From Maribacter flavus (GTDB taxonomy: Bacteria > Bacteroidota > Bacteroidia > Flavobacteriales > Flavobacteriaceae): DNA of 64,000 nt. The notes beneath the pieces were generated by a model that saw nothing but the letters and a program-made list of their open reading frames with translations, had not been told where the DNA came from and made no database searches. The position numbers were made by a program, and so were the translations under genes. Shown one piece after another: positions 1 to 64,000 of the stretch (position 1 is the stretch's first letter; the number at the start of each line of letters is the position of its first letter). The stretch is taken from positions 1-64,000 of the forward strand of contig NZ_VUOE01000003.1 of the NCBI RefSeq assembly GCF_008386635.1, given 5' to 3'.

Positions 1-88
1 ACCCCTTACCATTCCGAACAGGGAAGTTAAGACCGTTTGCGCCGATGGTACTGCTATACCAAGTGGGAGAGTAGGTAGCCGCCTTCCT
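1..88 (+). rRNA. rrf: 5S ribosomal RNA, 3' part (5' end outside window)
   Basis: The first 88 bases match the body and 3' end of bacterial 5S rRNA: the CCATTCCGAAC loop, the GATGGTACTGC stretch, the GTGGGAGAGTAGGT helix and the end GCCGCCTTCCT. The 5' end is cut by the window edge, so a ribosomal RNA operon on the plus strand ends here. A strong terminator follows immediately. Confidence 0.93.
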
Positions 89-89
89 C

Positions 90-126
90 AAAGCCCCCTT
101 ACATAACGTAAGGGGGCTTTTTTATT
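90..126 (+). terminator. Rho-independent terminator of the rRNA operon
   Basis: A perfect 13-bp stem (bases 90-102 with 108-120, arms containing GCCCCCTTAC and GTAAGGGGGC) with a 5-base loop is followed by a T-rich run. It lies directly after the 5S 3' end, where the rRNA operon should stop. Confidence 0.95.
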
Positions 127-127
127 T

Positions 128-160
128 TTGATATTCTACTTTTGGTTTTTTCTATATTTG
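128..160 (+). promoter_or_regulatory. Putative Bacteroidetes-type promoter of the sulfatase gene
   Basis: TATATTTG at 153-160 matches the Bacteroidetes -7 consensus TAnnTTTG, and TTG at 128-130 sits 22 bases upstream as a possible -33 element. The start codon follows at 180, leaving a short leader. The -33 element overlaps the T-run of the rRNA terminator, so this assignment rests mainly on the -7 box. Confidence 0.45.
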
Positions 161-179
161 AGAAAACAACCAAAGAGTC

Positions 180-1751
180 ATGAAGTATATTTTCTTACCA
201 ATACTCATATTCATTTCGTGTCAAGAAGAACATTCCGTGTTCCCAAAAACACCAAACGTATTATTCATTCTTGTCGATGATTTAGGATTACATGATTTGA
301 GTGGCACAGGAAGTACATTCTATGAAACTCCCAATGTAGATCAGATTGCCAAAGAAGGCATGGTTTTTACCCAAGGTTATGCCGCTAGTAGGGTATGTAG
401 TCCTTCAAGAGCTAGCATTATGACAGGTAAATTTACTGCTAGACATGGTATCACGGACTGGATTGGAGCACGCTCTGGAACGGATTGGCGTGCCAATAAA
501 CGATACGATAAATTATTGCCGGCAAGTTACTTGCATGCTTTGCCCAAAAATGATGTTACCCTGGCTGAGGCATTTAAGGGTGCAGGTTATAAAACTTTTT
601 TTGCCGGTAAGTGGCATTTAGGAAGTGAAGGTTCTTATCCAGAAAACCATGGTTTTGATATCAATGTGGGGGGATGGCACAAGGGTAGTCCTATGGGTGG
701 ATATTTTTCTCCATGGGAGAATCCTAAGTTGCCTAATAGAGCGGAAGGGGAAAATCTTTCCCTACGATTAGCCAAGGAAACATCGGACTTTATTAAAAAA
801 TACAAGGATAGTACCTTTTTTGCCTTTCTTTCCTTTTATGCCGTGCATGGACCCATTCAAACATCCCAGCAAAAATGGCAAAAATATCGTGACAAAGCGG
901 ATTCAATGGGTTTAGCTGAAAAGGGTTATGAAATGGAACGTATATTACCTATTAGAACTGTACAGGATAATCCAATTTATGCAGGGCTAGTAGAAGCCAT
1001 GGATGATGCCGTAGGCATAGTGCTGAAGTCACTGAAGGAAGCGGGAATAGAAGACAATACTATAGTGGTGTTTACGTCGGATAATGGAGGAGTGGCTTCT
1101 GGGGATTCTTTCTCAACTTCGAACTTACCACTCCGTGGCGGAAAGGGATATCAATGGGAAGGTGGTATACGGGAGCCCTATTTTATCAAAGTACCTTGGT
1201 TGAAAAACGGTGGAAGTACCAGTGATTATCCTGTTACAGGAACTGATTTTTATCCGACCCTATTGGACTTGGCAGGTATTGGCCTGAGACCGGGACAGCA
1301 TGTGGATGGTGTTAGCCTTAAACCTATTTTGGTAGGGGAAAAATTGGAAAAACAACGTCCTTTGTATTGGCACTATCCACATTATGGGAATCAGGGTGGT
1401 AATCCTTCATCAATTATAAGGGAAGGCAAATGGAAACTTATTCATTACTGGGAAGACGATTCCGATGAGCTTTATGATGTTTCTATAGACATCGGGGAAC
1501 AAAAAAACTTGATAGGGCAACAACCGGAAACTGCTAAGAGACTAAGACGTAAATTACTTCAATGGTTGTACGATGTAGGTGCAAATGTACCAGAACCCGA
1601 TCCCAAATATGATTCTTTATTATCGGCACAAAGACAACACATGATTATCGAAGAAAAATGGCCAGAATTGGAAGCCCAACGCTTGCAAATGTTTTCCCTA
1701 GATTTTGAGCCAAACGTTGATTGGTGGGGAAGTAGGACAACCAAGGATTAA
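180..1751 (+). CDS. Sulfatase (formylglycine-dependent arylsulfatase family), lipoprotein
   Basis: The 523-residue protein is a type I sulfatase of the alkaline-phosphatase fold, which hydrolyses sulfate esters. It starts with a short hydrophobic signal and a lipobox ending at Cys14 (FISC), so it is probably a membrane-anchored lipoprotein. The metal-site DD pair is at 33-34, and the sulfatase signature C-S-P-S-R starts at Cys73, the residue normally converted to formylglycine. The GKWHLG motif and the TSDNGG metal-binding motif are present further on. Length is normal for the family. It stands alone next to the rRNA operon, with no neighbouring SusC/SusD pair or glycosidase. In marine flavobacteria such enzymes usually desulfate algal polysaccharides. 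The exact substrate cannot be read from the sequence. Confidence 0.92.
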   Translation: MKYIFLPILIFISCQEEHSVFPKTPNVLFILVDDLGLHDLSGTGSTFYETPNVDQIAKEGMVFTQGYAASRVCSPSRASIMTGKFTARHGITDWIGARSGTDWRANKRYDKLLPASYLHALPKNDVTLAEAFKGAGYKTFFAGKWHLGSEGSYPENHGFDINVGGWHKGSPMGGYFSPWENPKLPNRAEGENLSLRLAKETSDFIKKYKDSTFFAFLSFYAVHGPIQTSQQKWQKYRDKADSMGLAEKGYEMERILPIRTVQDNPIYAGLVEAMDDAVGIVLKSLKEAGIEDNTIVVFTSDNGGVASGDSFSTSNLPLRGGKGYQWEGGIREPYFIKVPWLKNGGSTSDYPVTGTDFYPTLLDLAGIGLRPGQHVDGVSLKPILVGEKLEKQRPLYWHYPHYGNQGGNPSSIIREGKWKLIHYWEDDSDELYDVSIDIGEQKNLIGQQPETAKRLRRKLLQWLYDVGANVPEPDPKYDSLLSAQRQHMIIEEKWPELEAQRLQMFSLDFEPNVDWWGSRTTKD

Positions 1752-1858
1752 CCATTGATTTTTATGAAATATTAAAATCATTCGTTTGTACTGTTTTCGG
1801 ATCGAACATAATAAATCCGGAATAGGATAAATATAAGATTAAAGGTTGTCCAGTAGCT

Positions 1859-2404
1859 TTACCTTTTAAATAGAACTTCATTGTAATTGTGCGTTGCCAA
1901 ATATTCATTTTTCAACAATGAGAGATATTCAATAATATCCTTCCTATATTCGAAATCTTCCATAAGGCAATCCTTATCATTGGCATCGTATACTTCGATT
2001 CCTATATACCAGTTCCCTTTCCTTGTTTCATATAACGTATCCATGACAGGGTCAATTTCGGCACTATGCAAGACCCCGTCAATTGCCAATGGTACTAAGT
2101 TGACAGTTTTTGTTGGTATTTCTACTTCATAAAATGAAAATAAAAATTCCTTATCATCAATGGTAAATGGAACATCGAGCCAAACATCTACATCATTTAA
2201 AGAATATTTAATAATGATATAATTGTAAAATTCATTCGCCTGCTTAGGGTCTTCAAAAATGTACATTTGTCGCCTTGGAAGCTGTCTTTTAAACTTTTTG
2301 CCTTTGGAAATTGTGTAGTCCCGTATAGAGGGAGCTATTCTTATTGGGATACAAGAGGTGAATATAAGCAAGGACATAACTACTAAATATTTTGACATTT
2401 GCAC
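1859..2404 (-). CDS. Hypothetical lipoprotein
   Basis: This is a 181-residue protein whose N-terminus is a lipoprotein signal (LLIFTSC, Cys about 18), predicting export and lipid anchoring. I recognise no family in the mature part, which is rich in aromatic and charged residues and predicted to be mostly beta. It is convergent with the sulfatase upstream and with the gltBD operon it is separated by that operon's terminator, so it looks like a single-gene unit. Met3 is an alternative start (MSKYLVV). The function is unknown. Confidence 0.6.
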   Translation of the reverse strand: MQMSKYLVVMSLLIFTSCIPIRIAPSIRDYTISKGKKFKRQLPRRQMYIFEDPKQANEFYNYIIIKYSLNDVDVWLDVPFTIDDKEFLFSFYEVEIPTKTVNLVPLAIDGVLHSAEIDPVMDTLYETRKGNWYIGIEVYDANDKDCLMEDFEYRKDIIEYLSLLKNEYLATHNYNEVLFKR

Positions 2405-2491
2405 TCTTAAAAGACTGTTTCTTTATTGGCTATTTTATGAAGGCCGTAAAACCTATAATTTTTTGAATCAAAAATTGAGCCAAGTAGAACA

Positions 2492-2527
2492 CAAAAAAAC
2501 CGTCTCATTTCCAGAACGAGACGGTTT
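2492..2527 (-). terminator. Rho-independent terminator of the gltB-gltD operon
   Basis: Read on the minus strand, a perfect 10-bp stem AAACCGTCTC/GAGACGGTTT (arms at 2497-2506 and 2518-2527) is followed by a T-run. It lies about 20 bases after the gltD stop codon. Confidence 0.92.
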
Positions 2528-2546
2528 GCTATTTTGTTAAGGGTTC

Positions 2547-4013
2547 TTAAACCCTTGGCAAATCACCCTCGCCCTTTAATGGTAATGCAGATTCACCCAT
2601 CAAATACTTATCAATGTGGTGCGCTGCCTGTCTACCTTCCGAAATGGCCCAAACAATAAGGGATTGGCCCCTTCGCTGGTCTCCAGCTACAAAAATACCC
2701 GGAACATTCGTCTTATAGTTAAGTTCTGAAGCCTTTATGTTGGTCCTATTATCCATTTCCAAACCTAGTTGTTCAGCAATGGTATTCTCAGAGCCTGTAA
2801 AACCTAGAGCCAAAAGAGCTAGTTCACATTTCCACTCTTTCTCGGTGCCTTCCACTTCCTTTAACTGTGGTCTTTGACCGGGTACGGTTACCCATTCCAC
2901 TTCAGAGGTTATCAACCCTTTTAGGTTGCCTTTTTCATCGCCTATAAACTTTTTGGTCGAAATACTAAAAAAACGCTCGGCCCCTTCCTTATGGGAGGAA
3001 CTGGTCCTCAATCGCATTGGCCAGAATGGCCAAGGTTGGTCCTTGGGTCTATCGGGTGTGCCCATGGGCATAATCTCGAAATTGGAAACCGATTTGGCCC
3101 CCTGCCTAAACGAGGTCCCAATACAGTCGGAACCAGTGTCCCCACCACCAATAACGACGACATCCTTATCCGTTGCCAAAATCTCTTCACCCAAATCCTT
3201 GATGCCATCAACACGTCTGTTGTTTTGTCCCAAGAAGTCCATGGCCTGCACTACACCTTTTAAATCGGCTCCTTCAATGGGTAACTTTCTTCTTACGGTT
3301 GCGCCACCTGTTAGCACAATAGCGTCAAAATCATTTTTTAGGGCATCGGCCTTAATATCCTTACCAACATGCACACCACATTTGAATTCGATTCCCTCTT
3401 CTTTCAATAACTCCAATCTTCGGTCTATTACATGCTTTTCCATTTTGAAATCTGGGATGCCATATCTCAGCAAACCACCCGGTTTTTCATCCCTTTCAAA
3501 AACAGTTACCTGATGACCTGCCCTGTTCAATTGCTGTGCAGCAGCCAAACCTGCGGGTCCGGAACCTACAACGGCCACTTTTTTACCTGTTCGCTCCAAA
3601 GGAGGCTTTGCTGTAATCCATCCTTTTTTAAATGCGGTCTCAGCAATGTTTTTTTCAATATTTTCAATGGTTACCGGATCTTCATTGATACCCAAAACGC
3701 ATGCTTCTTCACAAGGTGCCGGGCACAATCTACCGGTAAACTCTGGGAAATTATTGGTGGAGTGTAGTATTTCACTCGCCTTTTCCCACTTACCACGATA
3801 AACTGCATCATTAAAATCTGGTATCAAATTTCCCAAAGGGCAACCGCTATGGCAAAACGGGATTCCACAATCCATACATCTGGCACCTTGGTCCTTAACA
3901 TCTTTTTCCTCCATAGGCAGCGTAAACTCCCTATAGTTTTTTATACGCTCCTCCACAGGAGCATATGATTCTACCTTTCTATCGATTTCCAAAAATCCTG
4001 TTATCTTCCCCAT
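2547..4013 (-). CDS. gltD: Glutamate synthase (NADPH) small subunit
   Basis: The 488-residue protein is the beta subunit of glutamate synthase. It passes electrons from NAD(P)H through FAD to the large subunit for conversion of glutamine and 2-oxoglutarate to two glutamates. The N-terminal domain carries the cysteine cluster CMDCGIPFCHSGCP (about 47-60) for 4Fe-4S centres, and a second CPAPCEEAC cluster follows. The FAD-binding motif GSGPAGLAAA lies near residue 150 and a second Rossmann motif GGGDTGSDC binds the pyridine nucleotide. It begins 9 bases after gltB ends, on the same strand, so the two form an operon ending at the terminator near 2500. Confidence 0.97.
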   Translation of the reverse strand: MGKITGFLEIDRKVESYAPVEERIKNYREFTLPMEEKDVKDQGARCMDCGIPFCHSGCPLGNLIPDFNDAVYRGKWEKASEILHSTNNFPEFTGRLCPAPCEEACVLGINEDPVTIENIEKNIAETAFKKGWITAKPPLERTGKKVAVVGSGPAGLAAAQQLNRAGHQVTVFERDEKPGGLLRYGIPDFKMEKHVIDRRLELLKEEGIEFKCGVHVGKDIKADALKNDFDAIVLTGGATVRRKLPIEGADLKGVVQAMDFLGQNNRRVDGIKDLGEEILATDKDVVVIGGGDTGSDCIGTSFRQGAKSVSNFEIMPMGTPDRPKDQPWPFWPMRLRTSSSHKEGAERFFSISTKKFIGDEKGNLKGLITSEVEWVTVPGQRPQLKEVEGTEKEWKCELALLALGFTGSENTIAEQLGLEMDNRTNIKASELNYKTNVPGIFVAGDQRRGQSLIVWAISEGRQAAHHIDKYLMGESALPLKGEGDLPRV

Positions 4014-4022
4014 TTCCCGATT

Positions 4023-7000
4023 TTATATTGTTTGTAAATTTTCTTTCTCCAAGCGGATCAATGCCTGTCTATATTCCTCTGGGAAGACCTTGATGAATTT
4101 AGGTAGATAAGCTTCCCAATTTTCCAAAATACGTTGGGCCAATGGACTCATTGTTGAGTTATAGTGGCTTGTAATCAAATCCTTCAATTGTTTGATGTCC
4201 TGGTCTTCTTCTACTTTTAAAAGATTGAGACCTTCACCGCTACATCTGTTTCTAAATGTCTTTTTCTCGTCGAGTACGTATGCAATCCCGCCACTCATAC
4301 CGGCACCAAAGTTTCTTCCAACTTCTCCCAAAATAACGGCAACTCCGCCGGTCATGTACTCACAACCATGGTCACCAATACCTTCCACAACAGCCTTTGC
4401 GCCGGAATTTCTAACGCAGAAACGCTCGCCCGCCTTACCATTGATATAGGCCCTACCGGCAGTAGCACCATAAAGGGTCACATTCCCTGTGATGACATTT
4501 TCTTCCGGAACAATAGTAGAGCCTTCCGGAACCCGTACTACCAACTTCGCACCCGAAAGACCTTTTCCTAGATAATCGTTGGTATTGCCATTGACGATCA
4601 TGGTCAAACCTCTGGTGGCAAAGGCGCCAAAACTTTGACCTGCAGAACCTGTGAAGTTAAGCTTCAAGGTGTTGATCGGTAAACCTTCCGCACCATAAGT
4701 TTTGGATATTTCATTGCTAATGATTGCACCTACGGCCCTGTCCGTATTGCTAATAGGGTAATCCAAGGTCAATTTTTCCTTTCGGAACAAGGACGGATTT
4801 GCTTTTTCTATGATGTCGAACTCGATGGAATCGAATACATCGTGCTTTTGTTTTTCCGTATTGTAGAATTTGGTTCCCTTTGGTACATCGACCTGATGCA
4901 ATATTGGTGTCAGATCGATGCCATTGGCTTTGTAATGATCTATGGCCTTTTTTCGGTCTAGCTTATGCACCTGACCTACCATTTCGTTGATGGTCCTAAA
5001 GCCAAGCTGCGCCATAATTTCCCTTAGTTCTTGGGCTATGAAATACATGTAGTTGACCACATGTTCCGGCTTTCCTTCGAACTTTTTACGCAGTTCCGGA
5101 TTCTGTGTTGCGATACCAACCGGGCAGGTATTCAAATGGCAAACGCGCATCATGATACAACCCGATGCGACCAAAGGTGCGGTGGCAAAGCCAAATTCCT
5201 CCGCCCCCAACAAACAGGCTACGGCAACATCGCGGCCCGTTTTCAACTGTCCGTCACATTCCAAAACAATTCTGTTCCTTAGGTCGTTGAGTACCAATGT
5301 CTGTTGTGCCTCGGCAATACCAAGCTCCCATGGCAACCCGGCATGTTTCAAGGAGGTGAGGGGAGAGGCTCCCGTACCACCATCGAAACCGGATACCAAA
5401 ATCACATCGGCTTTGGCTTTTGCAACCCCGGCTGCGACCGTTCCAACACCTACTTCCGATACAAGTTTTACGTTGATCCTGGCCTTCCTGTTGGCCGATT
5501 TCAAATCATATATCAGCTGCGATAAATCCTCAATGGAGTAAATGTCGTGGTGCGGTGGTGGCGAGATCAGCCCTACATACGGTGTGGAATTTCGAGTTTT
5601 GGCAATGGCGGGATTTACTTTGGGTCCCGGCAATTGTCCGCCTTCCCCTGGTTTGGCCCCCTGGGCCATTTTAATCTGGATTTCCTTGGCGTTGGTGAGA
5701 TAGTTGGATGTTACCCCAAATCTTCCCGAAGCAACCTGCTTTATGGCACTGTTACGCCAATCCCCGGTGGCATTTTTGTAAAATCGCTCCTCATCTTCAC
5801 CTCCTTCACCGGAGTTACTTTTACCTCCAATTCGGTTCATCGCAATGGCCAAATTCTCATGGGCTTCCTTGCTTATGGAGCCGTAGGACATCGCCCCAGT
5901 CTTAAATCTTTTTACGATTTCCGTCCATGGTTCAACCTCGTCCAAAGGAATTGGGTCATAGTTTGAAAACTCGAAAAGTCCCCTGATGGTCATCAAGTTT
6001 TTGGCCTGCTCGTTCACCATTTGTGAGAACTCCTTATACGTTTCAGGTTCGTTGTTTCTTACGGATTTTTGGAGTTTGGCGATTGTCAAAGGATTGAACA
6101 TGTGTTTTTCGCCATTTCTTCTCCATCTGTATTCGCCTCCAATTTCCAGGTCCAAATTGGCATCGACCTCCTTGGTGGAGAATGCCTTCTGATGGCGTTT
6201 TGCTACCTCTTTCTCTATTTGGTAAAGGCCGATTCCCTGAATCCTTGTAGGCGTATTGGGGAAATATTTATCGACCACTTTTGTATTGATACCTATACAC
6301 TCGAACAGTTGGGAACCACGGTAGGAGTTCAAGGTAGAGATGCCTATTTTGTTCATGACCTTTAAGATACCTTTCCCAATGGCCTTATTGTAATTCTTAA
6401 TGGCCTCTTCAAAGGTAAATTCATGGATATCCTGTTCCTCGATTTGTTCCCCGATGATTTCGTTTACCAAGTATGGATTGATGGCACTTGCCCCAAACCC
6501 GAACAACAAAGCAAAGTGATGTACTTCCCTTGGTTCCGCTGATTCTATTATGATGCTAAGTTTTGAACGTTTGCCCAGTTTTTGTAGTCCGCTATTTATA
6601 TAGGAACAAGCTAATAACGCCGGTATGGGTGCGTTCTCCTTGTTCACATTTCTATCGGATAAAATAATAATATTCGCCCCCTCGTCCGCAGCTTGCGAGG
6701 CTTGCGTCAATATGGACTGTAAGGCATCTTCCAAGCCATTATGTCCCTTTTCCACTGGATATAGCATGGAAATGGAAACCACCTTGTAATCCGGACTGGC
6801 GTCATAATTCTTGATCTTGTCCAAATCCTCTTTGGAAATTACCGGGTTCTGGATCTTTAACTTCCTGCAATGCAGTTCCGAAAATTCAAAGATATTATGG
6901 TCACTGCCTAAGGTTAGACTTATATCAGTAATCAGCTCTTCACGAATACCATCCAAAGGCGGATTGGTTACCTGGGCAAATAGCTGCTGAAAATAATTGT

Positions 7001-8531
7001 AGATAAGTTGTGGCCTTTCTGACAACACGGCAATGGGCGTATCGGAACCCATGGACCCAATTGGTTCCTTACCTGTTTTTCCCATGGGAAGTATAATGGT
7101 GTTGATATCTTCCAAAGTGTATCCAAAAACAGATTTTCTCTTTTCCAAAGAAGCTTCTCCCAAGAACAATGGGCAATCATTATAAGGTATATCCTTTAAA
7201 TGGACCAGATTTTTGTCCAACCATTTTTTGTACGGATGTTTTTTGGCTATCTCCTCTTTGATTTCCTCGTCATTTACGATACGACCTTCCTCCATGTTCA
7301 CCAAGAACATTTTTCCGGGCTCCAAACGGCCATGGAATTCCACATTTTCAGGTGCGATTTCAACGACGCCCGTTTCGGAAGACATCACCACATAATCGTC
7401 CTTTGTAACGGAGTATCTGGAAGGTCTAAGCCCATTTCTGTCAAGCAATGCACCAATGTAGTTTCCATCCGTAAAGGGTATGGAGGCAGGGCCGTCCCAT
7501 GGTTCCATCATACAGGAATGGTATTCGTAGAAGGCCTTTTTCGCTTCGGACATTTCCGTATTTTTTTCCCAAGCTTCGGGAACCAAAATCATCATGACCT
7601 CTGGTAATGAGCGTCCTGTCATGAGCAATAACTCAACGACCATATCCATAGTGGCGGAGTCCGATTTGCCCGGTAAAACGATAGGAAGTATGTTTTTAAT
7701 TTCATCGCCAAACATTTCACTTTCCAGTAGCTCTTGTCTGGAGAACATCCTTGAAACGTTTCCTCTCAAGGTGTTTATCTCTCCATTGTGGCACATATAC
7801 CTAAATGGTTGTGCCAAATCCCATGTTGGGAATGTGTTGGTAGAAAAGCGTTGGTGTACCAAGGCCAATCTTGTCACGACCCTTGGGTCCATGAGATCGG
7901 AATAATAAAGACTGATGTCCATGGGCATCAGAAGCCCCTTAAATATTATAATCTTGGTAGATAGGCTGGGTACGTAGAAAAACTTACTTTCGGAAAGTTT
8001 TGATTTTATAATGGCGTGTTCAGTGACCTTTCTGGCTATGAACAATTTCAAATTGAAATTGAAGTAGGATTGTTCCTTTTTCTCCTTTGCTATGAAAACT
8101 TGTTTTACAAAAGGTTCGGTTTCGGCAGCAATTCTTCCGGGTACGGAACGGTTTACCGGAACGTTTCTCCAGCCTAGTAATTTAAGCCCTTGTTTCTTTA
8201 TGTTTTCCTCGAATACTTGAATGCAATACTCCCGTTGATTCTGTTTTTGTGGGAAAAACACGTTGCCAACAGCATACTCACCTTGTTCTGGAAGTTCAAA
8301 AGTGCAAACCTCCTTGAAGAAGACATGGGGTATATCTATCAATATACCTGCACCATCCCCTGTTTTGCCATCTGCACTTACAGCACCTCTATGCTCCAGC
8401 CGTTCCAGAATTTCAAGTGCCTTATGAATAATATCATTGGATTTTTTTCCTTTAAGGCTACAAATAAAACCGGCACCACAGTTATCGTGCTCAAATTCTG
8501 GTAGATAAAGTCCTTGCTTCTTCAATCTCAT
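4023..8531 (-). CDS. gltB: Glutamate synthase large subunit
   Basis: This is a 1502-residue alpha subunit of glutamate synthase, the usual length. The N-terminal class II glutamine amidotransferase domain has its nucleophile at Cys18 (HDNCGAGF), exposed after removal of a short propeptide. The central and FMN-binding synthase domains include the GAMSYGSIS region and the 3Fe-4S cysteine motif [13 protein letters not shown]. The C-terminal GXGXG beta-helix repeats are also seen ([22 protein letters not shown]). Ammonia released from glutamine is channelled to 2-oxoglutarate. It is the first gene of the gltB-gltD operon and a central nitrogen-assimilation enzyme. Confidence 0.97.
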
Positions 8532-8849
8532 AATTTATCGTATTTCTTCAAAAATATTATTTTATTTAAATTATAATCAGTGATTAAAGGGTAATCAAGT
8601 AAAATATTTAACGTTTTTAAATAAAGCTTAAAATATCTTTAAATCATAATTTTTGAGTAGGTCAAATTATCATATTGATAAATGTATGATAATATTAAGT
8701 AAGCCCATTGACTATATTGGGGGTCGTGGTATTGAAATGAAGGTATATCACAATTTAACCCCTACTTATGTTATGGGTAACAGGTATGGGATTTGTTTTT
8801 TATTGCTTGCACCCTAATTTCTATAGGGTGTTACTAACTTAAAAAAGGT
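8532..8849. other. AT-rich intergenic region between gltB and the acyl-CoA dehydrogenase gene
   Basis: These 318 bases hold no convincing gene. On the minus strand TATTTTTG (8549-8556) resembles a -7 box for gltB, but no TTG lies at proper spacing, so I do not call a promoter. A hairpin near the dehydrogenase end is listed separately. Confidence 0.6.
8810..8830 (-). terminator. Weak hairpin downstream of the acyl-CoA dehydrogenase gene
   Basis: The perfect 7-bp inverted repeat CACCCTA/TAGGGTG (8810-8816 and 8824-8830) lies 20 bases after the acyl-CoA dehydrogenase stop. No strong T-run follows on either strand, so it may be a weak or factor-assisted terminator. Confidence 0.35.
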
Positions 8850-9989
8850 TTATTTTAAGATGGACCGTGAAATAACGATTTTTTGGATCTCAGATGTGCC
8901 CTCATAAATTTGTGTAATTTTGGCGTCTCGCATTAGTCTCTCCACATGATAATCCTTAACAAATCCATTTCCTCCGTGAATCTGTACGGCTTCAACGGTG
9001 GTCTCCATGGCTACCTGTGAGGCATATAATTTGGCCATGGCACCCGAAAGGTCATAGTTCGCTCCATTGTCTTTTTCCTTTGCTGCTTGATAAACCAACA
9101 ATCTTGCCGCTTGTATTTGGGTATGCATATCCGCAAGTTTAAAGGCTATGGCCTGATGATTGCTGATCTCTGTTCCAAACGCCTTTCTTTCCTGTGAATA
9201 TTTCAAGGCTAATTCATACGCACCTGCGGCAATGCCCAAAGCTTGGGCGGCAATTCCTATTCTTCCTCCTGCTAAGGTTTTCATGGCGAATTTAAATCCA
9301 AATCCGTCCTCACCGATCCTGTTTTCCTTTGGCACCTTTACATCATTAAATAGTAAGGAATGGGTATCGCTACCACGGATACCCAATTTGTTTTCCTTGG
9401 GGCCAATTTCAAAACCTTCCATTCCCTTTTCTACAATGAGCGCATTGATTCCCCGATGCTTTTTATCCTTATCCGTTTGGGCGATGACCAAATATACGCC
9501 TGCCGTTCCACCGTTGGTGATCCAATTCTTGGTACCGTTCAAAAGATAATGGTCTCCTTTGTCAATCGCAGTGGTTTTCTGGGATGTGGCGTCACTGCCC
9601 GCCTCGGGTTCGGATAAACAGAACGCCCCAATGATTTCCCCCGTTGCCAGTTTATGCAGATATTTTTCCTTTTGTTCCTCGGTCCCATAGGTTTCAAGAC
9701 CCCAACAGACCAATGAATTGTTTACAGATACGATTACAGAGGAGGAGGCGTCAACTTTGGATAGTTCCTCCATCACCAGTACATAAGAGAGGGTATCCAA
9801 TCCGCTCCCACCGTATTTTGGATCCACCATCATTCCCAAAAAACCCAGTTCCCCCATTTTTCTTACTTCCTCTTTTGGAAACTTCTGCTGCTCATCCCTT
9901 TCAATTACTCCCTGGAGCAATTCGTTTTGTGCAAAATCGCGTGCCGCTTGTTTGATCAGTTCCTGTTCTTCGGTAAGTTTAAAATCCAT
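8850..9989 (-). CDS. Acyl-CoA dehydrogenase (short/branched-chain or butyryl-CoA type)
   Basis: The 379-residue flavoenzyme has the full acyl-CoA dehydrogenase architecture: N-terminal helical domain (1-115), middle beta domain with the CLSEPEAGSDA signature and the WITNGG motif, and C-terminal helical domain. The YEGTSEIQ motif near the C-terminus carries the catalytic glutamate seen in short-chain enzymes. It oxidises acyl-CoA to trans-2-enoyl-CoA and passes electrons to ETF. It stands alone, divergent from nhaD. Chain-length preference cannot be read from the sequence; butyryl-CoA or isovaleryl-type substrates are most likely. Confidence 0.94.
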   Translation of the reverse strand: MDFKLTEEQELIKQAARDFAQNELLQGVIERDEQQKFPKEEVRKMGELGFLGMMVDPKYGGSGLDTLSYVLVMEELSKVDASSSVIVSVNNSLVCWGLETYGTEEQKEKYLHKLATGEIIGAFCLSEPEAGSDATSQKTTAIDKGDHYLLNGTKNWITNGGTAGVYLVIAQTDKDKKHRGINALIVEKGMEGFEIGPKENKLGIRGSDTHSLLFNDVKVPKENRIGEDGFGFKFAMKTLAGGRIGIAAQALGIAAGAYELALKYSQERKAFGTEISNHQAIAFKLADMHTQIQAARLLVYQAAKEKDNGANYDLSGAMAKLYASQVAMETTVEAVQIHGGNGFVKDYHVERLMRDAKITQIYEGTSEIQKIVISRSILK

Positions 9990-10015
9990 CGTGCTTTTTT
10001 AAAAAGGTATATCAA

Positions 10016-10023
10016 CAAATATA
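10016..10023 (-). promoter_or_regulatory. Putative -7 box of the acyl-CoA dehydrogenase gene
   Basis: CAAATATA on the plus strand is TATATTTG on the minus strand, an exact TAnnTTTG match 26 bases before the start codon. No clear TTG is seen at the usual -33 distance, so only the -7 element is claimed. Confidence 0.45.
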
Positions 10024-10239
10024 AGCCTATACCATTTAATTATTTAATCTGATATTGAATCAGTTCAATTCTATGTTACGATATCTACCGACTTAATTCT
10101 ACCGAGAGACATAATTTTGTTAAAAAATGCGATGTAATGGATTGACTTTCAAACGCCTTTAGGATAATCTATTTTTGGCTATGGTAGGATTGACAATTTT
10201 GGATATCTTTAGGGAATTTCAAAATTTATAATTCAGACT

Positions 10240-10247
10240 TATATTTG
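10240..10247 (+). promoter_or_regulatory. Putative -7 box of the nhaD operon
   Basis: TATATTTG matches the Bacteroidetes -7 consensus and lies 37 bases before the nhaD start codon. An AGGAGG stretch at about 10259 is rather far from the start (about 20 bases) to act as a classical ribosome-binding site. No good -33 TTG is seen. Confidence 0.45.
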
Positions 10248-10284
10248 ATACCTTACATAGGAGGAAACTAAAAACCAACAGCGC

Positions 10285-11619
10285 ATGGAAACCATTATTA
10301 TCATTGTTTTTTTAGCGGGATATCTCGCGATTACCCTGGAACATAATTTAAAAATCGATAAGCTGATTCCAGCTTTGGCCATGATGGCCATATTGTGGGC
10401 GCTCATCGCCTTGAACCATATGCCCGTTTTTGAAGTGAATGCGGAGCTAAGGGAATTGGAGCCGACACACTTGGATGAGATTTTGCTCCACCATTTAGGC
10501 AAGACGGCGGAAATTTTAGTTTTTCTTTTAGGAGCCATGACCATTGTTGAGATTATCGATTATTTTGACGGTTTTGCCACCATCAAAGGATACATTAGGA
10601 CTAGGAGCAAAAGAAGGTTATTATGGTTGTTTTCTATTTTGGCCTTTATTCTATCTGCCATCATTGATAACCTTACCGCAACGATTGTACTGATTACCAT
10701 TTTGCAAAAGGTCATCAACGATAGGAATACCAGACTTTGGTTTGCGGGTATGATAATCATCGCCGCCAATGCAGGGGGTGCGTGGTCCCCAATAGGTGAT
10801 GTAACAACCACAATGTTATGGATAGCCAACAAGGTATCTGCTGGGCAGTTGGTAATACATGTATTGATTCCTTCAATAATTTGTATGGTAGTCCCCACAC
10901 TTATCGCGGGAACAAATAGTGCTTTTAAAGGAAATATAGAAGGTAGTTTTGAAGAAGAGACGCCAAAATCCAAGTATGGTTCTACAATGTTGTATTTAGG
11001 TCTTGGAGCCATAGTTTTTGTACCCTTTTTCAAGACTATTACACATCTACCGCCATACGTTGGTATGATGCTTTCCTTGGCCGTGGTTGCGACGTTCGCA
11101 GAGATTTATAGTAACAAAAAGTTTAGTATTACTTCTTTAGATGGGGAACACAGCGATACACAAGGACACCATAGCCCCGTGCATCACTCCTTATCAAAAA
11201 TAGAATTGCCCAGTATTTTATTCTTCTTGGGAATCCTTTTGGCCGTTGCCGCCTTGGAATCCCTGGGAATGCTTTTCCATTATGCCGAAAGTTTGAATCA
11301 GGCGATTCCCAATACGGATATCGTGGTGATGTTGTTTGGTGTAGGATCTGCAGTAATTGATAATGTGCCTTTGGTTGCCGCTAGTATGGGAATGTTCGGG
11401 GAATCTATGGATAATCCTCTTTGGCATTTTATCGCATATTCTGCCGGTACAGGCGGAAGTATGTTAATAATTGGTTCTGCGGCAGGGGTTGTTGCTATGG
11501 GCATGGAAAAAATCGACTTTTTCTGGTATTTGAAAAAAATAGCATGGCTTGCTTTTGTTGGATTTATCGCAGGTGCCGGAGTGTTCATTTTATTAAGAGA
11601 TTTTGTCCTGCACGGATAA
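10285..11619 (+). CDS. nhaD: Na+/H+ antiporter, NhaD type
   Basis: This 444-residue polytopic membrane protein belongs to the NhaD sodium:proton antiporter family of the ion-transporter superfamily. Roughly a dozen hydrophobic segments alternate with short loops. Characteristic stretches include the FLLGAMTIVE region, SAIIDNLTATIV, and the NAGGAWSPIGDVTTTMLW motif, with a second pseudo-symmetric half containing DNVPLVAASMGM. A histidine-rich cytoplasmic loop lies near residues 290-305. It exports sodium in exchange for protons, as expected in a marine bacterium. It is the first gene of a plus-strand run with the ExbBD/TolQR-like and folC genes. Confidence 0.93.
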   Translation: METIIIIVFLAGYLAITLEHNLKIDKLIPALAMMAILWALIALNHMPVFEVNAELRELEPTHLDEILLHHLGKTAEILVFLLGAMTIVEIIDYFDGFATIKGYIRTRSKRRLLWLFSILAFILSAIIDNLTATIVLITILQKVINDRNTRLWFAGMIIIAANAGGAWSPIGDVTTTMLWIANKVSAGQLVIHVLIPSIICMVVPTLIAGTNSAFKGNIEGSFEEETPKSKYGSTMLYLGLGAIVFVPFFKTITHLPPYVGMMLSLAVVATFAEIYSNKKFSITSLDGEHSDTQGHHSPVHHSLSKIELPSILFFLGILLAVAALESLGMLFHYAESLNQAIPNTDIVVMLFGVGSAVIDNVPLVAASMGMFGESMDNPLWHFIAYSAGTGGSMLIIGSAAGVVAMGMEKIDFFWYLKKIAWLAFVGFIAGAGVFILLRDFVLHG

Positions 11620-11669
11620 TTTAATCTGCAATTCACCGTTATAATGGCAAATTTCATTTATAGAATACT

Positions 11670-12362
11670 ATGTTGTTAATACAAGATTTGTCACAAGATC
11701 CGGCTATGGGCGAAGTGATTTCCGAAGAGAAAACACTTTCCGTAATGGACTTGGTTTTTAATGGCGGTACGGGTAGCGTCGTTATCATTACCGTATTGTT
11801 TTTGATGTTGGGCGTGGCCCTTTACATTTACTTTGAACGGCTTTTGGCCGTCAATGCCGCTTCCAAAATCGATAAGAATTTCATGAACCAAATACGGGAT
11901 CATGTCACTTCCGGAAAATTGGAGGCTGCCAAAATTCTATGCGCCCAAACAGATTCTCCTGTGGCTAGATTGACCGAAAAAGGTATTTCCAGAATTGGAA
12001 AACCATTGGACGATATCAACACCGCAATTGAAAATGCGGGGACCCTTGAAGTTTATAAATTGGAAAAGAACGTGAGCGTTCTTGCTACCGTTGCCGGGGC
12101 GGCACCCATGATCGGATTCTTGGGAACTGTAATCGGTATGATCTTGGCTTTCCATGAAATGGCCAGTAGTGGTGGTCAAGCGGAAATGGGCTCTTTGGCT
12201 TCCGGTATCTACACCGCAATGACTACAACGGTTGCGGGTCTAATCGTGGGTATCATCGCCTATATGGGGTATAACCATTTGGTGAACAGAACGGATAAGG
12301 TTGTCCATAAAATGGAGGCCAATGCCGTAGAGTTTCTGGATCTTTTGAACGAACCACTTTAA
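11670..12362 (+). CDS. MotA/TolQ/ExbB proton channel family protein
   Basis: The 230-residue protein is the larger stator-like subunit of a proton-motive-force driven energy transducer. A first transmembrane segment (about 30-50, VVIITVLFLMLGVALYIYF), a large cytoplasmic loop, and two more membrane segments (about 135-160 and 180-205) fit the TolQ/ExbB topology, including the GLLGTV-like stretch IGFLGTVIGM. It works with the ExbD-like protein encoded 10 bases downstream and the TolA/TonB-like protein after that. Whether the trio acts as Tol (envelope integrity) or Ton (nutrient uptake) is not decided by sequence. Confidence 0.93.
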   Translation: MLLIQDLSQDPAMGEVISEEKTLSVMDLVFNGGTGSVVIITVLFLMLGVALYIYFERLLAVNAASKIDKNFMNQIRDHVTSGKLEAAKILCAQTDSPVARLTEKGISRIGKPLDDINTAIENAGTLEVYKLEKNVSVLATVAGAAPMIGFLGTVIGMILAFHEMASSGGQAEMGSLASGIYTAMTTTVAGLIVGIIAYMGYNHLVNRTDKVVHKMEANAVEFLDLLNEPL

Positions 12363-12371
12363 TATTTCAAT

Positions 12372-12758
12372 ATGAAATTAAAAGGAAGGAATAAAGTTAG
12401 TCCAGACTTTAGCATGTCGTCCATGACGGACATCGTATTTTTATTATTGATTTTCTTCATGTTAACGGCCAATTCACCAAATGCACTGGATTTATTGTTG
12501 CCAAAGGCAAAAGGAAAGTCCACCAATACACAAAATGTATCCGTGAGTATTGATAAGAACTTACAGTACTTTGTGAACAACCAGAGAATTAACGGAGAGT
12601 ACATTGAAATTGAATTAAAAAAAGCACTGGAAGGCCAAGAAAAGCCTACGATTATCCTAAGGGCAGAAGAGAGCGTTGCCATAAAAGAGGCGGTAAACGT
12701 AATGGATATTGCCAATAGGAATAATTACAAGGTCATTTTGGCGGTGCGGCCTAACTAA
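12372..12758 (+). CDS. ExbD/TolR family biopolymer transport protein
   Basis: This 128-residue protein has a short cytoplasmic N-terminus, one transmembrane helix (about 18-38, SMTDIVFLLLIFFML) carrying the conserved Asp of the ExbD/TolR proton path (TDIVFLLLIFF), and a periplasmic domain. It partners the upstream ExbB/TolQ-like protein. Its stop overlaps the start of the next gene by one base, indicating translational coupling. Confidence 0.94.
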   Translation: MKLKGRNKVSPDFSMSSMTDIVFLLLIFFMLTANSPNALDLLLPKAKGKSTNTQNVSVSIDKNLQYFVNNQRINGEYIEIELKKALEGQEKPTIILRAEESVAIKEAVNVMDIANRNNYKVILAVRPN

Positions 12759-13693
12759 TGGCATTTTTAGACACGAGACACAAGAAAAAATCCCTAACAC
12801 TAACGACCTTGCTTTTGAGCATTCTGTTGTTGGTGCTCTTCTATATTGGTCTGACCTATATGGATCCACCGATTGAAAACGGAATATCCGTGAATTTTGG
12901 CACGACCGATTTTGGTAGCGGAAGGGTACAACCTAAGGAGCGCGTACGTTCGGAACCTTTGGAAACTCCTCCGGTAGAACCTACAAAACAAGAAGTATCG
13001 GAAGCTATTGAAAAGGTTCCGGAAAAAGTGCAGGAAGAACAGGTCAAGGAGGCACCATCAGAAAAAGTGCTTACCCAAGAGGATGAGGAATCTATCAGGA
13101 TAAAGCAGGCCCAAGAGGCCAAGAGAAAGGCAGATGCCGCTGCAGCGGAACAAAAACGAAAGGCCGAGGCCGCCGAACAAAAAGCAAAGGCCGAAGCGGA
13201 ACGAATTGCACAACAAAAACGGGAAGCCGAAGAACAAGCCAGGCAGGAACAGGAGGCCAAAAAACGTAAGTTGGACGAACTTATGGGCGGACTAAATAAA
13301 TCTGACGGAACGGCTTCCGGGAGTGAGGGCGATGACAACAGGGCCGGTGATAAAGGCAGCCCAGATGGAGACCCTTATGCAACTAGTTACTATGGGAGTC
13401 CGGGTTCCGGTAGTGGAACTGGAGGTTACGGCCTTAATGGACGCTCTTTGGTGGATAAGGGAAAAGTACCCCAAGATTGTAACGAATCCGGACGGGTTGT
13501 GGTCAAAATTGTGGTTGATAGGAGCGGTAAGGTAATTTCCGCAACGCCAGGTGTACGAGGTACCACCAATAATAACCCATGTCTGTTGGAACCCGCTAGA
13601 AAAACGGCCTTTATGCACAAATGGAACCTTGATTCCAATGCACCAAGTCAACAGATCGGATTTGTAGTAGTGAACTTTAAACTAGGGGAGTGA
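12758..13693 (+). CDS. TolA/TonB-like energy transducer
   Basis: The 311-residue protein has one N-terminal transmembrane segment (about 14-33), a proline/glutamate-rich stretch, a long Ala/Lys/Glu/Gln-rich coiled-coil region (about 105-170) like the TolA stalk, a flexible Gly/Ser linker, and a small C-terminal TonB-like domain (about 230-311, GRVVVKIVVDRSGKV). It should connect the inner-membrane ExbB/ExbD-type channel to outer-membrane partners. The gene overlaps exbD by one base and folC by four (GTGA). Confidence 0.9.
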   Translation: MAFLDTRHKKKSLTLTTLLLSILLLVLFYIGLTYMDPPIENGISVNFGTTDFGSGRVQPKERVRSEPLETPPVEPTKQEVSEAIEKVPEKVQEEQVKEAPSEKVLTQEDEESIRIKQAQEAKRKADAAAAEQKRKAEAAEQKAKAEAERIAQQKREAEEQARQEQEAKKRKLDELMGGLNKSDGTASGSEGDDNRAGDKGSPDGDPYATSYYGSPGSGSGTGGYGLNGRSLVDKGKVPQDCNESGRVVVKIVVDRSGKVISATPGVRGTTNNNPCLLEPARKTAFMHKWNLDSNAPSQQIGFVVVNFKLGE

Positions 13694-14901
13694 CCTATCA
13701 GCAGACCTTGGATTGGATGTTCGCACAACTTCCAATGTACCAGCAAAAGGGCAAGATTGCGTTCAACACAAAATTGGATGGTATCCTAGAATTTTCAGAA
13801 TATCTAGGGAATCCACACAAAACCTTTAAAAGTATCCATGTAGCGGGAACCAATGGTAAAGGGTCGAGCAGCCATATGCTCGCGTCCATTCTACAGGAAG
13901 CAGGATACAAGGTGGGTCTTTATACATCGCCCCATCTTAAGGATTTCAGAGAACGTATCAGGATCAATGGAAAACCGGTCAAAAAAGGCTTCGTAACAAA
14001 ATTTATTTCGGAAAATCGGAATTTTTTTGATAACCGACACCTATCCTTTTTTGAGATGACTGTAGGTATGGCATTTCGGTATTTTTCGGAACAACAGGTG
14101 GATATTGCCGTGGTTGAAGTAGGACTGGGAGGAAGATTGGACTCTACAAATATCATCACACCTGAAATTTCCTTGATAACGAATATTGGCTTTGACCATA
14201 TGGACATGCTAGGGGATACCCTTCCTAAAATCGCTTTTGAGAAAGCAGGAATCATCAAGACAAATGTTCCTGTCGTCGTAAGTGAATATCACGATGAAAC
14301 CGCACCTGTGTTTATGGAAATAGCTAAAGAAAGGAATGCTAAATTGATATTTGCGGAAAAGGAAATTTCTGAAACATACCAGACATCGTTAAAAGGAAAA
14401 TATCAAACTAAGAACATCAAAGGTGTTTTGGCTGTCATTGCGGCGTTGCCAAGTTTTAACGTTCAAAAGGAAAATATTGCGAAAGGATTACACAAGGTTA
14501 TCGAAAATACGGGCCTGATGGGTCGCTGGCAACAATTGGGACAAGTGCCAAAGATTATTTGCGATACGGCACATAACAAGGAAGGATTGCAGTTGGTATT
14601 GGATCAGCTAAAGGAAGAGGTTTATGCTACATTGCACATAGTCCTAGGTTTTGTAAAAGAAAAGGATTTAAATTCGATACTGCCCATGTTCCCAGTCCAT
14701 GCCGTCTATTACTTTTGCCAACCGAATATTTCCAGAGGTCTCCCTGCCAATTTACTAAAGGAAATGGCCGAAGACTATAATTTGCATGGGACTGTTTTTG
14801 ATACCGTTTCAAAAGCATATACTGCTGCAAAACAAGCTGCTACAAAATCCGATTTCATTTTTGTGGGAGGCAGTACTTTTGTGGTGGCAGAAGTTATTTA
14901 A
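13690..14901 (+). CDS. folC: Bifunctional folylpolyglutamate synthase/dihydrofolate synthase
   Basis: The 403-residue Mur-ligase family enzyme adds glutamate to dihydropteroate and folates using ATP. The P-loop VAGTNGKGSSSHM (about 52-64), the TSPHL motif, the VEVGLGGRLDSTN motif and the DTAHNKEG motif near residue 295 are all present. The start is a GTG that overlaps the preceding stop; the resulting N-terminus MTYQQTLDWMF fits the family. It is the last gene of the nhaD-exbB-exbD-tonB-folC run and immediately precedes tRNA-Val. Confidence 0.95.
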   Translation: MTYQQTLDWMFAQLPMYQQKGKIAFNTKLDGILEFSEYLGNPHKTFKSIHVAGTNGKGSSSHMLASILQEAGYKVGLYTSPHLKDFRERIRINGKPVKKGFVTKFISENRNFFDNRHLSFFEMTVGMAFRYFSEQQVDIAVVEVGLGGRLDSTNIITPEISLITNIGFDHMDMLGDTLPKIAFEKAGIIKTNVPVVVSEYHDETAPVFMEIAKERNAKLIFAEKEISETYQTSLKGKYQTKNIKGVLAVIAALPSFNVQKENIAKGLHKVIENTGLMGRWQQLGQVPKIICDTAHNKEGLQLVLDQLKEEVYATLHIVLGFVKEKDLNSILPMFPVHAVYYFCQPNISRGLPANLLKEMAEDYNLHGTVFDTVSKAYTAAKQAATKSDFIFVGGSTFVVAEVI

Positions 14902-14919
14902 ATTTTTTATTTTTTTCTT

Positions 14920-14948
14920 TTGGAGTAAATAAAACTATTCTATATTTG
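14920..14948 (+). promoter_or_regulatory. Promoter of tRNA-Val
   Basis: A TTG at 14920-14922 and TATATTTG at 14941-14948 are separated by 18 bases, fitting the Bacteroidetes -33/-7 pattern well. The mature tRNA starts 12 bases after the -7 box. Confidence 0.75.
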
Positions 14949-14959
14949 CACTCCTTTTA

Positions 14960-15034
14960 GGGCTCTTAGCTCAGCTGGTTCAGAGCACCTGCCTTACAAG
15001 CAGGGGGTCACTGGTTCGAATCCAGTAGGGCCCA
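14960..15034 (+). tRNA. tRNA-Val (anticodon UAC)
   Basis: A full cloverleaf can be drawn: 7-bp acceptor stem GGGCTCT/AGGGCCC with one T-G wobble, D arm GCTC...GAGC, anticodon stem CCTGC/GCAGG with loop CTTACAA (anticodon TAC), variable loop GGGTC, and T arm ACTGG-TTCGAAT-CCAGT. The discriminator is A and CCA is not encoded. It marks the probable left junction of the integrated element. Confidence 0.97.
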
Positions 15035-15045
15035 CTAGTAAAATC

Positions 15046-15076
15046 AAGCCTTCACAGATGTGGAGGCTTTTTTATT
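15046..15076 (+). terminator. Terminator downstream of tRNA-Val
   Basis: The stem AAGCCT/AGGCTT (15046-15051 and 15064-15069), extended inward by weaker pairing, is followed by a T-rich run. It lies 12 bases after the tRNA. Confidence 0.85.
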
Positions 15077-15080
15077 TTCG

Positions 15081-15101
15081 GTTTATAAACTATTTATAAA
15101 C
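15081..15101. repeat. Palindrome with direct repeat beside the presumed attachment site
   Basis: GTTTATAAAC (15081-15090) is a perfect 10-bp palindrome, and its TTTATAAAC part is repeated directly at 15093-15101, two bases later. It lies about 50 bases inside the putative element from the tRNA, where integrase or excisionase arm sites are often found. The function is speculative. Confidence 0.4.
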
Positions 15102-15287
15102 ATATATTTTTCTTTCCAATTTTCTTTACAAGCTGATATTTAGGTAGTTATATATTATTTTTAAATTTCCCTATAATATTGAAAAATCTGGGAATAATTT
15201 CTAGTATGAATTTCCCCACATCCCGAATAAATGGTGACACGTCCAATTAAATAGGAGGTATATTTTTTAATTTATTACATTAGGGAC

Positions 15288-15557
15288 ATGCAAGTAGTTT
15301 GTTTACAAGAGGATGCATTCTATGCTTTATTCGATAAGGTGATTGAGCATATCGAATCCAAACGTCAGGATAAACCTGAAAAGTGGATTGATGGCGAAAT
15401 GGCCATGAAAGAATTGGGCATTAAATCGACTACTACTTTACAAAAACTTCGAAATGAAGGAAAAATTCGATACTCCCAACCTCAGAAGAAAATAATTCTA
15501 TACGACCGGGATTCAATTAATGCCTACCTCGAGAAACATGCAAGAGAAACCTTTTAA
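15288..15557 (+). CDS. Helix-turn-helix/excisionase-like DNA-binding protein
   Basis: The 89-residue protein resembles the small winged-helix (MerR/excisionase-like) proteins common in Bacteroidetes mobile elements. An N-terminal helix (about 10-25) precedes the W-I-D-G-E-M-A-M-K-E-L-G-I helix-turn-helix segment, a K-L-R-N-E-G-K-I recognition turn and a terminal strand with the YDRDSINAYL helix. It lies about 250 bases from tRNA-Val, the position expected for a recombination directionality factor. It could instead be a transcriptional regulator. A gene for an unknown protein starts 2 bases after its stop. Confidence 0.7.
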   Translation: MQVVCLQEDAFYALFDKVIEHIESKRQDKPEKWIDGEMAMKELGIKSTTTLQKLRNEGKIRYSQPQKKIILYDRDSINAYLEKHARETF

Positions 15558-15559
15558 GT

Positions 15560-15820
15560 ATGGATAAACAAATCAAAATATCTGAGGAGTATAAGAAAGG
15601 CTTTAATCTTGGTTATAGCATGGCCAGAGAACTAGATTTGAAATCACCGATTTTTGAATCAGGTGCACCTATACCAAACTCACTTATTCCGCATCATGAC
15701 GGCGTGGTTCAATATTTATATGAGCAAAATCTAATTAAAGAGTTGAGTGCTTCTAATTCAGTCTCAACAAGAAAAATGCATTCCAAAGAAAATGAATCAA
15801 ATAAGGGTATGTCCCTTTAA
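15560..15820 (+). CDS. Small hypothetical protein of the element
   Basis: This 86-residue soluble protein is not recognised. It starts 2 bases after the excisionase-like gene and is therefore likely cotranscribed with it. It has an N-terminal helical stretch (EYKKGFNLGYSMAREL) and a polar, low-complexity C-terminus. An accessory role in element maintenance is possible but not shown. Confidence 0.55.
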   Translation: MDKQIKISEEYKKGFNLGYSMARELDLKSPIFESGAPIPNSLIPHHDGVVQYLYEQNLIKELSASNSVSTRKMHSKENESNKGMSL

Positions 15821-16166
15821 GACAAAATTTAAATTTTCATTCTTTACTGCATTCCTTTAATATAATCTATTCTTAATTGAATTGATATTGGTTCAAATGG
15901 TTTAATGTTATTTTTGAAAGGTTTTCTTTTTTACCAATTAATGAAATAATGCACTCGCAGTATATTGTAATTCAATAACTTAAAATCAACATTAACCTTC
16001 TTCTAATATTACAGATTTGTTTTTTGAACTTCATTAAACATATTGGATATCAGTATGAAAATCATTTATAAATCCGAGAAACACTAATTGTACACCAGTA
16101 ACAACAAAATTAATTTGTAATTTCAATTTATTAGTTTATTTTTGTACGCTAATAACAATAAAATAA
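15821..16166. other. AT-rich intergenic region upstream of the defence operon
   Basis: These 346 bases contain no credible ORF. Near the right end they hold a promoter and an imperfect direct repeat, both listed separately; the rest shows no structure I can support. Confidence 0.6.
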
Positions 16167-16169
16167 ATG
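16088..16169. repeat. Imperfect direct repeat around the defence-operon promoter
   Basis: Two copies of a roughly 27-base unit beginning TTGTAC and containing TAACAA (16088-16115 and 16142-16169) differ at about six positions. They lie 54 bases apart and bracket the presumed -33 and -7 elements and transcription start, so they could be binding sites of a repressor or of the operon's own modification proteins. Confidence 0.5.
16115..16144 (+). promoter_or_regulatory. Promoter of the type I restriction/Pycsar operon
   Basis: TTG at 16115-16117 and TATTTTTG at 16137-16144 are separated by 19 bases, an exact fit to the Bacteroidetes TTG-N19-TAnnTTTG pattern. The first start codon is at 16167. 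The promoter overlaps the direct repeats at 16088-16169. Confidence 0.7.
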
Positions 16170-16721
16170 AAACTATCAAAGTTGGCAAGAATAGTTTCTG
16201 GATTAAACCAGAAAAGACACCCGCAAGGGACTGTCTATTATTTGCAAGCTAGGGATTTTATGCAGGATGATATGTTGGATAAAAATTTAAAGCCTACGAT
16301 ACTTGATTATCCAAAATTAGAATCTCACTATTTGTCAAAAGGGGATGTGCTAGTTTTAGCAAAGGGTCACCATGGATTTAATGCGTTCCTTTATCATGAA
16401 GAAAAGTCGCCTGCGGTAGCTTCGTCAATTTTTCTAGTTTTAAGGCATGTGGCCAAGAAGGTCCTTCCAGAATATTTAGTATGGTTTATCAATTTGGAAT
16501 CCACACAACTACAGTTGATAAATTCCGGAAGAGGAAGTGCCTTGCCTGCAATTAACAAAGGTATTTTGGCCGATTTAGAGGTTCCTGTTCCAGATTTGCA
16601 AGTTCAAAGTGACATTGTAACATTGAGCAGGCTTAAAGCTGAGGAGACTAGGTTGGCTAATAAATTAGATCTATTGAAATTAAGAGAGTTAGAAATAAAG
16701 TTAAAAGAGAGAATTCAATAA
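16167..16721 (+). CDS. Half-size type I restriction specificity-like protein (single target-recognition domain)
   Basis: The 184-residue protein resembles one half of a type I HsdS: a single target-recognition domain (about 1-140, including SRGSALPAINK-like SGRGSALPAINKGI and LADLEVPVPDLQVQ) followed by a coiled-coil helix (about 143-184) like the HsdS spacer. A normal HsdS has two such halves and the complete HsdS of this operon is encoded 4.5 kb downstream. It is the first gene of the operon, 6 bases before hsdM. It could dimerise into an alternative specificity subunit, act as a regulator binding its own promoter, or be a relic. No catalytic residues are expected. Confidence 0.75.
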   Translation: MKLSKLARIVSGLNQKRHPQGTVYYLQARDFMQDDMLDKNLKPTILDYPKLESHYLSKGDVLVLAKGHHGFNAFLYHEEKSPAVASSIFLVLRHVAKKVLPEYLVWFINLESTQLQLINSGRGSALPAINKGILADLEVPVPDLQVQSDIVTLSRLKAEETRLANKLDLLKLRELEIKLKERIQ

Positions 16722-16727
16722 ATAATC

Positions 16728-18254
16728 ATGAAAAGTAAAGTAAAAACAAAAGATATCAATTCTGTAGTTTGGAACGCTTGTGACACATTTAGGGGTGTAA
16801 TCGATCCAAGTCAATACAAAGATTACATTTTGGTTATGCTGTTCCTTAAATATGTTTCAGATGTTTATTCTGAAAAGCATGAAGATTACCTAAAAAAATA
16901 CAATGGAGATAAGGAGCGGGCGGATAGAGCTATGCAGCTCGAACGTTTTGTGGTGCCCTCCAATAGTCATTTTAATTTTCTCTACGATAGTCGAAACGAG
17001 GACAATATTGGTGAATTAATTGATATCGGTTTGGCGGATTTGGAGGAATCCAATAGGGAAAAATTGACCAGTGCGGATGGAGCAGGAATTTTTAGAAACA
17101 TAAGTTTCAATAGCAGCAATCTGGGCGATAAAAAGGAAAAGAATGCACGTCTTAAAAACCTTCTTCAGGACTTCGTTAAGCTAGACTTAACCCCATCGCA
17201 CCTTGAAGGAAAAGATATTATTGGCGATGCCTATGAATTTCTGATTGCAAATTTTGCCAGTGATGCAGGAAAAAAGGCGGGTGAATTTTACACGCCGGCC
17301 GGTGTTTCAACGCTTTTGGCCGAATTGACCAAATCAAAATCTGGAGCTCGTATTTATGACCCAACTTGTGGTTCCGCCTCATTGCTTATCAAAGCGGCTC
17401 AAGAGGCAGAGGACAACAATTTTTCATTGTACGGGCAAGAGGCTAATGGCAGCACATGGGCCCTTGCTGTAATGAATATGTTCCTGCACGGCTTCGATAA
17501 TGCTTCCATTCGATGGGGGGACACTCTTCGTAACCCAAAACACATTGAAGGGGATGCACTTATGAAATTTGATACGGTAGTTGCCAACCCTCCTTTTTCT
17601 TTAGATAAATGGGGCCAAGATGAATTGGAAGATGATAAGTTCAGTCGGTTCTCAAGAGGTTTGCCGCCAAAAAGTAAAGGGGATTGGGCTTTTATTTCCC
17701 ACATGATTGAAAGCGCCTATGAAGGAACCGGAAAAGTAGGCGTGGTAGTTCCTCATGGAGTACTATTTCGTGGAAGTGCCGAAGGGCGCATTCGGAAGAA
17801 GGTAATTGAAGATAATTTATTGGATGCCGTTATAGGTCTGCCTGCCAATCTATTTTTTGGTACCGGCATTCCTGCGGCAATCCTCATTTTCAATAAGGGA
17901 AAACAAAATCGAAAGGAAACACTGTTCATTGATGCCAGTGACCATTATGTAAGTGGTAAAAACCAAAATGAATTATTGCCTGAACATATAGAACGTATAG
18001 TTCTTACCTATGAGGACTTTAAGGCGGATAAGTTGAGTCCTGGAATCATCGAGGAAAAATATAGCTATGTGGCTACTTATAAAGAGTTGCAAGAGAATGA
18101 GTTTAACCTCAATATCCCTAGGTATGTCGACACCTTTGAGGAAGAAGCGGAAATTGATATTACTGCTGTACAGCAGGAAATAGATACTTTGGAAAAAGAG
18201 TTGGCCAAAGTTCAGGAAGAAATGAGGGGTTATTTAAAAAAATTGGAACTATGA
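16728..18254 (+). CDS. hsdM: Type I restriction-modification system methyltransferase subunit
   Basis: The 508-residue HsdM is an N6-adenine DNA methyltransferase. The N-terminal helical HsdM domain (about 1-140) is followed by the SAM-binding motif DPTCGS at 211-216 and the catalytic NPPF motif at 287-290. A C-terminal coiled coil (about 475-508) mediates contact with HsdS. It methylates the bipartite site chosen by HsdS and protects the host DNA. Its end overlaps the following fic gene by four bases, so the two are translationally coupled. Confidence 0.96.
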   Translation: MKSKVKTKDINSVVWNACDTFRGVIDPSQYKDYILVMLFLKYVSDVYSEKHEDYLKKYNGDKERADRAMQLERFVVPSNSHFNFLYDSRNEDNIGELIDIGLADLEESNREKLTSADGAGIFRNISFNSSNLGDKKEKNARLKNLLQDFVKLDLTPSHLEGKDIIGDAYEFLIANFASDAGKKAGEFYTPAGVSTLLAELTKSKSGARIYDPTCGSASLLIKAAQEAEDNNFSLYGQEANGSTWALAVMNMFLHGFDNASIRWGDTLRNPKHIEGDALMKFDTVVANPPFSLDKWGQDELEDDKFSRFSRGLPPKSKGDWAFISHMIESAYEGTGKVGVVVPHGVLFRGSAEGRIRKKVIEDNLLDAVIGLPANLFFGTGIPAAILIFNKGKQNRKETLFIDASDHYVSGKNQNELLPEHIERIVLTYEDFKADKLSPGIIEEKYSYVATYKELQENEFNLNIPRYVDTFEEEAEIDITAVQQEIDTLEKELAKVQEEMRGYLKKLEL

Positions 18255-19969
18255 GCAATTTTCACAATTGGGTGATTGACAACGAACAGGTCATCAAGCA
18301 AAATATTATTTCAGTGGTGGAGAAGCAATCCATTATGGTTTCCTTTATGGGTTACTATCTGGAGGACAATGATAAATCCTATTCCATGGAACCCCGACCT
18401 GTGTATGATACAATTCCTGAATATCTTGAGGACAATCCCAACCATGGTACGATTACTCATATTAGATATTTTTTCGCCCTCAAAAAAGGGGATGAAACGC
18501 ATACTATGACCGCCCATATTTACGACAGGGATAAGACGGGATTCCTTTTTTCCATTGAGGAATTAGCTGTTGAGGGAACTATTATGGACCTGGCCAAAAC
18601 AAAGGGATTTGAAATTATTAAACCAATGCTGATGAAAAAATTTACTCCTTATTTGGATAGTATCGAGAACCTTCACAAAAAGATAATTGATCACGGCAAA
18701 ATAGGTGACGATACGCTCAATAAGATAAATTATAAACTCCGGTTGGACTGGAATTACTACAGCAACAGAATGGAAGGTGGGACCTTGACCAAACCGGAGA
18801 CTAGGCAAGTAATGCTTGGAGTGAGCGTGGGAGCAAAACCTTTGAACGATGTTAAGGAAATGAGCGGCCATGATAAAGCGGTTCAGGAAATTCTGCACGT
18901 TGCTCAAGGGAGTTTACGTATTGCGGAAAGTAGGATTAAGAACATGCACAAACTCATCATGAGTGAAGATGATGAGAAAAAAGAGGCACTGATAGGTGTT
19001 TGGAAGGAGGAAAATAATGAGGTCATTAATCATAAGGGCGAAAAGCAGGTTTTTCTTTCCTATGAAGAAGTACCACTGAGGATTCATGAATTGATCGATA
19101 AAACCAATGCTGAATTGGATGCCCACTTTAATTCAAAAAAGCAATCTAGGCATCCTTTGTATATCGCAGCGGACTTTCATTTAAAGTACCTGTATATTCA
19201 TCCTTTCTATGATGGCAATGGGCGCACAGCCCGATTATTGACCAATTTGATCCTGATCAGCTGCGGATATCCGCCAATCATAATTACCGATAGAACTAAA
19301 GAGGTCTATTACAGGTTGATTTCTGAAGTTCAATCCTATGGTGCGGATAAAGAACTTTTTTACGCCTTTATGGGAGAACGATTGCAGGAAACGCAGCGAT
19401 TAATTTTGGATGCCTTAGATGGTAAAGATATCAGTGAAGATGATGATTTTGATAAGGAAATAGCTTTGTTGAAAAATGAATTGAACACTAAGGAAGATGA
19501 AGTAATTATAGGATATGACGATTTAAATTTAGTTGATTTCTTAGAGGACAACGCCCTTCCCTTATTGTTGAATTTATGTGAAAAAGGCAAAAAGTTGGAA
19601 GAATTATTTAAAAAAAATCAGATATCAATTCACATAGGTCAAAAATGGGAGACTACCACTTTTAATAATGCGCATGCCCTTTTTAATAAACTTCTCCATC
19701 AAATTGAACCTAAAAACACCTATGATTTCAAAATTGATATTAGCCTTGTAGATTTTATAAAAAACGGTATAAATTCTTTTAATGTCGTTTGGAAATGTAC
19801 CCTTGACTTTGGCCGTGTTGGGTATACAATAAAATTTGATTACGAGGGTGACAGTATGAAATGGGTCAAGTTATACCATAAAAATATAAGTGCTGAGGAG
19901 CATAAGGAAATAGTCGATTCTTTTGGGAATCACTGTTTAACCGAAATTAGAAGAAGGGTTAAAAATTAA
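18251..19969 (+). CDS. Fic family protein (AMPylator-type, class II)
   Basis: In this 572-residue protein the canonical FIC motif HPFYDGNGRTAR starts at His317. An S-x-x-x-E-G inhibitory motif (SNRMEG, 171-176) lies upstream, as in class II Fic proteins with an N-terminal autoinhibitory helix. Fic enzymes transfer AMP or related groups from nucleotides to hydroxyl side chains of target proteins. The roughly 150-residue N-terminal part and a C-terminal region (about 430-572) are not recognised. The gene sits between hsdM and the PLD nuclease gene inside the restriction operon; Fic genes recur in such loci in Bacteroidetes. Target and trigger are unknown. Confidence 0.9.
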   Translation: MSNFHNWVIDNEQVIKQNIISVVEKQSIMVSFMGYYLEDNDKSYSMEPRPVYDTIPEYLEDNPNHGTITHIRYFFALKKGDETHTMTAHIYDRDKTGFLFSIEELAVEGTIMDLAKTKGFEIIKPMLMKKFTPYLDSIENLHKKIIDHGKIGDDTLNKINYKLRLDWNYYSNRMEGGTLTKPETRQVMLGVSVGAKPLNDVKEMSGHDKAVQEILHVAQGSLRIAESRIKNMHKLIMSEDDEKKEALIGVWKEENNEVINHKGEKQVFLSYEEVPLRIHELIDKTNAELDAHFNSKKQSRHPLYIAADFHLKYLYIHPFYDGNGRTARLLTNLILISCGYPPIIITDRTKEVYYRLISEVQSYGADKELFYAFMGERLQETQRLILDALDGKDISEDDDFDKEIALLKNELNTKEDEVIIGYDDLNLVDFLEDNALPLLLNLCEKGKKLEELFKKNQISIHIGQKWETTTFNNAHALFNKLLHQIEPKNTYDFKIDISLVDFIKNGINSFNVVWKCTLDFGRVGYTIKFDYEGDSMKWVKLYHKNISAEEHKEIVDSFGNHCLTEIRRRVKN

Positions 19970-19990
19970 AATCAATACTATCGGGTAAAT

Positions 19991-21268
19991 ATGCAAAAAG
20001 TACTTCGTCTTAAATCAGAATTTGAACGAATCGTCCGAAGGGCAGATGAGATACTCGTGGCTTCAGCTATGTTGACATTGGACGGGTTAAACTATTTTGA
20101 AAGACGCAAGCCGGAATGCATTTTCAATATTTTGGTCGGTATAGACCTACCAACACAGCCCAAGGCCCTTCAAAAATTGTTGGACAATGGGATTGATGCC
20201 AAGATATACAACATCAAAGGGCAATTTTTTCATCCAAAAGTTTACTTGTTCAGAATTGGAGAACAATGGACAGGTTTTGTCGGATCTGGAAATTGTACCA
20301 AGGGAGGAATCGAATCTAATTTGGAAATGACCCTCAAAACAGAAGACCAAGATACACTTATAGAATTAGCCGAATGGTTTGATTTGTATTTCGAAAAACA
20401 CGGTACGCCACTTACCCAAGAATTTATTGATGAATACGTAGTACATTATAGTGCTCGAAAGGAGCTGGAAGAGGAATTGGCTGCCAAAGTCTCAAAATTT
20501 AAAAATGAAACGGGTGTTTCTAAAGGAAGAAGGAAGCTGTCTGACTACGTCTTTACGGATCAATTTTTTCAGTTTGAACATTACAACGCTTTTACGGGAA
20601 GCAAGCCTATCTTGGACACCCCTGAGGCAAGGCAGGAACGATTTAAGGTACAGGAAAAATTACTCGACCTTCACGAAAAATTGTATCCTGAAATTCAAAA
20701 ACGGGGTTGGAAAGTTTACGAGCATCACATGCCGCAGCACATTACCTCTTCTTATTGGCACAATGAGCGTGCATCTAAAGAATTGACAGCCCTTTGGCTT
20801 CATTATGGGCGAAGTGAAGAAGAGCTGGATGCGTACCAAAAAGCCTATGGGGATAACATGACCTCCTTATTTCATATGCGATTGGAAGTCTTGGTGTTCA
20901 AGAGTCATCTTTGGATAGAACTTCGCGTGGGTAAACGAGATGGTAGTCATCCTGACCGGGGCTATATTAGAGAACAGCTTAAATCGAATGAAGTTTTTAC
21001 CTCTGAATATTTCAGGTTGCTTCAAGAATTGGATCCACCATTCACGCTCACCATTGCGAACGAAGAAGTACCGGTACATGATTTTGAAGATAAAGAGGAC
21101 TTAAAACAATTTACCCTACAGGACAATCCAGGTAAGTATTATTTCAGGATTGGTAGGGAATACCAGCCCGATGACAAGGCCATATCCAACCAACACATTG
21201 TGGGTACTATCATGAACGATTTTGAAAAGCTGTACCCTATTTACCAACTATTTAAACATAGCCTTTAA
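19991..21268 (+). CDS. Phospholipase D-like (HKD) nuclease family protein
   Basis: The 425-residue protein has one HKD-type catalytic motif: His81-x-Lys83 followed by the GSGNCTKGG segment near 97-105. A single motif implies that two subunits form the active site, as in Nuc and BfiI-type DNA nucleases. The C-terminal half (about 180-425) is unrecognised and may bind DNA. It is encoded between fic and hsdS and overlaps hsdS by one base, so it belongs to the restriction operon. A second nuclease, or an accessory effector, is more likely here than a lipase; this is inference. Confidence 0.82.
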   Translation: MQKVLRLKSEFERIVRRADEILVASAMLTLDGLNYFERRKPECIFNILVGIDLPTQPKALQKLLDNGIDAKIYNIKGQFFHPKVYLFRIGEQWTGFVGSGNCTKGGIESNLEMTLKTEDQDTLIELAEWFDLYFEKHGTPLTQEFIDEYVVHYSARKELEEELAAKVSKFKNETGVSKGRRKLSDYVFTDQFFQFEHYNAFTGSKPILDTPEARQERFKVQEKLLDLHEKLYPEIQKRGWKVYEHHMPQHITSSYWHNERASKELTALWLHYGRSEEELDAYQKAYGDNMTSLFHMRLEVLVFKSHLWIELRVGKRDGSHPDRGYIREQLKSNEVFTSEYFRLLQELDPPFTLTIANEEVPVHDFEDKEDLKQFTLQDNPGKYYFRIGREYQPDDKAISNQHIVGTIMNDFEKLYPIYQLFKHSL

Positions 21269-22539
21269 TGCAAAAAGCGAATATCATAAATAGTAACGAA
21301 GTTGTGGGCGAAAGACCTGGCTATAAACATACCAAGTTGGGTTGGATTCCGGAAGAATGGAAAGTTATTTCACTAAAAGAATTGGCAGTGATTAAAAGAG
21401 GTCGTTTTAGTCCAAGACCTAGAAATGACCCAAAATTTTATGGGGGAGATTACCCATTCGTTCAAACAGGTGATGTTTCTAATTCCAGTAATTATGTAAG
21501 AAGTCACAGCCAAACATTGAATGAGGAGGGATTAAAGGTGTCTTGTCTATTCGAAAAAGGTACTATACTGATGACGATTGCCGCAAACATTGGACATACC
21601 GGAATCCTAGCATATGATATGGCATGTCCGGATAGCTTAATCGGGATAGTTTGTGGCAAGTCAGTTGATAATCAGTTTCTAAACTATCAATTTAATTATA
21701 ATCAAAAAAGAATTGAATACTTAGCGCCGGCCGGAGCGCAAAAAAATATCAATATTGAATTTTTAGCTCCATTTAAAATTGTTACTCCACCAATAGAGGA
21801 ACAAAAATCCATTGCCCAATGCCTTTTAACATGGGACACCGCAATCACTAAACTTAACAAACTTATCAAAACCAAGCAAAAACGTAAAAAAGGCTTGATG
21901 CAGCAATTGCTTACAGGTGAAAAACGGCTACCTGGCTTTAATGGGGAGTGGAAAGAGGTAAGTCTGTCAAACATAGCAAAACGAGTTACCAGAAAAAATA
22001 CAGAGCTAAATGATAATGTTGTTACCATATCTGCACAAAAAGGATTTATAAAACAAGAAGATTTCTTCAATAAGAGAGTAGCAAGTAGCACCCTTTTGAA
22101 CTACACTTTGGTGAACAGAGGTGAATACTGTTATAACAAGAGTTATTCGAATGGTTATCCAATGGGAGCTTTTAAGCGATTGGATGATTTTGATAAGGCG
22201 GTAGTTACAACCCTGTACATCTGTTTTAGACTAAAAGAGAATGTATATTCTAATTTTATGAATCAATTTTTTGAGGCCGGAAGAATGATACAAGGGTTGA
22301 TGCGAATAGCCCAAGAAGGTGGTAGGGCACATGGACTACTCAATATTGGCCTTTCAGACTTTTTTGGATTGAAATTACAAATACCGTCACATAAGGAGCA
22401 GACAGCTATTGCACAAATCTTAAATGCAGCGGATAAAGAAATTCAATTGCTTCAAGAGCAACTGAAACAGCTTGAACTACAGAAAAAGGGTATGATGCAG
22501 CAACTTTTGACAGGTAAAAGGAGGTTAATTAATAATTAG
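21268..22539 (+). CDS. hsdS: Type I restriction-modification specificity subunit
   Basis: The 423-residue HsdS has two target-recognition domains (about 25-185 and 225-385), each followed by a long helix ending in a conserved repeat: KKGLMQQLLTGEKRL in the middle and KKGMMQQLLTGKRRL at the C-terminus. This duplicated layout is diagnostic. It determines the two halves of the recognition sequence and bridges HsdM and HsdR. The start overlaps the stop of the PLD nuclease gene by one base. Confidence 0.95.
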   Translation: MQKANIINSNEVVGERPGYKHTKLGWIPEEWKVISLKELAVIKRGRFSPRPRNDPKFYGGDYPFVQTGDVSNSSNYVRSHSQTLNEEGLKVSCLFEKGTILMTIAANIGHTGILAYDMACPDSLIGIVCGKSVDNQFLNYQFNYNQKRIEYLAPAGAQKNINIEFLAPFKIVTPPIEEQKSIAQCLLTWDTAITKLNKLIKTKQKRKKGLMQQLLTGEKRLPGFNGEWKEVSLSNIAKRVTRKNTELNDNVVTISAQKGFIKQEDFFNKRVASSTLLNYTLVNRGEYCYNKSYSNGYPMGAFKRLDDFDKAVVTTLYICFRLKENVYSNFMNQFFEAGRMIQGLMRIAQEGGRAHGLLNIGLSDFFGLKLQIPSHKEQTAIAQILNAADKEIQLLQEQLKQLELQKKGMMQQLLTGKRRLINN

Positions 22540-22545
22540 AGTACT

Positions 22546-23379
22546 ATGGGCTTATTAGGCAAGAAATGGAACACGTATCATACCAAGGGCATTAGAAAGA
22601 AGTATGTTTTTAGGTATATGGATGAAGCAAAGGTCACAAGCTTTTTGGAGTTAAAAGCACTTTATATGCCAGCGATGTACCGTTTCGATGATAAGCTTGA
22701 AGGAATATCCACCTACGATATAACGGAGGTAAGAACGGGCTATGATATTTGTTTTGTGGATAATGAGAAAGAAATTAATCCAAAAATGCTGGCAGATTGG
22801 AGAGATTTAAAAACAAAATCAAAAAAGAAGCTGAGTGACATAGGACATAAACTGAAACTAACGCAGTCTGCACACTATGTAAGCTGCTGGTTTAACTCGG
22901 ACAGAGAATCAGATGGGATGTGGAGATTCTATGCAAGGGAAAATGGATTTGCAGTCAAAATAGATAGGAAAGTGTTTCAGCGAACCATCAAGGATTCGGT
23001 TGAATCGAATATTAACAACAAGGAACAAAGAGTCGTTGTTGGAAGGATAAAATATCAGGATTATCCAAGGGTAATTGAAAATGAACAGGACAATACTGTT
23101 CTCTATTTGGCTTTCAGAAAGGATGAATCTTTTGCTCATGAAAATGAATATAGAGTGGTTGTAATAGACACCACCAACACCGAAGACAAGCAAGGGAATT
23201 TATTATACAAACTGGAAAATTTCGACGATTTACCCATTTCAATAATTATACATCCCGCAATGAATGAAGGTTTGTTTCGAAAATACAAGAAACAGTTTGA
23301 ATCCTTTGGTAATAACATCACTGTTAGAAAATCTGAACTAGAGCCCTTTTATCAGTTTTACGACAGGTTAAAAGATTAA
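22546..23379 (+). CDS. DUF2971 family protein
   Basis: The 277-residue protein has the features of DUF2971: an N-terminal segment with FRYMDE and a L-x-x-P-x-x-FDD-like stretch (MYRFDDKLEG), a central SCWF-x-x-x-x-E-S-D-G-M-W-R-F-Y motif (about 119-134) and a C-terminal R-x-E-x-E-Y-R-like segment (HENEYRVV). The family has no firmly established biochemical activity but often occurs in phage-defence loci. It lies between hsdS and the first cyclase gene, 6 bases after one and 5 before the other. A 10-base direct repeat AGTACTATGG marks both of its junctions. Confidence 0.82.
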   Translation: MGLLGKKWNTYHTKGIRKKYVFRYMDEAKVTSFLELKALYMPAMYRFDDKLEGISTYDITEVRTGYDICFVDNEKEINPKMLADWRDLKTKSKKKLSDIGHKLKLTQSAHYVSCWFNSDRESDGMWRFYARENGFAVKIDRKVFQRTIKDSVESNINNKEQRVVVGRIKYQDYPRVIENEQDNTVLYLAFRKDESFAHENEYRVVVIDTTNTEDKQGNLLYKLENFDDLPISIIIHPAMNEGLFRKYKKQFESFGNNITVRKSELEPFYQFYDRLKD

Positions 23380-23384
23380 GTACT

Positions 23385-24116
23385 ATGGCAAATTTAAGAA
23401 TGATTCAAAGGTTGAACGAGGCTTATGGCAAACAAAGTGTGATTCGAAATTTAGATTTAGACTCAAGGTCTTTAAATGAATCGTTTTCTAGTGCACTTTC
23501 AAGGAAATTTAGAAATCTAGGACAGGGAAATCTTTATACACATCATTTCCAAAATAGGATGCCCGCGGATCTAGCCTTTTTATTTATTGATATTTGTAGT
23601 TTCTCTACCCGTTTTTCCCATTTAGATGGAAATGGTATTGCAAATATTCTAGATCAGTATTATCAGATTGTAATTCCCATTATATATAAATACAATGGCG
23701 AAATTGACAAAATCATAGGGGACGGCATTATTTGTGTTTTCGGACCTCCTTTCTATGAGGGTAATGCAAATCAATGTATAAAGCAAGCTGATTTATGTGC
23801 CAAAGAAATTATATCGAAAACCAATTCCACAATTTTTTATTCAAAGGTCGCATTGCATTTCGGTACAATTGTTTACTACAATAATACTTCAGTACATTAT
23901 GAGGAATATACTGTTGTAGGCAAGCCCGTAACAGAACTTTTTAGGCTTGAAGGCGTTAGTGTTGATAAAAGGGTGAATTATTATTCAGGAGTTTCTAAAA
24001 TTGATTATTACAATATTGGATTGTATGAATTCGGATGGCAAGTATTAGGTCCTTTTAGTACAGGAAGTTTGAAAGGGGTAAGCTACACTGCTTTTAAAAC
24101 AAAACATAAGATATAA
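23385..24116 (+). CDS. Class III nucleotidyl cyclase, first of a tandem pair (Pycsar-type)
   Basis: The 243-residue protein has a class III cyclase domain from about residue 60 on. The first metal-binding aspartate is Asp69 (FIDI), the second is Asp113 in IIGDG, and a lysine (Lys109) occupies the classic purine-specificity position. The partner specificity position, usually Asp, is Thr176, the transition-state Asn is Thr183, and the Arg is kept (Arg187). The roughly 55-residue N-terminal extension is not recognised. No membrane segment is seen. It overlaps the second cyclase gene by one base. The missing Asn suggests it may need a partner for activity, since class III active sites form at dimer interfaces. 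Confidence 0.85.
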   Translation: MANLRMIQRLNEAYGKQSVIRNLDLDSRSLNESFSSALSRKFRNLGQGNLYTHHFQNRMPADLAFLFIDICSFSTRFSHLDGNGIANILDQYYQIVIPIIYKYNGEIDKIIGDGIICVFGPPFYEGNANQCIKQADLCAKEIISKTNSTIFYSKVALHFGTIVYYNNTSVHYEEYTVVGKPVTELFRLEGVSVDKRVNYYSGVSKIDYYNIGLYEFGWQVLGPFSTGSLKGVSYTAFKTKHKI

Positions 24117-25132
24117 TGGCTCTAGAAGATACTTTGGCACTAATCGATGAGGAAGTCAAAACGATGGTTGACTCCAATTTTGCTGTTAACCTATCATATA
24201 CTGAGTTGGTTCCAAGTATTGATGATTCAGGGTTGACTTTTCCAAGCGTTTCCAATAATAAGATTGACACCTTAGAATTAATAACTTGTGTTTTATTCAT
24301 CGACGTTCGAAAATCCACTGAAATTTCATCAAGCCATCACAATAAAACCCTGGTGAAATTATATAGCGCTTTTGTAAGATCCATGGTACAGGCAGCAAAT
24401 TATCATGGTGGTAAAGTCCGTAACATCATTGGAGACAGGGTGATGGTTGTTTTTGATAGCAAGGATTGTATCAAAAATGCTGTAAACACCGCAATATTAC
24501 TAAACTCTGTTTCCAAGTATATCATCAACAAACACTTTCGACATAATGAGATTCAATGTGGGATTGGAATTGATTATGGCAAAATGCAAGTTGTCAAAAC
24601 AGGCTCCAAAAAACGAGGAGAAGAAAATCGTGAGTACAAAGCCCTTGTTTGGCTTGGTAATACAGCCAATATAGCGTCTAAATTAACCGATGTAGCAAAT
24701 AAAAAAATTGAGTACACGGAATATGTAATTGAGTATATGGACAATTGGCATTTTCTTTCTGGACTAATGAATCCTGATAGTTCAAAATTATCTCCTTTTC
24801 TGGGAGCATTGACTCCACTGCCAAGTGAACCAACAAAAAGAAAAGTTTCCTTGTCAGAAAAGGAATTTTTAAGAAGAATTAGTGACTCTACACTCGGAGT
24901 AGGATTTGACCTTCTTGGAGAGATAAAGTCCTTTAAAAAAAACCACAAAAGTATCAAGACCAAATCCATTCTTATTACAGAAGAAGTCTATAAGCTTTTG
25001 TCTAAAAATTATCCTGAGATGCAATGCGTAAAAGAGGGCCATTGGAAAGTACAAAGTCATATTGACAAATCATTTTATTCTGGAGTTGTTTACGGTGCGG
25101 ACACATTCTATATAGCGGCACAAAAATTATGA
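24116..25132 (+). CDS. pycC: Class III nucleotidyl cyclase, second of the pair (probable pyrimidine cyclase of a Pycsar system)
   Basis: The 338-residue protein has a class III cyclase domain at about 58-195. Both metal aspartates are present (Asp63 in FIDV and Asp107 in IIGDR), with Asn185 in the transition-state position. The specificity positions differ from purine cyclases: Asn103 in place of Lys and Val178 in place of Asp, and Lys189 in place of Arg. The C-terminal extension (about 200-338) is typical of defence cyclases and unrecognised. Such divergence and the DUF5706 neighbour fit a cCMP/cUMP-forming Pycsar enzyme that senses phage and signals to the effector. The nucleotide actually made is not determined by sequence. 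Confidence 0.85.
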   Translation: MALEDTLALIDEEVKTMVDSNFAVNLSYTELVPSIDDSGLTFPSVSNNKIDTLELITCVLFIDVRKSTEISSSHHNKTLVKLYSAFVRSMVQAANYHGGKVRNIIGDRVMVVFDSKDCIKNAVNTAILLNSVSKYIINKHFRHNEIQCGIGIDYGKMQVVKTGSKKRGEENREYKALVWLGNTANIASKLTDVANKKIEYTEYVIEYMDNWHFLSGLMNPDSSKLSPFLGALTPLPSEPTKRKVSLSEKEFLRRISDSTLGVGFDLLGEIKSFKKNHKSIKTKSILITEEVYKLLSKNYPEMQCVKEGHWKVQSHIDKSFYSGVVYGADTFYIAAQKL

Positions 25133-25135
25133 GGT

Positions 25136-25654
25136 ATGGAAGAAAAACTGGAACTTATTTTTAAGAATGTTAACGATTGGTTGAAGTTTGCGGAAACAAA
25201 AAATGCTATGCTTCTTGGGTTTAATGGCGTAGTATTTTTTGGTATTCTCAAATTGTTTATTTGGCAAAGTTTCCCTGATGTTCTCTCCTTAAAAATTTAT
25301 TTAGTTTCAGCAATGATAATGCTTTCTGTAAGTTCACTAGGAGCGTTATTATCGTTTGTACCTAATTTGAAAATATTAAGACCTTCATTCGACTTTAAAA
25401 AGGAAAATGACAATTTTCTATACTTTGATGTTCTTCGTTGTAAAACGGCAAATGATATTATCAATAGATATAGAAATGAAAATGAGAAAATAGAAGACTA
25501 TCATAAGCATTTAGCGGAGCAAATCATAACTAATGCAACGATTACAAAAAGGAAATATGATTATTTTACTTTAGCTCTTTGGTTGAGTATCTCTTCATTT
25601 CTCACACCAATATTGGGTGCTGTTTTTTTTATCTATAACTACACAAAGCAATAA
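25136..25654 (+). CDS. pycTM: Pycsar transmembrane effector (DUF5706, PycTM-like)
   Basis: The 172-residue membrane protein matches the DUF5706 pattern of Pycsar effectors: an E-T-K-N-A segment followed by the first helix (about 24-43, LLGFNGVVFF), a second helix (53-75), a polar central region (76-125), the H-L-x-E-Q-I stretch near 125-130, and a final helix (145-167) after K-R-K-Y. In described Pycsar systems such proteins bind a cyclic pyrimidine nucleotide and damage the membrane, killing the infected cell. It follows the second cyclase by 3 bases and overlaps hsdR by one base, so its expression is tied to both. Confidence 0.85.
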   Translation: MEEKLELIFKNVNDWLKFAETKNAMLLGFNGVVFFGILKLFIWQSFPDVLSLKIYLVSAMIMLSVSSLGALLSFVPNLKILRPSFDFKKENDNFLYFDVLRCKTANDIINRYRNENEKIEDYHKHLAEQIITNATITKRKYDYFTLALWLSISSFLTPILGAVFFIYNYTKQ

Positions 25655-28600
25655 TGGAAACACCATCCTTCAAAGAAGACCATATTTCGCAAATCCCAGC
25701 ATTGCAACTGCTTATTAAGATGGGGTATACCTATATAAATCAGCAAGAAGCCAATGAAGCTCGAGGTAACAAACTGTCCAATGTATTACTGGAGGATATA
25801 CTGCGAAAGCAGTTGCACAAAATAAATTCAGTTAAATTGTCTTCGACAAAAGAAGTGCCCTTTAGCGATGGCAATATTGAAAACGCCATTATTGCCTTAC
25901 GGGACGTACCCTTGGTTGATGGCTATTTGACCACCTCCCAAAAAATATATGAATTGCTCACTTTAGGGAAATCCCTAGAGCAAATCGTGGATGGCGACCG
26001 TAAAAGTTTTGACATACATTACATAGATTGGAAAAACCCAAAGAATAATGTTTTCCATGTTACCGAGGAATTTAATGTACTCCGTAGTGGACGCAAAGAT
26101 CATTATCGCCCAGACATCGTCCTGTTTGTTAATGGTATTCCACTAGCTGTTATTGAATGTAAACGCCCGGATTTAAAGGAACCTTTAGAGCAGGCTATTT
26201 CACAGCAATTGCGAAATCAGCAAGATGATGGCATTAGAAGTTTGTATGCGATTGCACAATTACTGCTGGTGTTAACGGTGAATGAAGGTAGCTATGCTAC
26301 TACGGGTACGGAACCCAAATTTTGGGCCAAATGGAAGGAAAGCTTCCGTTCAAAAAAAGAAGAAGCTACCTTTAATGAAGAACTATTTCGGCTTAAAAAT
26401 CAAGCATTGCCCAAAGAAATAAAAGGGCAAATGTTCGTAGAACGTTTTAAATATGTAAAGGCCCATTTTGAACAACTTGAAGGGGAAGAAATACAACCAA
26501 CGCCCCAGGATGCATATTTATACAACCTCTGTAGGCCCAAGAGACTGTTGGAGCTGGCCTTTGATTTTATATTATTTGATAACGGCATCAAAAAGGTAGC
26601 ACGTTACCAACAGTATTTTGCTATTAAAAAGGCTATGGAGCAATTAACCAAACTCAATAACGGCAAACGTCAAGGAGGGGTTGTTTGGCATACACAGGGT
26701 AGTGGAAAATCATTGACCATGGTACTATTGGCACAGGCTATAGCCTTGGAACCAACTATTAAGAATCCTAAAATTATTCTTGTAACTGATAGAACGGATT
26801 TGGATAGGCAGATAACTGGGACATTTCAAAAATGTGGTTACGATGATGTAGAAAATGCGAAGACAGGAAGTCAGTTAGTAGAGCTTTTGGAAAATAAAAA
26901 TGATGCAGTTGTAACTACCATCATCAATAAATTTGAAACCGCCGTAAAACGAATCAACACACCTTTGGAAAGCCCCAATATTTTCGTATTGGTTGATGAG
27001 GGCCATCGTACGCAGCACGGTACTTTCAATATTGAAATGCAGAAAACATTGCCCAATGCATGTTTTATCGCATTTACTGGTACACCTTTGTTTAAAAAGG
27101 ACAAGAATACATTATCCAAGTTTGGAACTATTATCGATAGCTATACCGTAGACCAAGCGGTTAAGGACCAAACAGTAGTGCCTCTGCTCTATGAAGGTAG
27201 ACATGCACTCCAAGATGTAAACGCAGCCGCTTTGGATAATTACTTCAATATGATTTCCGAGCCTTTGTCCCCATATGAAAGGGCAGATTTGAAAAAGAAA
27301 TTTAGTAAGGCAGACCAACTAAATATCGCGGAACAAAAGATTTATGCCATTTGCTGGGATATTACCAAGCACTACCAAAAGAATTTTCAAGGAACTGGTT
27401 TCAAAGGTCAGGTAGTTTGTCAAAGCAAGGCGGCCGCAGTTAAGTACAAGAATTTTTTGGATAGTATAGGGTTGGTGACTTCTGAACTGGTCATTTCACC
27501 TCCCGATGAACGGGAAGGGGAAGATTCCGCCTTTGGCCAAACCCCGGATTCTGTAAAACAATTCTGGCACCGCATGATGGATGAACATGGCTCTGCAAAT
27601 AAGTACCAACAGAATATTGTGAACCGTTTTAAGAATGATAATCAACCGGAATTGATAATAGTGGTGGACAAGCTTCTTACAGGTTTCGATGCCCCAAATA
27701 ATACGGTCTTATATTTAACAAGGAAACTTTTGGGGCATACCCTGTTACAGGCAATCGCCAGGGTAAATCGTGTCTACCCTGATAAAGATTATGGTTATGT
27801 AATAGATTATTATGGTGTGCTCCAAGAATTGGATAGTGCCATTAAAACGTATTCTACGTTCGAGGATTTTGATGAATTACAATTACAGGGAACTATAACA
27901 AACATTGCCAGTGAGGTAAAACGCTTGCCCCAGGTTCATTCAGATTTATGGCAGTTGTTCAACTCCATAGAAAATAAAAAGGATGCGGAGGCATATCAAC
28001 AATTATTGAGGGATGAGGCAATAAGGACAAAATTTTACAATAGGTTGTCCAGTTACGCCAGAATTCTAAAATTAGCATTGTCTTCTATTGAGTTTCATAA
28101 ATCTACCCCGGATAAACAACTTAATAGATATAAAGATGATTTAGCATTTTTCGTAAAGCTCAGAAATTCCGTAATATCAAGATATTCGGACAAAATTGAC
28201 TACAAGAAATATGAAGGTCAAATTCAAAAATTAATCGACACGCATATACCTACGGAAGGAGTGGTCAAGTTAACGGATTTGGTGAACATCTTTGATAAAG
28301 AGGCCTTTGAACAGGAAGTAGAAAAAGTAGTTGGAAAGGCTGCCAAAGCTGATATGATTGCATCGCGTACTTCAAAGCATATCAGTGAAAAGATGGATGA
28401 AGATCCAGCTTTCTATAAAAGATTTTCACAGTTGATCAAGGAAGCCATAGATGACTATTTACAAAAGCGAATAAACGAAGCCGAATACCTCAAAAAGATG
28501 GAAGAAATTATGGAAGCTGTGCTGAACAAAACAGATTCGGAACTACCTGATTCCTTAAAAGAAAAGGAGGTAGCTCGGGCATTTTATGGTATTTCTTTGG

Positions 28601-28863
28601 AGGAATTTGAATCAAAAATTAAAGATAAGGCACAATTGGCTATGGTTTCAGAAGCACTAGCCTTAAAATGTGATGAAATAATAAAAGATTTGAAAAAAGT
28701 GGATTGGTCAAAAAGTATTGATATTCCTAAGAAAATGATTTTTTTAATTGGTGATTATATCATTGACGAAGTCCGGGACAAATATGAATTGAAATTAAGC
28801 TTTAAAGAAATTGACAAGATTGCAGAAAGGATGGTAGATGTTGCTAAAATTCGCTATAAATAA
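25654..28863 (+). CDS. hsdR: Type I restriction endonuclease subunit R
   Basis: The 1069-residue HsdR carries a PD-(D/E)xK nuclease domain (Asp154 and E168-C-K170), then a translocase with Walker A GSGKS at 349-353, the DEGH box at 448-451 and further helicase motifs (AFTGTPL, then DKLLTGFDAP and QAIARVNR). The C-terminal helical region (about 800-1069) should contact HsdM/HsdS. It cuts unmodified DNA after ATP-driven translocation. It is preceded by the Pycsar-like effector rather than by hsdS, showing that the cassette was placed inside the restriction operon. It overlaps the following metallopeptidase gene by one base. Confidence 0.96.
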   Translation: METPSFKEDHISQIPALQLLIKMGYTYINQQEANEARGNKLSNVLLEDILRKQLHKINSVKLSSTKEVPFSDGNIENAIIALRDVPLVDGYLTTSQKIYELLTLGKSLEQIVDGDRKSFDIHYIDWKNPKNNVFHVTEEFNVLRSGRKDHYRPDIVLFVNGIPLAVIECKRPDLKEPLEQAISQQLRNQQDDGIRSLYAIAQLLLVLTVNEGSYATTGTEPKFWAKWKESFRSKKEEATFNEELFRLKNQALPKEIKGQMFVERFKYVKAHFEQLEGEEIQPTPQDAYLYNLCRPKRLLELAFDFILFDNGIKKVARYQQYFAIKKAMEQLTKLNNGKRQGGVVWHTQGSGKSLTMVLLAQAIALEPTIKNPKIILVTDRTDLDRQITGTFQKCGYDDVENAKTGSQLVELLENKNDAVVTTIINKFETAVKRINTPLESPNIFVLVDEGHRTQHGTFNIEMQKTLPNACFIAFTGTPLFKKDKNTLSKFGTIIDSYTVDQAVKDQTVVPLLYEGRHALQDVNAAALDNYFNMISEPLSPYERADLKKKFSKADQLNIAEQKIYAICWDITKHYQKNFQGTGFKGQVVCQSKAAAVKYKNFLDSIGLVTSELVISPPDEREGEDSAFGQTPDSVKQFWHRMMDEHGSANKYQQNIVNRFKNDNQPELIIVVDKLLTGFDAPNNTVLYLTRKLLGHTLLQAIARVNRVYPDKDYGYVIDYYGVLQELDSAIKTYSTFEDFDELQLQGTITNIASEVKRLPQVHSDLWQLFNSIENKKDAEAYQQLLRDEAIRTKFYNRLSSYARILKLALSSIEFHKSTPDKQLNRYKDDLAFFVKLRNSVISRYSDKIDYKKYEGQIQKLIDTHIPTEGVVKLTDLVNIFDKEAFEQEVEKVVGKAAKADMIASRTSKHISEKMDEDPAFYKRFSQLIKEAIDDYLQKRINEAEYLKKMEEIMEAVLNKTDSELPDSLKEKEVARAFYGISLEEFESKIKDKAQLAMVSEALALKCDEIIKDLKKVDWSKSIDIPKKMIFLIGDYIIDEVRDKYELKLSFKEIDKIAERMVDVAKIRYK

Positions 28864-29561
28864 TGAGACAAGTTTTACAGTTTGGTTCAGAAGAAATCGA
28901 GTATCAATTAACCTTTGTTGCTCGAAAAACCTTAGGAATTACGGTTCAACCAAATAGGCATGTTTTGGTCAAGGCCCCTTTAGGTAGTTCGATGAATAAA
29001 ATCCAATCGAAAATCAGAAAAAAAGCCCCTTGGATTCTAAAGCAAAAAGACCATTTTTTATCCTTTGAGCCAAGAACACCGGAAAGACGTTACGTTTCGG
29101 GTGAAACTCATTTATATCTTGGAAGGCAGTTTCAACTTAAAATTATTACTGACACTACAGTAGAAAAAGTTAAGTATACCGGGCGTTTTATTGAAGTAAA
29201 CACAAGAGATAGATCAAAAGTAGAACAATTACTTTTGGATTGGTATCACCACAAAGCTGAGAATTGGTTCGAAAAACTAGCCACTCCTTTAATCGATAGA
29301 TTTAAAAAGTACAATGTTGTTCCCAAAAGAATTGAAATTAAACCAATGAAATACAGATGGGGGTCATGTTCTACTCATGGAAGAATCCTTCTGAACCCTG
29401 AATTAATTAAGGCTCCTAAAGCGTGTATTGAATACGTGATTATTCACGAACTATGCCATCTGGTCCATAGAGACCATACCATGGCTTTCTTTGATTTACA
29501 AACTAAAGAGATGCCCGATTGGGAAAAGTGGAGAAACAAACTTGAAAATACTTTGGCTTAA
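28863..29561 (+). CDS. YgjP/SprT-like metallopeptidase (DUF45), HExxH
   Basis: The 232-residue protein is of the YgjP-like metallopeptidase family: zinc motif HELCH at 195-199 with a downstream H-x-x-x-F, and the upstream YRWGSCS signature near 160. The family is regularly found as the last gene of type I restriction loci. Its role there is not established; processing or turnover of HsdR or bound proteins is possible. It overlaps hsdR by one base. Confidence 0.9.
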   Translation: MRQVLQFGSEEIEYQLTFVARKTLGITVQPNRHVLVKAPLGSSMNKIQSKIRKKAPWILKQKDHFLSFEPRTPERRYVSGETHLYLGRQFQLKIITDTTVEKVKYTGRFIEVNTRDRSKVEQLLLDWYHHKAENWFEKLATPLIDRFKKYNVVPKRIEIKPMKYRWGSCSTHGRILLNPELIKAPKACIEYVIIHELCHLVHRDHTMAFFDLQTKEMPDWEKWRNKLENTLA

Positions 29562-29571
29562 ACTGACCAAA

Positions 29572-30477
29572 ATGAATTTATACAATACTAAAGAGAAACG
29601 GCTTAAAAGCCTAAAAGAAAAGCCCTATAAACTATAAAAGGAGATTCAATCCCTCTTTGAAGATAACCTAGAAATAATAATGGGATTGCAACTTGTAAAA
29701 TCTGAATTTTCTATTAAAGGTAAACGGATAGATACTTTGGCTTACGATATTCAATCCAAAGCCTTCGTAATAATTGAGTATAAGCGAAGTAAAAACATTA
29801 GTGTCGTTGACCAAGGGTTCACCTATTTAAGTTTAATGTTGGAAAACAAGGCTGATTTCATTGTAGAGTACAACGAAACCCAAAAACGCACACTAAAACG
29901 TTCTAACATTGATTGGAGCCAAACAAGAGTAGTTTTTTTTTCTACGGGTTTTACAGAAAACCAAAAGATAGCTACCAATTTTAAAGATATTGCAATCGAG
30001 CTCTGGGAAGTAAAAAGATATGAGAATGATTTAGTAAGTATTAATCAAGTCAAAAAGAGCAAGTCAGCAGAAAGTATTAAACCACTTTCATCCAGAAATA
30101 ATCAATTAGAAGCAGTAACAAGAGAAATCAAGGTTTACACAGAAGATGACCACCTTCAGGACAAATCAGACACTATTGTGGAGCTTTATGAAACTTACAG
30201 AGATGCGATTGTAAATCTTACCAATGATGTTGAAATTGTTCCAAAGAAGTTATACGTAGCTTTTAATAAGGATAATAGAAATATAGCTTACCTACATTTG
30301 CAGAAGAAAAACATTAAGCTGTGGATTAATGCAAAATGGGGAGAAGTAAAAGACTCGATGGGGATATCCAAGAATGTCGCAAACAAAGGACATTATGGCT
30401 ATGGCGACTATGAGATAGATTTAAAAGATGATTCTCAACTTGATTATGTTTTGAGTTTGATAAAGCAAGCTATTTAA
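29572..30477 (+). pseudogene. DUF5655/PD-(D/E)xK-type protein gene interrupted by an in-frame TAA
   Basis: Reading from ATG 29572 gives MNLYNTKEKRLKSLKEKPYKL, then TAA at 29635-29637, then the same frame continues KEIQSLFEDNLEIIMG and on to 30477. The family normally has a glutamate at this point (KPFKLEKEIQ-type context), so a GAA to TAA change explains the interruption. The downstream part alone (ATG 29680, 265 residues) keeps the nuclease-like motif (RIDTLAYD then IIEYKR) and the DUF5655 C-terminal domain (about 160-265). It may therefore still be expressed from the internal start, lacking only about 36 residues. The intact family is a predicted nucleic-acid-binding or nuclease protein. 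It lies 10 bases after the metallopeptidase gene. Confidence 0.75.
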
Positions 30478-30480
30478 ATG

Positions 30481-30841
30481 CTCGTTGTTTTCAAACTAAG
30501 ACTAATTAAATCTATCGCTCGACCCTGCTACTAATATTGTAGGTTAGTGAGATAAAAAAGGAGCTTCGAATTACTTTTTCCGTAACATTGCTCATATCAA
30601 AATCAGTCTTCTATTTTAAAATAAACTAAATTAATTGAGAACGATTGAAGATCAAAATAGTCTATTATTGGAGTATCTACACTTGTTCAAGATTTAGCCA
30701 GTACTATGGGTTAAATTATTAAAAAATGTAATGTTCAAATTAGAATCCTGATTACTCATACTTTTATTGAACTACAATGCAATGAATAGATTTTTTTTGA
30801 GTTTAATTAACTAACAGCAAGGGTTTTAATTTATTTTTCAC
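30481..30841. other. Intergenic region between the defence island and the lipocalin-like gene
   Basis: These 361 AT-rich bases contain no credible ORF, tRNA or terminator. A copy of the 11-mer AGTACTATGGG at 30700-30710 also occurs at the hsdS/DUF2971 junction (22540-22550). No clear promoter for the following lipoprotein gene is seen. Confidence 0.55.
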
Positions 30842-31327
30842 ATGAGTTATAAATTTCATTTTTTTTTGATTGTGGCATTTGTTCTTAGTTTGCTATCCTG
30901 TAATAAAAACGATGAAATTAAAGGAGTGGATAGAGCCAAAGCCCTATTAGGTCAATGGAAATATGCTGCTATTACAACTGATAGGGCCGTAGATATAAAT
31001 GGAGATGGAATTGTAAATATCGACTTGTATAATACACAAGAAATGCAACAATGCCTTAAAGATAATATCACTTCATTTTCAGAAAGAGGAGAGAACCAGA
31101 AGGGTTCTTATTCATTAAACGAAAATAGCCTTCCTTGTTCTGAAGATTCAGAGTTCACCAACGTTGAACAGGACAACTATGAACTTATAAATGATAATTC
31201 CATTATTCGATTTGATAACCGCAATGAAATGCGCATTGTTGAAATGACAAAAGAAAGGTTTGTTGTAGATACCGATGATGTTTTGGGAGGTAAATCGGTC
31301 ATCGTTACCATTACCTATGTGAAATAG
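30842..31327 (+). CDS. Lipocalin-like lipoprotein, hypothetical
   Basis: The 161-residue protein begins with a signal peptide and lipobox (LSLLSC, Cys about 20), predicting a lipid-anchored envelope protein. The mature part has the LxGxW start typical of lipocalin-like domains of Bacteroidetes (LLGQWKYAAI) and a predominantly beta pattern. The ligand and role are unknown. Its stop codon directly abuts the traQ stop codon on the other strand with no base between them. Confidence 0.7.
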   Translation: MSYKFHFFLIVAFVLSLLSCNKNDEIKGVDRAKALLGQWKYAAITTDRAVDINGDGIVNIDLYNTQEMQQCLKDNITSFSERGENQKGSYSLNENSLPCSEDSEFTNVEQDNYELINDNSIIRFDNRNEMRIVEMTKERFVVDTDDVLGGKSVIVTITYVK

Positions 31328-34300
31328 TTATACTCTCATTATAAGTCCAGTTGCTGTTTCACTCCATTGACCGTTTGTATCCATTACTCTTACTTCATAT
31401 TCTTGATCCAAATACTTTAGCCTTCCTTCACTAGGTTCTTCCTCTAGCTTAAAATAGCGGTTGGAACCATCACCCCTTGCATCGTCATAATTGTATAGAA
31501 AAGTATCCCATCGCCTGTCCTGACGGTTGTAAATTCGTATCTCCACTTGTTGTAAAGAAGCTCCTTGATAGGCCTCCGAGCAATTGGTTTCAAAACAGGT
31601 GAACAACAATACTTCGTAATCACAGCCGTTCAAACCACCACAATTGATGTTCCTTTTTTCACCCTTGGCAGCTACCTTGGGTTTTTTAAGGACCGTTACG
31701 GATTCACTCACCTGTCTGCTTATTCCCGTGGAATTCTCTACAGTAAAGTCAATATCAAAGGATTCTTCGGTCACGGGCATAAAGTCCATGCGCGTGGATC
31801 CATAGTCCAAGGGTATGGGTTCCCCTTCCCGATAAATTTGGTTATTGTATGTCATATACCCCGCATAGCTATCCGGGAAAGTAAAGCGCAATGTATACGT
31901 AACCTCTGGTTGATGCCCCTGGGGGGCACTGACTACAAAGGAAAATGGGAAAGGGGTGTCCTTATAAATGTTCACTGCAGGTTCGCTCACCGTCAAATCG
32001 AATTCCTCCTCATAGTCCGTGAAATCGATATTTATAGATCCTGTTTTTTGAACCCCTGAAGAGGATTGTACCGTAAATTGGATAGCATGGTTCGCTTCGG
32101 AAATTCCTGTATATCTGGCTTGAAATGTGCCGGTTGGAACAGGAATACGTTCTCCTGCAGAATAAACATTTCCGTCGTATTCAAATTGGCCCGTTTGCGA
32201 ACCGTTGGAGAAATAGAGTTCATAGGTGTCACCACCTATTCCCAACTCATTGAGGGAAAAGTTGATGGCTACCGATTCTCCTGTATAGGCTTCCAAAGGA
32301 TTTGCATTGACCGTAAAATTATAGTCCTTGGGAGATACCTCTATCGGAATAGCAACTGTTTTTTCCAGACCGGTATCATTGGCTACAATAAAGTTCAAAC
32401 CAATATTACCTGGGCTAGTAGCCTCCAAAACCCAAGTAAAGTTGGTATTTGTGATGTCATAAATGGTTCCTGCGTTTAAAGTATTCCCATTTTCATCCCG
32501 GAGAAGGGCATTTCCTGAAATAGTATAGCGAATGGTGAATGTGGAATTACCTAAGGGTTCCGATATATTAAAGTTTATATCCGTGAGTTCCCCTACGGAC
32601 AGCTCGTCCCTTTGGGCATTTCCGGAGAAGAAAAAATCCAATTGGTCAAAGGTAAGGGTGGTCTGAACAGTTTTGGTCACCCCGGCATCAGAAGCAATAC
32701 TGAAGGTAATTCCATGTGGACCCGTTTCCTTTCCCGAATATTGCAAGGTATTTTGATTGGGGTTCAGACTAAAACGTTGGCCAGGGAGATATGATGTTCC
32801 ATTGAGTATTAAATTTCCACTACGTGTTGAGGTGAAATATCCCTCATAATTGATACCTATATCCTCGGGAATTTCATTGATGTCCAAGAGTAAGTCTATC
32901 GAGGAATTTACAAAAGTAGTAGTCTGGGCCGGGGTCAAGGCCACTTCGAAATCATAGGCTTTGGCTTCTAAATCGATTACGACGGGACCTACTTCCTGAC
33001 CATAATTATCGGTAACCATAAAGGCAAGGGTATGGGATCCCACACTGCTGGGAGCATATACTAAAGCGAATGCACCCAAATCTATAGGGTAGGAGGTAGC
33101 GGTATTTAAGGAGGTACCCGAATTGTCGGTAAGCATGCCATCGCCCTCTTCTAAAATATAGGAGATAGTGTAGTCTATATTTTCCGTGTTCCCGTTGGAT
33201 TTCAGTTCGAAATTCAGCAAAGTGGGTTCACCCATATAAATGGCATTACTTTCTGCATCGCCTTGAAAGCTAAAGGGAATATTGGCCACTTCCAATTGGA
33301 CACTATCTCGTTTTGTTTGCCCGTTGGAATCCCGGACGTCAAAATAAAGTGTGCGTTTTCCCAGGGTATTGCTGGTGAAGGTATAATTGTACGATGCAGG
33401 GTCTATGGGCTCATAACCTCCCGGGGTCAGTACCCCTCCATTCTGGTTCCTCACGGTACCCGCGCCTTCACTGTCAGCCGAAAAGGAATGGGTGATTTCA
33501 TAGGTAACATTGGAATCCTCATCTTCATTGGCTAAATGAATGCGAATTCCCAAATTGGAATCTAACTCTATTTGAGAGGCCGATGCTGTAACATTCAAAC
33601 TAAAATCCAATTGTCGTACCTCCAATTCCAGTGTTTTTGATACCGTGGCACCGTCCGGGGCCGTTGCAGTCATGATTATCGTGTGATTACCCAAAGTGGT
33701 AGGTTCATATGCCAAGGCGTGGGTGCCTTTCTCAAAAGTGAAGGTCTTTCCTGGTTCGTATACAACATTGCCATGGTAGAGGGTGCCCGAACCATTTTCA
33801 ATGGTATAGGCGATTTCAAAACCAACCTCGCTCTTTGTGCTTTGGCCGCCAAGCTCGCGTATGAGTGAAAGACTTATAGGATTTTTGGAATTTATAATGT
33901 TTTCGTTGCTGCCCTTGGTTAGGATGAACGTAAAGGGGGCATATTCAATTTCATATCGAATGCCCATTTCATGTACCCTTTTATTGGAATCCCACACCTT
34001 AAAACCAATATCGTGAGTACCCGTCTCCAATGGCATATATTCATAATCCCAAGCCAGTTTGTCAATACTTAAGGTGTCCAAGGAAGATAAGGTATCACCT
34101 ACTGCGTTTAAATAATATCCCTTCCCTTTTTGATGTCGAAAAGTAGTAAAGTAGGAAACATCTAATATTTCCTTTTCGGGTGTCAATAGGAAAGAAGTCT
34201 TTCTAGGCTCAAAAACAAAACCCTTTTCTGAATGTACCACCTCCAAGGTAAAGTCGAAGTCGTCCAAGATCAATTCATCAAAATCCTTGCTACAGGCATA

Positions 34301-34366
34301 GGCAAGGAATAAAATTGAAAGTAATAGAAGTATAAACAGCAGTATGGATTGGTTGGATTTTTTCAT
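31328..34366 (-). CDS. traQ: Conjugative transfer protein TraQ family, enlarged and repetitive
   Basis: The 1012-residue lipoprotein (lipobox Cys25, LAYACS) is the last gene of the tra operon. After the anchor it consists of about eight imperfect repeats of 85-110 residues, each beginning with a strand such as D-F-x-L/F-x-V and ending with a G-x-H-x-I/L-x-F-x-V-x-D/S-x-x-G motif (DUF3872/TraQ-like Ig fold). A cysteine-containing C-terminal domain (about 915-1012) follows. TraQ of Bacteroides conjugative transposons is a small protein of under about 200 residues, so this is a large repeat expansion. It probably extends from the outer membrane and may help cell contact; that role is inference. 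Position after traO supports the name. Confidence 0.75.
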   Translation of the reverse strand: MKKSNQSILLFILLLLSILFLAYACSKDFDELILDDFDFTLEVVHSEKGFVFEPRKTSFLLTPEKEILDVSYFTTFRHQKGKGYYLNAVGDTLSSLDTLSIDKLAWDYEYMPLETGTHDIGFKVWDSNKRVHEMGIRYEIEYAPFTFILTKGSNENIINSKNPISLSLIRELGGQSTKSEVGFEIAYTIENGSGTLYHGNVVYEPGKTFTFEKGTHALAYEPTTLGNHTIIMTATAPDGATVSKTLELEVRQLDFSLNVTASASQIELDSNLGIRIHLANEDEDSNVTYEITHSFSADSEGAGTVRNQNGGVLTPGGYEPIDPASYNYTFTSNTLGKRTLYFDVRDSNGQTKRDSVQLEVANIPFSFQGDAESNAIYMGEPTLLNFELKSNGNTENIDYTISYILEEGDGMLTDNSGTSLNTATSYPIDLGAFALVYAPSSVGSHTLAFMVTDNYGQEVGPVVIDLEAKAYDFEVALTPAQTTTFVNSSIDLLLDINEIPEDIGINYEGYFTSTRSGNLILNGTSYLPGQRFSLNPNQNTLQYSGKETGPHGITFSIASDAGVTKTVQTTLTFDQLDFFFSGNAQRDELSVGELTDINFNISEPLGNSTFTIRYTISGNALLRDENGNTLNAGTIYDITNTNFTWVLEATSPGNIGLNFIVANDTGLEKTVAIPIEVSPKDYNFTVNANPLEAYTGESVAINFSLNELGIGGDTYELYFSNGSQTGQFEYDGNVYSAGERIPVPTGTFQARYTGISEANHAIQFTVQSSSGVQKTGSINIDFTDYEEEFDLTVSEPAVNIYKDTPFPFSFVVSAPQGHQPEVTYTLRFTFPDSYAGYMTYNNQIYREGEPIPLDYGSTRMDFMPVTEESFDIDFTVENSTGISRQVSESVTVLKKPKVAAKGEKRNINCGGLNGCDYEVLLFTCFETNCSEAYQGASLQQVEIRIYNRQDRRWDTFLYNYDDARGDGSNRYFKLEEEPSEGRLKYLDQEYEVRVMDTNGQWSETATGLIMRV

Positions 34367-34376
34367 AAGCTTTCAT

Positions 34377-34919
34377 TTAAAACAGAAAATAACGGATCCC
34401 GATGCCGACATACGGGTATAAGCTTCCGACATCGCTATTGATATGATAATATTCGTTGGCTTTAAGCAATAGGGAGATCGAGTCGCCCAAGGTGTACTCT
34501 CCTTCTATTCCCACATATAGTCCATAAAGGAACTGGCTTTTTGCATCTATAAGGGCCCCGTTATCCAAAACGGTACTGCCATTATTGATGACCTCATAAC
34601 CAAAGACCCCACCCCCACCAACATAAAGGCCATACCGCTTAAAAGTTCGCTGCTCCAATACCTTTAGAAAATAACCCGGCTGAACGGTAAAAAGTCGATA
34701 GGGAATATTGTATTCGCCTTGGTCCTCGGCAATGGCACCAAAAATGCTCAGTTGGGCATATTGATTCCGGTTGGTGTGGTGATTATACGTCGCCATGAAG
34801 CCAATCCCATCCTCCGCATAACCTCCACTAATTCCAATGGAAGAGGCGTATCGGTTTCCTTGGCTGTAGGTAAAAAGGCCAGTTAAAAGAAGTAAATAAA
34901 GGGTGTAGTTTTTCATCAC
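34377..34919 (-). CDS. traO: Conjugative transfer protein TraO
   Basis: The 180-residue protein has a signal peptide (about 1-19, ending SQG) and a beta-barrel-like pattern of alternating residues ending in an aromatic residue (GIRYFLF), as for TraO of Bacteroidetes conjugative transposons. It is probably an outer-membrane part of the transfer apparatus. Its start overlaps the end of traN by four bases. Confidence 0.88.
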   Translation of the reverse strand: MMKNYTLYLLLLTGLFTYSQGNRYASSIGISGGYAEDGIGFMATYNHHTNRNQYAQLSIFGAIAEDQGEYNIPYRLFTVQPGYFLKVLEQRTFKRYGLYVGGGGVFGYEVINNGSTVLDNGALIDAKSQFLYGLYVGIEGEYTLGDSISLLLKANEYYHINSDVGSLYPYVGIGIRYFLF

Positions 34920-35851
34920 TTAAAGGCTACAGGGTTATTGATCAGTTCATGTCCGATAGAAAGGGAAAGGTTGCGGGATCCAGAGGCCTCGTCCAATTCG
35001 ACGAGCATGGTTTTCCGCTTGTCCAAAGCAAACTTTTCAAAGACTGCGATGAAATGATTTTCACTTTTACCGGAAACAGTTTGCGGTAGCTTATACACAT
35101 ATATTGGTTCCACCTCCCGACGTTGGTTGCTAGGGCTACGGTCATATTCCGTAGCTATATGGAACTTGATGAAGTTGACGTCCAGATCCAGACCTTCGTC
35201 ATTTACAATCCGAAACTGGAAATACAAGGTTTCATCCTGATAAAAGATGCCCTTTAGCCATAGATACACTTGGTCGGCCCTGGAAAAATACCGATGGATT
35301 CGGGCCTTTTCGAACTGTAGTTTTGCGCAATTCCCTTCCAAGCTCCTTTGTTCTGAATCTATAGGAATTTCTGATGCTACCCGAATAATTGGGTTTTGTA
35401 TAGTTGGGTCGTTAACCGTTTTGGAATACCCATTAGTAGATGGATTCGATGTTTTAAGATATTTATCCATATGTGCCGAAGCCATTTCAGGAGTGATATA
35501 CCAACTCAACTGTTTGGGCTTTTCGGTAAACCTTAACATGAAATCATAAACCAATCCTGACTCCGTAATAACATGCAAATTGGTATAGGGTATTTCCTCC
35601 ATAACCAAATCATCATAGAATAGCTTCAAAATTCTTGTATGGAAGCGATTGGCCTCGCTTTGGGGAACATTGGCCACGAAACCTATTTCATTACCCACAA
35701 TGCTTTCTACAATGGTCTCCGGAAAACTGAGTATGGTCTTATATCCTCTGGAAACCTCTATGGTGTCCAAGGATTTTTTTGTAGGGTTTTGGCCATTGAT
35801 TATAAAGGTTACATGGGCCATCACAATGCATAGAAGTATAAGTTTGGTCAT
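34916..35851 (-). CDS. traN: Conjugative transfer protein TraN (DUF4138, VirB9-like)
   Basis: The 311-residue protein has a signal peptide ending near residue 20 and the beta-rich DUF4138 domain, with the SRGYKTILSFPETI segment near the N-terminus and a FRIVNDEGLDLDVNFIKF segment typical of TraN. It corresponds functionally to VirB9, part of the outer-membrane core complex with TraM. It lies 3 bases after traM and overlaps traO. Confidence 0.92.
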   Translation of the reverse strand: MTKLILLCIVMAHVTFIINGQNPTKKSLDTIEVSRGYKTILSFPETIVESIVGNEIGFVANVPQSEANRFHTRILKLFYDDLVMEEIPYTNLHVITESGLVYDFMLRFTEKPKQLSWYITPEMASAHMDKYLKTSNPSTNGYSKTVNDPTIQNPIIRVASEIPIDSEQRSLEGNCAKLQFEKARIHRYFSRADQVYLWLKGIFYQDETLYFQFRIVNDEGLDLDVNFIKFHIATEYDRSPSNQRREVEPIYVYKLPQTVSGKSENHFIAVFEKFALDKRKTMLVELDEASGSRNLSLSIGHELINNPVAFK

Positions 35852-35854
35852 AGG

Positions 35855-36871
35855 CTAGTCTTTGTTTACTAAATACAATTGGTCACCATGGACCAACAGA
35901 ATTTTATCTTGTTCCCTGTATTTCCTTTTTTGGAAGAATTGCCCAAAGGAACTTATCAGTCTTGAGGCCAATGGGCTATTGATGCTGGCTCCGGCCAATC
36001 GGGAAACTTCGTCGATTCCCTGTTTTTCCAAATCGGTTTTAAACTCCTGTAAAAGCTCCCCGGCTCTTTCGTTGTGCAATCCCTCTATACCATCTAAAGG
36101 GTCTATGGCCATCAGGTTTACCGGAACGGAAGCGATGTGTGAAACTTCCAGAACAACCCGGTTTCCTTGCAGGTTGCTATTTGCATATACGAAAGTGTTT
36201 TTGGGGAATGTATGTCCCCTCCAATGAACGGATTCATTTAATAAGAGGGTGACCCGAGATCCAGGAAGTATGAATTGGTCTTTGTAAATGCTTACGTTCC
36301 AGTGAAGTCCCTTATTGATGGCTACGGTGTCCGTAAAGGTTCGGGGCGCCGAGTAGTCCTGACTTTGGGATAAGCGTTCTTCCCGGCCACGCATCAGCAT
36401 TTGACGATAGGCCAGTTTTTCTGAAACCTCGGATTTTTTTGCTTCGTAGGGTGACATTTCCGAAGTGCCATTTTTAGTATCCTCCAATAGGGTATCATTG
36501 GTTTCATCTTCCAAATCCATGGAGAAATTGTCCAATTCCTGGAGTAATTCCTGCAAGGAATCCACCTCCTGCGGAGCCCCAACAATATTTTTTAGAACAT
36601 TGTCTTTCCTAAGTGCCTTCAAAGAATCCATTTGTGTTTTTTTGAAAAGTGATTGCGGATCCTTCACCTCAAGTTCGTTCTCTTGATTGGGCAAAAAATT
36701 ATTATAGCCTTTATTTTCCGTATCAGAGGGCGACACTTCGCGCATGGAACTTAAGCTGTTCGTGATAAAGAATAATAGAAGTAGAATTCCGATAGGAAGG
36801 GATAAGGCAAACTTTTGATGCTTGTTGATCCATGTATTGAACTCCGTAATAAGAGTGGTAATTTTCTCCAT
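35855..36871 (-). CDS. traM: Conjugative transfer protein TraM (VirB10-like)
   Basis: The 338-residue protein has a cytoplasmic N-terminus, one membrane helix (about 23-41), a long acidic/polar periplasmic linker (about 45-175) and a C-terminal domain (about 185-338) with the I-L-P-G-S-R-V-T-L-L segment typical of TraM/VirB10 proteins. It connects inner and outer membranes of the secretion channel. It is separated from traK by only 2 bases; no traL lies between them. Confidence 0.92.
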   Translation of the reverse strand: MEKITTLITEFNTWINKHQKFALSLPIGILLLLFFITNSLSSMREVSPSDTENKGYNNFLPNQENELEVKDPQSLFKKTQMDSLKALRKDNVLKNIVGAPQEVDSLQELLQELDNFSMDLEDETNDTLLEDTKNGTSEMSPYEAKKSEVSEKLAYRQMLMRGREERLSQSQDYSAPRTFTDTVAINKGLHWNVSIYKDQFILPGSRVTLLLNESVHWRGHTFPKNTFVYANSNLQGNRVVLEVSHIASVPVNLMAIDPLDGIEGLHNERAGELLQEFKTDLEKQGIDEVSRLAGASINSPLASRLISSFGQFFQKRKYREQDKILLVHGDQLYLVNKD

Positions 36872-36873
36872 GG

Positions 36874-37503
36874 TTATAGGTCTTGATTATCCATTACATG
36901 GAATTGGATGATTTTAAGTCCGTTCAGGTTATTGGGTGAGGATTTGGTTTCCTCCAGATAACCCTGGGTAATCAGGTTGCGATATTCCGTTCTCCCGTTT
37001 TTTAATATGCGTTGCTTTCCCGTAAATCGGAAGGCGAAAGGATACTTGGCATAATCAATTTGAATGGAATCCATTTCCACTTCAATGGAATATCCACTTT
37101 TGGCTACGTCCTCATAATAGTTTTGGTCCACCAAGCGATTGTACATCCGCTGTATGGAATGATCGCCCATGTAAAGAGCCTGCCCCTCTATATTTCTCTT
37201 TATATACCTCATATCTGCTTCTAAACCAAAAAACAGTTGATGGAAGTTCCGTATATGGCCCTCGCAAAGTATATCAACCGCTCTTTGGTAACTTCGAATG
37301 CGGACTGCGGCCAATTTTTGACCATTGTCCAACAAATAGAAATTATTCTTAGCACTTTCGTTTGTCAGGTAGGTTAGGTAGCCATTGAGGAGGGTGGCGA
37401 CAAACGTGAGTATTAAAGATAGGTATAGAACGCGATTGCTCTGACTTCTTATTTTGCTTAAATCGTTGAAAATCATGTATTTCTCGGTCATGTGATTTTT
37501 CAT
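36874..37503 (-). CDS. traK: Conjugative transfer protein TraK (VirB8-like)
   Basis: The 209-residue protein has a short cytoplasmic N-terminus, one membrane helix (about 27-48) and a periplasmic VirB8-like domain with the typical RIRSYQRAVDILCEGH segment. Met5 is an equally possible start. It is a structural part of the inner-membrane platform and lies 2 bases upstream of traM, 35 after traJ. Confidence 0.9.
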   Translation of the reverse strand: MKNHMTEKYMIFNDLSKIRSQSNRVLYLSLILTFVATLLNGYLTYLTNESAKNNFYLLDNGQKLAAVRIRSYQRAVDILCEGHIRNFHQLFFGLEADMRYIKRNIEGQALYMGDHSIQRMYNRLVDQNYYEDVAKSGYSIEVEMDSIQIDYAKYPFAFRFTGKQRILKNGRTEYRNLITQGYLEETKSSPNNLNGLKIIQFHVMDNQDL

Positions 37504-37538
37504 TTTCGGTCAACTTCAGATTTCATCGGTCAACGGTT

Positions 37539-38465
37539 TTACTGGATCATCGTTCGAATGCCCTTGCTAAGTCCTCCCGACTTGGTATCCGCGGCAGCCT
37601 GTACGGCCTTTTTGGTATAATGTTTCGTCCTGTCTTTAAAATGATTGGCACTAACTTGCATACCCTGCACAATGAAATTCGAAAGGGTAGGTGCCTTCAG
37701 ATACACAAAAACGTTCATGATCAATAACAGGGCTGTGGTAAGGACCATTCCCAAATTGGGTTTGTCCTGATATAACAAGACCTCTATCAATCGGTCCATG
37801 AGCTGCAATAAAAAGTGGTCTATGAGATACAATATGGGTATCCAAAGACAAACGCTCATGAATTTTTGTAACCAGGCCTTCCACATTCCAGAGAAGGCAG
37901 GAATAAAGGACAGACCGATATTAAGAGGACCAAAGGCAATGAGCACAAACAGATAAACAATGGAAAGGGCCTTTATACCCACGAAGACTATGACAGAAAT
38001 TACCGAGGATATGGAGGTCGCCCCAAAGGTCATTGCCCCCATCGCCAAAGACTCTAATGCCTCCGCATCCAAATTCAATAGACTCCAATTGCCATCGGTG
38101 TCTTCCATGGCCTTGATTTGGGCCCCCATAATCTTATAATGAAGAATGTCCCAGGATAGGTCGTTGCTCTGAAAGGCTCGGCCCAAGCCTTCATAAAATT
38201 CAAAAATGGTCCAAACCATGATTTTATAATTTAACAGCAAAAGGGCCAGGGGAACCCATTTTAAATAACTTAAAAGGTCCGCCCTACGTTGCGGAATCAT
38301 AAATAAACCTATGGCCGTGATGACGATACCTATGCTTGCAAACTGTTGACCGATGCCTAGAATATGATTGGCAGCCTCAAAGGCATCCAGTACATATTGG
38401 TCGAATAATTGGTTTACGGTCGCTCTAATTCCTTGTTCAGCCATAATTCCGTTATTGTGGTTCAT
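37539..38465 (-). CDS. traJ: Conjugative transfer protein TraJ (VirB6-like)
   Basis: The 308-residue protein has about six to seven hydrophobic segments, including long ones near 45-60, 65-90, 140-170, 175-200 and 230-255, as expected for a VirB6-type channel component. Its start overlaps traI by 14 bases. A basic C-terminus follows the last membrane segment. Confidence 0.9.
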   Translation of the reverse strand: MNHNNGIMAEQGIRATVNQLFDQYVLDAFEAANHILGIGQQFASIGIVITAIGLFMIPQRRADLLSYLKWVPLALLLLNYKIMVWTIFEFYEGLGRAFQSNDLSWDILHYKIMGAQIKAMEDTDGNWSLLNLDAEALESLAMGAMTFGATSISSVISVIVFVGIKALSIVYLFVLIAFGPLNIGLSFIPAFSGMWKAWLQKFMSVCLWIPILYLIDHFLLQLMDRLIEVLLYQDKPNLGMVLTTALLLIMNVFVYLKAPTLSNFIVQGMQVSANHFKDRTKHYTKKAVQAAADTKSGGLSKGIRTMIQ

Positions 38466-39102
38466 TGAGTTGGATTATACTCCGCTTGCTTTTTCGCAAG
38501 GCATTTCTCTGGGCTAAACGGTCCCCATATTCCTGAAGTTTTTTTAGCAACACTTCCAAATCGGCATTAATATTCCTAATCTTATTTAATCGTTCGCCAG
38601 GAGGTAAAAGGGAAGGGGTGGTCAATGTATGCTGACCTTGGGTAAATAGGTTTTTTGTCGTCAAGATTACCTCGGTCACAAAGCGTAAAAATTCCTGTTT
38701 CTCCTTAGATGTTAGATAATCGTACTGTTGTACGGTCTGCCGTAGAATCCGATAGGTGTCCATTATTTGCGACTTCAAATTCAAATTCTGGCTTACATCG
38801 GAAGATTGCAGCACATAGCTGGGGGTCTTTTTCTTTGCTTCCAACTCTTCTTGAAGGATATCCTTGGAATTGGTGGTGATACGATTGTTCTTTTCCATCA
38901 ATTGGATAAGGCGCAACAGGTTTTTGTTCATGGCCTTCAATTGAATATTGTTCTGAATGAGTTGGCTATTTACCAGTCCCAAACTACCATTGGTTGCCGC
39001 GTCCGTGACGGGTATTTGGGATAGAAGGGGATACTGTAAAATGAGCATCATGAGCAGTAGTGAATTTTTCATGTGTTTATTTTTTTGTTTTGTGAAAGGC
39101 AT
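38452..39102 (-). CDS. traI: Conjugative transfer protein TraI-like (VirB5-like)
   Basis: The likely start is Met11 (base 39072), which gives a clear signal peptide (KNSLLLMMLILQYPLLSQ) and avoids overlap with traG; the longer reading gives 216 residues. The mature protein is mostly helical (about 30-205), matching TraI (DUF4141-type) of Bacteroidetes elements. Such proteins are thought to act like VirB5 at the pilus tip. The position between traG and traJ supports the name. Confidence 0.8.
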   Translation of the reverse strand: MPFTKQKNKHMKNSLLLMMLILQYPLLSQIPVTDAATNGSLGLVNSQLIQNNIQLKAMNKNLLRLIQLMEKNNRITTNSKDILQEELEAKKKTPSYVLQSSDVSQNLNLKSQIMDTYRILRQTVQQYDYLTSKEKQEFLRFVTEVILTTKNLFTQGQHTLTTPSLLPPGERLNKIRNINADLEVLLKKLQEYGDRLAQRNALRKSKRSIIQLNEPQ

Positions 39103-41614
39103 AGGCCTTTGCCGTTAACGGCCAATGTTCTTGATGTTCTTTATGTAATTGTTTGATGGTCTCACAATCATTGGGATTGGTTTCGTAGATACAGCGTTCC
39201 TCCAAAGAGGTTTCGACCCCGTACACCTTGACCCTATCCATCCAACAAATGGCCACTTCCCGAAAGGAGCGGTCTTCGGGAGTATCTTTGTTCAATGAGA
39301 GGATCAGTTGCTTTTGTTTTTCTCCTAGACCCAATAGGGATTGGATACGGTCGAAAGACGCACTAAAATCACGCATGTCCAAAAACACCTTTATATGGGA
39401 ATTGACAACTATGGCATCCCGGATAATTTCCGAGGCTACGAAGTCGTCCACCTTTTGGGAAATGAAAATGGGTTGTCCGCCCAACTTTCGGGCCATCCTG
39501 GACTGCGCATTGAAATAATGGGCAAGTTCGGGGCGTTCCAAAGCTTTCCAAGCTTCGTCTACGGCCAATATTTTATTAATGGTCAGTTTCCCCGGATCTT
39601 GCATCTTTTTATTGAAAAGGTCCATAATCATCAAAGCCGTGATAGGAAATAACAAGGCATTGTCTATCAAGCGTCCCATTTTAAAATAGACCAGTTTCTT
39701 GGCGCTTAACCCAGCCAATCTTTCATCTGCCTGATTCAATAGTTTTCCGCGGACCCCAGTACTGTGGTATTTTTGAAGTAGAAAAAGAAAGACATGTGGA
39801 TCAAATACCTCTTGGGAAATACTATGGGTACGTATCAGGGAGAAGAGCGAGGTTTTGGCAAATTCGAAAAAGCTGTCGAATTTGAAATTCCTTGTCTCTG
39901 ATTGCCATTGTGTATCATAATATGACGTGATTAAATGCTCCAATAAAGTGCTTTTTACTTCGCTTTCCTTAGGCATTCTATCTTCATTGGTAATCAGTTG
40001 CAGAAGTGTAACCAAAAACAATAGCTTGCCCTCTGTTAGTCTTTTCTTTCCAAGATCAGAAACTTGAACATCATGGGAATCCAGTAGAAATGGATTAAAT
40101 GTAAAAGGCGCATTATCCCGATGTTCTAGAATTACTCCGTTGAACACTTCGGTCAGTTTATCATAGGAATGGCCATCCTCCATAAGTATGGCTTCCCCAC
40201 CCTTACGCAGTTCCGAGGCGATATAATGATTGGTCCAATAGGACTTTCCGCCACCGGATCCCGAAGCGACCAGCATGCCACGGTTGAATATCCAATGCTT
40301 TTTTTCAGGCTCACGATACATACTTACATATAATGGGCGACCGGTGATACGATCGACCAACCGAAATTTCTCTTCAAAACGTGTAGACTCCTTGGGCCCT
40401 CCTTCAAAGTACAAGAGGGATGCGGCCATATCACTCGCCATGGGTAGAAATAGCTCTGTTGGCAATCCGATGGAATGACCGGGCACCCCTCCAAAGAATA
40501 GATTTTTTCGATCTAGGGTGTTGTACTTGGCTTGAATACGCAGTCTTTTAAAAGCGGTCGTTATACTATTGGATATACGATTCGTATTTTCTTGTCCATT
40601 GGAAATCCCCATGACGTTTAAATGATAATAGACGGCTTGTTTATGATTTTCCAGTAAGTCCCCTATGAAGCTTTGGACTTGCCCAGCATATATTTGATTG
40701 GCATCCGTAGTTTTTCCAGAGCTGAATTTCTGGAAGCGTTTTATTTTTTTTCGGAATTGTGTGAGTACCTTTTCCTGATCTGGAATATAAATGTATTGAT
40801 TGACGATATGTTCGCAGGGAATCTTAAAGCCCAATGAAAAGAGGTTCCCAATCGGAAAAGGGTTCTTGTCCGTGGTATACCCCCCATAATACTCGAAGGG
40901 TGTAATATGGTCCTTGGTAAATTGTTCAAGATTTTCAAGGGTAAAAAATTGGGCCGATCTCGTGCCGACTCGGATGTCGTTTCCACGAAAGTCTACATCC
41001 CCTAAGTTGCCGGATCTATCCAATAAGCGATAGTAACGGGCATAAAGCCCTTGGATGTCAAAGAGGTCATCATACCCTAACCGATGCACTTCTATCAGGC
41101 CCGTTTCCTTAATAAGTTTGATTACTTGATTCACTTGTGTTTTGAAAGATTCGATATATACCGAGTCCATAAACTCCTCAGGAACGGAATGGGTCAAAAA
41201 GAATTCCCGGTTTTTACTCATATGGCTATTCACCCGATTGGAATTGAGTCGTATATAATTTTTGGGCACTTTGCTGAGGTATAAATAGTGGGTGGCCTCC
41301 AAAAAGGGACGATCCTCAAAATAGTGTTCATTGGCCCGTTCCAAAAAGTCCCCTTGCAAATGCCCAGGTATAGTCCGATAGTATTCTTGGGTAAAGTAAT
41401 CCTGGCGGTGTAGCATGGAATGGGGTCCTAAAACGTGAATGATGTTGTAGAACAATTCTTGAAGTCTTACGAAGTCTTTCTTATTCAAGGTGTATGCCTC
41501 CGGAAGAACCAACTGCAATGGTATGGTCATACATCCTTTTTCCTTGGAAATCAAGGTTCCTTTTTCATATCCATAGATGGGAAAAGCATCCCATAGGTCT
41601 AGACGTTTTTCCAT
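39077..41614 (-). CDS. traG: Conjugative transfer ATPase TraG (VirB4-like)
   Basis: The 845-residue ATPase energises assembly of the secretion channel. The N-terminal VirB4-type domain is followed by Walker A GSGGGKS near residues 454-460 and Walker B LAVDEAW near 700, then the QKVDDF and DF-S motifs typical of this family. Its start overlaps the end of traF by 16 bases. Length is usual for TraG of Bacteroidetes elements. Confidence 0.95.
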   Translation of the reverse strand: MEKRLDLWDAFPIYGYEKGTLISKEKGCMTIPLQLVLPEAYTLNKKDFVRLQELFYNIIHVLGPHSMLHRQDYFTQEYYRTIPGHLQGDFLERANEHYFEDRPFLEATHYLYLSKVPKNYIRLNSNRVNSHMSKNREFFLTHSVPEEFMDSVYIESFKTQVNQVIKLIKETGLIEVHRLGYDDLFDIQGLYARYYRLLDRSGNLGDVDFRGNDIRVGTRSAQFFTLENLEQFTKDHITPFEYYGGYTTDKNPFPIGNLFSLGFKIPCEHIVNQYIYIPDQEKVLTQFRKKIKRFQKFSSGKTTDANQIYAGQVQSFIGDLLENHKQAVYYHLNVMGISNGQENTNRISNSITTAFKRLRIQAKYNTLDRKNLFFGGVPGHSIGLPTELFLPMASDMAASLLYFEGGPKESTRFEEKFRLVDRITGRPLYVSMYREPEKKHWIFNRGMLVASGSGGGKSYWTNHYIASELRKGGEAILMEDGHSYDKLTEVFNGVILEHRDNAPFTFNPFLLDSHDVQVSDLGKKRLTEGKLLFLVTLLQLITNEDRMPKESEVKSTLLEHLITSYYDTQWQSETRNFKFDSFFEFAKTSLFSLIRTHSISQEVFDPHVFLFLLQKYHSTGVRGKLLNQADERLAGLSAKKLVYFKMGRLIDNALLFPITALMIMDLFNKKMQDPGKLTINKILAVDEAWKALERPELAHYFNAQSRMARKLGGQPIFISQKVDDFVASEIIRDAIVVNSHIKVFLDMRDFSASFDRIQSLLGLGEKQKQLILSLNKDTPEDRSFREVAICWMDRVKVYGVETSLEERCIYETNPNDCETIKQLHKEHQEHWPLTAKAYAFHKTKK

Positions 41615-41922
41615 ATGGGAAGATTTTTGAACGGTGTATGCTGTTTAATTCCAGCTGGGAGTTTTCTGTCAGCTACTTTTTTAATAAATCCATAAGCTCC
41701 ATAGGTACGTGAATATGCCAATAGAGTAAGAAACAGAGCGAAAAGAAAGATGGCGATAATGGCCATCGACCAAAGCATGGGGAGAAAGGCAGATAATAAT
41801 AAGCCACCTAGGACTATGCCAATACCAAGGTAGAGTCCATAATAAATATACTTGGCTTTTAGGCCCAAATAGAATACCTCTTTCTGCAATCCCTTATGGA
41901 TTGGATAATATACTTCCTCCAT
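41599..41922 (-). CDS. traF: Conjugative transfer protein TraF (VirB3-like)
   Basis: The 107-residue protein has the VirB3/DUF4133 pattern: a short N-terminus beginning YPIHKGLQKEVFYLGLKAKY, two membrane helices (about 29-48 and 51-70) and a basic C-terminal segment. It partners TraG, whose gene it overlaps by 16 bases. Confidence 0.9.
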   Translation of the reverse strand: MEEVYYPIHKGLQKEVFYLGLKAKYIYYGLYLGIGIVLGGLLLSAFLPMLWSMAIIAIFLFALFLTLLAYSRTYGAYGFIKKVADRKLPAGIKQHTPFKNLPIWKNV

Positions 41923-41933
41923 GACATAGGGTT

Positions 41934-42290
41934 TTACAAGGCAGCTATTTCCTCTCCGACGGCAATAAGGGCCAAAAAGATGGCAATACCAATCACAGTT
42001 CGTCCTAACCTGGTGGTAAGGTCGCTCTGTTGGTCTTTCATGTAGGCATAGGTAAGTCCACTAATCACTACGGCTACCCCAGCAATCATTTTGATAATGC
42101 CAATGATATGATTGGAAAGTGTTCGGGTATGTTGTTGGAATTCCTGCGTTTCTGAAATGAGCTCTTCAAATTGCCCATAAAAGGACGAATGGGAGAAAAG
42201 AAGGATTGAAAGGAGTAATAGTAACTTAGGTTTGGGGGTCGTCGGAAGGGTCGGACGAGGAATCGTCACGAACGATTTTGAGTTTTTCAT
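41934..42290 (-). CDS. traE: Conjugative transfer protein TraE (DUF4134, VirB2-like)
   Basis: The 118-residue protein has a signal region (about 23-40), a helical segment and two membrane helices (about 62-82 and 95-115), as for the pilin-like TraE of Bacteroidetes elements. The ATG start gives a 65-base overlap with the upstream gene; a GTG codon at position 8 is a possible alternative that shortens it to 44 bases. It lies 11 bases before traF. Confidence 0.88.
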   Translation of the reverse strand: MKNSKSFVTIPRPTLPTTPKPKLLLLLSILLFSHSSFYGQFEELISETQEFQQHTRTLSNHIIGIIKMIAGVAVVISGLTYAYMKDQQSDLTTRLGRTVIGIAIFLALIAVGEEIAAL

Positions 42291-42570
42291 TTTTTTTGAG
42301 TGTTAAGGAATATGATGCTTCTTCGGATGATTCCTTATTAAAGGCATCCAAGAGTTTGGAATGGTCTTCCACTTCCTTAACTTGGTTGAGTATTGCCTCT
42401 AAATCGGTGTTTTTATTATCCGAATTATTTACAAATATATTATTTATTTGCAAATTATCTGAAATTTTTGAATATTTTTTTGCCCTCTTTCTATCTTTTC
42501 TTAGAATCCAGATGACATAGCTATAATAGATAACCACCAATAATGAAATAATACCCCAGAAGATTTTCAA
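42226..42570 (-). CDS. Small single-pass membrane protein upstream of traE, hypothetical
   Basis: The 114-residue protein has one N-terminal membrane helix (about 3-23), a basic patch RKDRKRAKK, and a polar, low-complexity acidic tail ending SSDPSDDPQT. I recognise no family. It is the first gene of the tra operon and overlaps traE by 65 bases, which is unusually long, so one of the two starts or this gene could be wrong. Similar unnamed small proteins often precede traE. Confidence 0.5.
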   Translation of the reverse strand: MKIFWGIISLLVVIYYSYVIWILRKDRKRAKKYSKISDNLQINNIFVNNSDNKNTDLEAILNQVKEVEDHSKLLDAFNKESSEEASYSLTLKKNEKLKIVRDDSSSDPSDDPQT

Positions 42571-42862
42571 TGACGATGTTTTTTGTAAGTATTTATTTTC
42601 TAACGTTTTAAATAATAAAATCTTATAATTGATGATAAATGTTCATGGTTATGTAAGTAGTCGGAATGAAATAATTAACATTCTTATAAATGGGCAGGAG
42701 AAGTACCCCGTAGCACTCCTTCAATCCCATGCTGCTTGAACTATGCAGTATGGAATTATCATATCCATATACATAATGTAGTTTTTTGTAGTAGGGCAGT
42801 ATTATTCAAAACACAGCGCGTCCAAAATAACCAAAATAAAAAATGGAATAGAGGGGATTTCT
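42571..42862. other. Non-coding gap between the transfer operon and the NUDIX-type regulator gene
   Basis: In 292 AT-rich bases I see no credible ORF. The tra promoter should lie here, but no TAnnTTTG box is convincing on the minus strand, and no terminator is clear for the regulator gene. Confidence 0.5.
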
Positions 42863-43594
42863 TTAGGGTACTTTTTTGAATCTATATAAATATGGGGCCT
42901 TGTTAGCCGCACCGGTAAACTTTTTGTCCAATCGCTCCAAAACATTCAAGTCCAGCATTTTTTTCTGAAAATTATTTCTTCTAAATGGTCGGTCATACAC
43001 TGTTTCATACACATTCTTTAGTTCTTTCATCGTAAAGGTTTCCGGAAGTAGATTAAAGCCCAAAAGTTTTTCATCCAAAAAAAATCGTAAGGTTGTTTGC
43101 GCTCTTTTTACCTGTTCATTGTGATCAAAAATTAAAGGTGGCAGTTCATCTACATCATACCAACCAATGTATTTATCTATAGTACTAGTCGTCGGTCTTA
43201 CCTTATTAATGTCCACCAAGGCGTAGTAACCAACCGAAATAAAACGCTTGGTGAACCATTCCGTTTCCTGCCTTAATATAGTATCCTCGGGTAGGATTTC
43301 AGGATTCAACGATATCAATTTATTCAAAAAATCTTTATGGCTTCTTTCCTTGCCCCCAAAGGTGTGAAATTGTTCCAGATAGATATCCTTCAATCCTGTC
43401 CTCTCCACTAGAATTCGATAGGCCGCCTCATCCAAACTTTCATCTTGATACACAAAGCCAGCTGGTAATGCTTTAAAATCACCATTAAAATTAAGATGGG
43501 TTACCAAAACTTTTAAACTCCCTTCGGCATAGCCGAAGATAGTACAGTCAATCGAAATTTGTTGGATGAAATTGCTGGGATTGTAAGAACTCAT
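42863..43594 (-). CDS. NUDIX-domain transcriptional regulator (NrtR/AraR-like)
   Basis: The 243-residue protein has a NUDIX domain (about 12-150) and a C-terminal winged-helix region (about 165-240) with LPETFTMKELKNVYE, as in the NrtR-like sugar-responsive regulators of Bacteroidetes. The Nudix box is degenerate: after G-x5-E it reads R-I-L-V-E-R-T-G instead of R-E-U-x-E-E-x-G, so two catalytic glutamates are missing and hydrolysis is unlikely. It is divergent from the sugar-cargo operon starting at 43721, which it probably controls. The effector is unknown. Confidence 0.88.
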   Translation of the reverse strand: MSSYNPSNFIQQISIDCTIFGYAEGSLKVLVTHLNFNGDFKALPAGFVYQDESLDEAAYRILVERTGLKDIYLEQFHTFGGKERSHKDFLNKLISLNPEILPEDTILRQETEWFTKRFISVGYYALVDINKVRPTTSTIDKYIGWYDVDELPPLIFDHNEQVKRAQTTLRFFLDEKLLGFNLLPETFTMKELKNVYETVYDRPFRRNNFQKKMLDLNVLERLDKKFTGAANKAPYLYRFKKVP

Positions 43595-43655
43595 AAAAAA
43601 CCAATACTATTTTATTTTCAAATTGAAGGTTTTTTTAAATCAGATACAAATCATT

Positions 43656-43676
43656 AATGTCTTTTTTTTAGACAAT
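43656..43676. promoter_or_regulatory. Candidate operator palindrome between the regulator and the cargo operon
   Basis: AATGTCT (43656-43662) and AGACAAT (43670-43676) form an inverted repeat with one mismatch, separated by seven T. It overlaps the position expected for the -33 region of the cargo-operon promoter and lies in the divergent interval next to the regulator gene, as an operator would. Confidence 0.4.
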
Positions 43677-43690
43677 ATAAAATATTATGC

Positions 43691-43698
43691 TATATTTG
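43691..43698 (+). promoter_or_regulatory. Putative -7 box of the sugar-cargo operon
   Basis: TATATTTG matches the Bacteroidetes -7 consensus 22 bases before the ATG. No TTG is seen at the -33 position, which could reflect dependence on a regulator. Confidence 0.5.
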
Positions 43699-43720
43699 AC
43701 GGAATATTAACCTGTTATAC

Positions 43721-46700
43721 ATGCGTAAACACTTAATTTGTCTTCTTGTAGCCGTCCTTGGTTTTACACTATTTTCTTGCAAAACTACCCCGGCAGCAAG
43801 TGTTTTGGTCTTCAGTAAAACGGCCGGATACAGACATGAGGCCATAGAAGCTGGCAAGGAAGCGTTAAAGAAAATGGGTCTTGAAAAAAACATCGATGTC
43901 ACTTTTAGCGAAGATTCAAACATTTTTAATGAACGGGACCTTAAGCAATTTCGTGCGGTTATCTTTTTAAATACTACCGGAGATATTTTGAATGAAGAAC
44001 AACAAAATAGTTTCGAGCGCTTCATCCAAGCTGGCGGTGGCTACGTAGGTATACATGCCGCTACGGACACGGAATACGATTGGCCTTGGTACGGTAAACT
44101 GGCGGGAGCTTGGTTCTTGGATCATCCAATGGATCCCAGTAATGTGCAAAAGGGAAGATTTCTGGTAACCAAAAAGAATCATTGGGCTACACAAGGTATG
44201 CCCGACACTTTTGAACGGGAAGATGAATTTTACAGCTTCAAAAATATTTCCCCAGATATAGAGGTAGTTCTGGAAATTGACGAAACGAGCTACGAGGGGG
44301 GCAAAAACCCAGATTATCATCCAATGAGCTGGTATCAGGAATTTGATGGTGGACGTTCTTTTTATACCGCCATGGGTCATACCGATGAAACGTACACCGA
44401 AGACTTGGTTTTAAGGCATCTGTGGGCAGGCATCGATTATGTGTTAGGTGGTGAAAATCCAAAGCCACTGAACTATGCATTGGCAAGACCCGAAGAAAAT
44501 AGATTCACAAAAGTAATTTTGGCGGATAAATTGGATGAGCCAATGGAATTGGCGGTGCTGGATGAAAATAGAATTCTTTTTATTCAGAGAAAGGGTGAAG
44601 TAAGGTTGTTCGACATCGCCAACGATGAATTAAAGACCATTGCAAAACTACCGGTCAATTTAAAATATATAAATAATGCTGGGGAGGAATCTGTCGCTGA
44701 GGACGGTCTACTAGGGATGAATATTGATCCAAATTTCTCTACGAACAATTGGATCTACCTCTATTATTCTACCCCTAAAGAGTCTGCTAATTACCTTTCA
44801 AGGTTCGTTCTTAAGGGAGATGAACTTGATTTGGACTCCGAAAAAATTATCTTAAAAATTCCAACACAACGCGAGGAATGTTGCCATACTGGCGGATCAA
44901 TAGCTTGGGACAGCGATGGCAATCTCTTTTTATCCACAGGTGACAATACTAATCCACACGGATCAGATGGTTACAGTCCAAGTGACGAACGAAAGGGAAG
45001 AAGCGCTTGGGATGCACAAAAGTCCTCTGCAAATACCAACGATTTAAGAGGAAAAATTCTGCGTATTAAACCACATGAGGATGGTACCTACAGCATACCT
45101 GATGGAAATCTTTTTGAAAAAGGTATGGAAAAGGCTCGTCCTGAAATTTACACTATGGGGCACAGAAATCCCTTTCGCATTTCAGTGGATAGCCATAACG
45201 GATTTTTATACTGGGGCGAGGTAGGCCCTGATAGTAGCGAACCGGATTCCCTTCGAGGTCCAGCAGGTCATGACGAGATAGGACAAGCCAGAAGTGCCGG
45301 TAATTTTGGTTGGCCACATTTTGTGGGGAATAATAAGGCATATAACAAATATGACTTTGAGAAAGAAGAATCCCTGGAGAAATGGAATGCCAACGCTCCC
45401 GTTAATACTTCTCCCAACAACACGGGATTGGAAAAATTGCCTCCGGCACAGGATGCATTTATTTGGTATCCCTATGGGGAATCAAAGGAATTTCCTCTAG
45501 TGGGTTCCGGGGGACGGAATGCCATGGCAGGTCCAGTCTTTTATAAAGAGGATTTTGAAAGGGCGGAAAGGGCTTTTCCAGAATATTATGATGGTAAGTT
45601 GTTGGTGTATGAGTGGATGCGTGGCTGGATTATGGCAGTAACAATGGACGAAGACGGCAATTATAAATCTATGGAACGTTTTATGCCCAGCTACCGCTTC
45701 AGTAATCCCATGGATATGCAATTTGCGGCAAACGGAGACTTATATATGCTAGAATACGGTTCCGGTTGGTTTACCGCCAATGACGACGCAAGACTAGTCC
45801 GTATTGAATACAATGGAGGAAACAGAACACCAAAAATTCAAGTTGCAGCCAATAAAATGGGAGGAGCCTTGCCTTTTCAATTGGAATTGAATGCTGATAA
45901 TACTACGGATCCCGATAGCGATGAGCTTGAATTTAAATGGGAAATATCTTCCGATAACGGTTTCAAAGAAACTTTTGAAACACCAAATCCTAGTGTAACA
46001 TTAAATGAAATAGGTATCTACAAAGCCAAATTAACGGTTTCGGATGGCCATGGAGGAACTGCCAGCCAAACTATGGAAATTGTGGCGGGCAATGAGCCGC
46101 CCAATTTAAGCATGGACATGCCAAAGGGTAATCGTAGTTTCTTTGTTCCCAATACCTTATTGGATTATGTGATAGAAGTGAGTGACAAGGAGGACGGTAC
46201 GTTGAAAGATGGTATTGAACCTGCCGAGGTATCGGTTTCGTTCGACTACCTTCCTGAAGGATATGACAAGATTACCATTGCCCAAGGTCATAGAAGTGCA
46301 GACGAATCGGCGCAGTATGCTACAGGGAAGGCATTGATTGAAGGTAGTGATTGTAGGGCTTGTCACAAGCAATTGGAAAAATCAATTGGACCTTCCTATA
46401 AAGAAGTCGCACTAAAATATAAAGGCGATGAGACTGCCATTGAACATTTAAGCAACAAAATTATTAGCGGTGGTGGTGGCGTATGGGGGGAAACTCCCAT
46501 GGCCGCCCATCCACAGATAACTACGGAGGAAGCAGCGGATATTTCGCGCTATATTTTAAGCCTGGCAAACGAAAACCGAACGCAAAACACATTGCCTACC
46601 AGTGGTGCTTATCCTACGATAATTCCATCCGGAGACCCCGGAAAGGGAACATACATTGTCAGGGCTTCCTACCAGGACAAGGGTGCGAACAATATGCCAT

Positions 46701-47494
46701 CAATGGGTTCCGAGGAATCCTTTTTGTTGCGATCTACCATCTTGGACGCGCATGGCATGGATGAATATGTGGATGTAAGTAAAATGGCATTCGGTGGCGC
46801 CAATTTTGCCATTGGTACCAGGTCAGGGGCATACATGAAGTTAAACCAGATTCATCTGGATGGGTTGAAATCGTTGAAAATCAGTGCGTCGGCTCCTATC
46901 TCACAATTATCCTGTATCGGTGGGAAAGTAGAATTGCATGTTGGCAGTCCAGATGGCACATTGATTGGGGAGTCGGAATTTTTGGAAGCCTCGGATACTC
47001 GCGGAAATATCATTGAGGCACCCATAAATTTGCCAATGGAGTTTTCTGGAAGTAAGCAGGATCTTTACATCGTGTTTACAAATGACACATCTGGGAAAGG
47101 AGGGACGATCATGGTCGTTAGCGGACTGGAATTTACCATGATCAGCACCCCTGAGCCGGCACCAATACAGGTCGTCGACAACGGCTCCGCTTCCGTTGGC
47201 AATTCTTTTTTTTCAGGTAAATGGAAATTGACTTTTAAAGGCACGCCAAATGGAGATACCGAAATGGTAGCTACAATCATGAATAAAGGTGGTGTTTTAT
47301 CGGGCAGTGTTCAAGATATTAAGGGAGAAAACGATGCAATTCCCTTGGAGGATATTAAGGAATCATCGTCAGGTATTGAATTTACATTTATCACACAAGG
47401 GTTTAATGTAAAAGTTGAACTTGAAAAAGTGGATAAAGCAAACCTAGTCGGTAAAATGATGGGCATGTTCGATGCTTTGGCCGTACGTCTGTAA
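43721..47494 (+). CDS. Multidomain lipoprotein: ThuA, PQQ-type sugar dehydrogenase, PKD, cytochrome c, carbohydrate-binding-like domains
   Basis: This 1257-residue protein is exported through a signal with lipobox Cys20 (FSC). In order it has a ThuA-like domain (about 25-245), a six-bladed beta-propeller glucose/sorbosone dehydrogenase-like domain (about 260-705, with GDNTNPHG and YTMGHRNPFRIS), a PKD domain (about 710-790), a class I cytochrome c with C878-x-x-C881-H882 and a likely Met ligand near 930, a CBM6-like module (about 965-1115), and a terminal beta domain (about 1150-1257). It probably oxidises a sugar in the periplasm or on the surface and passes electrons to the haem. It is the first gene of a six-ORF operon. 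The substrate is not known. Confidence 0.88.
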   Translation: MRKHLICLLVAVLGFTLFSCKTTPAASVLVFSKTAGYRHEAIEAGKEALKKMGLEKNIDVTFSEDSNIFNERDLKQFRAVIFLNTTGDILNEEQQNSFERFIQAGGGYVGIHAATDTEYDWPWYGKLAGAWFLDHPMDPSNVQKGRFLVTKKNHWATQGMPDTFEREDEFYSFKNISPDIEVVLEIDETSYEGGKNPDYHPMSWYQEFDGGRSFYTAMGHTDETYTEDLVLRHLWAGIDYVLGGENPKPLNYALARPEENRFTKVILADKLDEPMELAVLDENRILFIQRKGEVRLFDIANDELKTIAKLPVNLKYINNAGEESVAEDGLLGMNIDPNFSTNNWIYLYYSTPKESANYLSRFVLKGDELDLDSEKIILKIPTQREECCHTGGSIAWDSDGNLFLSTGDNTNPHGSDGYSPSDERKGRSAWDAQKSSANTNDLRGKILRIKPHEDGTYSIPDGNLFEKGMEKARPEIYTMGHRNPFRISVDSHNGFLYWGEVGPDSSEPDSLRGPAGHDEIGQARSAGNFGWPHFVGNNKAYNKYDFEKEESLEKWNANAPVNTSPNNTGLEKLPPAQDAFIWYPYGESKEFPLVGSGGRNAMAGPVFYKEDFERAERAFPEYYDGKLLVYEWMRGWIMAVTMDEDGNYKSMERFMPSYRFSNPMDMQFAANGDLYMLEYGSGWFTANDDARLVRIEYNGGNRTPKIQVAANKMGGALPFQLELNADNTTDPDSDELEFKWEISSDNGFKETFETPNPSVTLNEIGIYKAKLTVSDGHGGTASQTMEIVAGNEPPNLSMDMPKGNRSFFVPNTLLDYVIEVSDKEDGTLKDGIEPAEVSVSFDYLPEGYDKITIAQGHRSADESAQYATGKALIEGSDCRACHKQLEKSIGPSYKEVALKYKGDETAIEHLSNKIISGGGGVWGETPMAAHPQITTEEAADISRYILSLANENRTQNTLPTSGAYPTIIPSGDPGKGTYIVRASYQDKGANNMPSMGSEESFLLRSTILDAHGMDEYVDVSKMAFGGANFAIGTRSGAYMKLNQIHLDGLKSLKISASAPISQLSCIGGKVELHVGSPDGTLIGESEFLEASDTRGNIIEAPINLPMEFSGSKQDLYIVFTNDTSGKGGTIMVVSGLEFTMISTPEPAPIQVVDNGSASVGNSFFSGKWKLTFKGTPNGDTEMVATIMNKGGVLSGSVQDIKGENDAIPLEDIKESSSGIEFTFITQGFNVKVELEKVDKANLVGKMMGMFDALAVRL

Positions 47495-47527
47495 ACACAA
47501 TTTTATTTGGAACAAGTACTTTAATAG

Positions 47528-48322
47528 ATGAAAGTAAAGGATAAAGTTTTTGTGGTTACCGGGGGTGGTAGTGGTATGGGCCGGGAGCTGGTACTTCAGC
47601 TCTTAAAAAAGGATGCAAGAATAGCCGCTATCGATATCAATGTGGATTCCCTTTTGGAGACTAAATCGTTGGCGGGCGTGTTGACCGGTAATTTGAAAAT
47701 CTATGCATTGGATATAACCGATAAAAAGTTGGTAGGGGATACCCTAGAAACTATTTTAAATGAATTTGGATATGTAGATGGTATCATTAACAACGCTGGA
47801 ATCATTCAACCTTTTAAGGCATTGAACGATTTGGATTATTCGACAATAAACAAAGTTTTTGATGTCAATTTTTGGGGAACCTTGAATTTGACCAAAATCC
47901 TATTGCCACATTTATTGGAACGTCCGGAAGCCCATATTGTAAACATTTCCAGTATGGGTGGATTCTTTGCCTTTCCAGGGCAAAATATATATGGGGCATC
48001 CAAGGCAGCCGTAAAACTCTTTACGGAGGGGCTCATACAAGAATTACGGGAGACGAGGGTACAAGTGTCCGTGGTTTTTCCAGGAGCAATTCGAACAAAT
48101 ATCATGCAAAACTCAGGCCTCAAGGAAAGTGTGGGAGAAATGGAGAATAATAACACGTTGTCAGCTTCAAAGGCCGCAGCCATAATCATTGAAAATATTG
48201 AAAAGGACAAGCAACGCATTTTCGTAGGCAACGATTCCCGATTGATGGATTATATGTACCGCATTAACCCAAATTGGGCCATGCGTTTTATTGCAAAAAA
48301 AATGAAAGACATTAGAAACTAG
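47528..48322 (+). CDS. SDR family NAD(P)-dependent oxidoreductase
   Basis: The 264-residue short-chain dehydrogenase has the cofactor motif TGGGSGMG (about 12-19), the NNAG motif, and the catalytic Ser-Tyr-Lys arrangement (NISSMGG, then YGASK). Asp36-like acidic residue after the second strand (AAIDIN) favours NAD over NADP. No signal peptide is seen, so it is cytoplasmic. The operon context suggests oxidation or reduction of a sugar or its lactone, but the substrate cannot be read. It lies 33 bases after the dehydrogenase-fusion gene. Confidence 0.93.
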   Translation: MKVKDKVFVVTGGGSGMGRELVLQLLKKDARIAAIDINVDSLLETKSLAGVLTGNLKIYALDITDKKLVGDTLETILNEFGYVDGIINNAGIIQPFKALNDLDYSTINKVFDVNFWGTLNLTKILLPHLLERPEAHIVNISSMGGFFAFPGQNIYGASKAAVKLFTEGLIQELRETRVQVSVVFPGAIRTNIMQNSGLKESVGEMENNNTLSASKAAAIIIENIEKDKQRIFVGNDSRLMDYMYRINPNWAMRFIAKKMKDIRN

Positions 48323-48347
48323 AATATTTCCTTAAAGAACAAATCAA

Positions 48348-50459
48348 ATGAAAAATTTATTTAATTCAATATTGCTGACGACCCTATTTATTTTGATTGG
48401 GCAAAATAGTATGGCCCAAGATGATTTAACTATGAAAAATTGGGTGCTCGATACTAATGATTCCATTTTTACAAAACCATATATAGATATTGATAAATGG
48501 TATGATGCTTCGGGAGGCTATCGCTATATACACGGCGGATTTACTGGTACGAACACTAAGTTTTCCTTTTACTTTCCGGAAAAGAAAAATTATTCAGGTA
48601 GATTTTTTCAATATATCACTCCCTTTCCAGACAACGAGAATCTAGCACAAGGTAATCAAGGAGAATCAGATGTAATCGGGTTTTCGGTATCAAACGGAGC
48701 CTATTTGGTCGAAACCAATGGTGGTGGACCAACCGATTTTTCTAATCCCATGGCGAATGACCCGACCATTGGCGCCTATCGGGCAAATGCGGCCGCGGCA
48801 CAATTTTCAAGACTGGTTGCTCAAACTTTGTTCGGTGGATCGAGGCCTTTCGGATATTGTTTTGGTGGTAGCGGAGGGGCTTATAGAACGGTCGGAGGCT
48901 TGGAGAACACCAATGCAGTATGGGATGGTGCCGTACCTTTCGTTATGGGATCGCCAATGGCAATCCCAAATTCATTTACATTCCGTATGCATGCTATGCG
49001 CATTTTAAAAGATAAATTTCCCCAAATTGTAGATGCATTGGAACCTGGCGGAAGTGGTGATCCTTATGCCGGGCTAAATGAAGAAGAAAAAGCGGCTTTG
49101 GAAGAAGCTACAAAAATGGGATTCCCACCAAAAGCTTGGTTTGCTTATAAGGAAATGGGGATACATGGGTTTTTGGTCCTTTATAATGGAGTTGTCATGG
49201 CTGACCAAGCATATTTTAATGAAGATTTCTGGAGTAAAGAAGGTTATTTAGGGGCCCATCCCACACAATCTCTTTTGGATGCAAGAATTCAAGAAAAAAC
49301 AAAAATTAAAAGGATAATTGAAATTGATGAAGCGGTCGCCATAGGCCTGTCGGAACCATTATCCGAAGAAGATCGGGGAAGTGCAGATAAAGCGTGGAAA
49401 AATACGGGAGAAGTTAAAGGAGGCAAACCTGTCGGATATTTTCTGGAAAACACCATGCCTAAAGTAGGTTTTATGGGGGGCGATTTACTGATATTAAGTG
49501 GGGAAGCGGAAGGACAAAGACTACAAATAGATAAATTGGATGCTGATAAGGTAAGTTTAGCACCCACAAATCCCTTGAACATTCTTGCAAAGTTGAAACC
49601 TGGCGATGAGGTTCAAGTTGATAATTCTAACTTTTTGGCAGTACAGACGTATCACAGACATCAAATTCCTGGACCGGAATACGTTGTTTATGAGCAGTTT
49701 AAGGATAGCTTGGGAAATCCATTATACCCTCAAAGGCCCATGTTACTGGGGCCATTGTTTACTATGGGAGCAGCTGGATCTGTTCCCACCGGAAAGTATA
49801 ATGGAAAAGTGATTCTTTTGGGTTCTTTATGGGATAGTGAGGCCCATCCTTGGCAGCAAGCATGGTACCACGATAGGGTAAAGGAGCACTTAGGTGATAA
49901 GACCAATGATAATTTTAGAATTTGGTTTACGGATCATGCTAACCATGCTGATGCTTCCAATTCGGGACATGAGTTACATATTGTAAGTTATTTGGGAGTG
50001 GTTCAACAGGCTCTTTTAGACTTGAGCGATTGGGTTGAAAAGGGTATTGCACCGGCTCAATCCACACACTATGAGATAATAGATGGTCAAGTGGTTGTTT
50101 CTGATAATGCCGATGTCCGCTTAGGAATTCAACCTTTGGTCATAGCGAAGGCTAACGGTGGAGAGAGGGCTAATGTCAAGGTCGGTGAAAAGGTACACTT
50201 TAGCACTGAGATTACGCTACCAAAAGATACAGGATACATTGTTTCAGTTGCTTGGGATTTTGATGGTTCGGGAAATTTTGAAAATGAAATTAGGATACCT
50301 CCAGGCAAATCTGAACTTACCTTGGAAACAAGTCATGCCTTTAACGAGAAAGGTACTCATTTTCCTACGGTCAGAATAGCATCCCAAAGAGATGGAAACA
50401 AGGACATCCCATTCACCCTCATAAGAAATTTGGATAGAGTAAGGGTAATAGTAAAATAA
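48348..50459 (+). CDS. Secreted alpha/beta hydrolase with C-terminal PKD-like domain
   Basis: The 703-residue protein has a signal peptide ending near SMAQ (about residue 23). The hydrolase part contains the nucleophile elbow G-G-S-G-G with Ser175 (GYCFGGSGGAY), reminiscent of tannase-type and related serine hydrolases. The acid and histidine lie further on, and FTDHANHADAS near 525-535 may supply the histidine. The C-terminus (about 600-703) is a PKD-like beta domain (VAWDFDGSGNFE). It probably removes an ester or acyl group from a sugar or aromatic substrate; that is inference. It lies 25 bases after the SDR gene. Confidence 0.72.
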   Translation: MKNLFNSILLTTLFILIGQNSMAQDDLTMKNWVLDTNDSIFTKPYIDIDKWYDASGGYRYIHGGFTGTNTKFSFYFPEKKNYSGRFFQYITPFPDNENLAQGNQGESDVIGFSVSNGAYLVETNGGGPTDFSNPMANDPTIGAYRANAAAAQFSRLVAQTLFGGSRPFGYCFGGSGGAYRTVGGLENTNAVWDGAVPFVMGSPMAIPNSFTFRMHAMRILKDKFPQIVDALEPGGSGDPYAGLNEEEKAALEEATKMGFPPKAWFAYKEMGIHGFLVLYNGVVMADQAYFNEDFWSKEGYLGAHPTQSLLDARIQEKTKIKRIIEIDEAVAIGLSEPLSEEDRGSADKAWKNTGEVKGGKPVGYFLENTMPKVGFMGGDLLILSGEAEGQRLQIDKLDADKVSLAPTNPLNILAKLKPGDEVQVDNSNFLAVQTYHRHQIPGPEYVVYEQFKDSLGNPLYPQRPMLLGPLFTMGAAGSVPTGKYNGKVILLGSLWDSEAHPWQQAWYHDRVKEHLGDKTNDNFRIWFTDHANHADASNSGHELHIVSYLGVVQQALLDLSDWVEKGIAPAQSTHYEIIDGQVVVSDNADVRLGIQPLVIAKANGGERANVKVGEKVHFSTEITLPKDTGYIVSVAWDFDGSGNFENEIRIPPGKSELTLETSHAFNEKGTHFPTVRIASQRDGNKDIPFTLIRNLDRVRVIVK

Positions 50460-50492
50460 TAATTCGGATATATATTAAAATCAAGTAATCAA

Positions 50493-52624
50493 GTGGGGAC
50501 TATAATTAAAAAAGAGCTTAATAGAATGTTTTTTTTGTCAATGTTCATTCTTTTAATGGTTTCAGGTAACGTTGTGGCGCAACAAGTTGAATTAGAGGTG
50601 ATGCCTTATCCAAAGAACGTTTTAATGGGCAAAGGTGGATTTAGAATCAATTCGAAGTTAGTAGTTTCGGTTGCATGTGATGGTACCGATGGGATTGCCC
50701 TTAGTGCAGCAAATCGATTTATGGAAGGACTCCGGAAATGACACAAATCTATTTTGGTCAAGAAAGAATTGAGCAGGCTGGTGTTCAGGAAAACACCAAT
50801 CTTATCGTAGAAATTACAACTAGTTCCCAACCAAATATTGGAGTTGATGAATCCTATGTATTAAAGGTAACTGAGAATAAAATCAACCTAAAGGCCAATA
50901 CAACCATGGGTGCCTTAAAAGGTTTTCAAACCTTGAACCAAATAGTAAAGGTGGATAGTAATGGTTATTTTATACCAGTTTTGGAAATCAATGATGCCCC
51001 AAGATTTAAATGGCGTGGAATGATGGTCGATGTGGCCAGGCATTTTCTCCCCATCGAACTATTGAGAAAAAATATTGATGCCATGGCCATGGTCAAGCTA
51101 AACGTACTTCACTTACACCTTTCAGATGATGAGGGGTTCAGGGTGGAGTCAAAGCTTTTTCCCAAACTGCACGAAAATGGTTCCTACGGTAATTATTATA
51201 CGCAGTCCCAGCTTAAAGAATTGGTTAAATATGCTTCCGATCGAGGGATTTTAATAGTGCCCGAATTTGACCTTCCAGGGCATACTAGGAGTTGGTTTGC
51301 CGCATATCCTGAATTGGCAAGTGCGCCCGGTCCATACAAACCTGGGCCCCGGTTTATTTTTGATGAAAACGCCTCGCGACAGGAACTTGGAGAGGCCGTT
51401 AAGTCCGCTCCAACTCCCACCATTGATCCCTCGCGCGAAGAAGTGTATACATTCTTAGATCAACTTTTTGGTGAGATGGTTACCATTTTCACTGCACCCT
51501 ATTTCCATATAGGTGCAGATGAAAACAATGGTGCTGCATGGAGAAACAACCCGGATATTGTAAGATTCATGAAAAGAAACAAACTTGCCGATACCCATGA
51601 ACTGCATAGTTATTTTGTAAATAGGTTGTATGAAATTGTTAAGAAACATGGCCGCACTATGATTGCATGGCAGGAAGCTTTTTCCAAGTCATTGCCAAAA
51701 GACGTTATGGTGCAGGCATGGATACCGGAAGGAGCACCCATGGAAGCAGTTCCACCAAAAGAAATTGCAGAAAGTGGTAATTCGGTCCTAATCTCAACGG
51801 GTTTTTATTTAGATCTTTTCTTACCATCTCATGTGCACTATTCAAATCCTGAGTATTTATCGGATGTACATGATAACGTGTTAGGTGGTGAGGCAGCCTT
51901 ATGGTCGGAATTGGTTGACGTCAATAGTTTTGAAAATAGGGCATGGCCTAGGGCAGCTGCAATTGCCGAACGCCTTTGGTCCCCCGTTTCGATTACGGAT
52001 ATTAATAACATGTACAATAGACTGTATGCTTTGAGCGATGACCTCGAAGCGAATGGCATGGACCATCGTCTAAATACCAGAAGATGGTTGGGTCAACTTG
52101 CCAATGGAACCGATATTTCAGCCCCGGCAGTAGTATTGGAAACCCTTGCTCCGTTTCAGGGATATAGAAGACTGGCCACGATCATGATGATGCCGGCATC
52201 CCTGAAATATGAAACGGTACCATTGGTCAATTTAGCGGACATTGTATCTGTTGATTCCGAAATGGAATGGAAGCTTAGGACACAAATTCAAAAGTTTTTG
52301 GATGGTGATATCAATGTTAAATTCATGCTAGAGGAGCAATTCAACGAATGGAAGGATGCCGCATTGAAGACCAAGGAACAAATTAAGGGAGCTCCTAACC
52401 TAAAAATGCTCGAGACCTACGCGGATAGATTGATAAGAGCTTCTGAAATAGGACTTCTGGCAATATCCGCATCCATGGATGACTCAGAAAAAAAATCCTC
52501 CTTGGAAGAATTGGGAACAATGAAAGTAAGAACCGATGCCGTGGAAATTAGAATTTTAGATGAAATAGAGGCCTTATTGTCCGGAGAATTAAAGGAATTG
52601 ACAACGGTGAATAAAATGTATTGA
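50493..52624 (+). pseudogene. GH20 beta-N-acetylhexosaminidase, split by a -1 frameshift at about 50738
   Basis: The N-terminal ORF (50493-50741, 82 residues) holds the signal peptide (VVAQQ) and the first half of the GH20 N-terminal domain, ending FMEGLRK and a TGA. The second ORF (50738-52624, 628 residues) continues that domain in the -1 frame (MTQIYFGQE) and holds the whole catalytic barrel, with the D261-E262 pair in HIGADENN (second ORF numbering). Restoring one A in the AAA at the junction joins the two frames. The enzyme would release terminal GlcNAc or GalNAc. The catalytic part alone lacks a signal peptide and would stay in the cytoplasm. A sequencing or assembly error or programmed slippage is possible. 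Confidence 0.85.
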
Positions 52625-52698
52625 CATTCCCTGAAATTTTTAATGAATAAGCACCGAAAAAAATGGTAACAGTTAAAACAAGTTAGAAAAGGCTTAAA

Positions 52699-55221
52699 AT
52701 GAGAATATACAAGTTTTTGGGATTATTGAGCCTTATGGTTTTTATGATTTCCTGCGGTGAGAAAAAGGAATTTGACAGCAATGGACGAAATCTCCTCTTT
52801 AATGATGGATGGCGATTCCTTAGGGATAGCGTACCCTTGGGCGAACAAGTCGATTTCGATGATTCACTATGGATGGCAATAGATTTGCCTCATGATTTTA
52901 GTATTATGGATTTGCCCGGTGGAGATACCGAAAATCAAATCGGACCTTTTTCGAGGAATGCCGTAGGTGGGGGAAATGGTAATGCCCATACGATAGGTGG
53001 AACGGGATGGTATCGAAAAAGTTTTACGGTAGATGAAAGCGATCGTACGAAAACCTTTATAATAAAATTCGATGGGGTTTATATGGAATCCGAGGTTTGG
53101 GTAAATGGGAAGCAAGTGGGAAAGCATGTAAATGGCTATACACCCTTTTGGTATGATATCACAGCATTCCTAAACCCTGTCGGTGCGCCTAATATTATCG
53201 CAGTAAAAACAGATAACCCTGGTGAAAACACCAGATGGTATAGTGGTTCGGGAATTTACCGAAATGTCCATCTAATCGTCACAGAACCCGTACACGTCGC
53301 GGTATGGGGTACTCGGATTACTACTCCGGAAATTACAACGGACAAGGCTTCAGTCAAGGTGGAAACGGCGATTGAAAACGAAATGGAAAACGATTCGGAA
53401 GTCGAGGTAACAGTGGTTATTAAGAATAGCGATGGTTCGGTTGCAAATAGTGTTACTCAAACAATTTCCATATCGGCCAACTCTGCTAAAACAGTTATGG
53501 ACACTATCGAGATTCAAAATCCTTCATTATGGGATTTGGAAACGCCGTACCTATATACGGCCGAGGTAACACTTGAAGTTGATGGTGAGATATCAGATGT
53601 TTATACCCAAACCTTTGGAATTCGCTCCATAGAATTTACAGCCGAAAAAGGATTTTTATTAAATGGAAAACCTGTATTGTTAAAAGGAGGGAATATGCAC
53701 CATGATAATGGCTACTTGGGTGCCGCTGCCATAGAAGCTGCCGAAAGAAGAAAAGTGGAATTGATGAAATCCAATGGCTACAATGCCATTAGATTGGCAC
53801 ATAACCCATTCTCCGAGAGTTTTTTGAACGCCTGTGATGAACTTGGTATGCTGGTAATCAATGAATTTACCGATATGTGGGAAGATTATAAGAACAAACA
53901 GGACTACCACCTTCACTTTACCGAACATTGGGAGCAAGATATGACCGATTTTATAATGCGTGACCGCAACCATCCCAGTGTAATTATGTGGAGTATCGGT
54001 AATGAAATCCCTAAAAAAAATGTTGAGGATGGTGTTCGAATCGCAAAAGAATTAGTAGCGAAGGTAAACGAATTGGACAACTCGCGCCCAACTACGGAGG
54101 CCATACCAAATTTTTTGATCCATGGTGGTTGGAAAAATTCGAAAGAGTACTTTGATGTTATTGACATAGCAGGTTATAACTACATGGAACCAGCGTATAC
54201 CTCTGACCATGAACTATACCCAAAGAGAATTATTTATGCATCTGAATCTTTTCCAAAGGATGCCTATGACTATTGGAAAGCCGTTGAAAATCATCCCTAT
54301 GTAATTGGTGATTTTGTATGGACCGCTATGGACTATTTTGGGGAAGTTGAACTGGCAAATGCAACATATAAAAGACCGGATGAAATAGATAAAAGATCAT
54401 TTCAATCGATGGATGGAATTCCTGAAGGCACCAACCCAAACCTTGTGTACGATATGATGGCAATGATGTCCCCGTCTAAATGGCCAGCGTACATTTCCTG
54501 GTGCGGGGATCTGGATATTATGGGTGATAAAAAACCTCAAGGTCAGTATCGTGACGTTCTTTGGGACAGGAGTCCGCTTGAAGTTTTGGTCCATGAACCG
54601 ATTCCGGATGGTATGGTTGAAGATTTAAGTCCATGGGGATGGCCAAATGAAATATCTTCATGGAATTGGAAGGGATATGAAACTAAAGCTTTACAGGTAC
54701 GTGTATTTACCAAAGCGGAAAAAGTGAGGTTGGAATTGAATGGAAAAATAATTGCTGAAAAAACGATCTCCGAAGGTGATGAATACATTGCCGAATTCAA
54801 GGTACCCTATGAGCCAGGAGAATTGAGGGTTATTGCTTTGAACAATGGCAACGAAGTAACCAGCAAGATTTTGACTACCACAAGTTCGGCGACATCCATT
54901 CGATTGACTTCGGAAAGAAAATCGGTAAAGGCAGGTTCACAAGACTTGGCATTTGTAAAAATTGAAGTCGTTGATAATCAAAATCAGAGGATTTTACAGG
55001 AGGATTTTGAAATAACTATTCAAATTGACGGTGTTGGAGAATTGATCGGATCTGGTAATGGGAACCCTAGAGATCTGGCTAGTGTTAACAATACTACTCT
55101 TCGAACATTTCACGGTAAGGCACAAGCCATTATTAGACCTGGCAAGTCCAAAGGTGAAATAACTATGAAAGTTTCTTCGAAGGATCTCAAATCTGCTGTG
55201 GAAAAAATCCTAGTAGAATAA
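52699..55221 (+). CDS. Glycoside hydrolase family 2 protein (beta-galactosidase-like), lipoprotein
   Basis: The 840-residue protein has a lipobox (MISC, Cys19-20) and the order typical of GH2: sugar-binding domain (about 30-200), immunoglobulin-like domain (210-310) and TIM barrel (about 315-620). The acid/base residue is Glu436 in WSIGNEIP and the nucleophile is Glu516 in YASESF. C-terminal Ig/DUF4982-like domains follow (about 640-840, with GYETKALQVRVF). It should cleave beta-linked galactosides or related sugars on the cell surface. It lies 74 bases after the hexosaminidase and is the last gene of the cargo operon. Confidence 0.92.
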   Translation: MRIYKFLGLLSLMVFMISCGEKKEFDSNGRNLLFNDGWRFLRDSVPLGEQVDFDDSLWMAIDLPHDFSIMDLPGGDTENQIGPFSRNAVGGGNGNAHTIGGTGWYRKSFTVDESDRTKTFIIKFDGVYMESEVWVNGKQVGKHVNGYTPFWYDITAFLNPVGAPNIIAVKTDNPGENTRWYSGSGIYRNVHLIVTEPVHVAVWGTRITTPEITTDKASVKVETAIENEMENDSEVEVTVVIKNSDGSVANSVTQTISISANSAKTVMDTIEIQNPSLWDLETPYLYTAEVTLEVDGEISDVYTQTFGIRSIEFTAEKGFLLNGKPVLLKGGNMHHDNGYLGAAAIEAAERRKVELMKSNGYNAIRLAHNPFSESFLNACDELGMLVINEFTDMWEDYKNKQDYHLHFTEHWEQDMTDFIMRDRNHPSVIMWSIGNEIPKKNVEDGVRIAKELVAKVNELDNSRPTTEAIPNFLIHGGWKNSKEYFDVIDIAGYNYMEPAYTSDHELYPKRIIYASESFPKDAYDYWKAVENHPYVIGDFVWTAMDYFGEVELANATYKRPDEIDKRSFQSMDGIPEGTNPNLVYDMMAMMSPSKWPAYISWCGDLDIMGDKKPQGQYRDVLWDRSPLEVLVHEPIPDGMVEDLSPWGWPNEISSWNWKGYETKALQVRVFTKAEKVRLELNGKIIAEKTISEGDEYIAEFKVPYEPGELRVIALNNGNEVTSKILTTTSSATSIRLTSERKSVKAGSQDLAFVKIEVVDNQNQRILQEDFEITIQIDGVGELIGSGNGNPRDLASVNNTTLRTFHGKAQAIIRPGKSKGEITMKVSSKDLKSAVEKILVE

Positions 55222-56174
55222 TCTCTAGTGTGCGTACAAAATTTTTCTATTGAAAGATAATATTGTAGTTGAGTTGTTGTTTCCAGGGAATCCAAAATGA
55301 TGTTGTATTGTAGACATCTAGTGGCTTTCCCTGGTAACAGTTATTTGAATTGATAAACTTCTTTTCAACCTTTGTTGAAGTATCCTATGAATCCAAATAT
55401 TTCTTTGTTGTTTTTAATAGTTCCTAGATTTCAATGGGCTTAGAATTTGGAAAATAGGATAATCAGGGAAGATTATAACACTCCCTTCAATATCGTTTAT
55501 GCTATTCCTTTAAGTAATATATTCAGAAATCCCATTTTGTAAGGGCCATACGCCGACCCAAATGTTTGATGGATCGGGGAAGACCATTATTTAGTAACCA
55601 ATTCATTGAAGTGCTTTCTGAGCAAAAATATTCTTCATAACTATAAGGCCTATGGCAACAAAACTTTTGCTACCTCAGATTAAACTCTGGAATGATGAGT
55701 ATGCTGTAACAAGCCTTTACGATAAAGGATTTACCTCACCAACATTGGTCATTCACTTTTGAAAAGGGCTTATTGAAATGAACGTTTCTTGTTTTTATCA
55801 GTTGAGATTTCCGTTATTCAACAAGACAAGACATGTGGAGGGTGCATTCAATCCCTCTTACGCTGTCTTTTAAGAATTAAAATCCATATGGTTGTAACAG
55901 GTTAATAGTGGTGAACTTTAAAAATTAGATTTTAGATTTATCCATATAACACATTTTATTTTTCCCTAACGAGATGATCTAAGTTTGGAAATTAAATTCA
56001 GTATGCTCGTGTTTTTCTTTCCCTCACCACATGTTCATCAAGATAGTTTTTACTTTCCTATTTCTGAAAATTAAGCCGTCTCAAATATCAAATTAGTCTT
56101 ATATGGCTCTATATGAATTTATATGGTTTTATGATATAAAATATTGATAATCAAATTATTAAAAATAATTTTCC
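55222..56174. other. 953-base non-coding interval between the cargo operon and the mobilisation module
   Basis: No intact gene is supported. A 12-base inverted repeat with one mismatch lies at 55279-55338 (see repeat), and the reading between about 55430 and 55850 contains several short stretches broken by stops that could be decayed coding sequence, without a family I can name. The last 75 bases hold phased TATATG repeats and lead into the candidate oriT. Confidence 0.6.
55279..55338. repeat. Inverted repeat GTTTCCAGGGAA / TTCCCTGGTAAC
   Basis: Twelve-base arms at 55279-55290 and 55327-55338 pair with one mismatch across a 36-base loop, about 60 bases after the GH2 stop. The loop is long for a terminator and there is no T-run. 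It could be the folded 3' end of the operon mRNA or a remnant of a small mobile element. Confidence 0.4.
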
Positions 56175-56230
56175 TTGCCTATATTTATCCGTATAACGGA
56201 TAGCAAGTTATGTTTTGGGGGTCCCAAAAC
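56100..56230 (+). other. Candidate origin of transfer (oriT)
   Basis: Three exact TATATG hexamers start at 56100, 56110 and 56120, with a weaker fourth at 56130, so they repeat once per helical turn. About 50 bases later come two perfect hairpins: TATCCGT-ATA-ACGGATA (56186-56202), extendable by CTTGC (56174-56178) and GCAAG (56203-56207), and GTTTTGGG-GGT-CCCAAAAC (56212-56230). The cluster lies just upstream of mobC and mobB, the usual place of an oriT. The nick site is not located, and part of the region might serve as the mobC promoter (TATATTTA at 56180-56187). Confidence 0.55.
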
Positions 56231-56282
56231 TGTCTACTTCTACGAAGTGGTGCTGTCGCATTATGTAGTTATTATCCATACC

Positions 56283-56666
56283 ATGAAGAACCAGGGAGGG
56301 AGAAAACAATTAGGGGATAAAAAGAGAAATCATGCCTTCAAGGTTCGTATGAACCAGGCCGAGGTAGAGCGTCTGCGTGCCCTTATGAAACGATTTCATT
56401 TGGACATGGATAATAAGGGAACGGTGGGTCCCTTTTTAAGAAAACAAATTTTACAGGATGTGTATGAGAAAGATGATCGTTTACCCGATTCGATGACCCA
56501 AGTGGTTTATGAGATCAACAAAATTGGCACAAACATAAATCAATTGACAAAGGTCGTCCACTATAAGGATAAACGACAACCGAACGCTTCGCTGAATATG
56601 GAAATCAGGCAAATGCATACCCTGTTGTTGGACATCTTAAAACTATTAAATGAAATATCGACCTAG
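56283..56666 (+). CDS. mobC: Mobilisation protein MobC (relaxosome accessory)
   Basis: I choose ATG 56283 over the upstream ATG at 56175 because family proteins start close to the basic GGRKQLGDKKR segment and because the extra 36 residues would translate the hairpins of the candidate oriT. The resulting 127-residue protein has a ribbon-helix-helix-like N-terminus (KVRMNQAEVERLR) and the conserved V-x-x-x-I-N-K-I-G-x-N-I-N-Q-L segment near the middle, which is the MobC signature. It binds near oriT and assists the relaxase. No bases separate its stop from the relaxase start. Confidence 0.88.
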   Translation: MKNQGGRKQLGDKKRNHAFKVRMNQAEVERLRALMKRFHLDMDNKGTVGPFLRKQILQDVYEKDDRLPDSMTQVVYEINKIGTNINQLTKVVHYKDKRQPNASLNMEIRQMHTLLLDILKLLNEIST

Positions 56667-58946
56667 ATGATTGCCCGAATATTATATCGTAAAAATGTAC
56701 AAGGGGTATTGAATTATGTACTCGATAAACCACACGCCTCTGTATTGGGAATGTGTAATATCCCAAAACAAATACTTCAATATCCCAAACTATTAAAACA
56801 GCATTTCCACTTTTTGGGGAGTAGGCACGAATCCAACAAACGATTTGTACATATAACATTGAATTTACCTCATGGTGAATTTTTAGATGATTCCAAATTT
56901 TTCAAACTGGCTGAAATCTATATGCAAGAAATGGGCTATGGAGAACAGCCCTTTGTCATTGTTCGGCATGACGACACCAAACATGAACATGTACATATCG
57001 TAAGTACCAGGGTAAAGGAATCGGGAAAACTTGTCGATAACTCCCACGACTTTTCTAGAAATCTGGCCGTTCAAAAATACTTGGAGCAAATGTTTGGTAT
57101 AACACCCTCCCCTGAATCCAAATGTAGTCAAAACCTTCCGGTCATTCGGGTACCTAAAGAAAGAAGCCTTCCCGATGACAGTCTTGGAGTACGCTTCTAC
57201 ATGCAGGATATACTCAACACCCTTTGTCAACAATACAAACCCCGATCTTTTAAGGAGTTAAAACATTTAATACAGGCGTACCATCTAGCGTTAAGTATAA
57301 CCCAAAATAAATCAGGAAGAGTGGGGGTTTCCTACGGTATAGAAAAAGTTTTGGGCTACAAATCCAGATTCATTCAAGGATACAAAGTACATCCAAACCT
57401 AAGCGGACCAAAAATGGAACGATTATTTCAAAAAAATGCCCGTTCCAAACTACTGCCTACCCATAGACAACGCTTAAAAAAGCAACTGGATACCGTGTTC
57501 AAATTATTCAAATCCATAGATCTAAAAGAACTCGAAACTATCCTAATGGAGTTTCAGAAATTGGATACTAGTTTGGAATTCAACAAAATGGGTCAGCCCA
57601 AATCGTTTACCATCTATGACAAATCGGGATATATTTTTAATCCAAGTGAAATTGATGGTCAACTCTGGTCCAGAATCCGCTCTTTTTCGTCTAACTCAAA
57701 TTCGGTTCTCGAGGTTAACGGGTCTCAATTTCAGCTGGAACTAATTAAGTGCGTCGAAGAAGTTCTTTTGAATAGACATGCAAGGATGCATACAGGTTTT
57801 GTTGTTTCAGAATTTATAGCAAGACAAACTTTTTCCGCTATTCAAAATGATTTTTGGGAACATCCAAAATTCGCCCTTTTGTCAAAGTATTGCCCAAAAG
57901 AGGGTCTCGACCTACATAAGCAATTGAATGACCAGTATGCAGGAATACAGAACAAACTGGTCCAAAAGCATCATAAAAGGGAGACCCAGTTGCTGGAATC
58001 CAAATCCCGGTTAATTTCCAAGGTCATTGAACAGTGTGTTTTTGGTTTAAATCTTACGACGGATACCCGGGGAGAACTATTCCAAAGCCTTGGATTGGCA
58101 TATGAAAATGGTTCGGTTCGGTACTTGGATTCATCAGTGCATAGCCTCTCTTTGGATATGGGAAATTTCAATACAAGGCCAAATGAAATGAAGTTTCCTT
58201 CGGCTTTTATTCGCGAACATGAAAAGGTGCTACGATTGTTGGTAGGGGCAAATCCGAAAAGCGAATCCTTGTATGCCCGTTCTTATTTTCTTCCGATGTT
58301 TTTTAAACAACTTTATTCACAAATGGCAAAAGAGGATAGAAAAACCTTTGAAACATATTCCCTACATGCTTATTGGAAGACCATAGAGCGAATGAACCAG
58401 TCATTTGAAAAATCTCCCAAGGACTATGTACATCTTTTAAATCATCAAGGTTTCCACGTTAGTGAAATAGATGGGGATATGTATTTGCATGCTATATACG
58501 GGGAAACAGATGCCACAATTCCTTTAGATCAGAAAACCAAGGCCTATCTGAACTCCCTACCTGATAAAAATATCGTATTCAAGAACCAACATACTCATAT
58601 AACCCTCTTGAAACATAGTGGTAGGGATTCCTTCGACCATCTTTGGACAGCTTACCTCATACAAAATGAATATTATAAAAAAGCGGCCTATCTCATCGTC
58701 TTCAAGGGAATTCGTCCCAATTTGGCTCCTGAGATAATGGAGTTTCATATGCAAAAGGGGCTTAAAAAAGTTATATTGGAAGTAGCGCAAAATCAGAATA
58801 ACTATAAGAACCGAAAGTTGATACTTGCAAGCGCCTATACGATTGATAGCTTATTGGGTTCCCAAAAGGGGCGAAATGAATTGGAATTTAATCCATTCAA
58901 GGACGAGTTGACAGATTATTCCAAGTTCAATAAACAAGGTCTATAA
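56667..58946 (+). CDS. mobB: Relaxase/mobilisation nuclease
   Basis: The 759-residue relaxase has an N-terminal nuclease domain (about 1-135) with the HUH-type metal motif H-D-D-T-K-H-E-H-V-H (His101, His106, His108, His110) and candidate catalytic tyrosine at 17 (LNY). The family nicks oriT and stays covalently bound to the transferred strand. The remaining 600 residues are not recognised in detail; they are rich in helices and may bind the coupling protein or oriT. It directly follows mobC. Length is greater than that of small mobilisable-plasmid relaxases but usual for flavobacterial elements. Confidence 0.92.
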   Translation: MIARILYRKNVQGVLNYVLDKPHASVLGMCNIPKQILQYPKLLKQHFHFLGSRHESNKRFVHITLNLPHGEFLDDSKFFKLAEIYMQEMGYGEQPFVIVRHDDTKHEHVHIVSTRVKESGKLVDNSHDFSRNLAVQKYLEQMFGITPSPESKCSQNLPVIRVPKERSLPDDSLGVRFYMQDILNTLCQQYKPRSFKELKHLIQAYHLALSITQNKSGRVGVSYGIEKVLGYKSRFIQGYKVHPNLSGPKMERLFQKNARSKLLPTHRQRLKKQLDTVFKLFKSIDLKELETILMEFQKLDTSLEFNKMGQPKSFTIYDKSGYIFNPSEIDGQLWSRIRSFSSNSNSVLEVNGSQFQLELIKCVEEVLLNRHARMHTGFVVSEFIARQTFSAIQNDFWEHPKFALLSKYCPKEGLDLHKQLNDQYAGIQNKLVQKHHKRETQLLESKSRLISKVIEQCVFGLNLTTDTRGELFQSLGLAYENGSVRYLDSSVHSLSLDMGNFNTRPNEMKFPSAFIREHEKVLRLLVGANPKSESLYARSYFLPMFFKQLYSQMAKEDRKTFETYSLHAYWKTIERMNQSFEKSPKDYVHLLNHQGFHVSEIDGDMYLHAIYGETDATIPLDQKTKAYLNSLPDKNIVFKNQHTHITLLKHSGRDSFDHLWTAYLIQNEYYKKAAYLIVFKGIRPNLAPEIMEFHMQKGLKKVILEVAQNQNNYKNRKLILASAYTIDSLLGSQKGRNELEFNPFKDELTDYSKFNKQGL

Positions 58947-59026
58947 TCATTGGAAACCCATCATCTCAAAAGTACACTTCTTTGAGTGAAACAATTTTAG
59001 AGGGTTTACATGGAAAGGTATTTCCC

Positions 59027-59254
59027 CTATTTAATCATTGGCCCATTGATCATATTCTGAAATAATACAACAACACGTTCTTGAATGGACTCTGGTATAG
59101 TTTCATTCATAATCGAGGATTCATCAAAAGAATATTTTGGATCTGAAATGATGTCATCCTTGACATAGTGTAACGCCTTGATACGGGTCGCGTCGTCCAT
59201 GGCAGTATAGAGTCGTATTATGTTTTTGGTCATGGCTGGGTCTTGATGCCGCAA
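59027..59254 (-). CDS. Small hypothetical protein
   Basis: This 75-residue protein may really start at Met8 (MTKNIIRLY). It is helical, acidic and without membrane segments, and is not recognised. It lies between the relaxase gene and the YedK-like gene, on the same strand as the latter. It may be a small regulatory protein of the element or a spurious frame. Confidence 0.4.
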   Translation of the reverse strand: MRHQDPAMTKNIIRLYTAMDDATRIKALHYVKDDIISDPKYSFDESSIMNETIPESIQERVVVLFQNMINGPMIK

Positions 59255-59335
59255 ATATATTTTGAAAACTTCTTTGGAAGGAAAAAATAATCCAAATATT
59301 CTATCACGTACCGCACCGGAAAACGGAATTCGGGT

Positions 59336-60115
59336 CTAGAATAATAGCTGCTGGTCTAGTTCCGGATAGGAAACTTTTTCATTGATTTCAGGAATATTCC
59401 CTGCATATTCCTTCCCTCTCAAACGGCCCACGGTATGAAAGGTCATTAATTTCTCCGGGAAAGGCTGTAGAAGTGGGTTGATAGCCTGTTCCGTAAGTTC
59501 TTCCTCGTAATCCTGAAGCCATTGCTCTTCCAATTCCTCCGGGAGGATTACGGGCATACGCGGTTCTTCTGATGCCGCCGGGTTGTTATGTATTTTCTCC
59601 ATCATAGGATTGGCTGTAGTTGTTACAATGGAAAAGGTATGTAAGACTTCACCTGTGACCTGGTCTGTCCATTCACGCCATAGCCCTGCCAAATTCATAG
59701 GTTTCCCATCCTTTCGATAGATGTAATGAGGATACGTTTTGCCCTTGAAATGCCGATGCTCATAAAAACCGTCTATAGGAATGATACACCTTCTATGAAT
59801 GGCCGAGGACTTAAACGATTTAAGTTCAAAAATGGTCTCCCCCCTTGCATTCAGGGTTTTATTCCAAGCACCATATAATTGCTTTTTGTCCTTTACCCAA
59901 TGGGGGGCGAGACCCCATTGGGAAATCACAGGTTCCATGGGATGCTCATTCGTATATATCACTAATTTTGGATGCTTAAATCCAGAAACATGGTGATAAG
60001 GGTGATCGGTTAGTCCAGCCAAACGGTCCTTGATTTCCGCTATGGCATGGACATCAGAATCACGTTTCGCCCTTCGTAATTGGGTTTCCAACTGGGCCTT
60101 GACATCATAACACAT
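59336..60115 (-). CDS. SOS response-associated peptidase family protein (YedK/HMCES-like)
   Basis: The 259-residue protein starts MCYDVK, so Cys2 becomes the N-terminal nucleophile after Met removal. Conserved features follow: the WGLAPHW motif near 65-71, a N-x-x-x-E-T-I-F motif at about 90-97 (ARGETIF), CIIPIDGFYEH near 110-120 and RMPVIL near 195. YedK/HMCES proteins crosslink to abasic sites in single-stranded DNA and shield them. In a conjugative element this could protect incoming single-stranded DNA. It is divergent from the 86-residue gene at 60228. Confidence 0.93.
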   Translation of the reverse strand: MCYDVKAQLETQLRRAKRDSDVHAIAEIKDRLAGLTDHPYHHVSGFKHPKLVIYTNEHPMEPVISQWGLAPHWVKDKKQLYGAWNKTLNARGETIFELKSFKSSAIHRRCIIPIDGFYEHRHFKGKTYPHYIYRKDGKPMNLAGLWREWTDQVTGEVLHTFSIVTTTANPMMEKIHNNPAASEEPRMPVILPEELEEQWLQDYEEELTEQAINPLLQPFPEKLMTFHTVGRLRGKEYAGNIPEINEKVSYPELDQQLLF

Positions 60116-60184
60116 ACTTCTTGTTTATTTTTTTAAGGTACTAATTTCAGTGTTAAAAGGTGTTTCTACCTTTTTATGATTTTT

Positions 60185-60192
60185 TATATTTG
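60185..60192 (+). promoter_or_regulatory. Putative -7 box of the 86-residue gene
   Basis: TATATTTG matches the Bacteroidetes -7 consensus 36 bases before the ATG. A clear -33 TTG is not seen. Confidence 0.45.
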
Positions 60193-60227
60193 GAAATAAT
60201 CCAAAAATAAGGAAAATATCCAATTTT

Positions 60228-60488
60228 ATGAAACATGTGGTTTTTAGGAATTATGATCGATATGCCATCAAACATCTTTTGATGGAAATAGGGCATCATA
60301 GACTCCATAGGGAATGTGAAAATAGAAAACTGAATTTTCCCAAGCGCATCTCCTTGTTCTTTTTGGAAAGTGGTGATTTCCCAACAACCCTAAAATATAA
60401 GTATCCTATGATAGGCATTAATACCATTATGGTCATAGATCGATACGATTTGCCGGAAAAGGGCTGGGAACGCTTCGAAGTTGCCTAA
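60228..60488 (+). CDS. Small hypothetical protein
   Basis: The 86-residue soluble protein is basic in its first half (HHRLHRECENRKLNFPKR) and carries FFLESGDFPTTLKYKYP in its middle. I recognise no family. It is divergent from the YedK-like gene, has a plausible -7 box, and its size and location suggest an accessory gene of the element. Confidence 0.55.
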   Translation: MKHVVFRNYDRYAIKHLLMEIGHHRLHRECENRKLNFPKRISLFFLESGDFPTTLKYKYPMIGINTIMVIDRYDLPEKGWERFEVA

Positions 60489-60652
60489 ATTTTATGGGTA
60501 TGCGGTACGGATTCAGGATATAAAAATACTTCTTTTACCATCAATTCACAGATGAAGCCAACTCCTTTTTCAGGAAATAAAATATCCCAGATATGACTTA
60601 ATTCATTTAAGGAAAGGCTTATTGTATAAATAATAGGTAAGGTTATAACGTG

Positions 60653-61054
60653 CTATATCTGATTTTTAAATGTGGTCAAGGCGGTTACTATCGAGGACTC
60701 CAATTCCTTATAATGTTGCTGCACATCATCTTGGTAGACCAGATTGGCTCCTACATTCATTTTAGGGATAAACTCATTGTCTGGGGACATTACCCAAATG
60801 GGATTGTACCCCAAGGAATAATAATACAACAAAAGCTTGATGGTATTAAAAGACAAGGGGCCTCGTTCGATGTTGGTAATGGTTTGATAGTCCACTCCCA
60901 GGCGTTCGGCCATGGCCTTCCTCGAAAATGGGCTTTGACGCTTATCCTCAGTAGGATCCTTTTCAATGAGTTCCTCCCGGATTTGTTGTAAGCGTTCGCC
61001 TATAAAATAAAAGTCCTTGGCCTTGCCGTTAAATATATCTTCCATTGTTTTCAT
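60653..61054 (-). CDS. XRE family helix-turn-helix regulator
   Basis: The 133-residue protein has a Cro/CI-type helix-turn-helix (about 40-80, with SRKAMAERLGVDYQTITNIERG) followed by a C-terminal helical part. Its start overlaps the end of the coupling-protein gene by four bases, so the regulator is translated from the same mRNA and may control the mobilisation genes. Confidence 0.9.
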   Translation of the reverse strand: MKTMEDIFNGKAKDFYFIGERLQQIREELIEKDPTEDKRQSPFSRKAMAERLGVDYQTITNIERGPLSFNTIKLLLYYYSLGYNPIWVMSPDNEFIPKMNVGANLVYQDDVQQHYKELESSIVTALTTFKNQI

Positions 61055-63573
61055 GTTTCGACGATTTCTACGGGATAGCTGGAATATGGTTCGCTGGCTT
61101 GTAATAAAGAGCCAAAAACAAACAAATCCTCCTTCAATTTTGGTTTTCTATCCCCAAAAGTAGGTTTTTCTTGTTTACCCGTATACCGGTCCAAGAGCTC
61201 CTCCGGATTCAAATGGGTGTCGGTATTTCCGGAAGGCTCCGTGGAACTTTGGTTTTCTTTGGTGTTATGGTCCATGCCGACCACCTTTTCCGTATCAAAT
61301 ACGCCCGATGATGGGGATGTCCCATGGTTCTTGACATACTCCTTTTGGACCAATTCCTCGACATCTTCCAAAATACTATGGAAATTTGCGTCCAACACCC
61401 GATTTTTTTCCTTGTTTTTGATGTACCGTGCTATCAGTGATTTTAATACTGTTTTCAATAGGTGGTCTTCCTTCGGATTATCTTGGATACAATGGGACAG
61501 CTCCGTACGATAATCAAACAGGCCATAGTCCTTGACCAAATTAATAAAGTCCCATTGTTCAATCTCAGAGATATAAGAATTTGCGGCAATTGTCGGAATG
61601 TGGTCATGATAGAACCCATAATAATCGGAAATATGCCAATCCAATCGGTATAAGACATTATAAAATTGAAGGTCCTCCAAATCCTGGATTCGTTGCTGCA
61701 GTTGTTCCTCGAAGTCCTCGGGTACGAAGGTGCGAATGGCAGGTAAGGCATATTTCTTCTGTACCCGCTTTGAAGCCAAATTAGGTCGTAACAATCCATA
61801 ACAGAGTTTTTGGGGTATGGGATGTTCAAAGGTATCGGCTACCATCCCTCCAAAATATCCAGTGGACATTCCGGAAATCTTGCTCTTGGGCAATAAGTCC
61901 ATCATTTCTGAACTGATGTTCATGGTGGTATCCTGCTTGGACAGGGTATGCGCTTTTTTTGACTGATGGATACGCCCAAAGATCTCGCTGATACGCCGAG
62001 CTGTTTCCCCTTTGGCGGCACCACTGAATATATTGGCACAGTTGTCAAAAATAACATCGGCTAATTCCCTGCCATAATCAGCTATCAATTGACTGATACT
62101 CTGTATGCCCAAGACTGTGGCCACCAAATGGGAGCGACCGGTATCGATGATTTTTCTCAGTCCCATAATAAATACCGTGGGTAGCTCGTCCAATAGCAAA
62201 CCGCAGGGTCGGCAACCGGGTCGATTGATCAATTGCAGGGTCTTGTTGATATATAGACCAATAGGTGCGGCATAGATTTCAGAACGATTGGGGTTGTTTT
62301 GGATACAGACGATCTTGGGTTGCTCTGGGTTATTAATGTCCAATTGAAAATCATTTCCCGTCATCACATAGAATATTTCCTTATTGGCCAACATAGATAA
62401 GGAAATCTGCGCACTTGCAGTTTGTCCCGCCAATTGCTGTCCGGCTTCCCGCTCCAAGGCATCCTTAAAGGGTATCATCAGGTTTCTGACTTCGATATCT
62501 TCCAACATGATGGAAAGCAAATACTCAATGTTGACGGTGGATAGTATAATGACATGGGGTAGGGTGCAAATATTTTTACCATATTCCTCGGATTTGCGCT
62601 TCAAATACCAGATAAGTCCCGACACAAAACTGATGGCACTCCGGGAGAAGAAATCGTTTCTCTTGATCCATTCCTTATTGAGGTTTTTCATAATGACGGT
62701 AGCGGCATCCGAAGCATCCATTTGACTTTTTAATAGGTAAGGATCCAATGGATTGCATCGATGGGATTGTTCCACATTGTCAAAATTTAATACGTAAAAT
62801 TTTGAATAGGGCGCTGTTTGGTTTTCCTTCCCATAGGTTTGCTTTTCCCGTAACCAATAGTTGTAAGCAATGGTACTAAGGGTATCAAACTTAAAATCAT
62901 ACAATAGCAGGGTAAATTTTTTTTGAATCAACTGTTCCAAGATTTCCTCGATGACGGCAAAGGACTTCCCGCTTCCCGGGGTTCCTACGACCAACAGGCC
63001 CCGAAACAGATTGATGAAATTAATCCATCCCCTACGTAGTAGCCCTTTATGGTAATAGTCATACGGTATATTGACAGAGTAAGGGGTGTCGATACGCTGT
63101 TCCATTTGTTGGAAGGTCTCGTTTTCAACATTAAATGGGTCTATCTCGGATAGGGGTTCGTAAGGTACTACCTGAAAAAGGTGGAGGGTACCCCAAAGAC
63201 TTAACACAAAACCCAAGAAATAACAAGCAATGGTAACGATAATTATGGGCCGTTCGGATGCTATAAGAGATTGTGATAGCAGGAGAAGTCCAACCCCCAA
63301 ACACCATAGGAATAAACCTTTTGATATGGTTTTGCCAGGTACTTTTTTAGGGTAGTAGCACATAACGGCCCCAATAACGGTCAATAATAAAAACAGGCGG
63401 TTAAAGTAAGGTCGTTCCAAAGGGCCAAAACGTTTCAAAAAACTATACACCCATTGTAAACCTGGTACGTTCGCCTCTTGCTGGATGGTAGGATAATGAT
63501 CTAAAAAGCCAATCGATAGAAAACAGATGACCGAGATGAACATGGCGGAAAAGGCAATTTTTTGGGATTCCAT
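61051..63573 (-). CDS. Type IV coupling protein (VirD4/TraG-type) of the conjugation system
   Basis: The 840-residue protein has four hydrophobic segments in its first 140 residues, then a nucleotide-binding domain with Walker A GTPGSGKS near 198-205 and Walker B LLLDELPT near 455. The AAA-like core (about 180-600) is followed by a polar tail (about 690-840). It links the relaxosome to the secretion channel and drives DNA through it. It follows the gene at 63589-63969 by 15 bases and overlaps the XRE regulator gene. Confidence 0.95.
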   Translation of the reverse strand: MESQKIAFSAMFISVICFLSIGFLDHYPTIQQEANVPGLQWVYSFLKRFGPLERPYFNRLFLLLTVIGAVMCYYPKKVPGKTISKGLFLWCLGVGLLLLSQSLIASERPIIIVTIACYFLGFVLSLWGTLHLFQVVPYEPLSEIDPFNVENETFQQMEQRIDTPYSVNIPYDYYHKGLLRRGWINFINLFRGLLVVGTPGSGKSFAVIEEILEQLIQKKFTLLLYDFKFDTLSTIAYNYWLREKQTYGKENQTAPYSKFYVLNFDNVEQSHRCNPLDPYLLKSQMDASDAATVIMKNLNKEWIKRNDFFSRSAISFVSGLIWYLKRKSEEYGKNICTLPHVIILSTVNIEYLLSIMLEDIEVRNLMIPFKDALEREAGQQLAGQTASAQISLSMLANKEIFYVMTGNDFQLDINNPEQPKIVCIQNNPNRSEIYAAPIGLYINKTLQLINRPGCRPCGLLLDELPTVFIMGLRKIIDTGRSHLVATVLGIQSISQLIADYGRELADVIFDNCANIFSGAAKGETARRISEIFGRIHQSKKAHTLSKQDTTMNISSEMMDLLPKSKISGMSTGYFGGMVADTFEHPIPQKLCYGLLRPNLASKRVQKKYALPAIRTFVPEDFEEQLQQRIQDLEDLQFYNVLYRLDWHISDYYGFYHDHIPTIAANSYISEIEQWDFINLVKDYGLFDYRTELSHCIQDNPKEDHLLKTVLKSLIARYIKNKEKNRVLDANFHSILEDVEELVQKEYVKNHGTSPSSGVFDTEKVVGMDHNTKENQSSTEPSGNTDTHLNPEELLDRYTGKQEKPTFGDRKPKLKEDLFVFGSLLQASEPYSSYPVEIVET

Positions 63574-63588
63574 GGGATCTGTTTTTTG

Positions 63589-64000
63589 TTATAGGTCTAG
63601 GTTTGGAGTGTTTCTCTTGGACGTTTCTCCCACGGCCTTGGAAAGTGACGTTTGTTCGTTAGGTATGGGCCGTTCTAGGGCCCGAACCTGAACAAAGGGA
63701 ATGGCGTACGGTGTCTTTAATCCAAAATCACATAGCACCCCTTTTTCCATGACTTTGATTACGGTGCCGGGGTGGGTAGTGCCTTCGGGACCTGTAGCCA
63801 TTTTCAAATGCACCCGATCACCAGTCTTCAACTGGCTATCTCGGTTCCATGGGACTAATTCGTATCGCGGTTGTTTGGTATGCTTCAGGTCTTCGTTCCA
63901 ATCCTTATGGTGCGATTTATGGATGTTGACAGGAATTTTTATATACAATTTGGTCAATGTCAGGGTCAACGATCGTAGGAGTTCCAGCCGATTCGGTGGT
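63589..64000 (-). CDS. Hypothetical protein with SH3-like region, probably 5'-truncated by the window edge
   Basis: From the TTG at 63969 the reading gives 126 residues, but the frame is open to the window end (PPNRLELLRS before the TTG), so the true start is likely outside. The central part (about 40-100) with TGDRVHLKM and GTVIKVMEKGVLCDFG looks like a small beta-barrel (SH3-like) domain. It is the gene upstream of the coupling protein and probably cotranscribed with it. The function is unknown. Confidence 0.5.
   Translation of the reverse strand, partial: PPNRLELLRSLTLTLTKLYIKIPVNIHKSHHKDWNEDLKHTKQPRYELVPWNRDSQLKTGDRVHLKMATGPEGTTHPGTVIKVMEKGVLCDFGLKTPYAIPFVQVRALERPIPNEQTSLSKAVGETSKRNTPNLDL

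Follow-up and report, generated by a model that had tools for sequence, protein, structure and literature searches.

A giant multi-domain TraQ-family lipoprotein encoded at the end of a conjugative tra operon in Maribacter flavus

A giant traQ gene ends a conjugative tra operon

We analysed a 64,000-nt stretch of Maribacter flavus DNA (contig NZ_VUOE01000003.1, assembly GCF_008386635.1; hereafter the window), whose minus strand carries a 1012-aa open reading frame with an ATG start (31328..34366). This ORF matches the TraQ_transposon profile PF12988 in six stretches above threshold (149.4 bits, cut-off 27; E=7.5e-44) and, as expected of that family, codes for a lipoprotein beside traO in a tra operon. 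An earlier note, made from the sequence alone, had set its length against the small size of Bacteroides TraQ; indeed, classic TraQs have open frames of 143-181 aa where the PF12988 match is complete. With 1012 aa, eight domains and a tip, the window protein does not qualify as a classic single-domain TraQ (~150 aa), and it is confirmed as a genuine giant multi-domain member of the TraQ family.

The remaining operon genes, all on the minus strand, encode TraO (34377..34919; PF10626, E 5.9e-21), which we take to be a barrel like the rest of its family; TraN (DUF4138; 34916..35851; PF13595, 1.2e-23; TIGR03780, 1.7e-23); TraM (35855..36871; PF12508, 2.2e-26; TIGR03779); TraK (36874..37503; TIGR03781, 3.6e-35; no Pfam match); a VirB6-like TraJ (37539..38465; TIGR03782, 2.4e-08, and TrbL, 8e-05, the latter also under cut-off); a conserved operon protein without a family match (38452..39102), present in 13 of 15 T4SS-type loci; the VirB4-like ATPase TraG (39077..41614; TIGR03783, 406.9 bits, cut-off 261.55); a DUF4133 protein (41599..41922; PF13571, 1.9e-11), presumably VirB3-like; and a VirB2/TrbC pilin-like protein (41934..42290; PF04956, 2.1e-06, 28.3 bits vs 27.9). 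TraJ, TraK, TraM and TraN all score below their NCBIfam equivalog cut-offs. Since no relaxase adjoins the operon, a T4SS without mating genes was suspected; this was ruled out, as a relaxase (56667..58946, plus strand; PF03432 at 56784-57098, 80.6 bits) and a type IV coupling protein (61051..63573, minus strand; PF12696 at 61867-62208, 59.1 bits) lie in the same window, ~14 and 19 kb past the operon's pilin end. With a VirB4-like TraG, TraJ/K/M/N/O and these two nearby genes, the locus has the components of a Bacteroidota CTn-type conjugative element, and a comparable unit is found on plasmid pSMS7 of Arenibacter algicola. Carbohydrate genes lie between the pilin end of the operon and the relaxase and coupling protein genes.

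Eight TraQ/Ig-like domains and a separate tip

Past the signal helix, the AlphaFold2 model of the protein is all-beta, with a mean pLDDT of 83.4. Alignment splits residues 26-895 into eight units of ~103-124 aa each (base and R2-R8), a profile built from the protein's own repeats also counts eight, and the model agrees, which bears out the earlier reading of 1012 residues as about eight tandem Ig-like repeats. The base domain (residues 26-149; 33920..34291, as all below on the minus strand) is the counterpart of an entire classic TraQ: it matches a profile of 16 classic TraQs (141-167 aa) with an hhalign score of 95% over 109 columns, and its model (36-139) superposes on PDB 4lba with Z 13.9 and rmsd 2.4 over 104 residues, giving it the PF12988 fold.

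The TraQ homology of the repeats is supported, clearly so for four of the eight domains taken singly. Besides the base, direct hhalign matches to classic TraQ are clear for R4, the most TraQ-like repeat (residues 361-467; 32966..33286; 98%; PF12988 50.6 bits), R6 (575-680; 32327..32644; 91%) and R7 (681-786; 32009..32326; 91%; PF12988 28.1 bits). They are weak or fail for R5 (468-574; 32645..32965; 63%), R8 (787-895; 31682..32008; 24%), R2 (150-252; 33611..33919; 19%) and R3 (253-360; 33287..33610; 3%, with a PF12988 match of 39 bits over 33293-33634). R5, R8 and R2 are delimited by alignment and repeat profile, R2 also by the model, and hhalign joins these four to the TraQ family through the other repeats. 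A recent tandem duplication was ruled out at the DNA level: no more than three matches of 20-22 nt are present, each in two copies. The repeats are old and exist at the protein level.

In VIA-align comparisons, the top rows for the TraQ model were the solved TraQs 2l3b (Z 13.9, rmsd 6.2) and 4lba, followed by antigen I/II (Z 11.7), FdeC (11.5) and invasin (11.1), intermixed with unrelated Ig-bearing proteins (transglutaminases, complement). Because Ig stacks are common, these adhesin-like rows say nothing on function. What the giant has in common with surface adhesins built of several Ig domains (antigen I/II C-terminus, FdeC, invasin) is the stacking of Ig-like domains, with no sequence relation seen; those adhesins have other anchors and known ligands.

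The C-terminal residues 896-1012 (31331..31681; pLDDT 94.3) form the cysteine-bearing tip domain that had been described, with Cys 909, 915, 924 and 929 probably engaged in disulphides. It is separate from the repeats, reaching 2% against classic TraQ and at most 14% against any repeat, with no match by hhalign either way. Its structural rows are mostly of FnIII type (Z 7.0-8.5, rmsd about 3); in Foldseek the best E was 5.6e-3, with no match at E<=0.001. A search for a phage origin gave no match at E<=1e-5 in the phage collection, and toxin delivery by this FnIII-like tip is unsupported.

An export-signal-like N-terminus

Residues 1-24 (34295..34366) form a signal peptide, modelled as a helix over 7-24, and the lipobox LAYAC (LAYA followed by C25) supports the lipid anchor of the earlier note. 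Lipidated Cys25 opens the motif CSKDFDE (34274..34294), which is similar, though not identical, to the Bacteroidota lipoprotein export signals C-X-K-(D/E)2-X and SDDFE given in PMC5080379. K or Q at +3 with D or E at +4 occurs in 48/51 intact T4SS-type relatives vs 5/77 background lipobox ORFs. Two points speak against surface export: position +5 is F, whereas D/E is optimal there in C. canimorsus, and none of 25 giants from outside T4SS operons has more than one acidic residue at +2 to +6. The stalk-plus-tip architecture of the proposed surface stalk is recovered in the model, and its surface exposure is suggested by this motif only.

Length and tip conservation among relatives

At least 26 of 397 Flavobacteriaceae genomes encode giant TraQs, with up to 10 candidates scored per genome. 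By the repeat profile these have 4, 7, 8, 9, 11 or 18 domains, so that length changes by whole domains; T4SS-type giants measure 582-585, 893-902, 1012-1014, 1115-1140, 1326 or 2052-2062 aa. The 582-aa form keeps base, R2, R7, R8 and tip, with R3-R6 unaligned, and two 18-domain relatives (L074 and L093) lack the window-type tip.

Two sets of loci, overlapping in some genomes, were used. The first comprises 54 T4SS-type loci recruited with two tip motifs, a choice that guarantees a tip in every member and biases the set towards a conserved one; 51 have a full-length frame, and L114 (200 aa), L133 (747) and L162 (336) were excluded from length and motif counts. The second, recruited by PF12988 only, comprises 15 T4SS-type loci, including L074, for which only TraO, TraQ and a lipocalin-like gene lie within the fetched 20 kb. 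The tip is present in 13/15 of this second set, and in 13/15 it is the domain closest to window TraQ. Over 15 eight-domain relatives recruited by tip motif, mean tip identity to the window is 71% vs 40-66% for the other domains. Other parts are conserved to a like degree: in 16 eight-domain proteins R3 reaches 77%, R4 75% and the tip 75%, and TraK (70%) matches its window counterpart as closely as the tip does. By these comparisons the tip is among the best-conserved parts of giant TraQ.

A convergent lipocalin-like gene follows traQ

Convergent with traQ, its stop codon abutting that of traQ, lies a gene for a 161-aa lipocalin-like lipoprotein (30842..31327, plus strand). Its Lipocalin_4 match (E 0.0032) stays at 18.7 bits vs a cut-off of 22.4; at E<=0.1, 9 of 22 relatives match Lipocalin_4 (best 9.3e-6) and 15 of 22 match DUF5004 (best 8.8e-5). 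In both sets of T4SS-type loci (15/15 and 54/54) this gene lies past the 3' end of traQ and runs towards it; in one genome (L088 and L161) an extra ORF lies between the two. Of the 51 lipocalin-like proteins having a lipobox, 48 carry an acidic mature N-terminus.

Distances were compared for 35 of 44 complete sequences, after removal of near-duplicates, and for 33 after the divergent L164 and L166 were dropped. Lipocalin-like distances agree most closely with those of the tip (r 0.83 vs 0.49 for TraG; 35 sequences). Given TraG, TraN, TraO, base, R2, R7 and R8, the partial correlation with the tip is 0.45 (p 0.002; 33 sequences, by a permutation that ignores phylogeny); it is 0.03 for R8, -0.03 for TraO and 0.34 (p 0.002) for the base.

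What the giant TraQ may do

To our knowledge, how Bacteroidota donors hold recipients in conjugation is an open question, and our literature searches found by title no paper on TraQ function. A TraQ that is long, modular and tipped by a domain of its own is a testable candidate for such holding, and we lean towards reading TraQ as a surface stalk-and-tip for mating contact. It would be a lipid-anchored stalk on the outer face of the donor's outer membrane, seated at the outer-membrane part of the machine (TraN, TraO) by its N-terminal base, the sole domain of small TraQs. An Ig domain is about 4 nm long, and the seven extra copies would add up to a spacer some 30 nm long, at whose far end a disulphide-stapled FnIII-like tip may touch the partner, either holding mating cells or registering contact. 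Since whole domains are gained and lost while base and tip are kept, stalk length may be adjustable.

The mating-contact adhesin of the earlier note fits the setting in a tra operon and the finding of TraN-TraO-TraQ next to T6SS genes as well (see below). It does not fit the conserved tip, since in a classical adhesin one would look for a tip that diversifies. Moreover, Bacteroides TraQ (PF12988/DUF3872; PDB 2L3B, 2L7Q, 4LBA) shares family, fold, lipoprotein signal and post-traO position with the giant, but is one domain of ~150 aa without stalk or tip. Since other Bacteroidota elements make do with small TraQs of this kind, conjugation in itself does not require the stalk.

Conservation of the tip, R3 and R4 at about the level of the machine proteins TraK, TraO and TraG would also suit a scaffold or sheath, in which the stalk extends the outer-membrane core or a pilus-like conduit and the tip binds a T4SS part and not the recipient. 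The equivalence of the base to small TraQ and the TrbC/VirB2-like pilin gene in the operon agree with this, but 4 to 18 domains are odd for a fixed-size conduit part and, in T6SS loci, related N-termini bear unrelated surface-type domains, so that we find it unlikely.

Somewhat more doubtful still is an entry-exclusion role, in which the tip would sense a neighbour's lipocalin-like lipoprotein and transfer into cells that already have the element would be blocked. The convergent gene in all T4SS-type loci examined, its acidic mature N-terminus and a divergence that tracks the tip, and not R8 or TraO, would all suit such a recognition pair. However, the tip is the traQ part nearest the lipocalin-like gene, so shared recombination tracts could yield this signal; the base correlates too, under the same phylogeny-blind permutation, a conserved tip is poorly compatible with many exclusion groups, and another ORF parts the genes in one genome. 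A periplasmic TraQ that acts as a spacer across that compartment is improbable, since 4 to 18 domains fit no single gap and the N-terminal motif is export-like, even if eight Ig domains would come near the periplasm's width and surface export is read only from that motif.

TraN, TraO and TraQ recur beside T6SS genes

A T6SS sheath gene is present in 43 genomes; unexpectedly, in 8 of these a giant TraQ with TraN and TraO lies at most 14 kb from it in the same orientation, in sets that adjoin TssC/Hcp genes. The stalks at these loci have PKD, Big, HYR or cadherin-like domains on N-termini related to those of the T4SS-type giants. One outer-membrane gene set is common to two contact-dependent machines, the conjugative T4SS and the T6SS. 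The trio beside sheath genes would tie these machines together by a shared outer-membrane component, and would offer a clue to the role of small TraQ in gut Bacteroides elements.

Only tentatively, TraN-TraO-TraQ could be a portable outer-membrane contact module with which both injection machines, themselves unrelated, reach neighbouring cells and hold on to them, with the base as socket, a stalk that sets the reach and exchangeable tips that choose the target; in conjugation, the lipocalin-like protein would be the cognate partner of the tip. The Bacteroidota T6SSiii membrane complex TssNQOPR is likewise an envelope part of a contact-dependent machine, but the flavobacterial set, unlike TssNQOPR, is homologous to conjugation genes. 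Two TssP domains are described as PKD-like in the accessible portion of PMC10781749, where a word search for TraN, TraO, TraQ and DUF4138 found none. L095, a giant that belongs to no tra operon, has weak Hint-like matches at its C-terminus, under the Pfam cut-off.

Domain anatomy and structure

The giant traQ gene is an uninterrupted frame of 1012 residues (31328-34366, minus strand), which the Pfam model TraQ_transposon matches in six separate stretches (149.4 bits). The earlier note had proposed about eight tandem repeats, and both alignment and a repeat profile made from the protein gave eight; in the alignment these domains occupy residues 26-895, with a separate tip at 896-1012. At the DNA level, repeats in traQ amount to three two-copy matches of 20-22 nt. 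Membership of the TraQ family held directly for some domains only: in profile-profile comparison with 16 classic TraQs, the base (residues 26-149), R4, R6 and R7 reached 91-98%, whereas R5 reached 63% and R8, R2 and R3 were weak or failed (24%, 19% and 3%, respectively). These last four are connected to the family via other repeats, R3 additionally by a PF12988 match of 39 bits. The tip matched neither classic TraQs nor repeats in this comparison (at most 14%).

AlphaFold2 with 31 relatives gave an all-beta string (mean pLDDT 83.4), and the pTM of 0.34 leaves the arrangement of its domains open. In a second-look aligner, the solved TraQs 2l3b and 4lba ranked first (both Z 13.9), 4lba fitting the base domain with an rmsd of 2.4 over 104 residues, followed by the multi-Ig adhesin stalks of antigen I/II, FdeC and invasin (Z 11.7, 11.5 and 11.1), interspersed with unrelated Ig-bearing proteins. 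Modelled alone, the tip (pLDDT 94.3) resembles FnIII domains (Z 7.0-8.5), a widespread arrangement, and Foldseek returned nothing for it at E≤0.001. Two distant relatives (L164 and L166) retain its cysteines 1 and 2 and lack both 3 and 4, which suggests that the four form two disulphides.

Length steps and distribution

Of 397 family genomes, 29 have PF12988 matches, and 26 of these have at least one matching frame of at least 350 aa. In a phylum sample, 14 of 395 genomes matched, 11 of them with small TraQs (160-208 bits). A genome scan with tip motifs recruited 54 relatives, 51 of which have a full-length frame. Their lengths form classes of 582-585 aa (2 proteins), 893-902 (3), 1012-1014 (24), 1115-1140 (20) and 1326 aa (2), corresponding to 4, 7, 8, 9 and 11 domains. 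Given these classes, and a 582-aa form that retains both ends while R3 to R6 fail to align, length varies by whole mid-protein domains. Two further proteins (L074 and L093) have 18 domains and ends unlike the others. The nearest named relative, from Maribacter litopenaei, is 97% identical, with a frame open for 200 aa only; at L114, L133 and L162 the frame is shortened to 200, 747 and 336 aa.

A probable conjugative element

Upstream of traQ and co-oriented with it are genes for TraO, TraN, TraM, TraK, TraJ, an unnamed protein, TraG (VirB4-like), a DUF4133 protein and a TrbC/VirB2-like pilin. The window also encodes a relaxase at 56667-58946 and a coupling protein at 61051-63573, and a similar unit is present on pSMS7, a 64.7-kb plasmid of Arenibacter algicola. 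With this context, the giant traQ very probably belongs to a conjugative element. pSMS7 is typed as mobilizable, with a MOBB relaxase, and its traQ is faced by a convergent 159-aa hypothetical gene. All four plasmid records found name the giant "TraQ conjugal transfer family protein", so the family was already known. In one locus (L056:3244-20000) TraM, TraN, TraO, TraQ (1118 aa) and the lipocalin-like protein closely resemble those of the rest of the family, and TraG (9e-17) and TraK (2e-4) are distantly related, as if the outer-membrane end had been exchanged between T4SS backbones apart from the inner machine. Elsewhere in the window, a Fic-domain gene accompanies HsdM and HsdR of a type I restriction-modification system (16728-28863), and carbohydrate genes (ThuA/GSDH protein, GH20, GH2) lie between tra operon and relaxase (43721-55221).

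Conservation of the tip, its neighbour and a possible export signal

The best-supported reading is that the giant TraQ would form a surface stalk, seated at the conjugation machine and bearing a contact tip. What the data show directly are its anatomy, family, context and length steps, and its location, disulphides, seating and contact function are inferences. In the set of 15 T4SS-type relatives found through PF12988 alone, 13 have the tip as the domain nearest to the window protein and two lack it. With 15 eight-domain relatives found through tip motifs, the tip of the window protein shares 71% identity on average and its other domains 40-66%; in the same loci TraK reaches 70%, TraO 66%, TraG 61%, TraJ 60%, the lipocalin-like protein 54%, TraN 47.5% and TraM 47%. 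The tip also has the highest identity towards 9-, 4- and 7-domain forms (71, 66 and 50%). Conservation of this kind points to a conserved partner more than to an adhesin that diversifies. All-against-all comparison of 16 eight-domain proteins gave 77% for R3 and 75% for both tip and R4, so that strong conservation is not peculiar to the tip, and a structural role for the giant TraQ is a rival to the contact role.

A second rival, less well placed, makes the tip and the lipocalin-like protein an exclusion pair. The gene for this lipoprotein (30842-31327), whose stop codon abuts that of traQ, lies convergently downstream of traQ in all T4SS-type loci examined (15/15 recruited by PF12988, 54/54 by tip motifs), and in 51 of the 54 no more than 57 nt separate its aligned end from traQ; at L088/L161 a 512-aa ORF separates the two. 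Its pairwise distances track the tip best of all parts (0.83, versus 0.49 for TraG; in a smaller set 0.69 versus 0.33, tip partial 0.45). Base distances correlate with it too (partial 0.34), and the covariation can be explained by linkage. The lipocalin assignment is weak; a largely conserved loop, DINGDGxVNIDL, resembles those of EF-hands and dockerins.

The mature protein starts with CSKDFDE; the surface export signals given in PMC5080379 are C-X-K-(D/E)2-X in Capnocytophaga canimorsus and SDDFE in Flavobacterium johnsoniae. SusD-like proteins of the window's genome start, for example, with CSDDYL, CSDNYL, CNDEFL and CTDLDD. K/Q at +3 combined with D/E at +4 is seen in 48/51 T4SS-type giants, 10/16 classic TraQs, 21/25 other giants having a lipobox (26 examined) and 5/77 background lipobox ORFs. 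Positions +2 to +6 hold at least two acids in 47/51, 15/16, 0/25 and 17/77, respectively, and the 0/25 disfavours a uniform export signal. The weakest rival is a periplasmic spacer.

Giant TraQs beside T6SS genes

Several giants are located outside tra operons. A search for TssC, a family that we take to mark the Bacteroidota T6SS type, was positive in 43 of 397 family genomes, including 17 of the 29 with PF12988 versus 26 of the other 368 (Fisher p 3e-11, uncorrected for genome kinship). In eight of the 43, at least one giant lies 3.4-13.5 kb from TssC, always co-oriented; in the remaining nine genomes that have both, no giant listed shares a contig with TssC at a distance of 20 kb or less. 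TssC or Hcp genes fall within the fetched 20 kb in seven of the eight loci, and in L072 TssC is just beyond. At each of the eight loci the giants follow TraN and TraO, and matches to DUF4138 (TraN; 9.9e-13 and 3.5e-13, two tested) and TraO (4.8e-17 to 5.2e-21, three tested) identify those tested as true family members. Neighbouring genes encode TssD (2.7e-49) and TssC (8.9e-234 and 1.7e-232). The gene sets near these T6SS genes are L071:5249-18998, L078:5242-11350, L079:2876-13794 and those of L072, L073, L075, L085 and L094. Each contains one to four consecutive giants (four in L071), in which the TraQ region is N-terminal and PKD, Big, HYR, cadherin-like or DUF5018 domains make up the remainder. 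TraN, TraO, TraQ and DUF4138 were all missing when the available text of a T6SSiii membrane-complex paper (PMC10781749) was searched by word. What is new here is the modular giant form and the TraN-TraO-TraQ trio that tra operons share with T6SS loci.

The end of one giant outside tra operons (L095:9083-12559) gives weak Hint-like matches, PT-HINT at 0.00043 and Hom_end_hint at 1.8e-6, both below cut-off. Two paralogous giants of one genome (L077:9481-14478 and L078:5242-9600) have near-identical N-termini and differing later domains, as if their C-terminal parts had been exchanged. At another locus, genes that look like ExbB/ExbD/TonB sets are followed by two pairs of TraO and TraQ (L067:6681-16809; 457 and 2420 aa).
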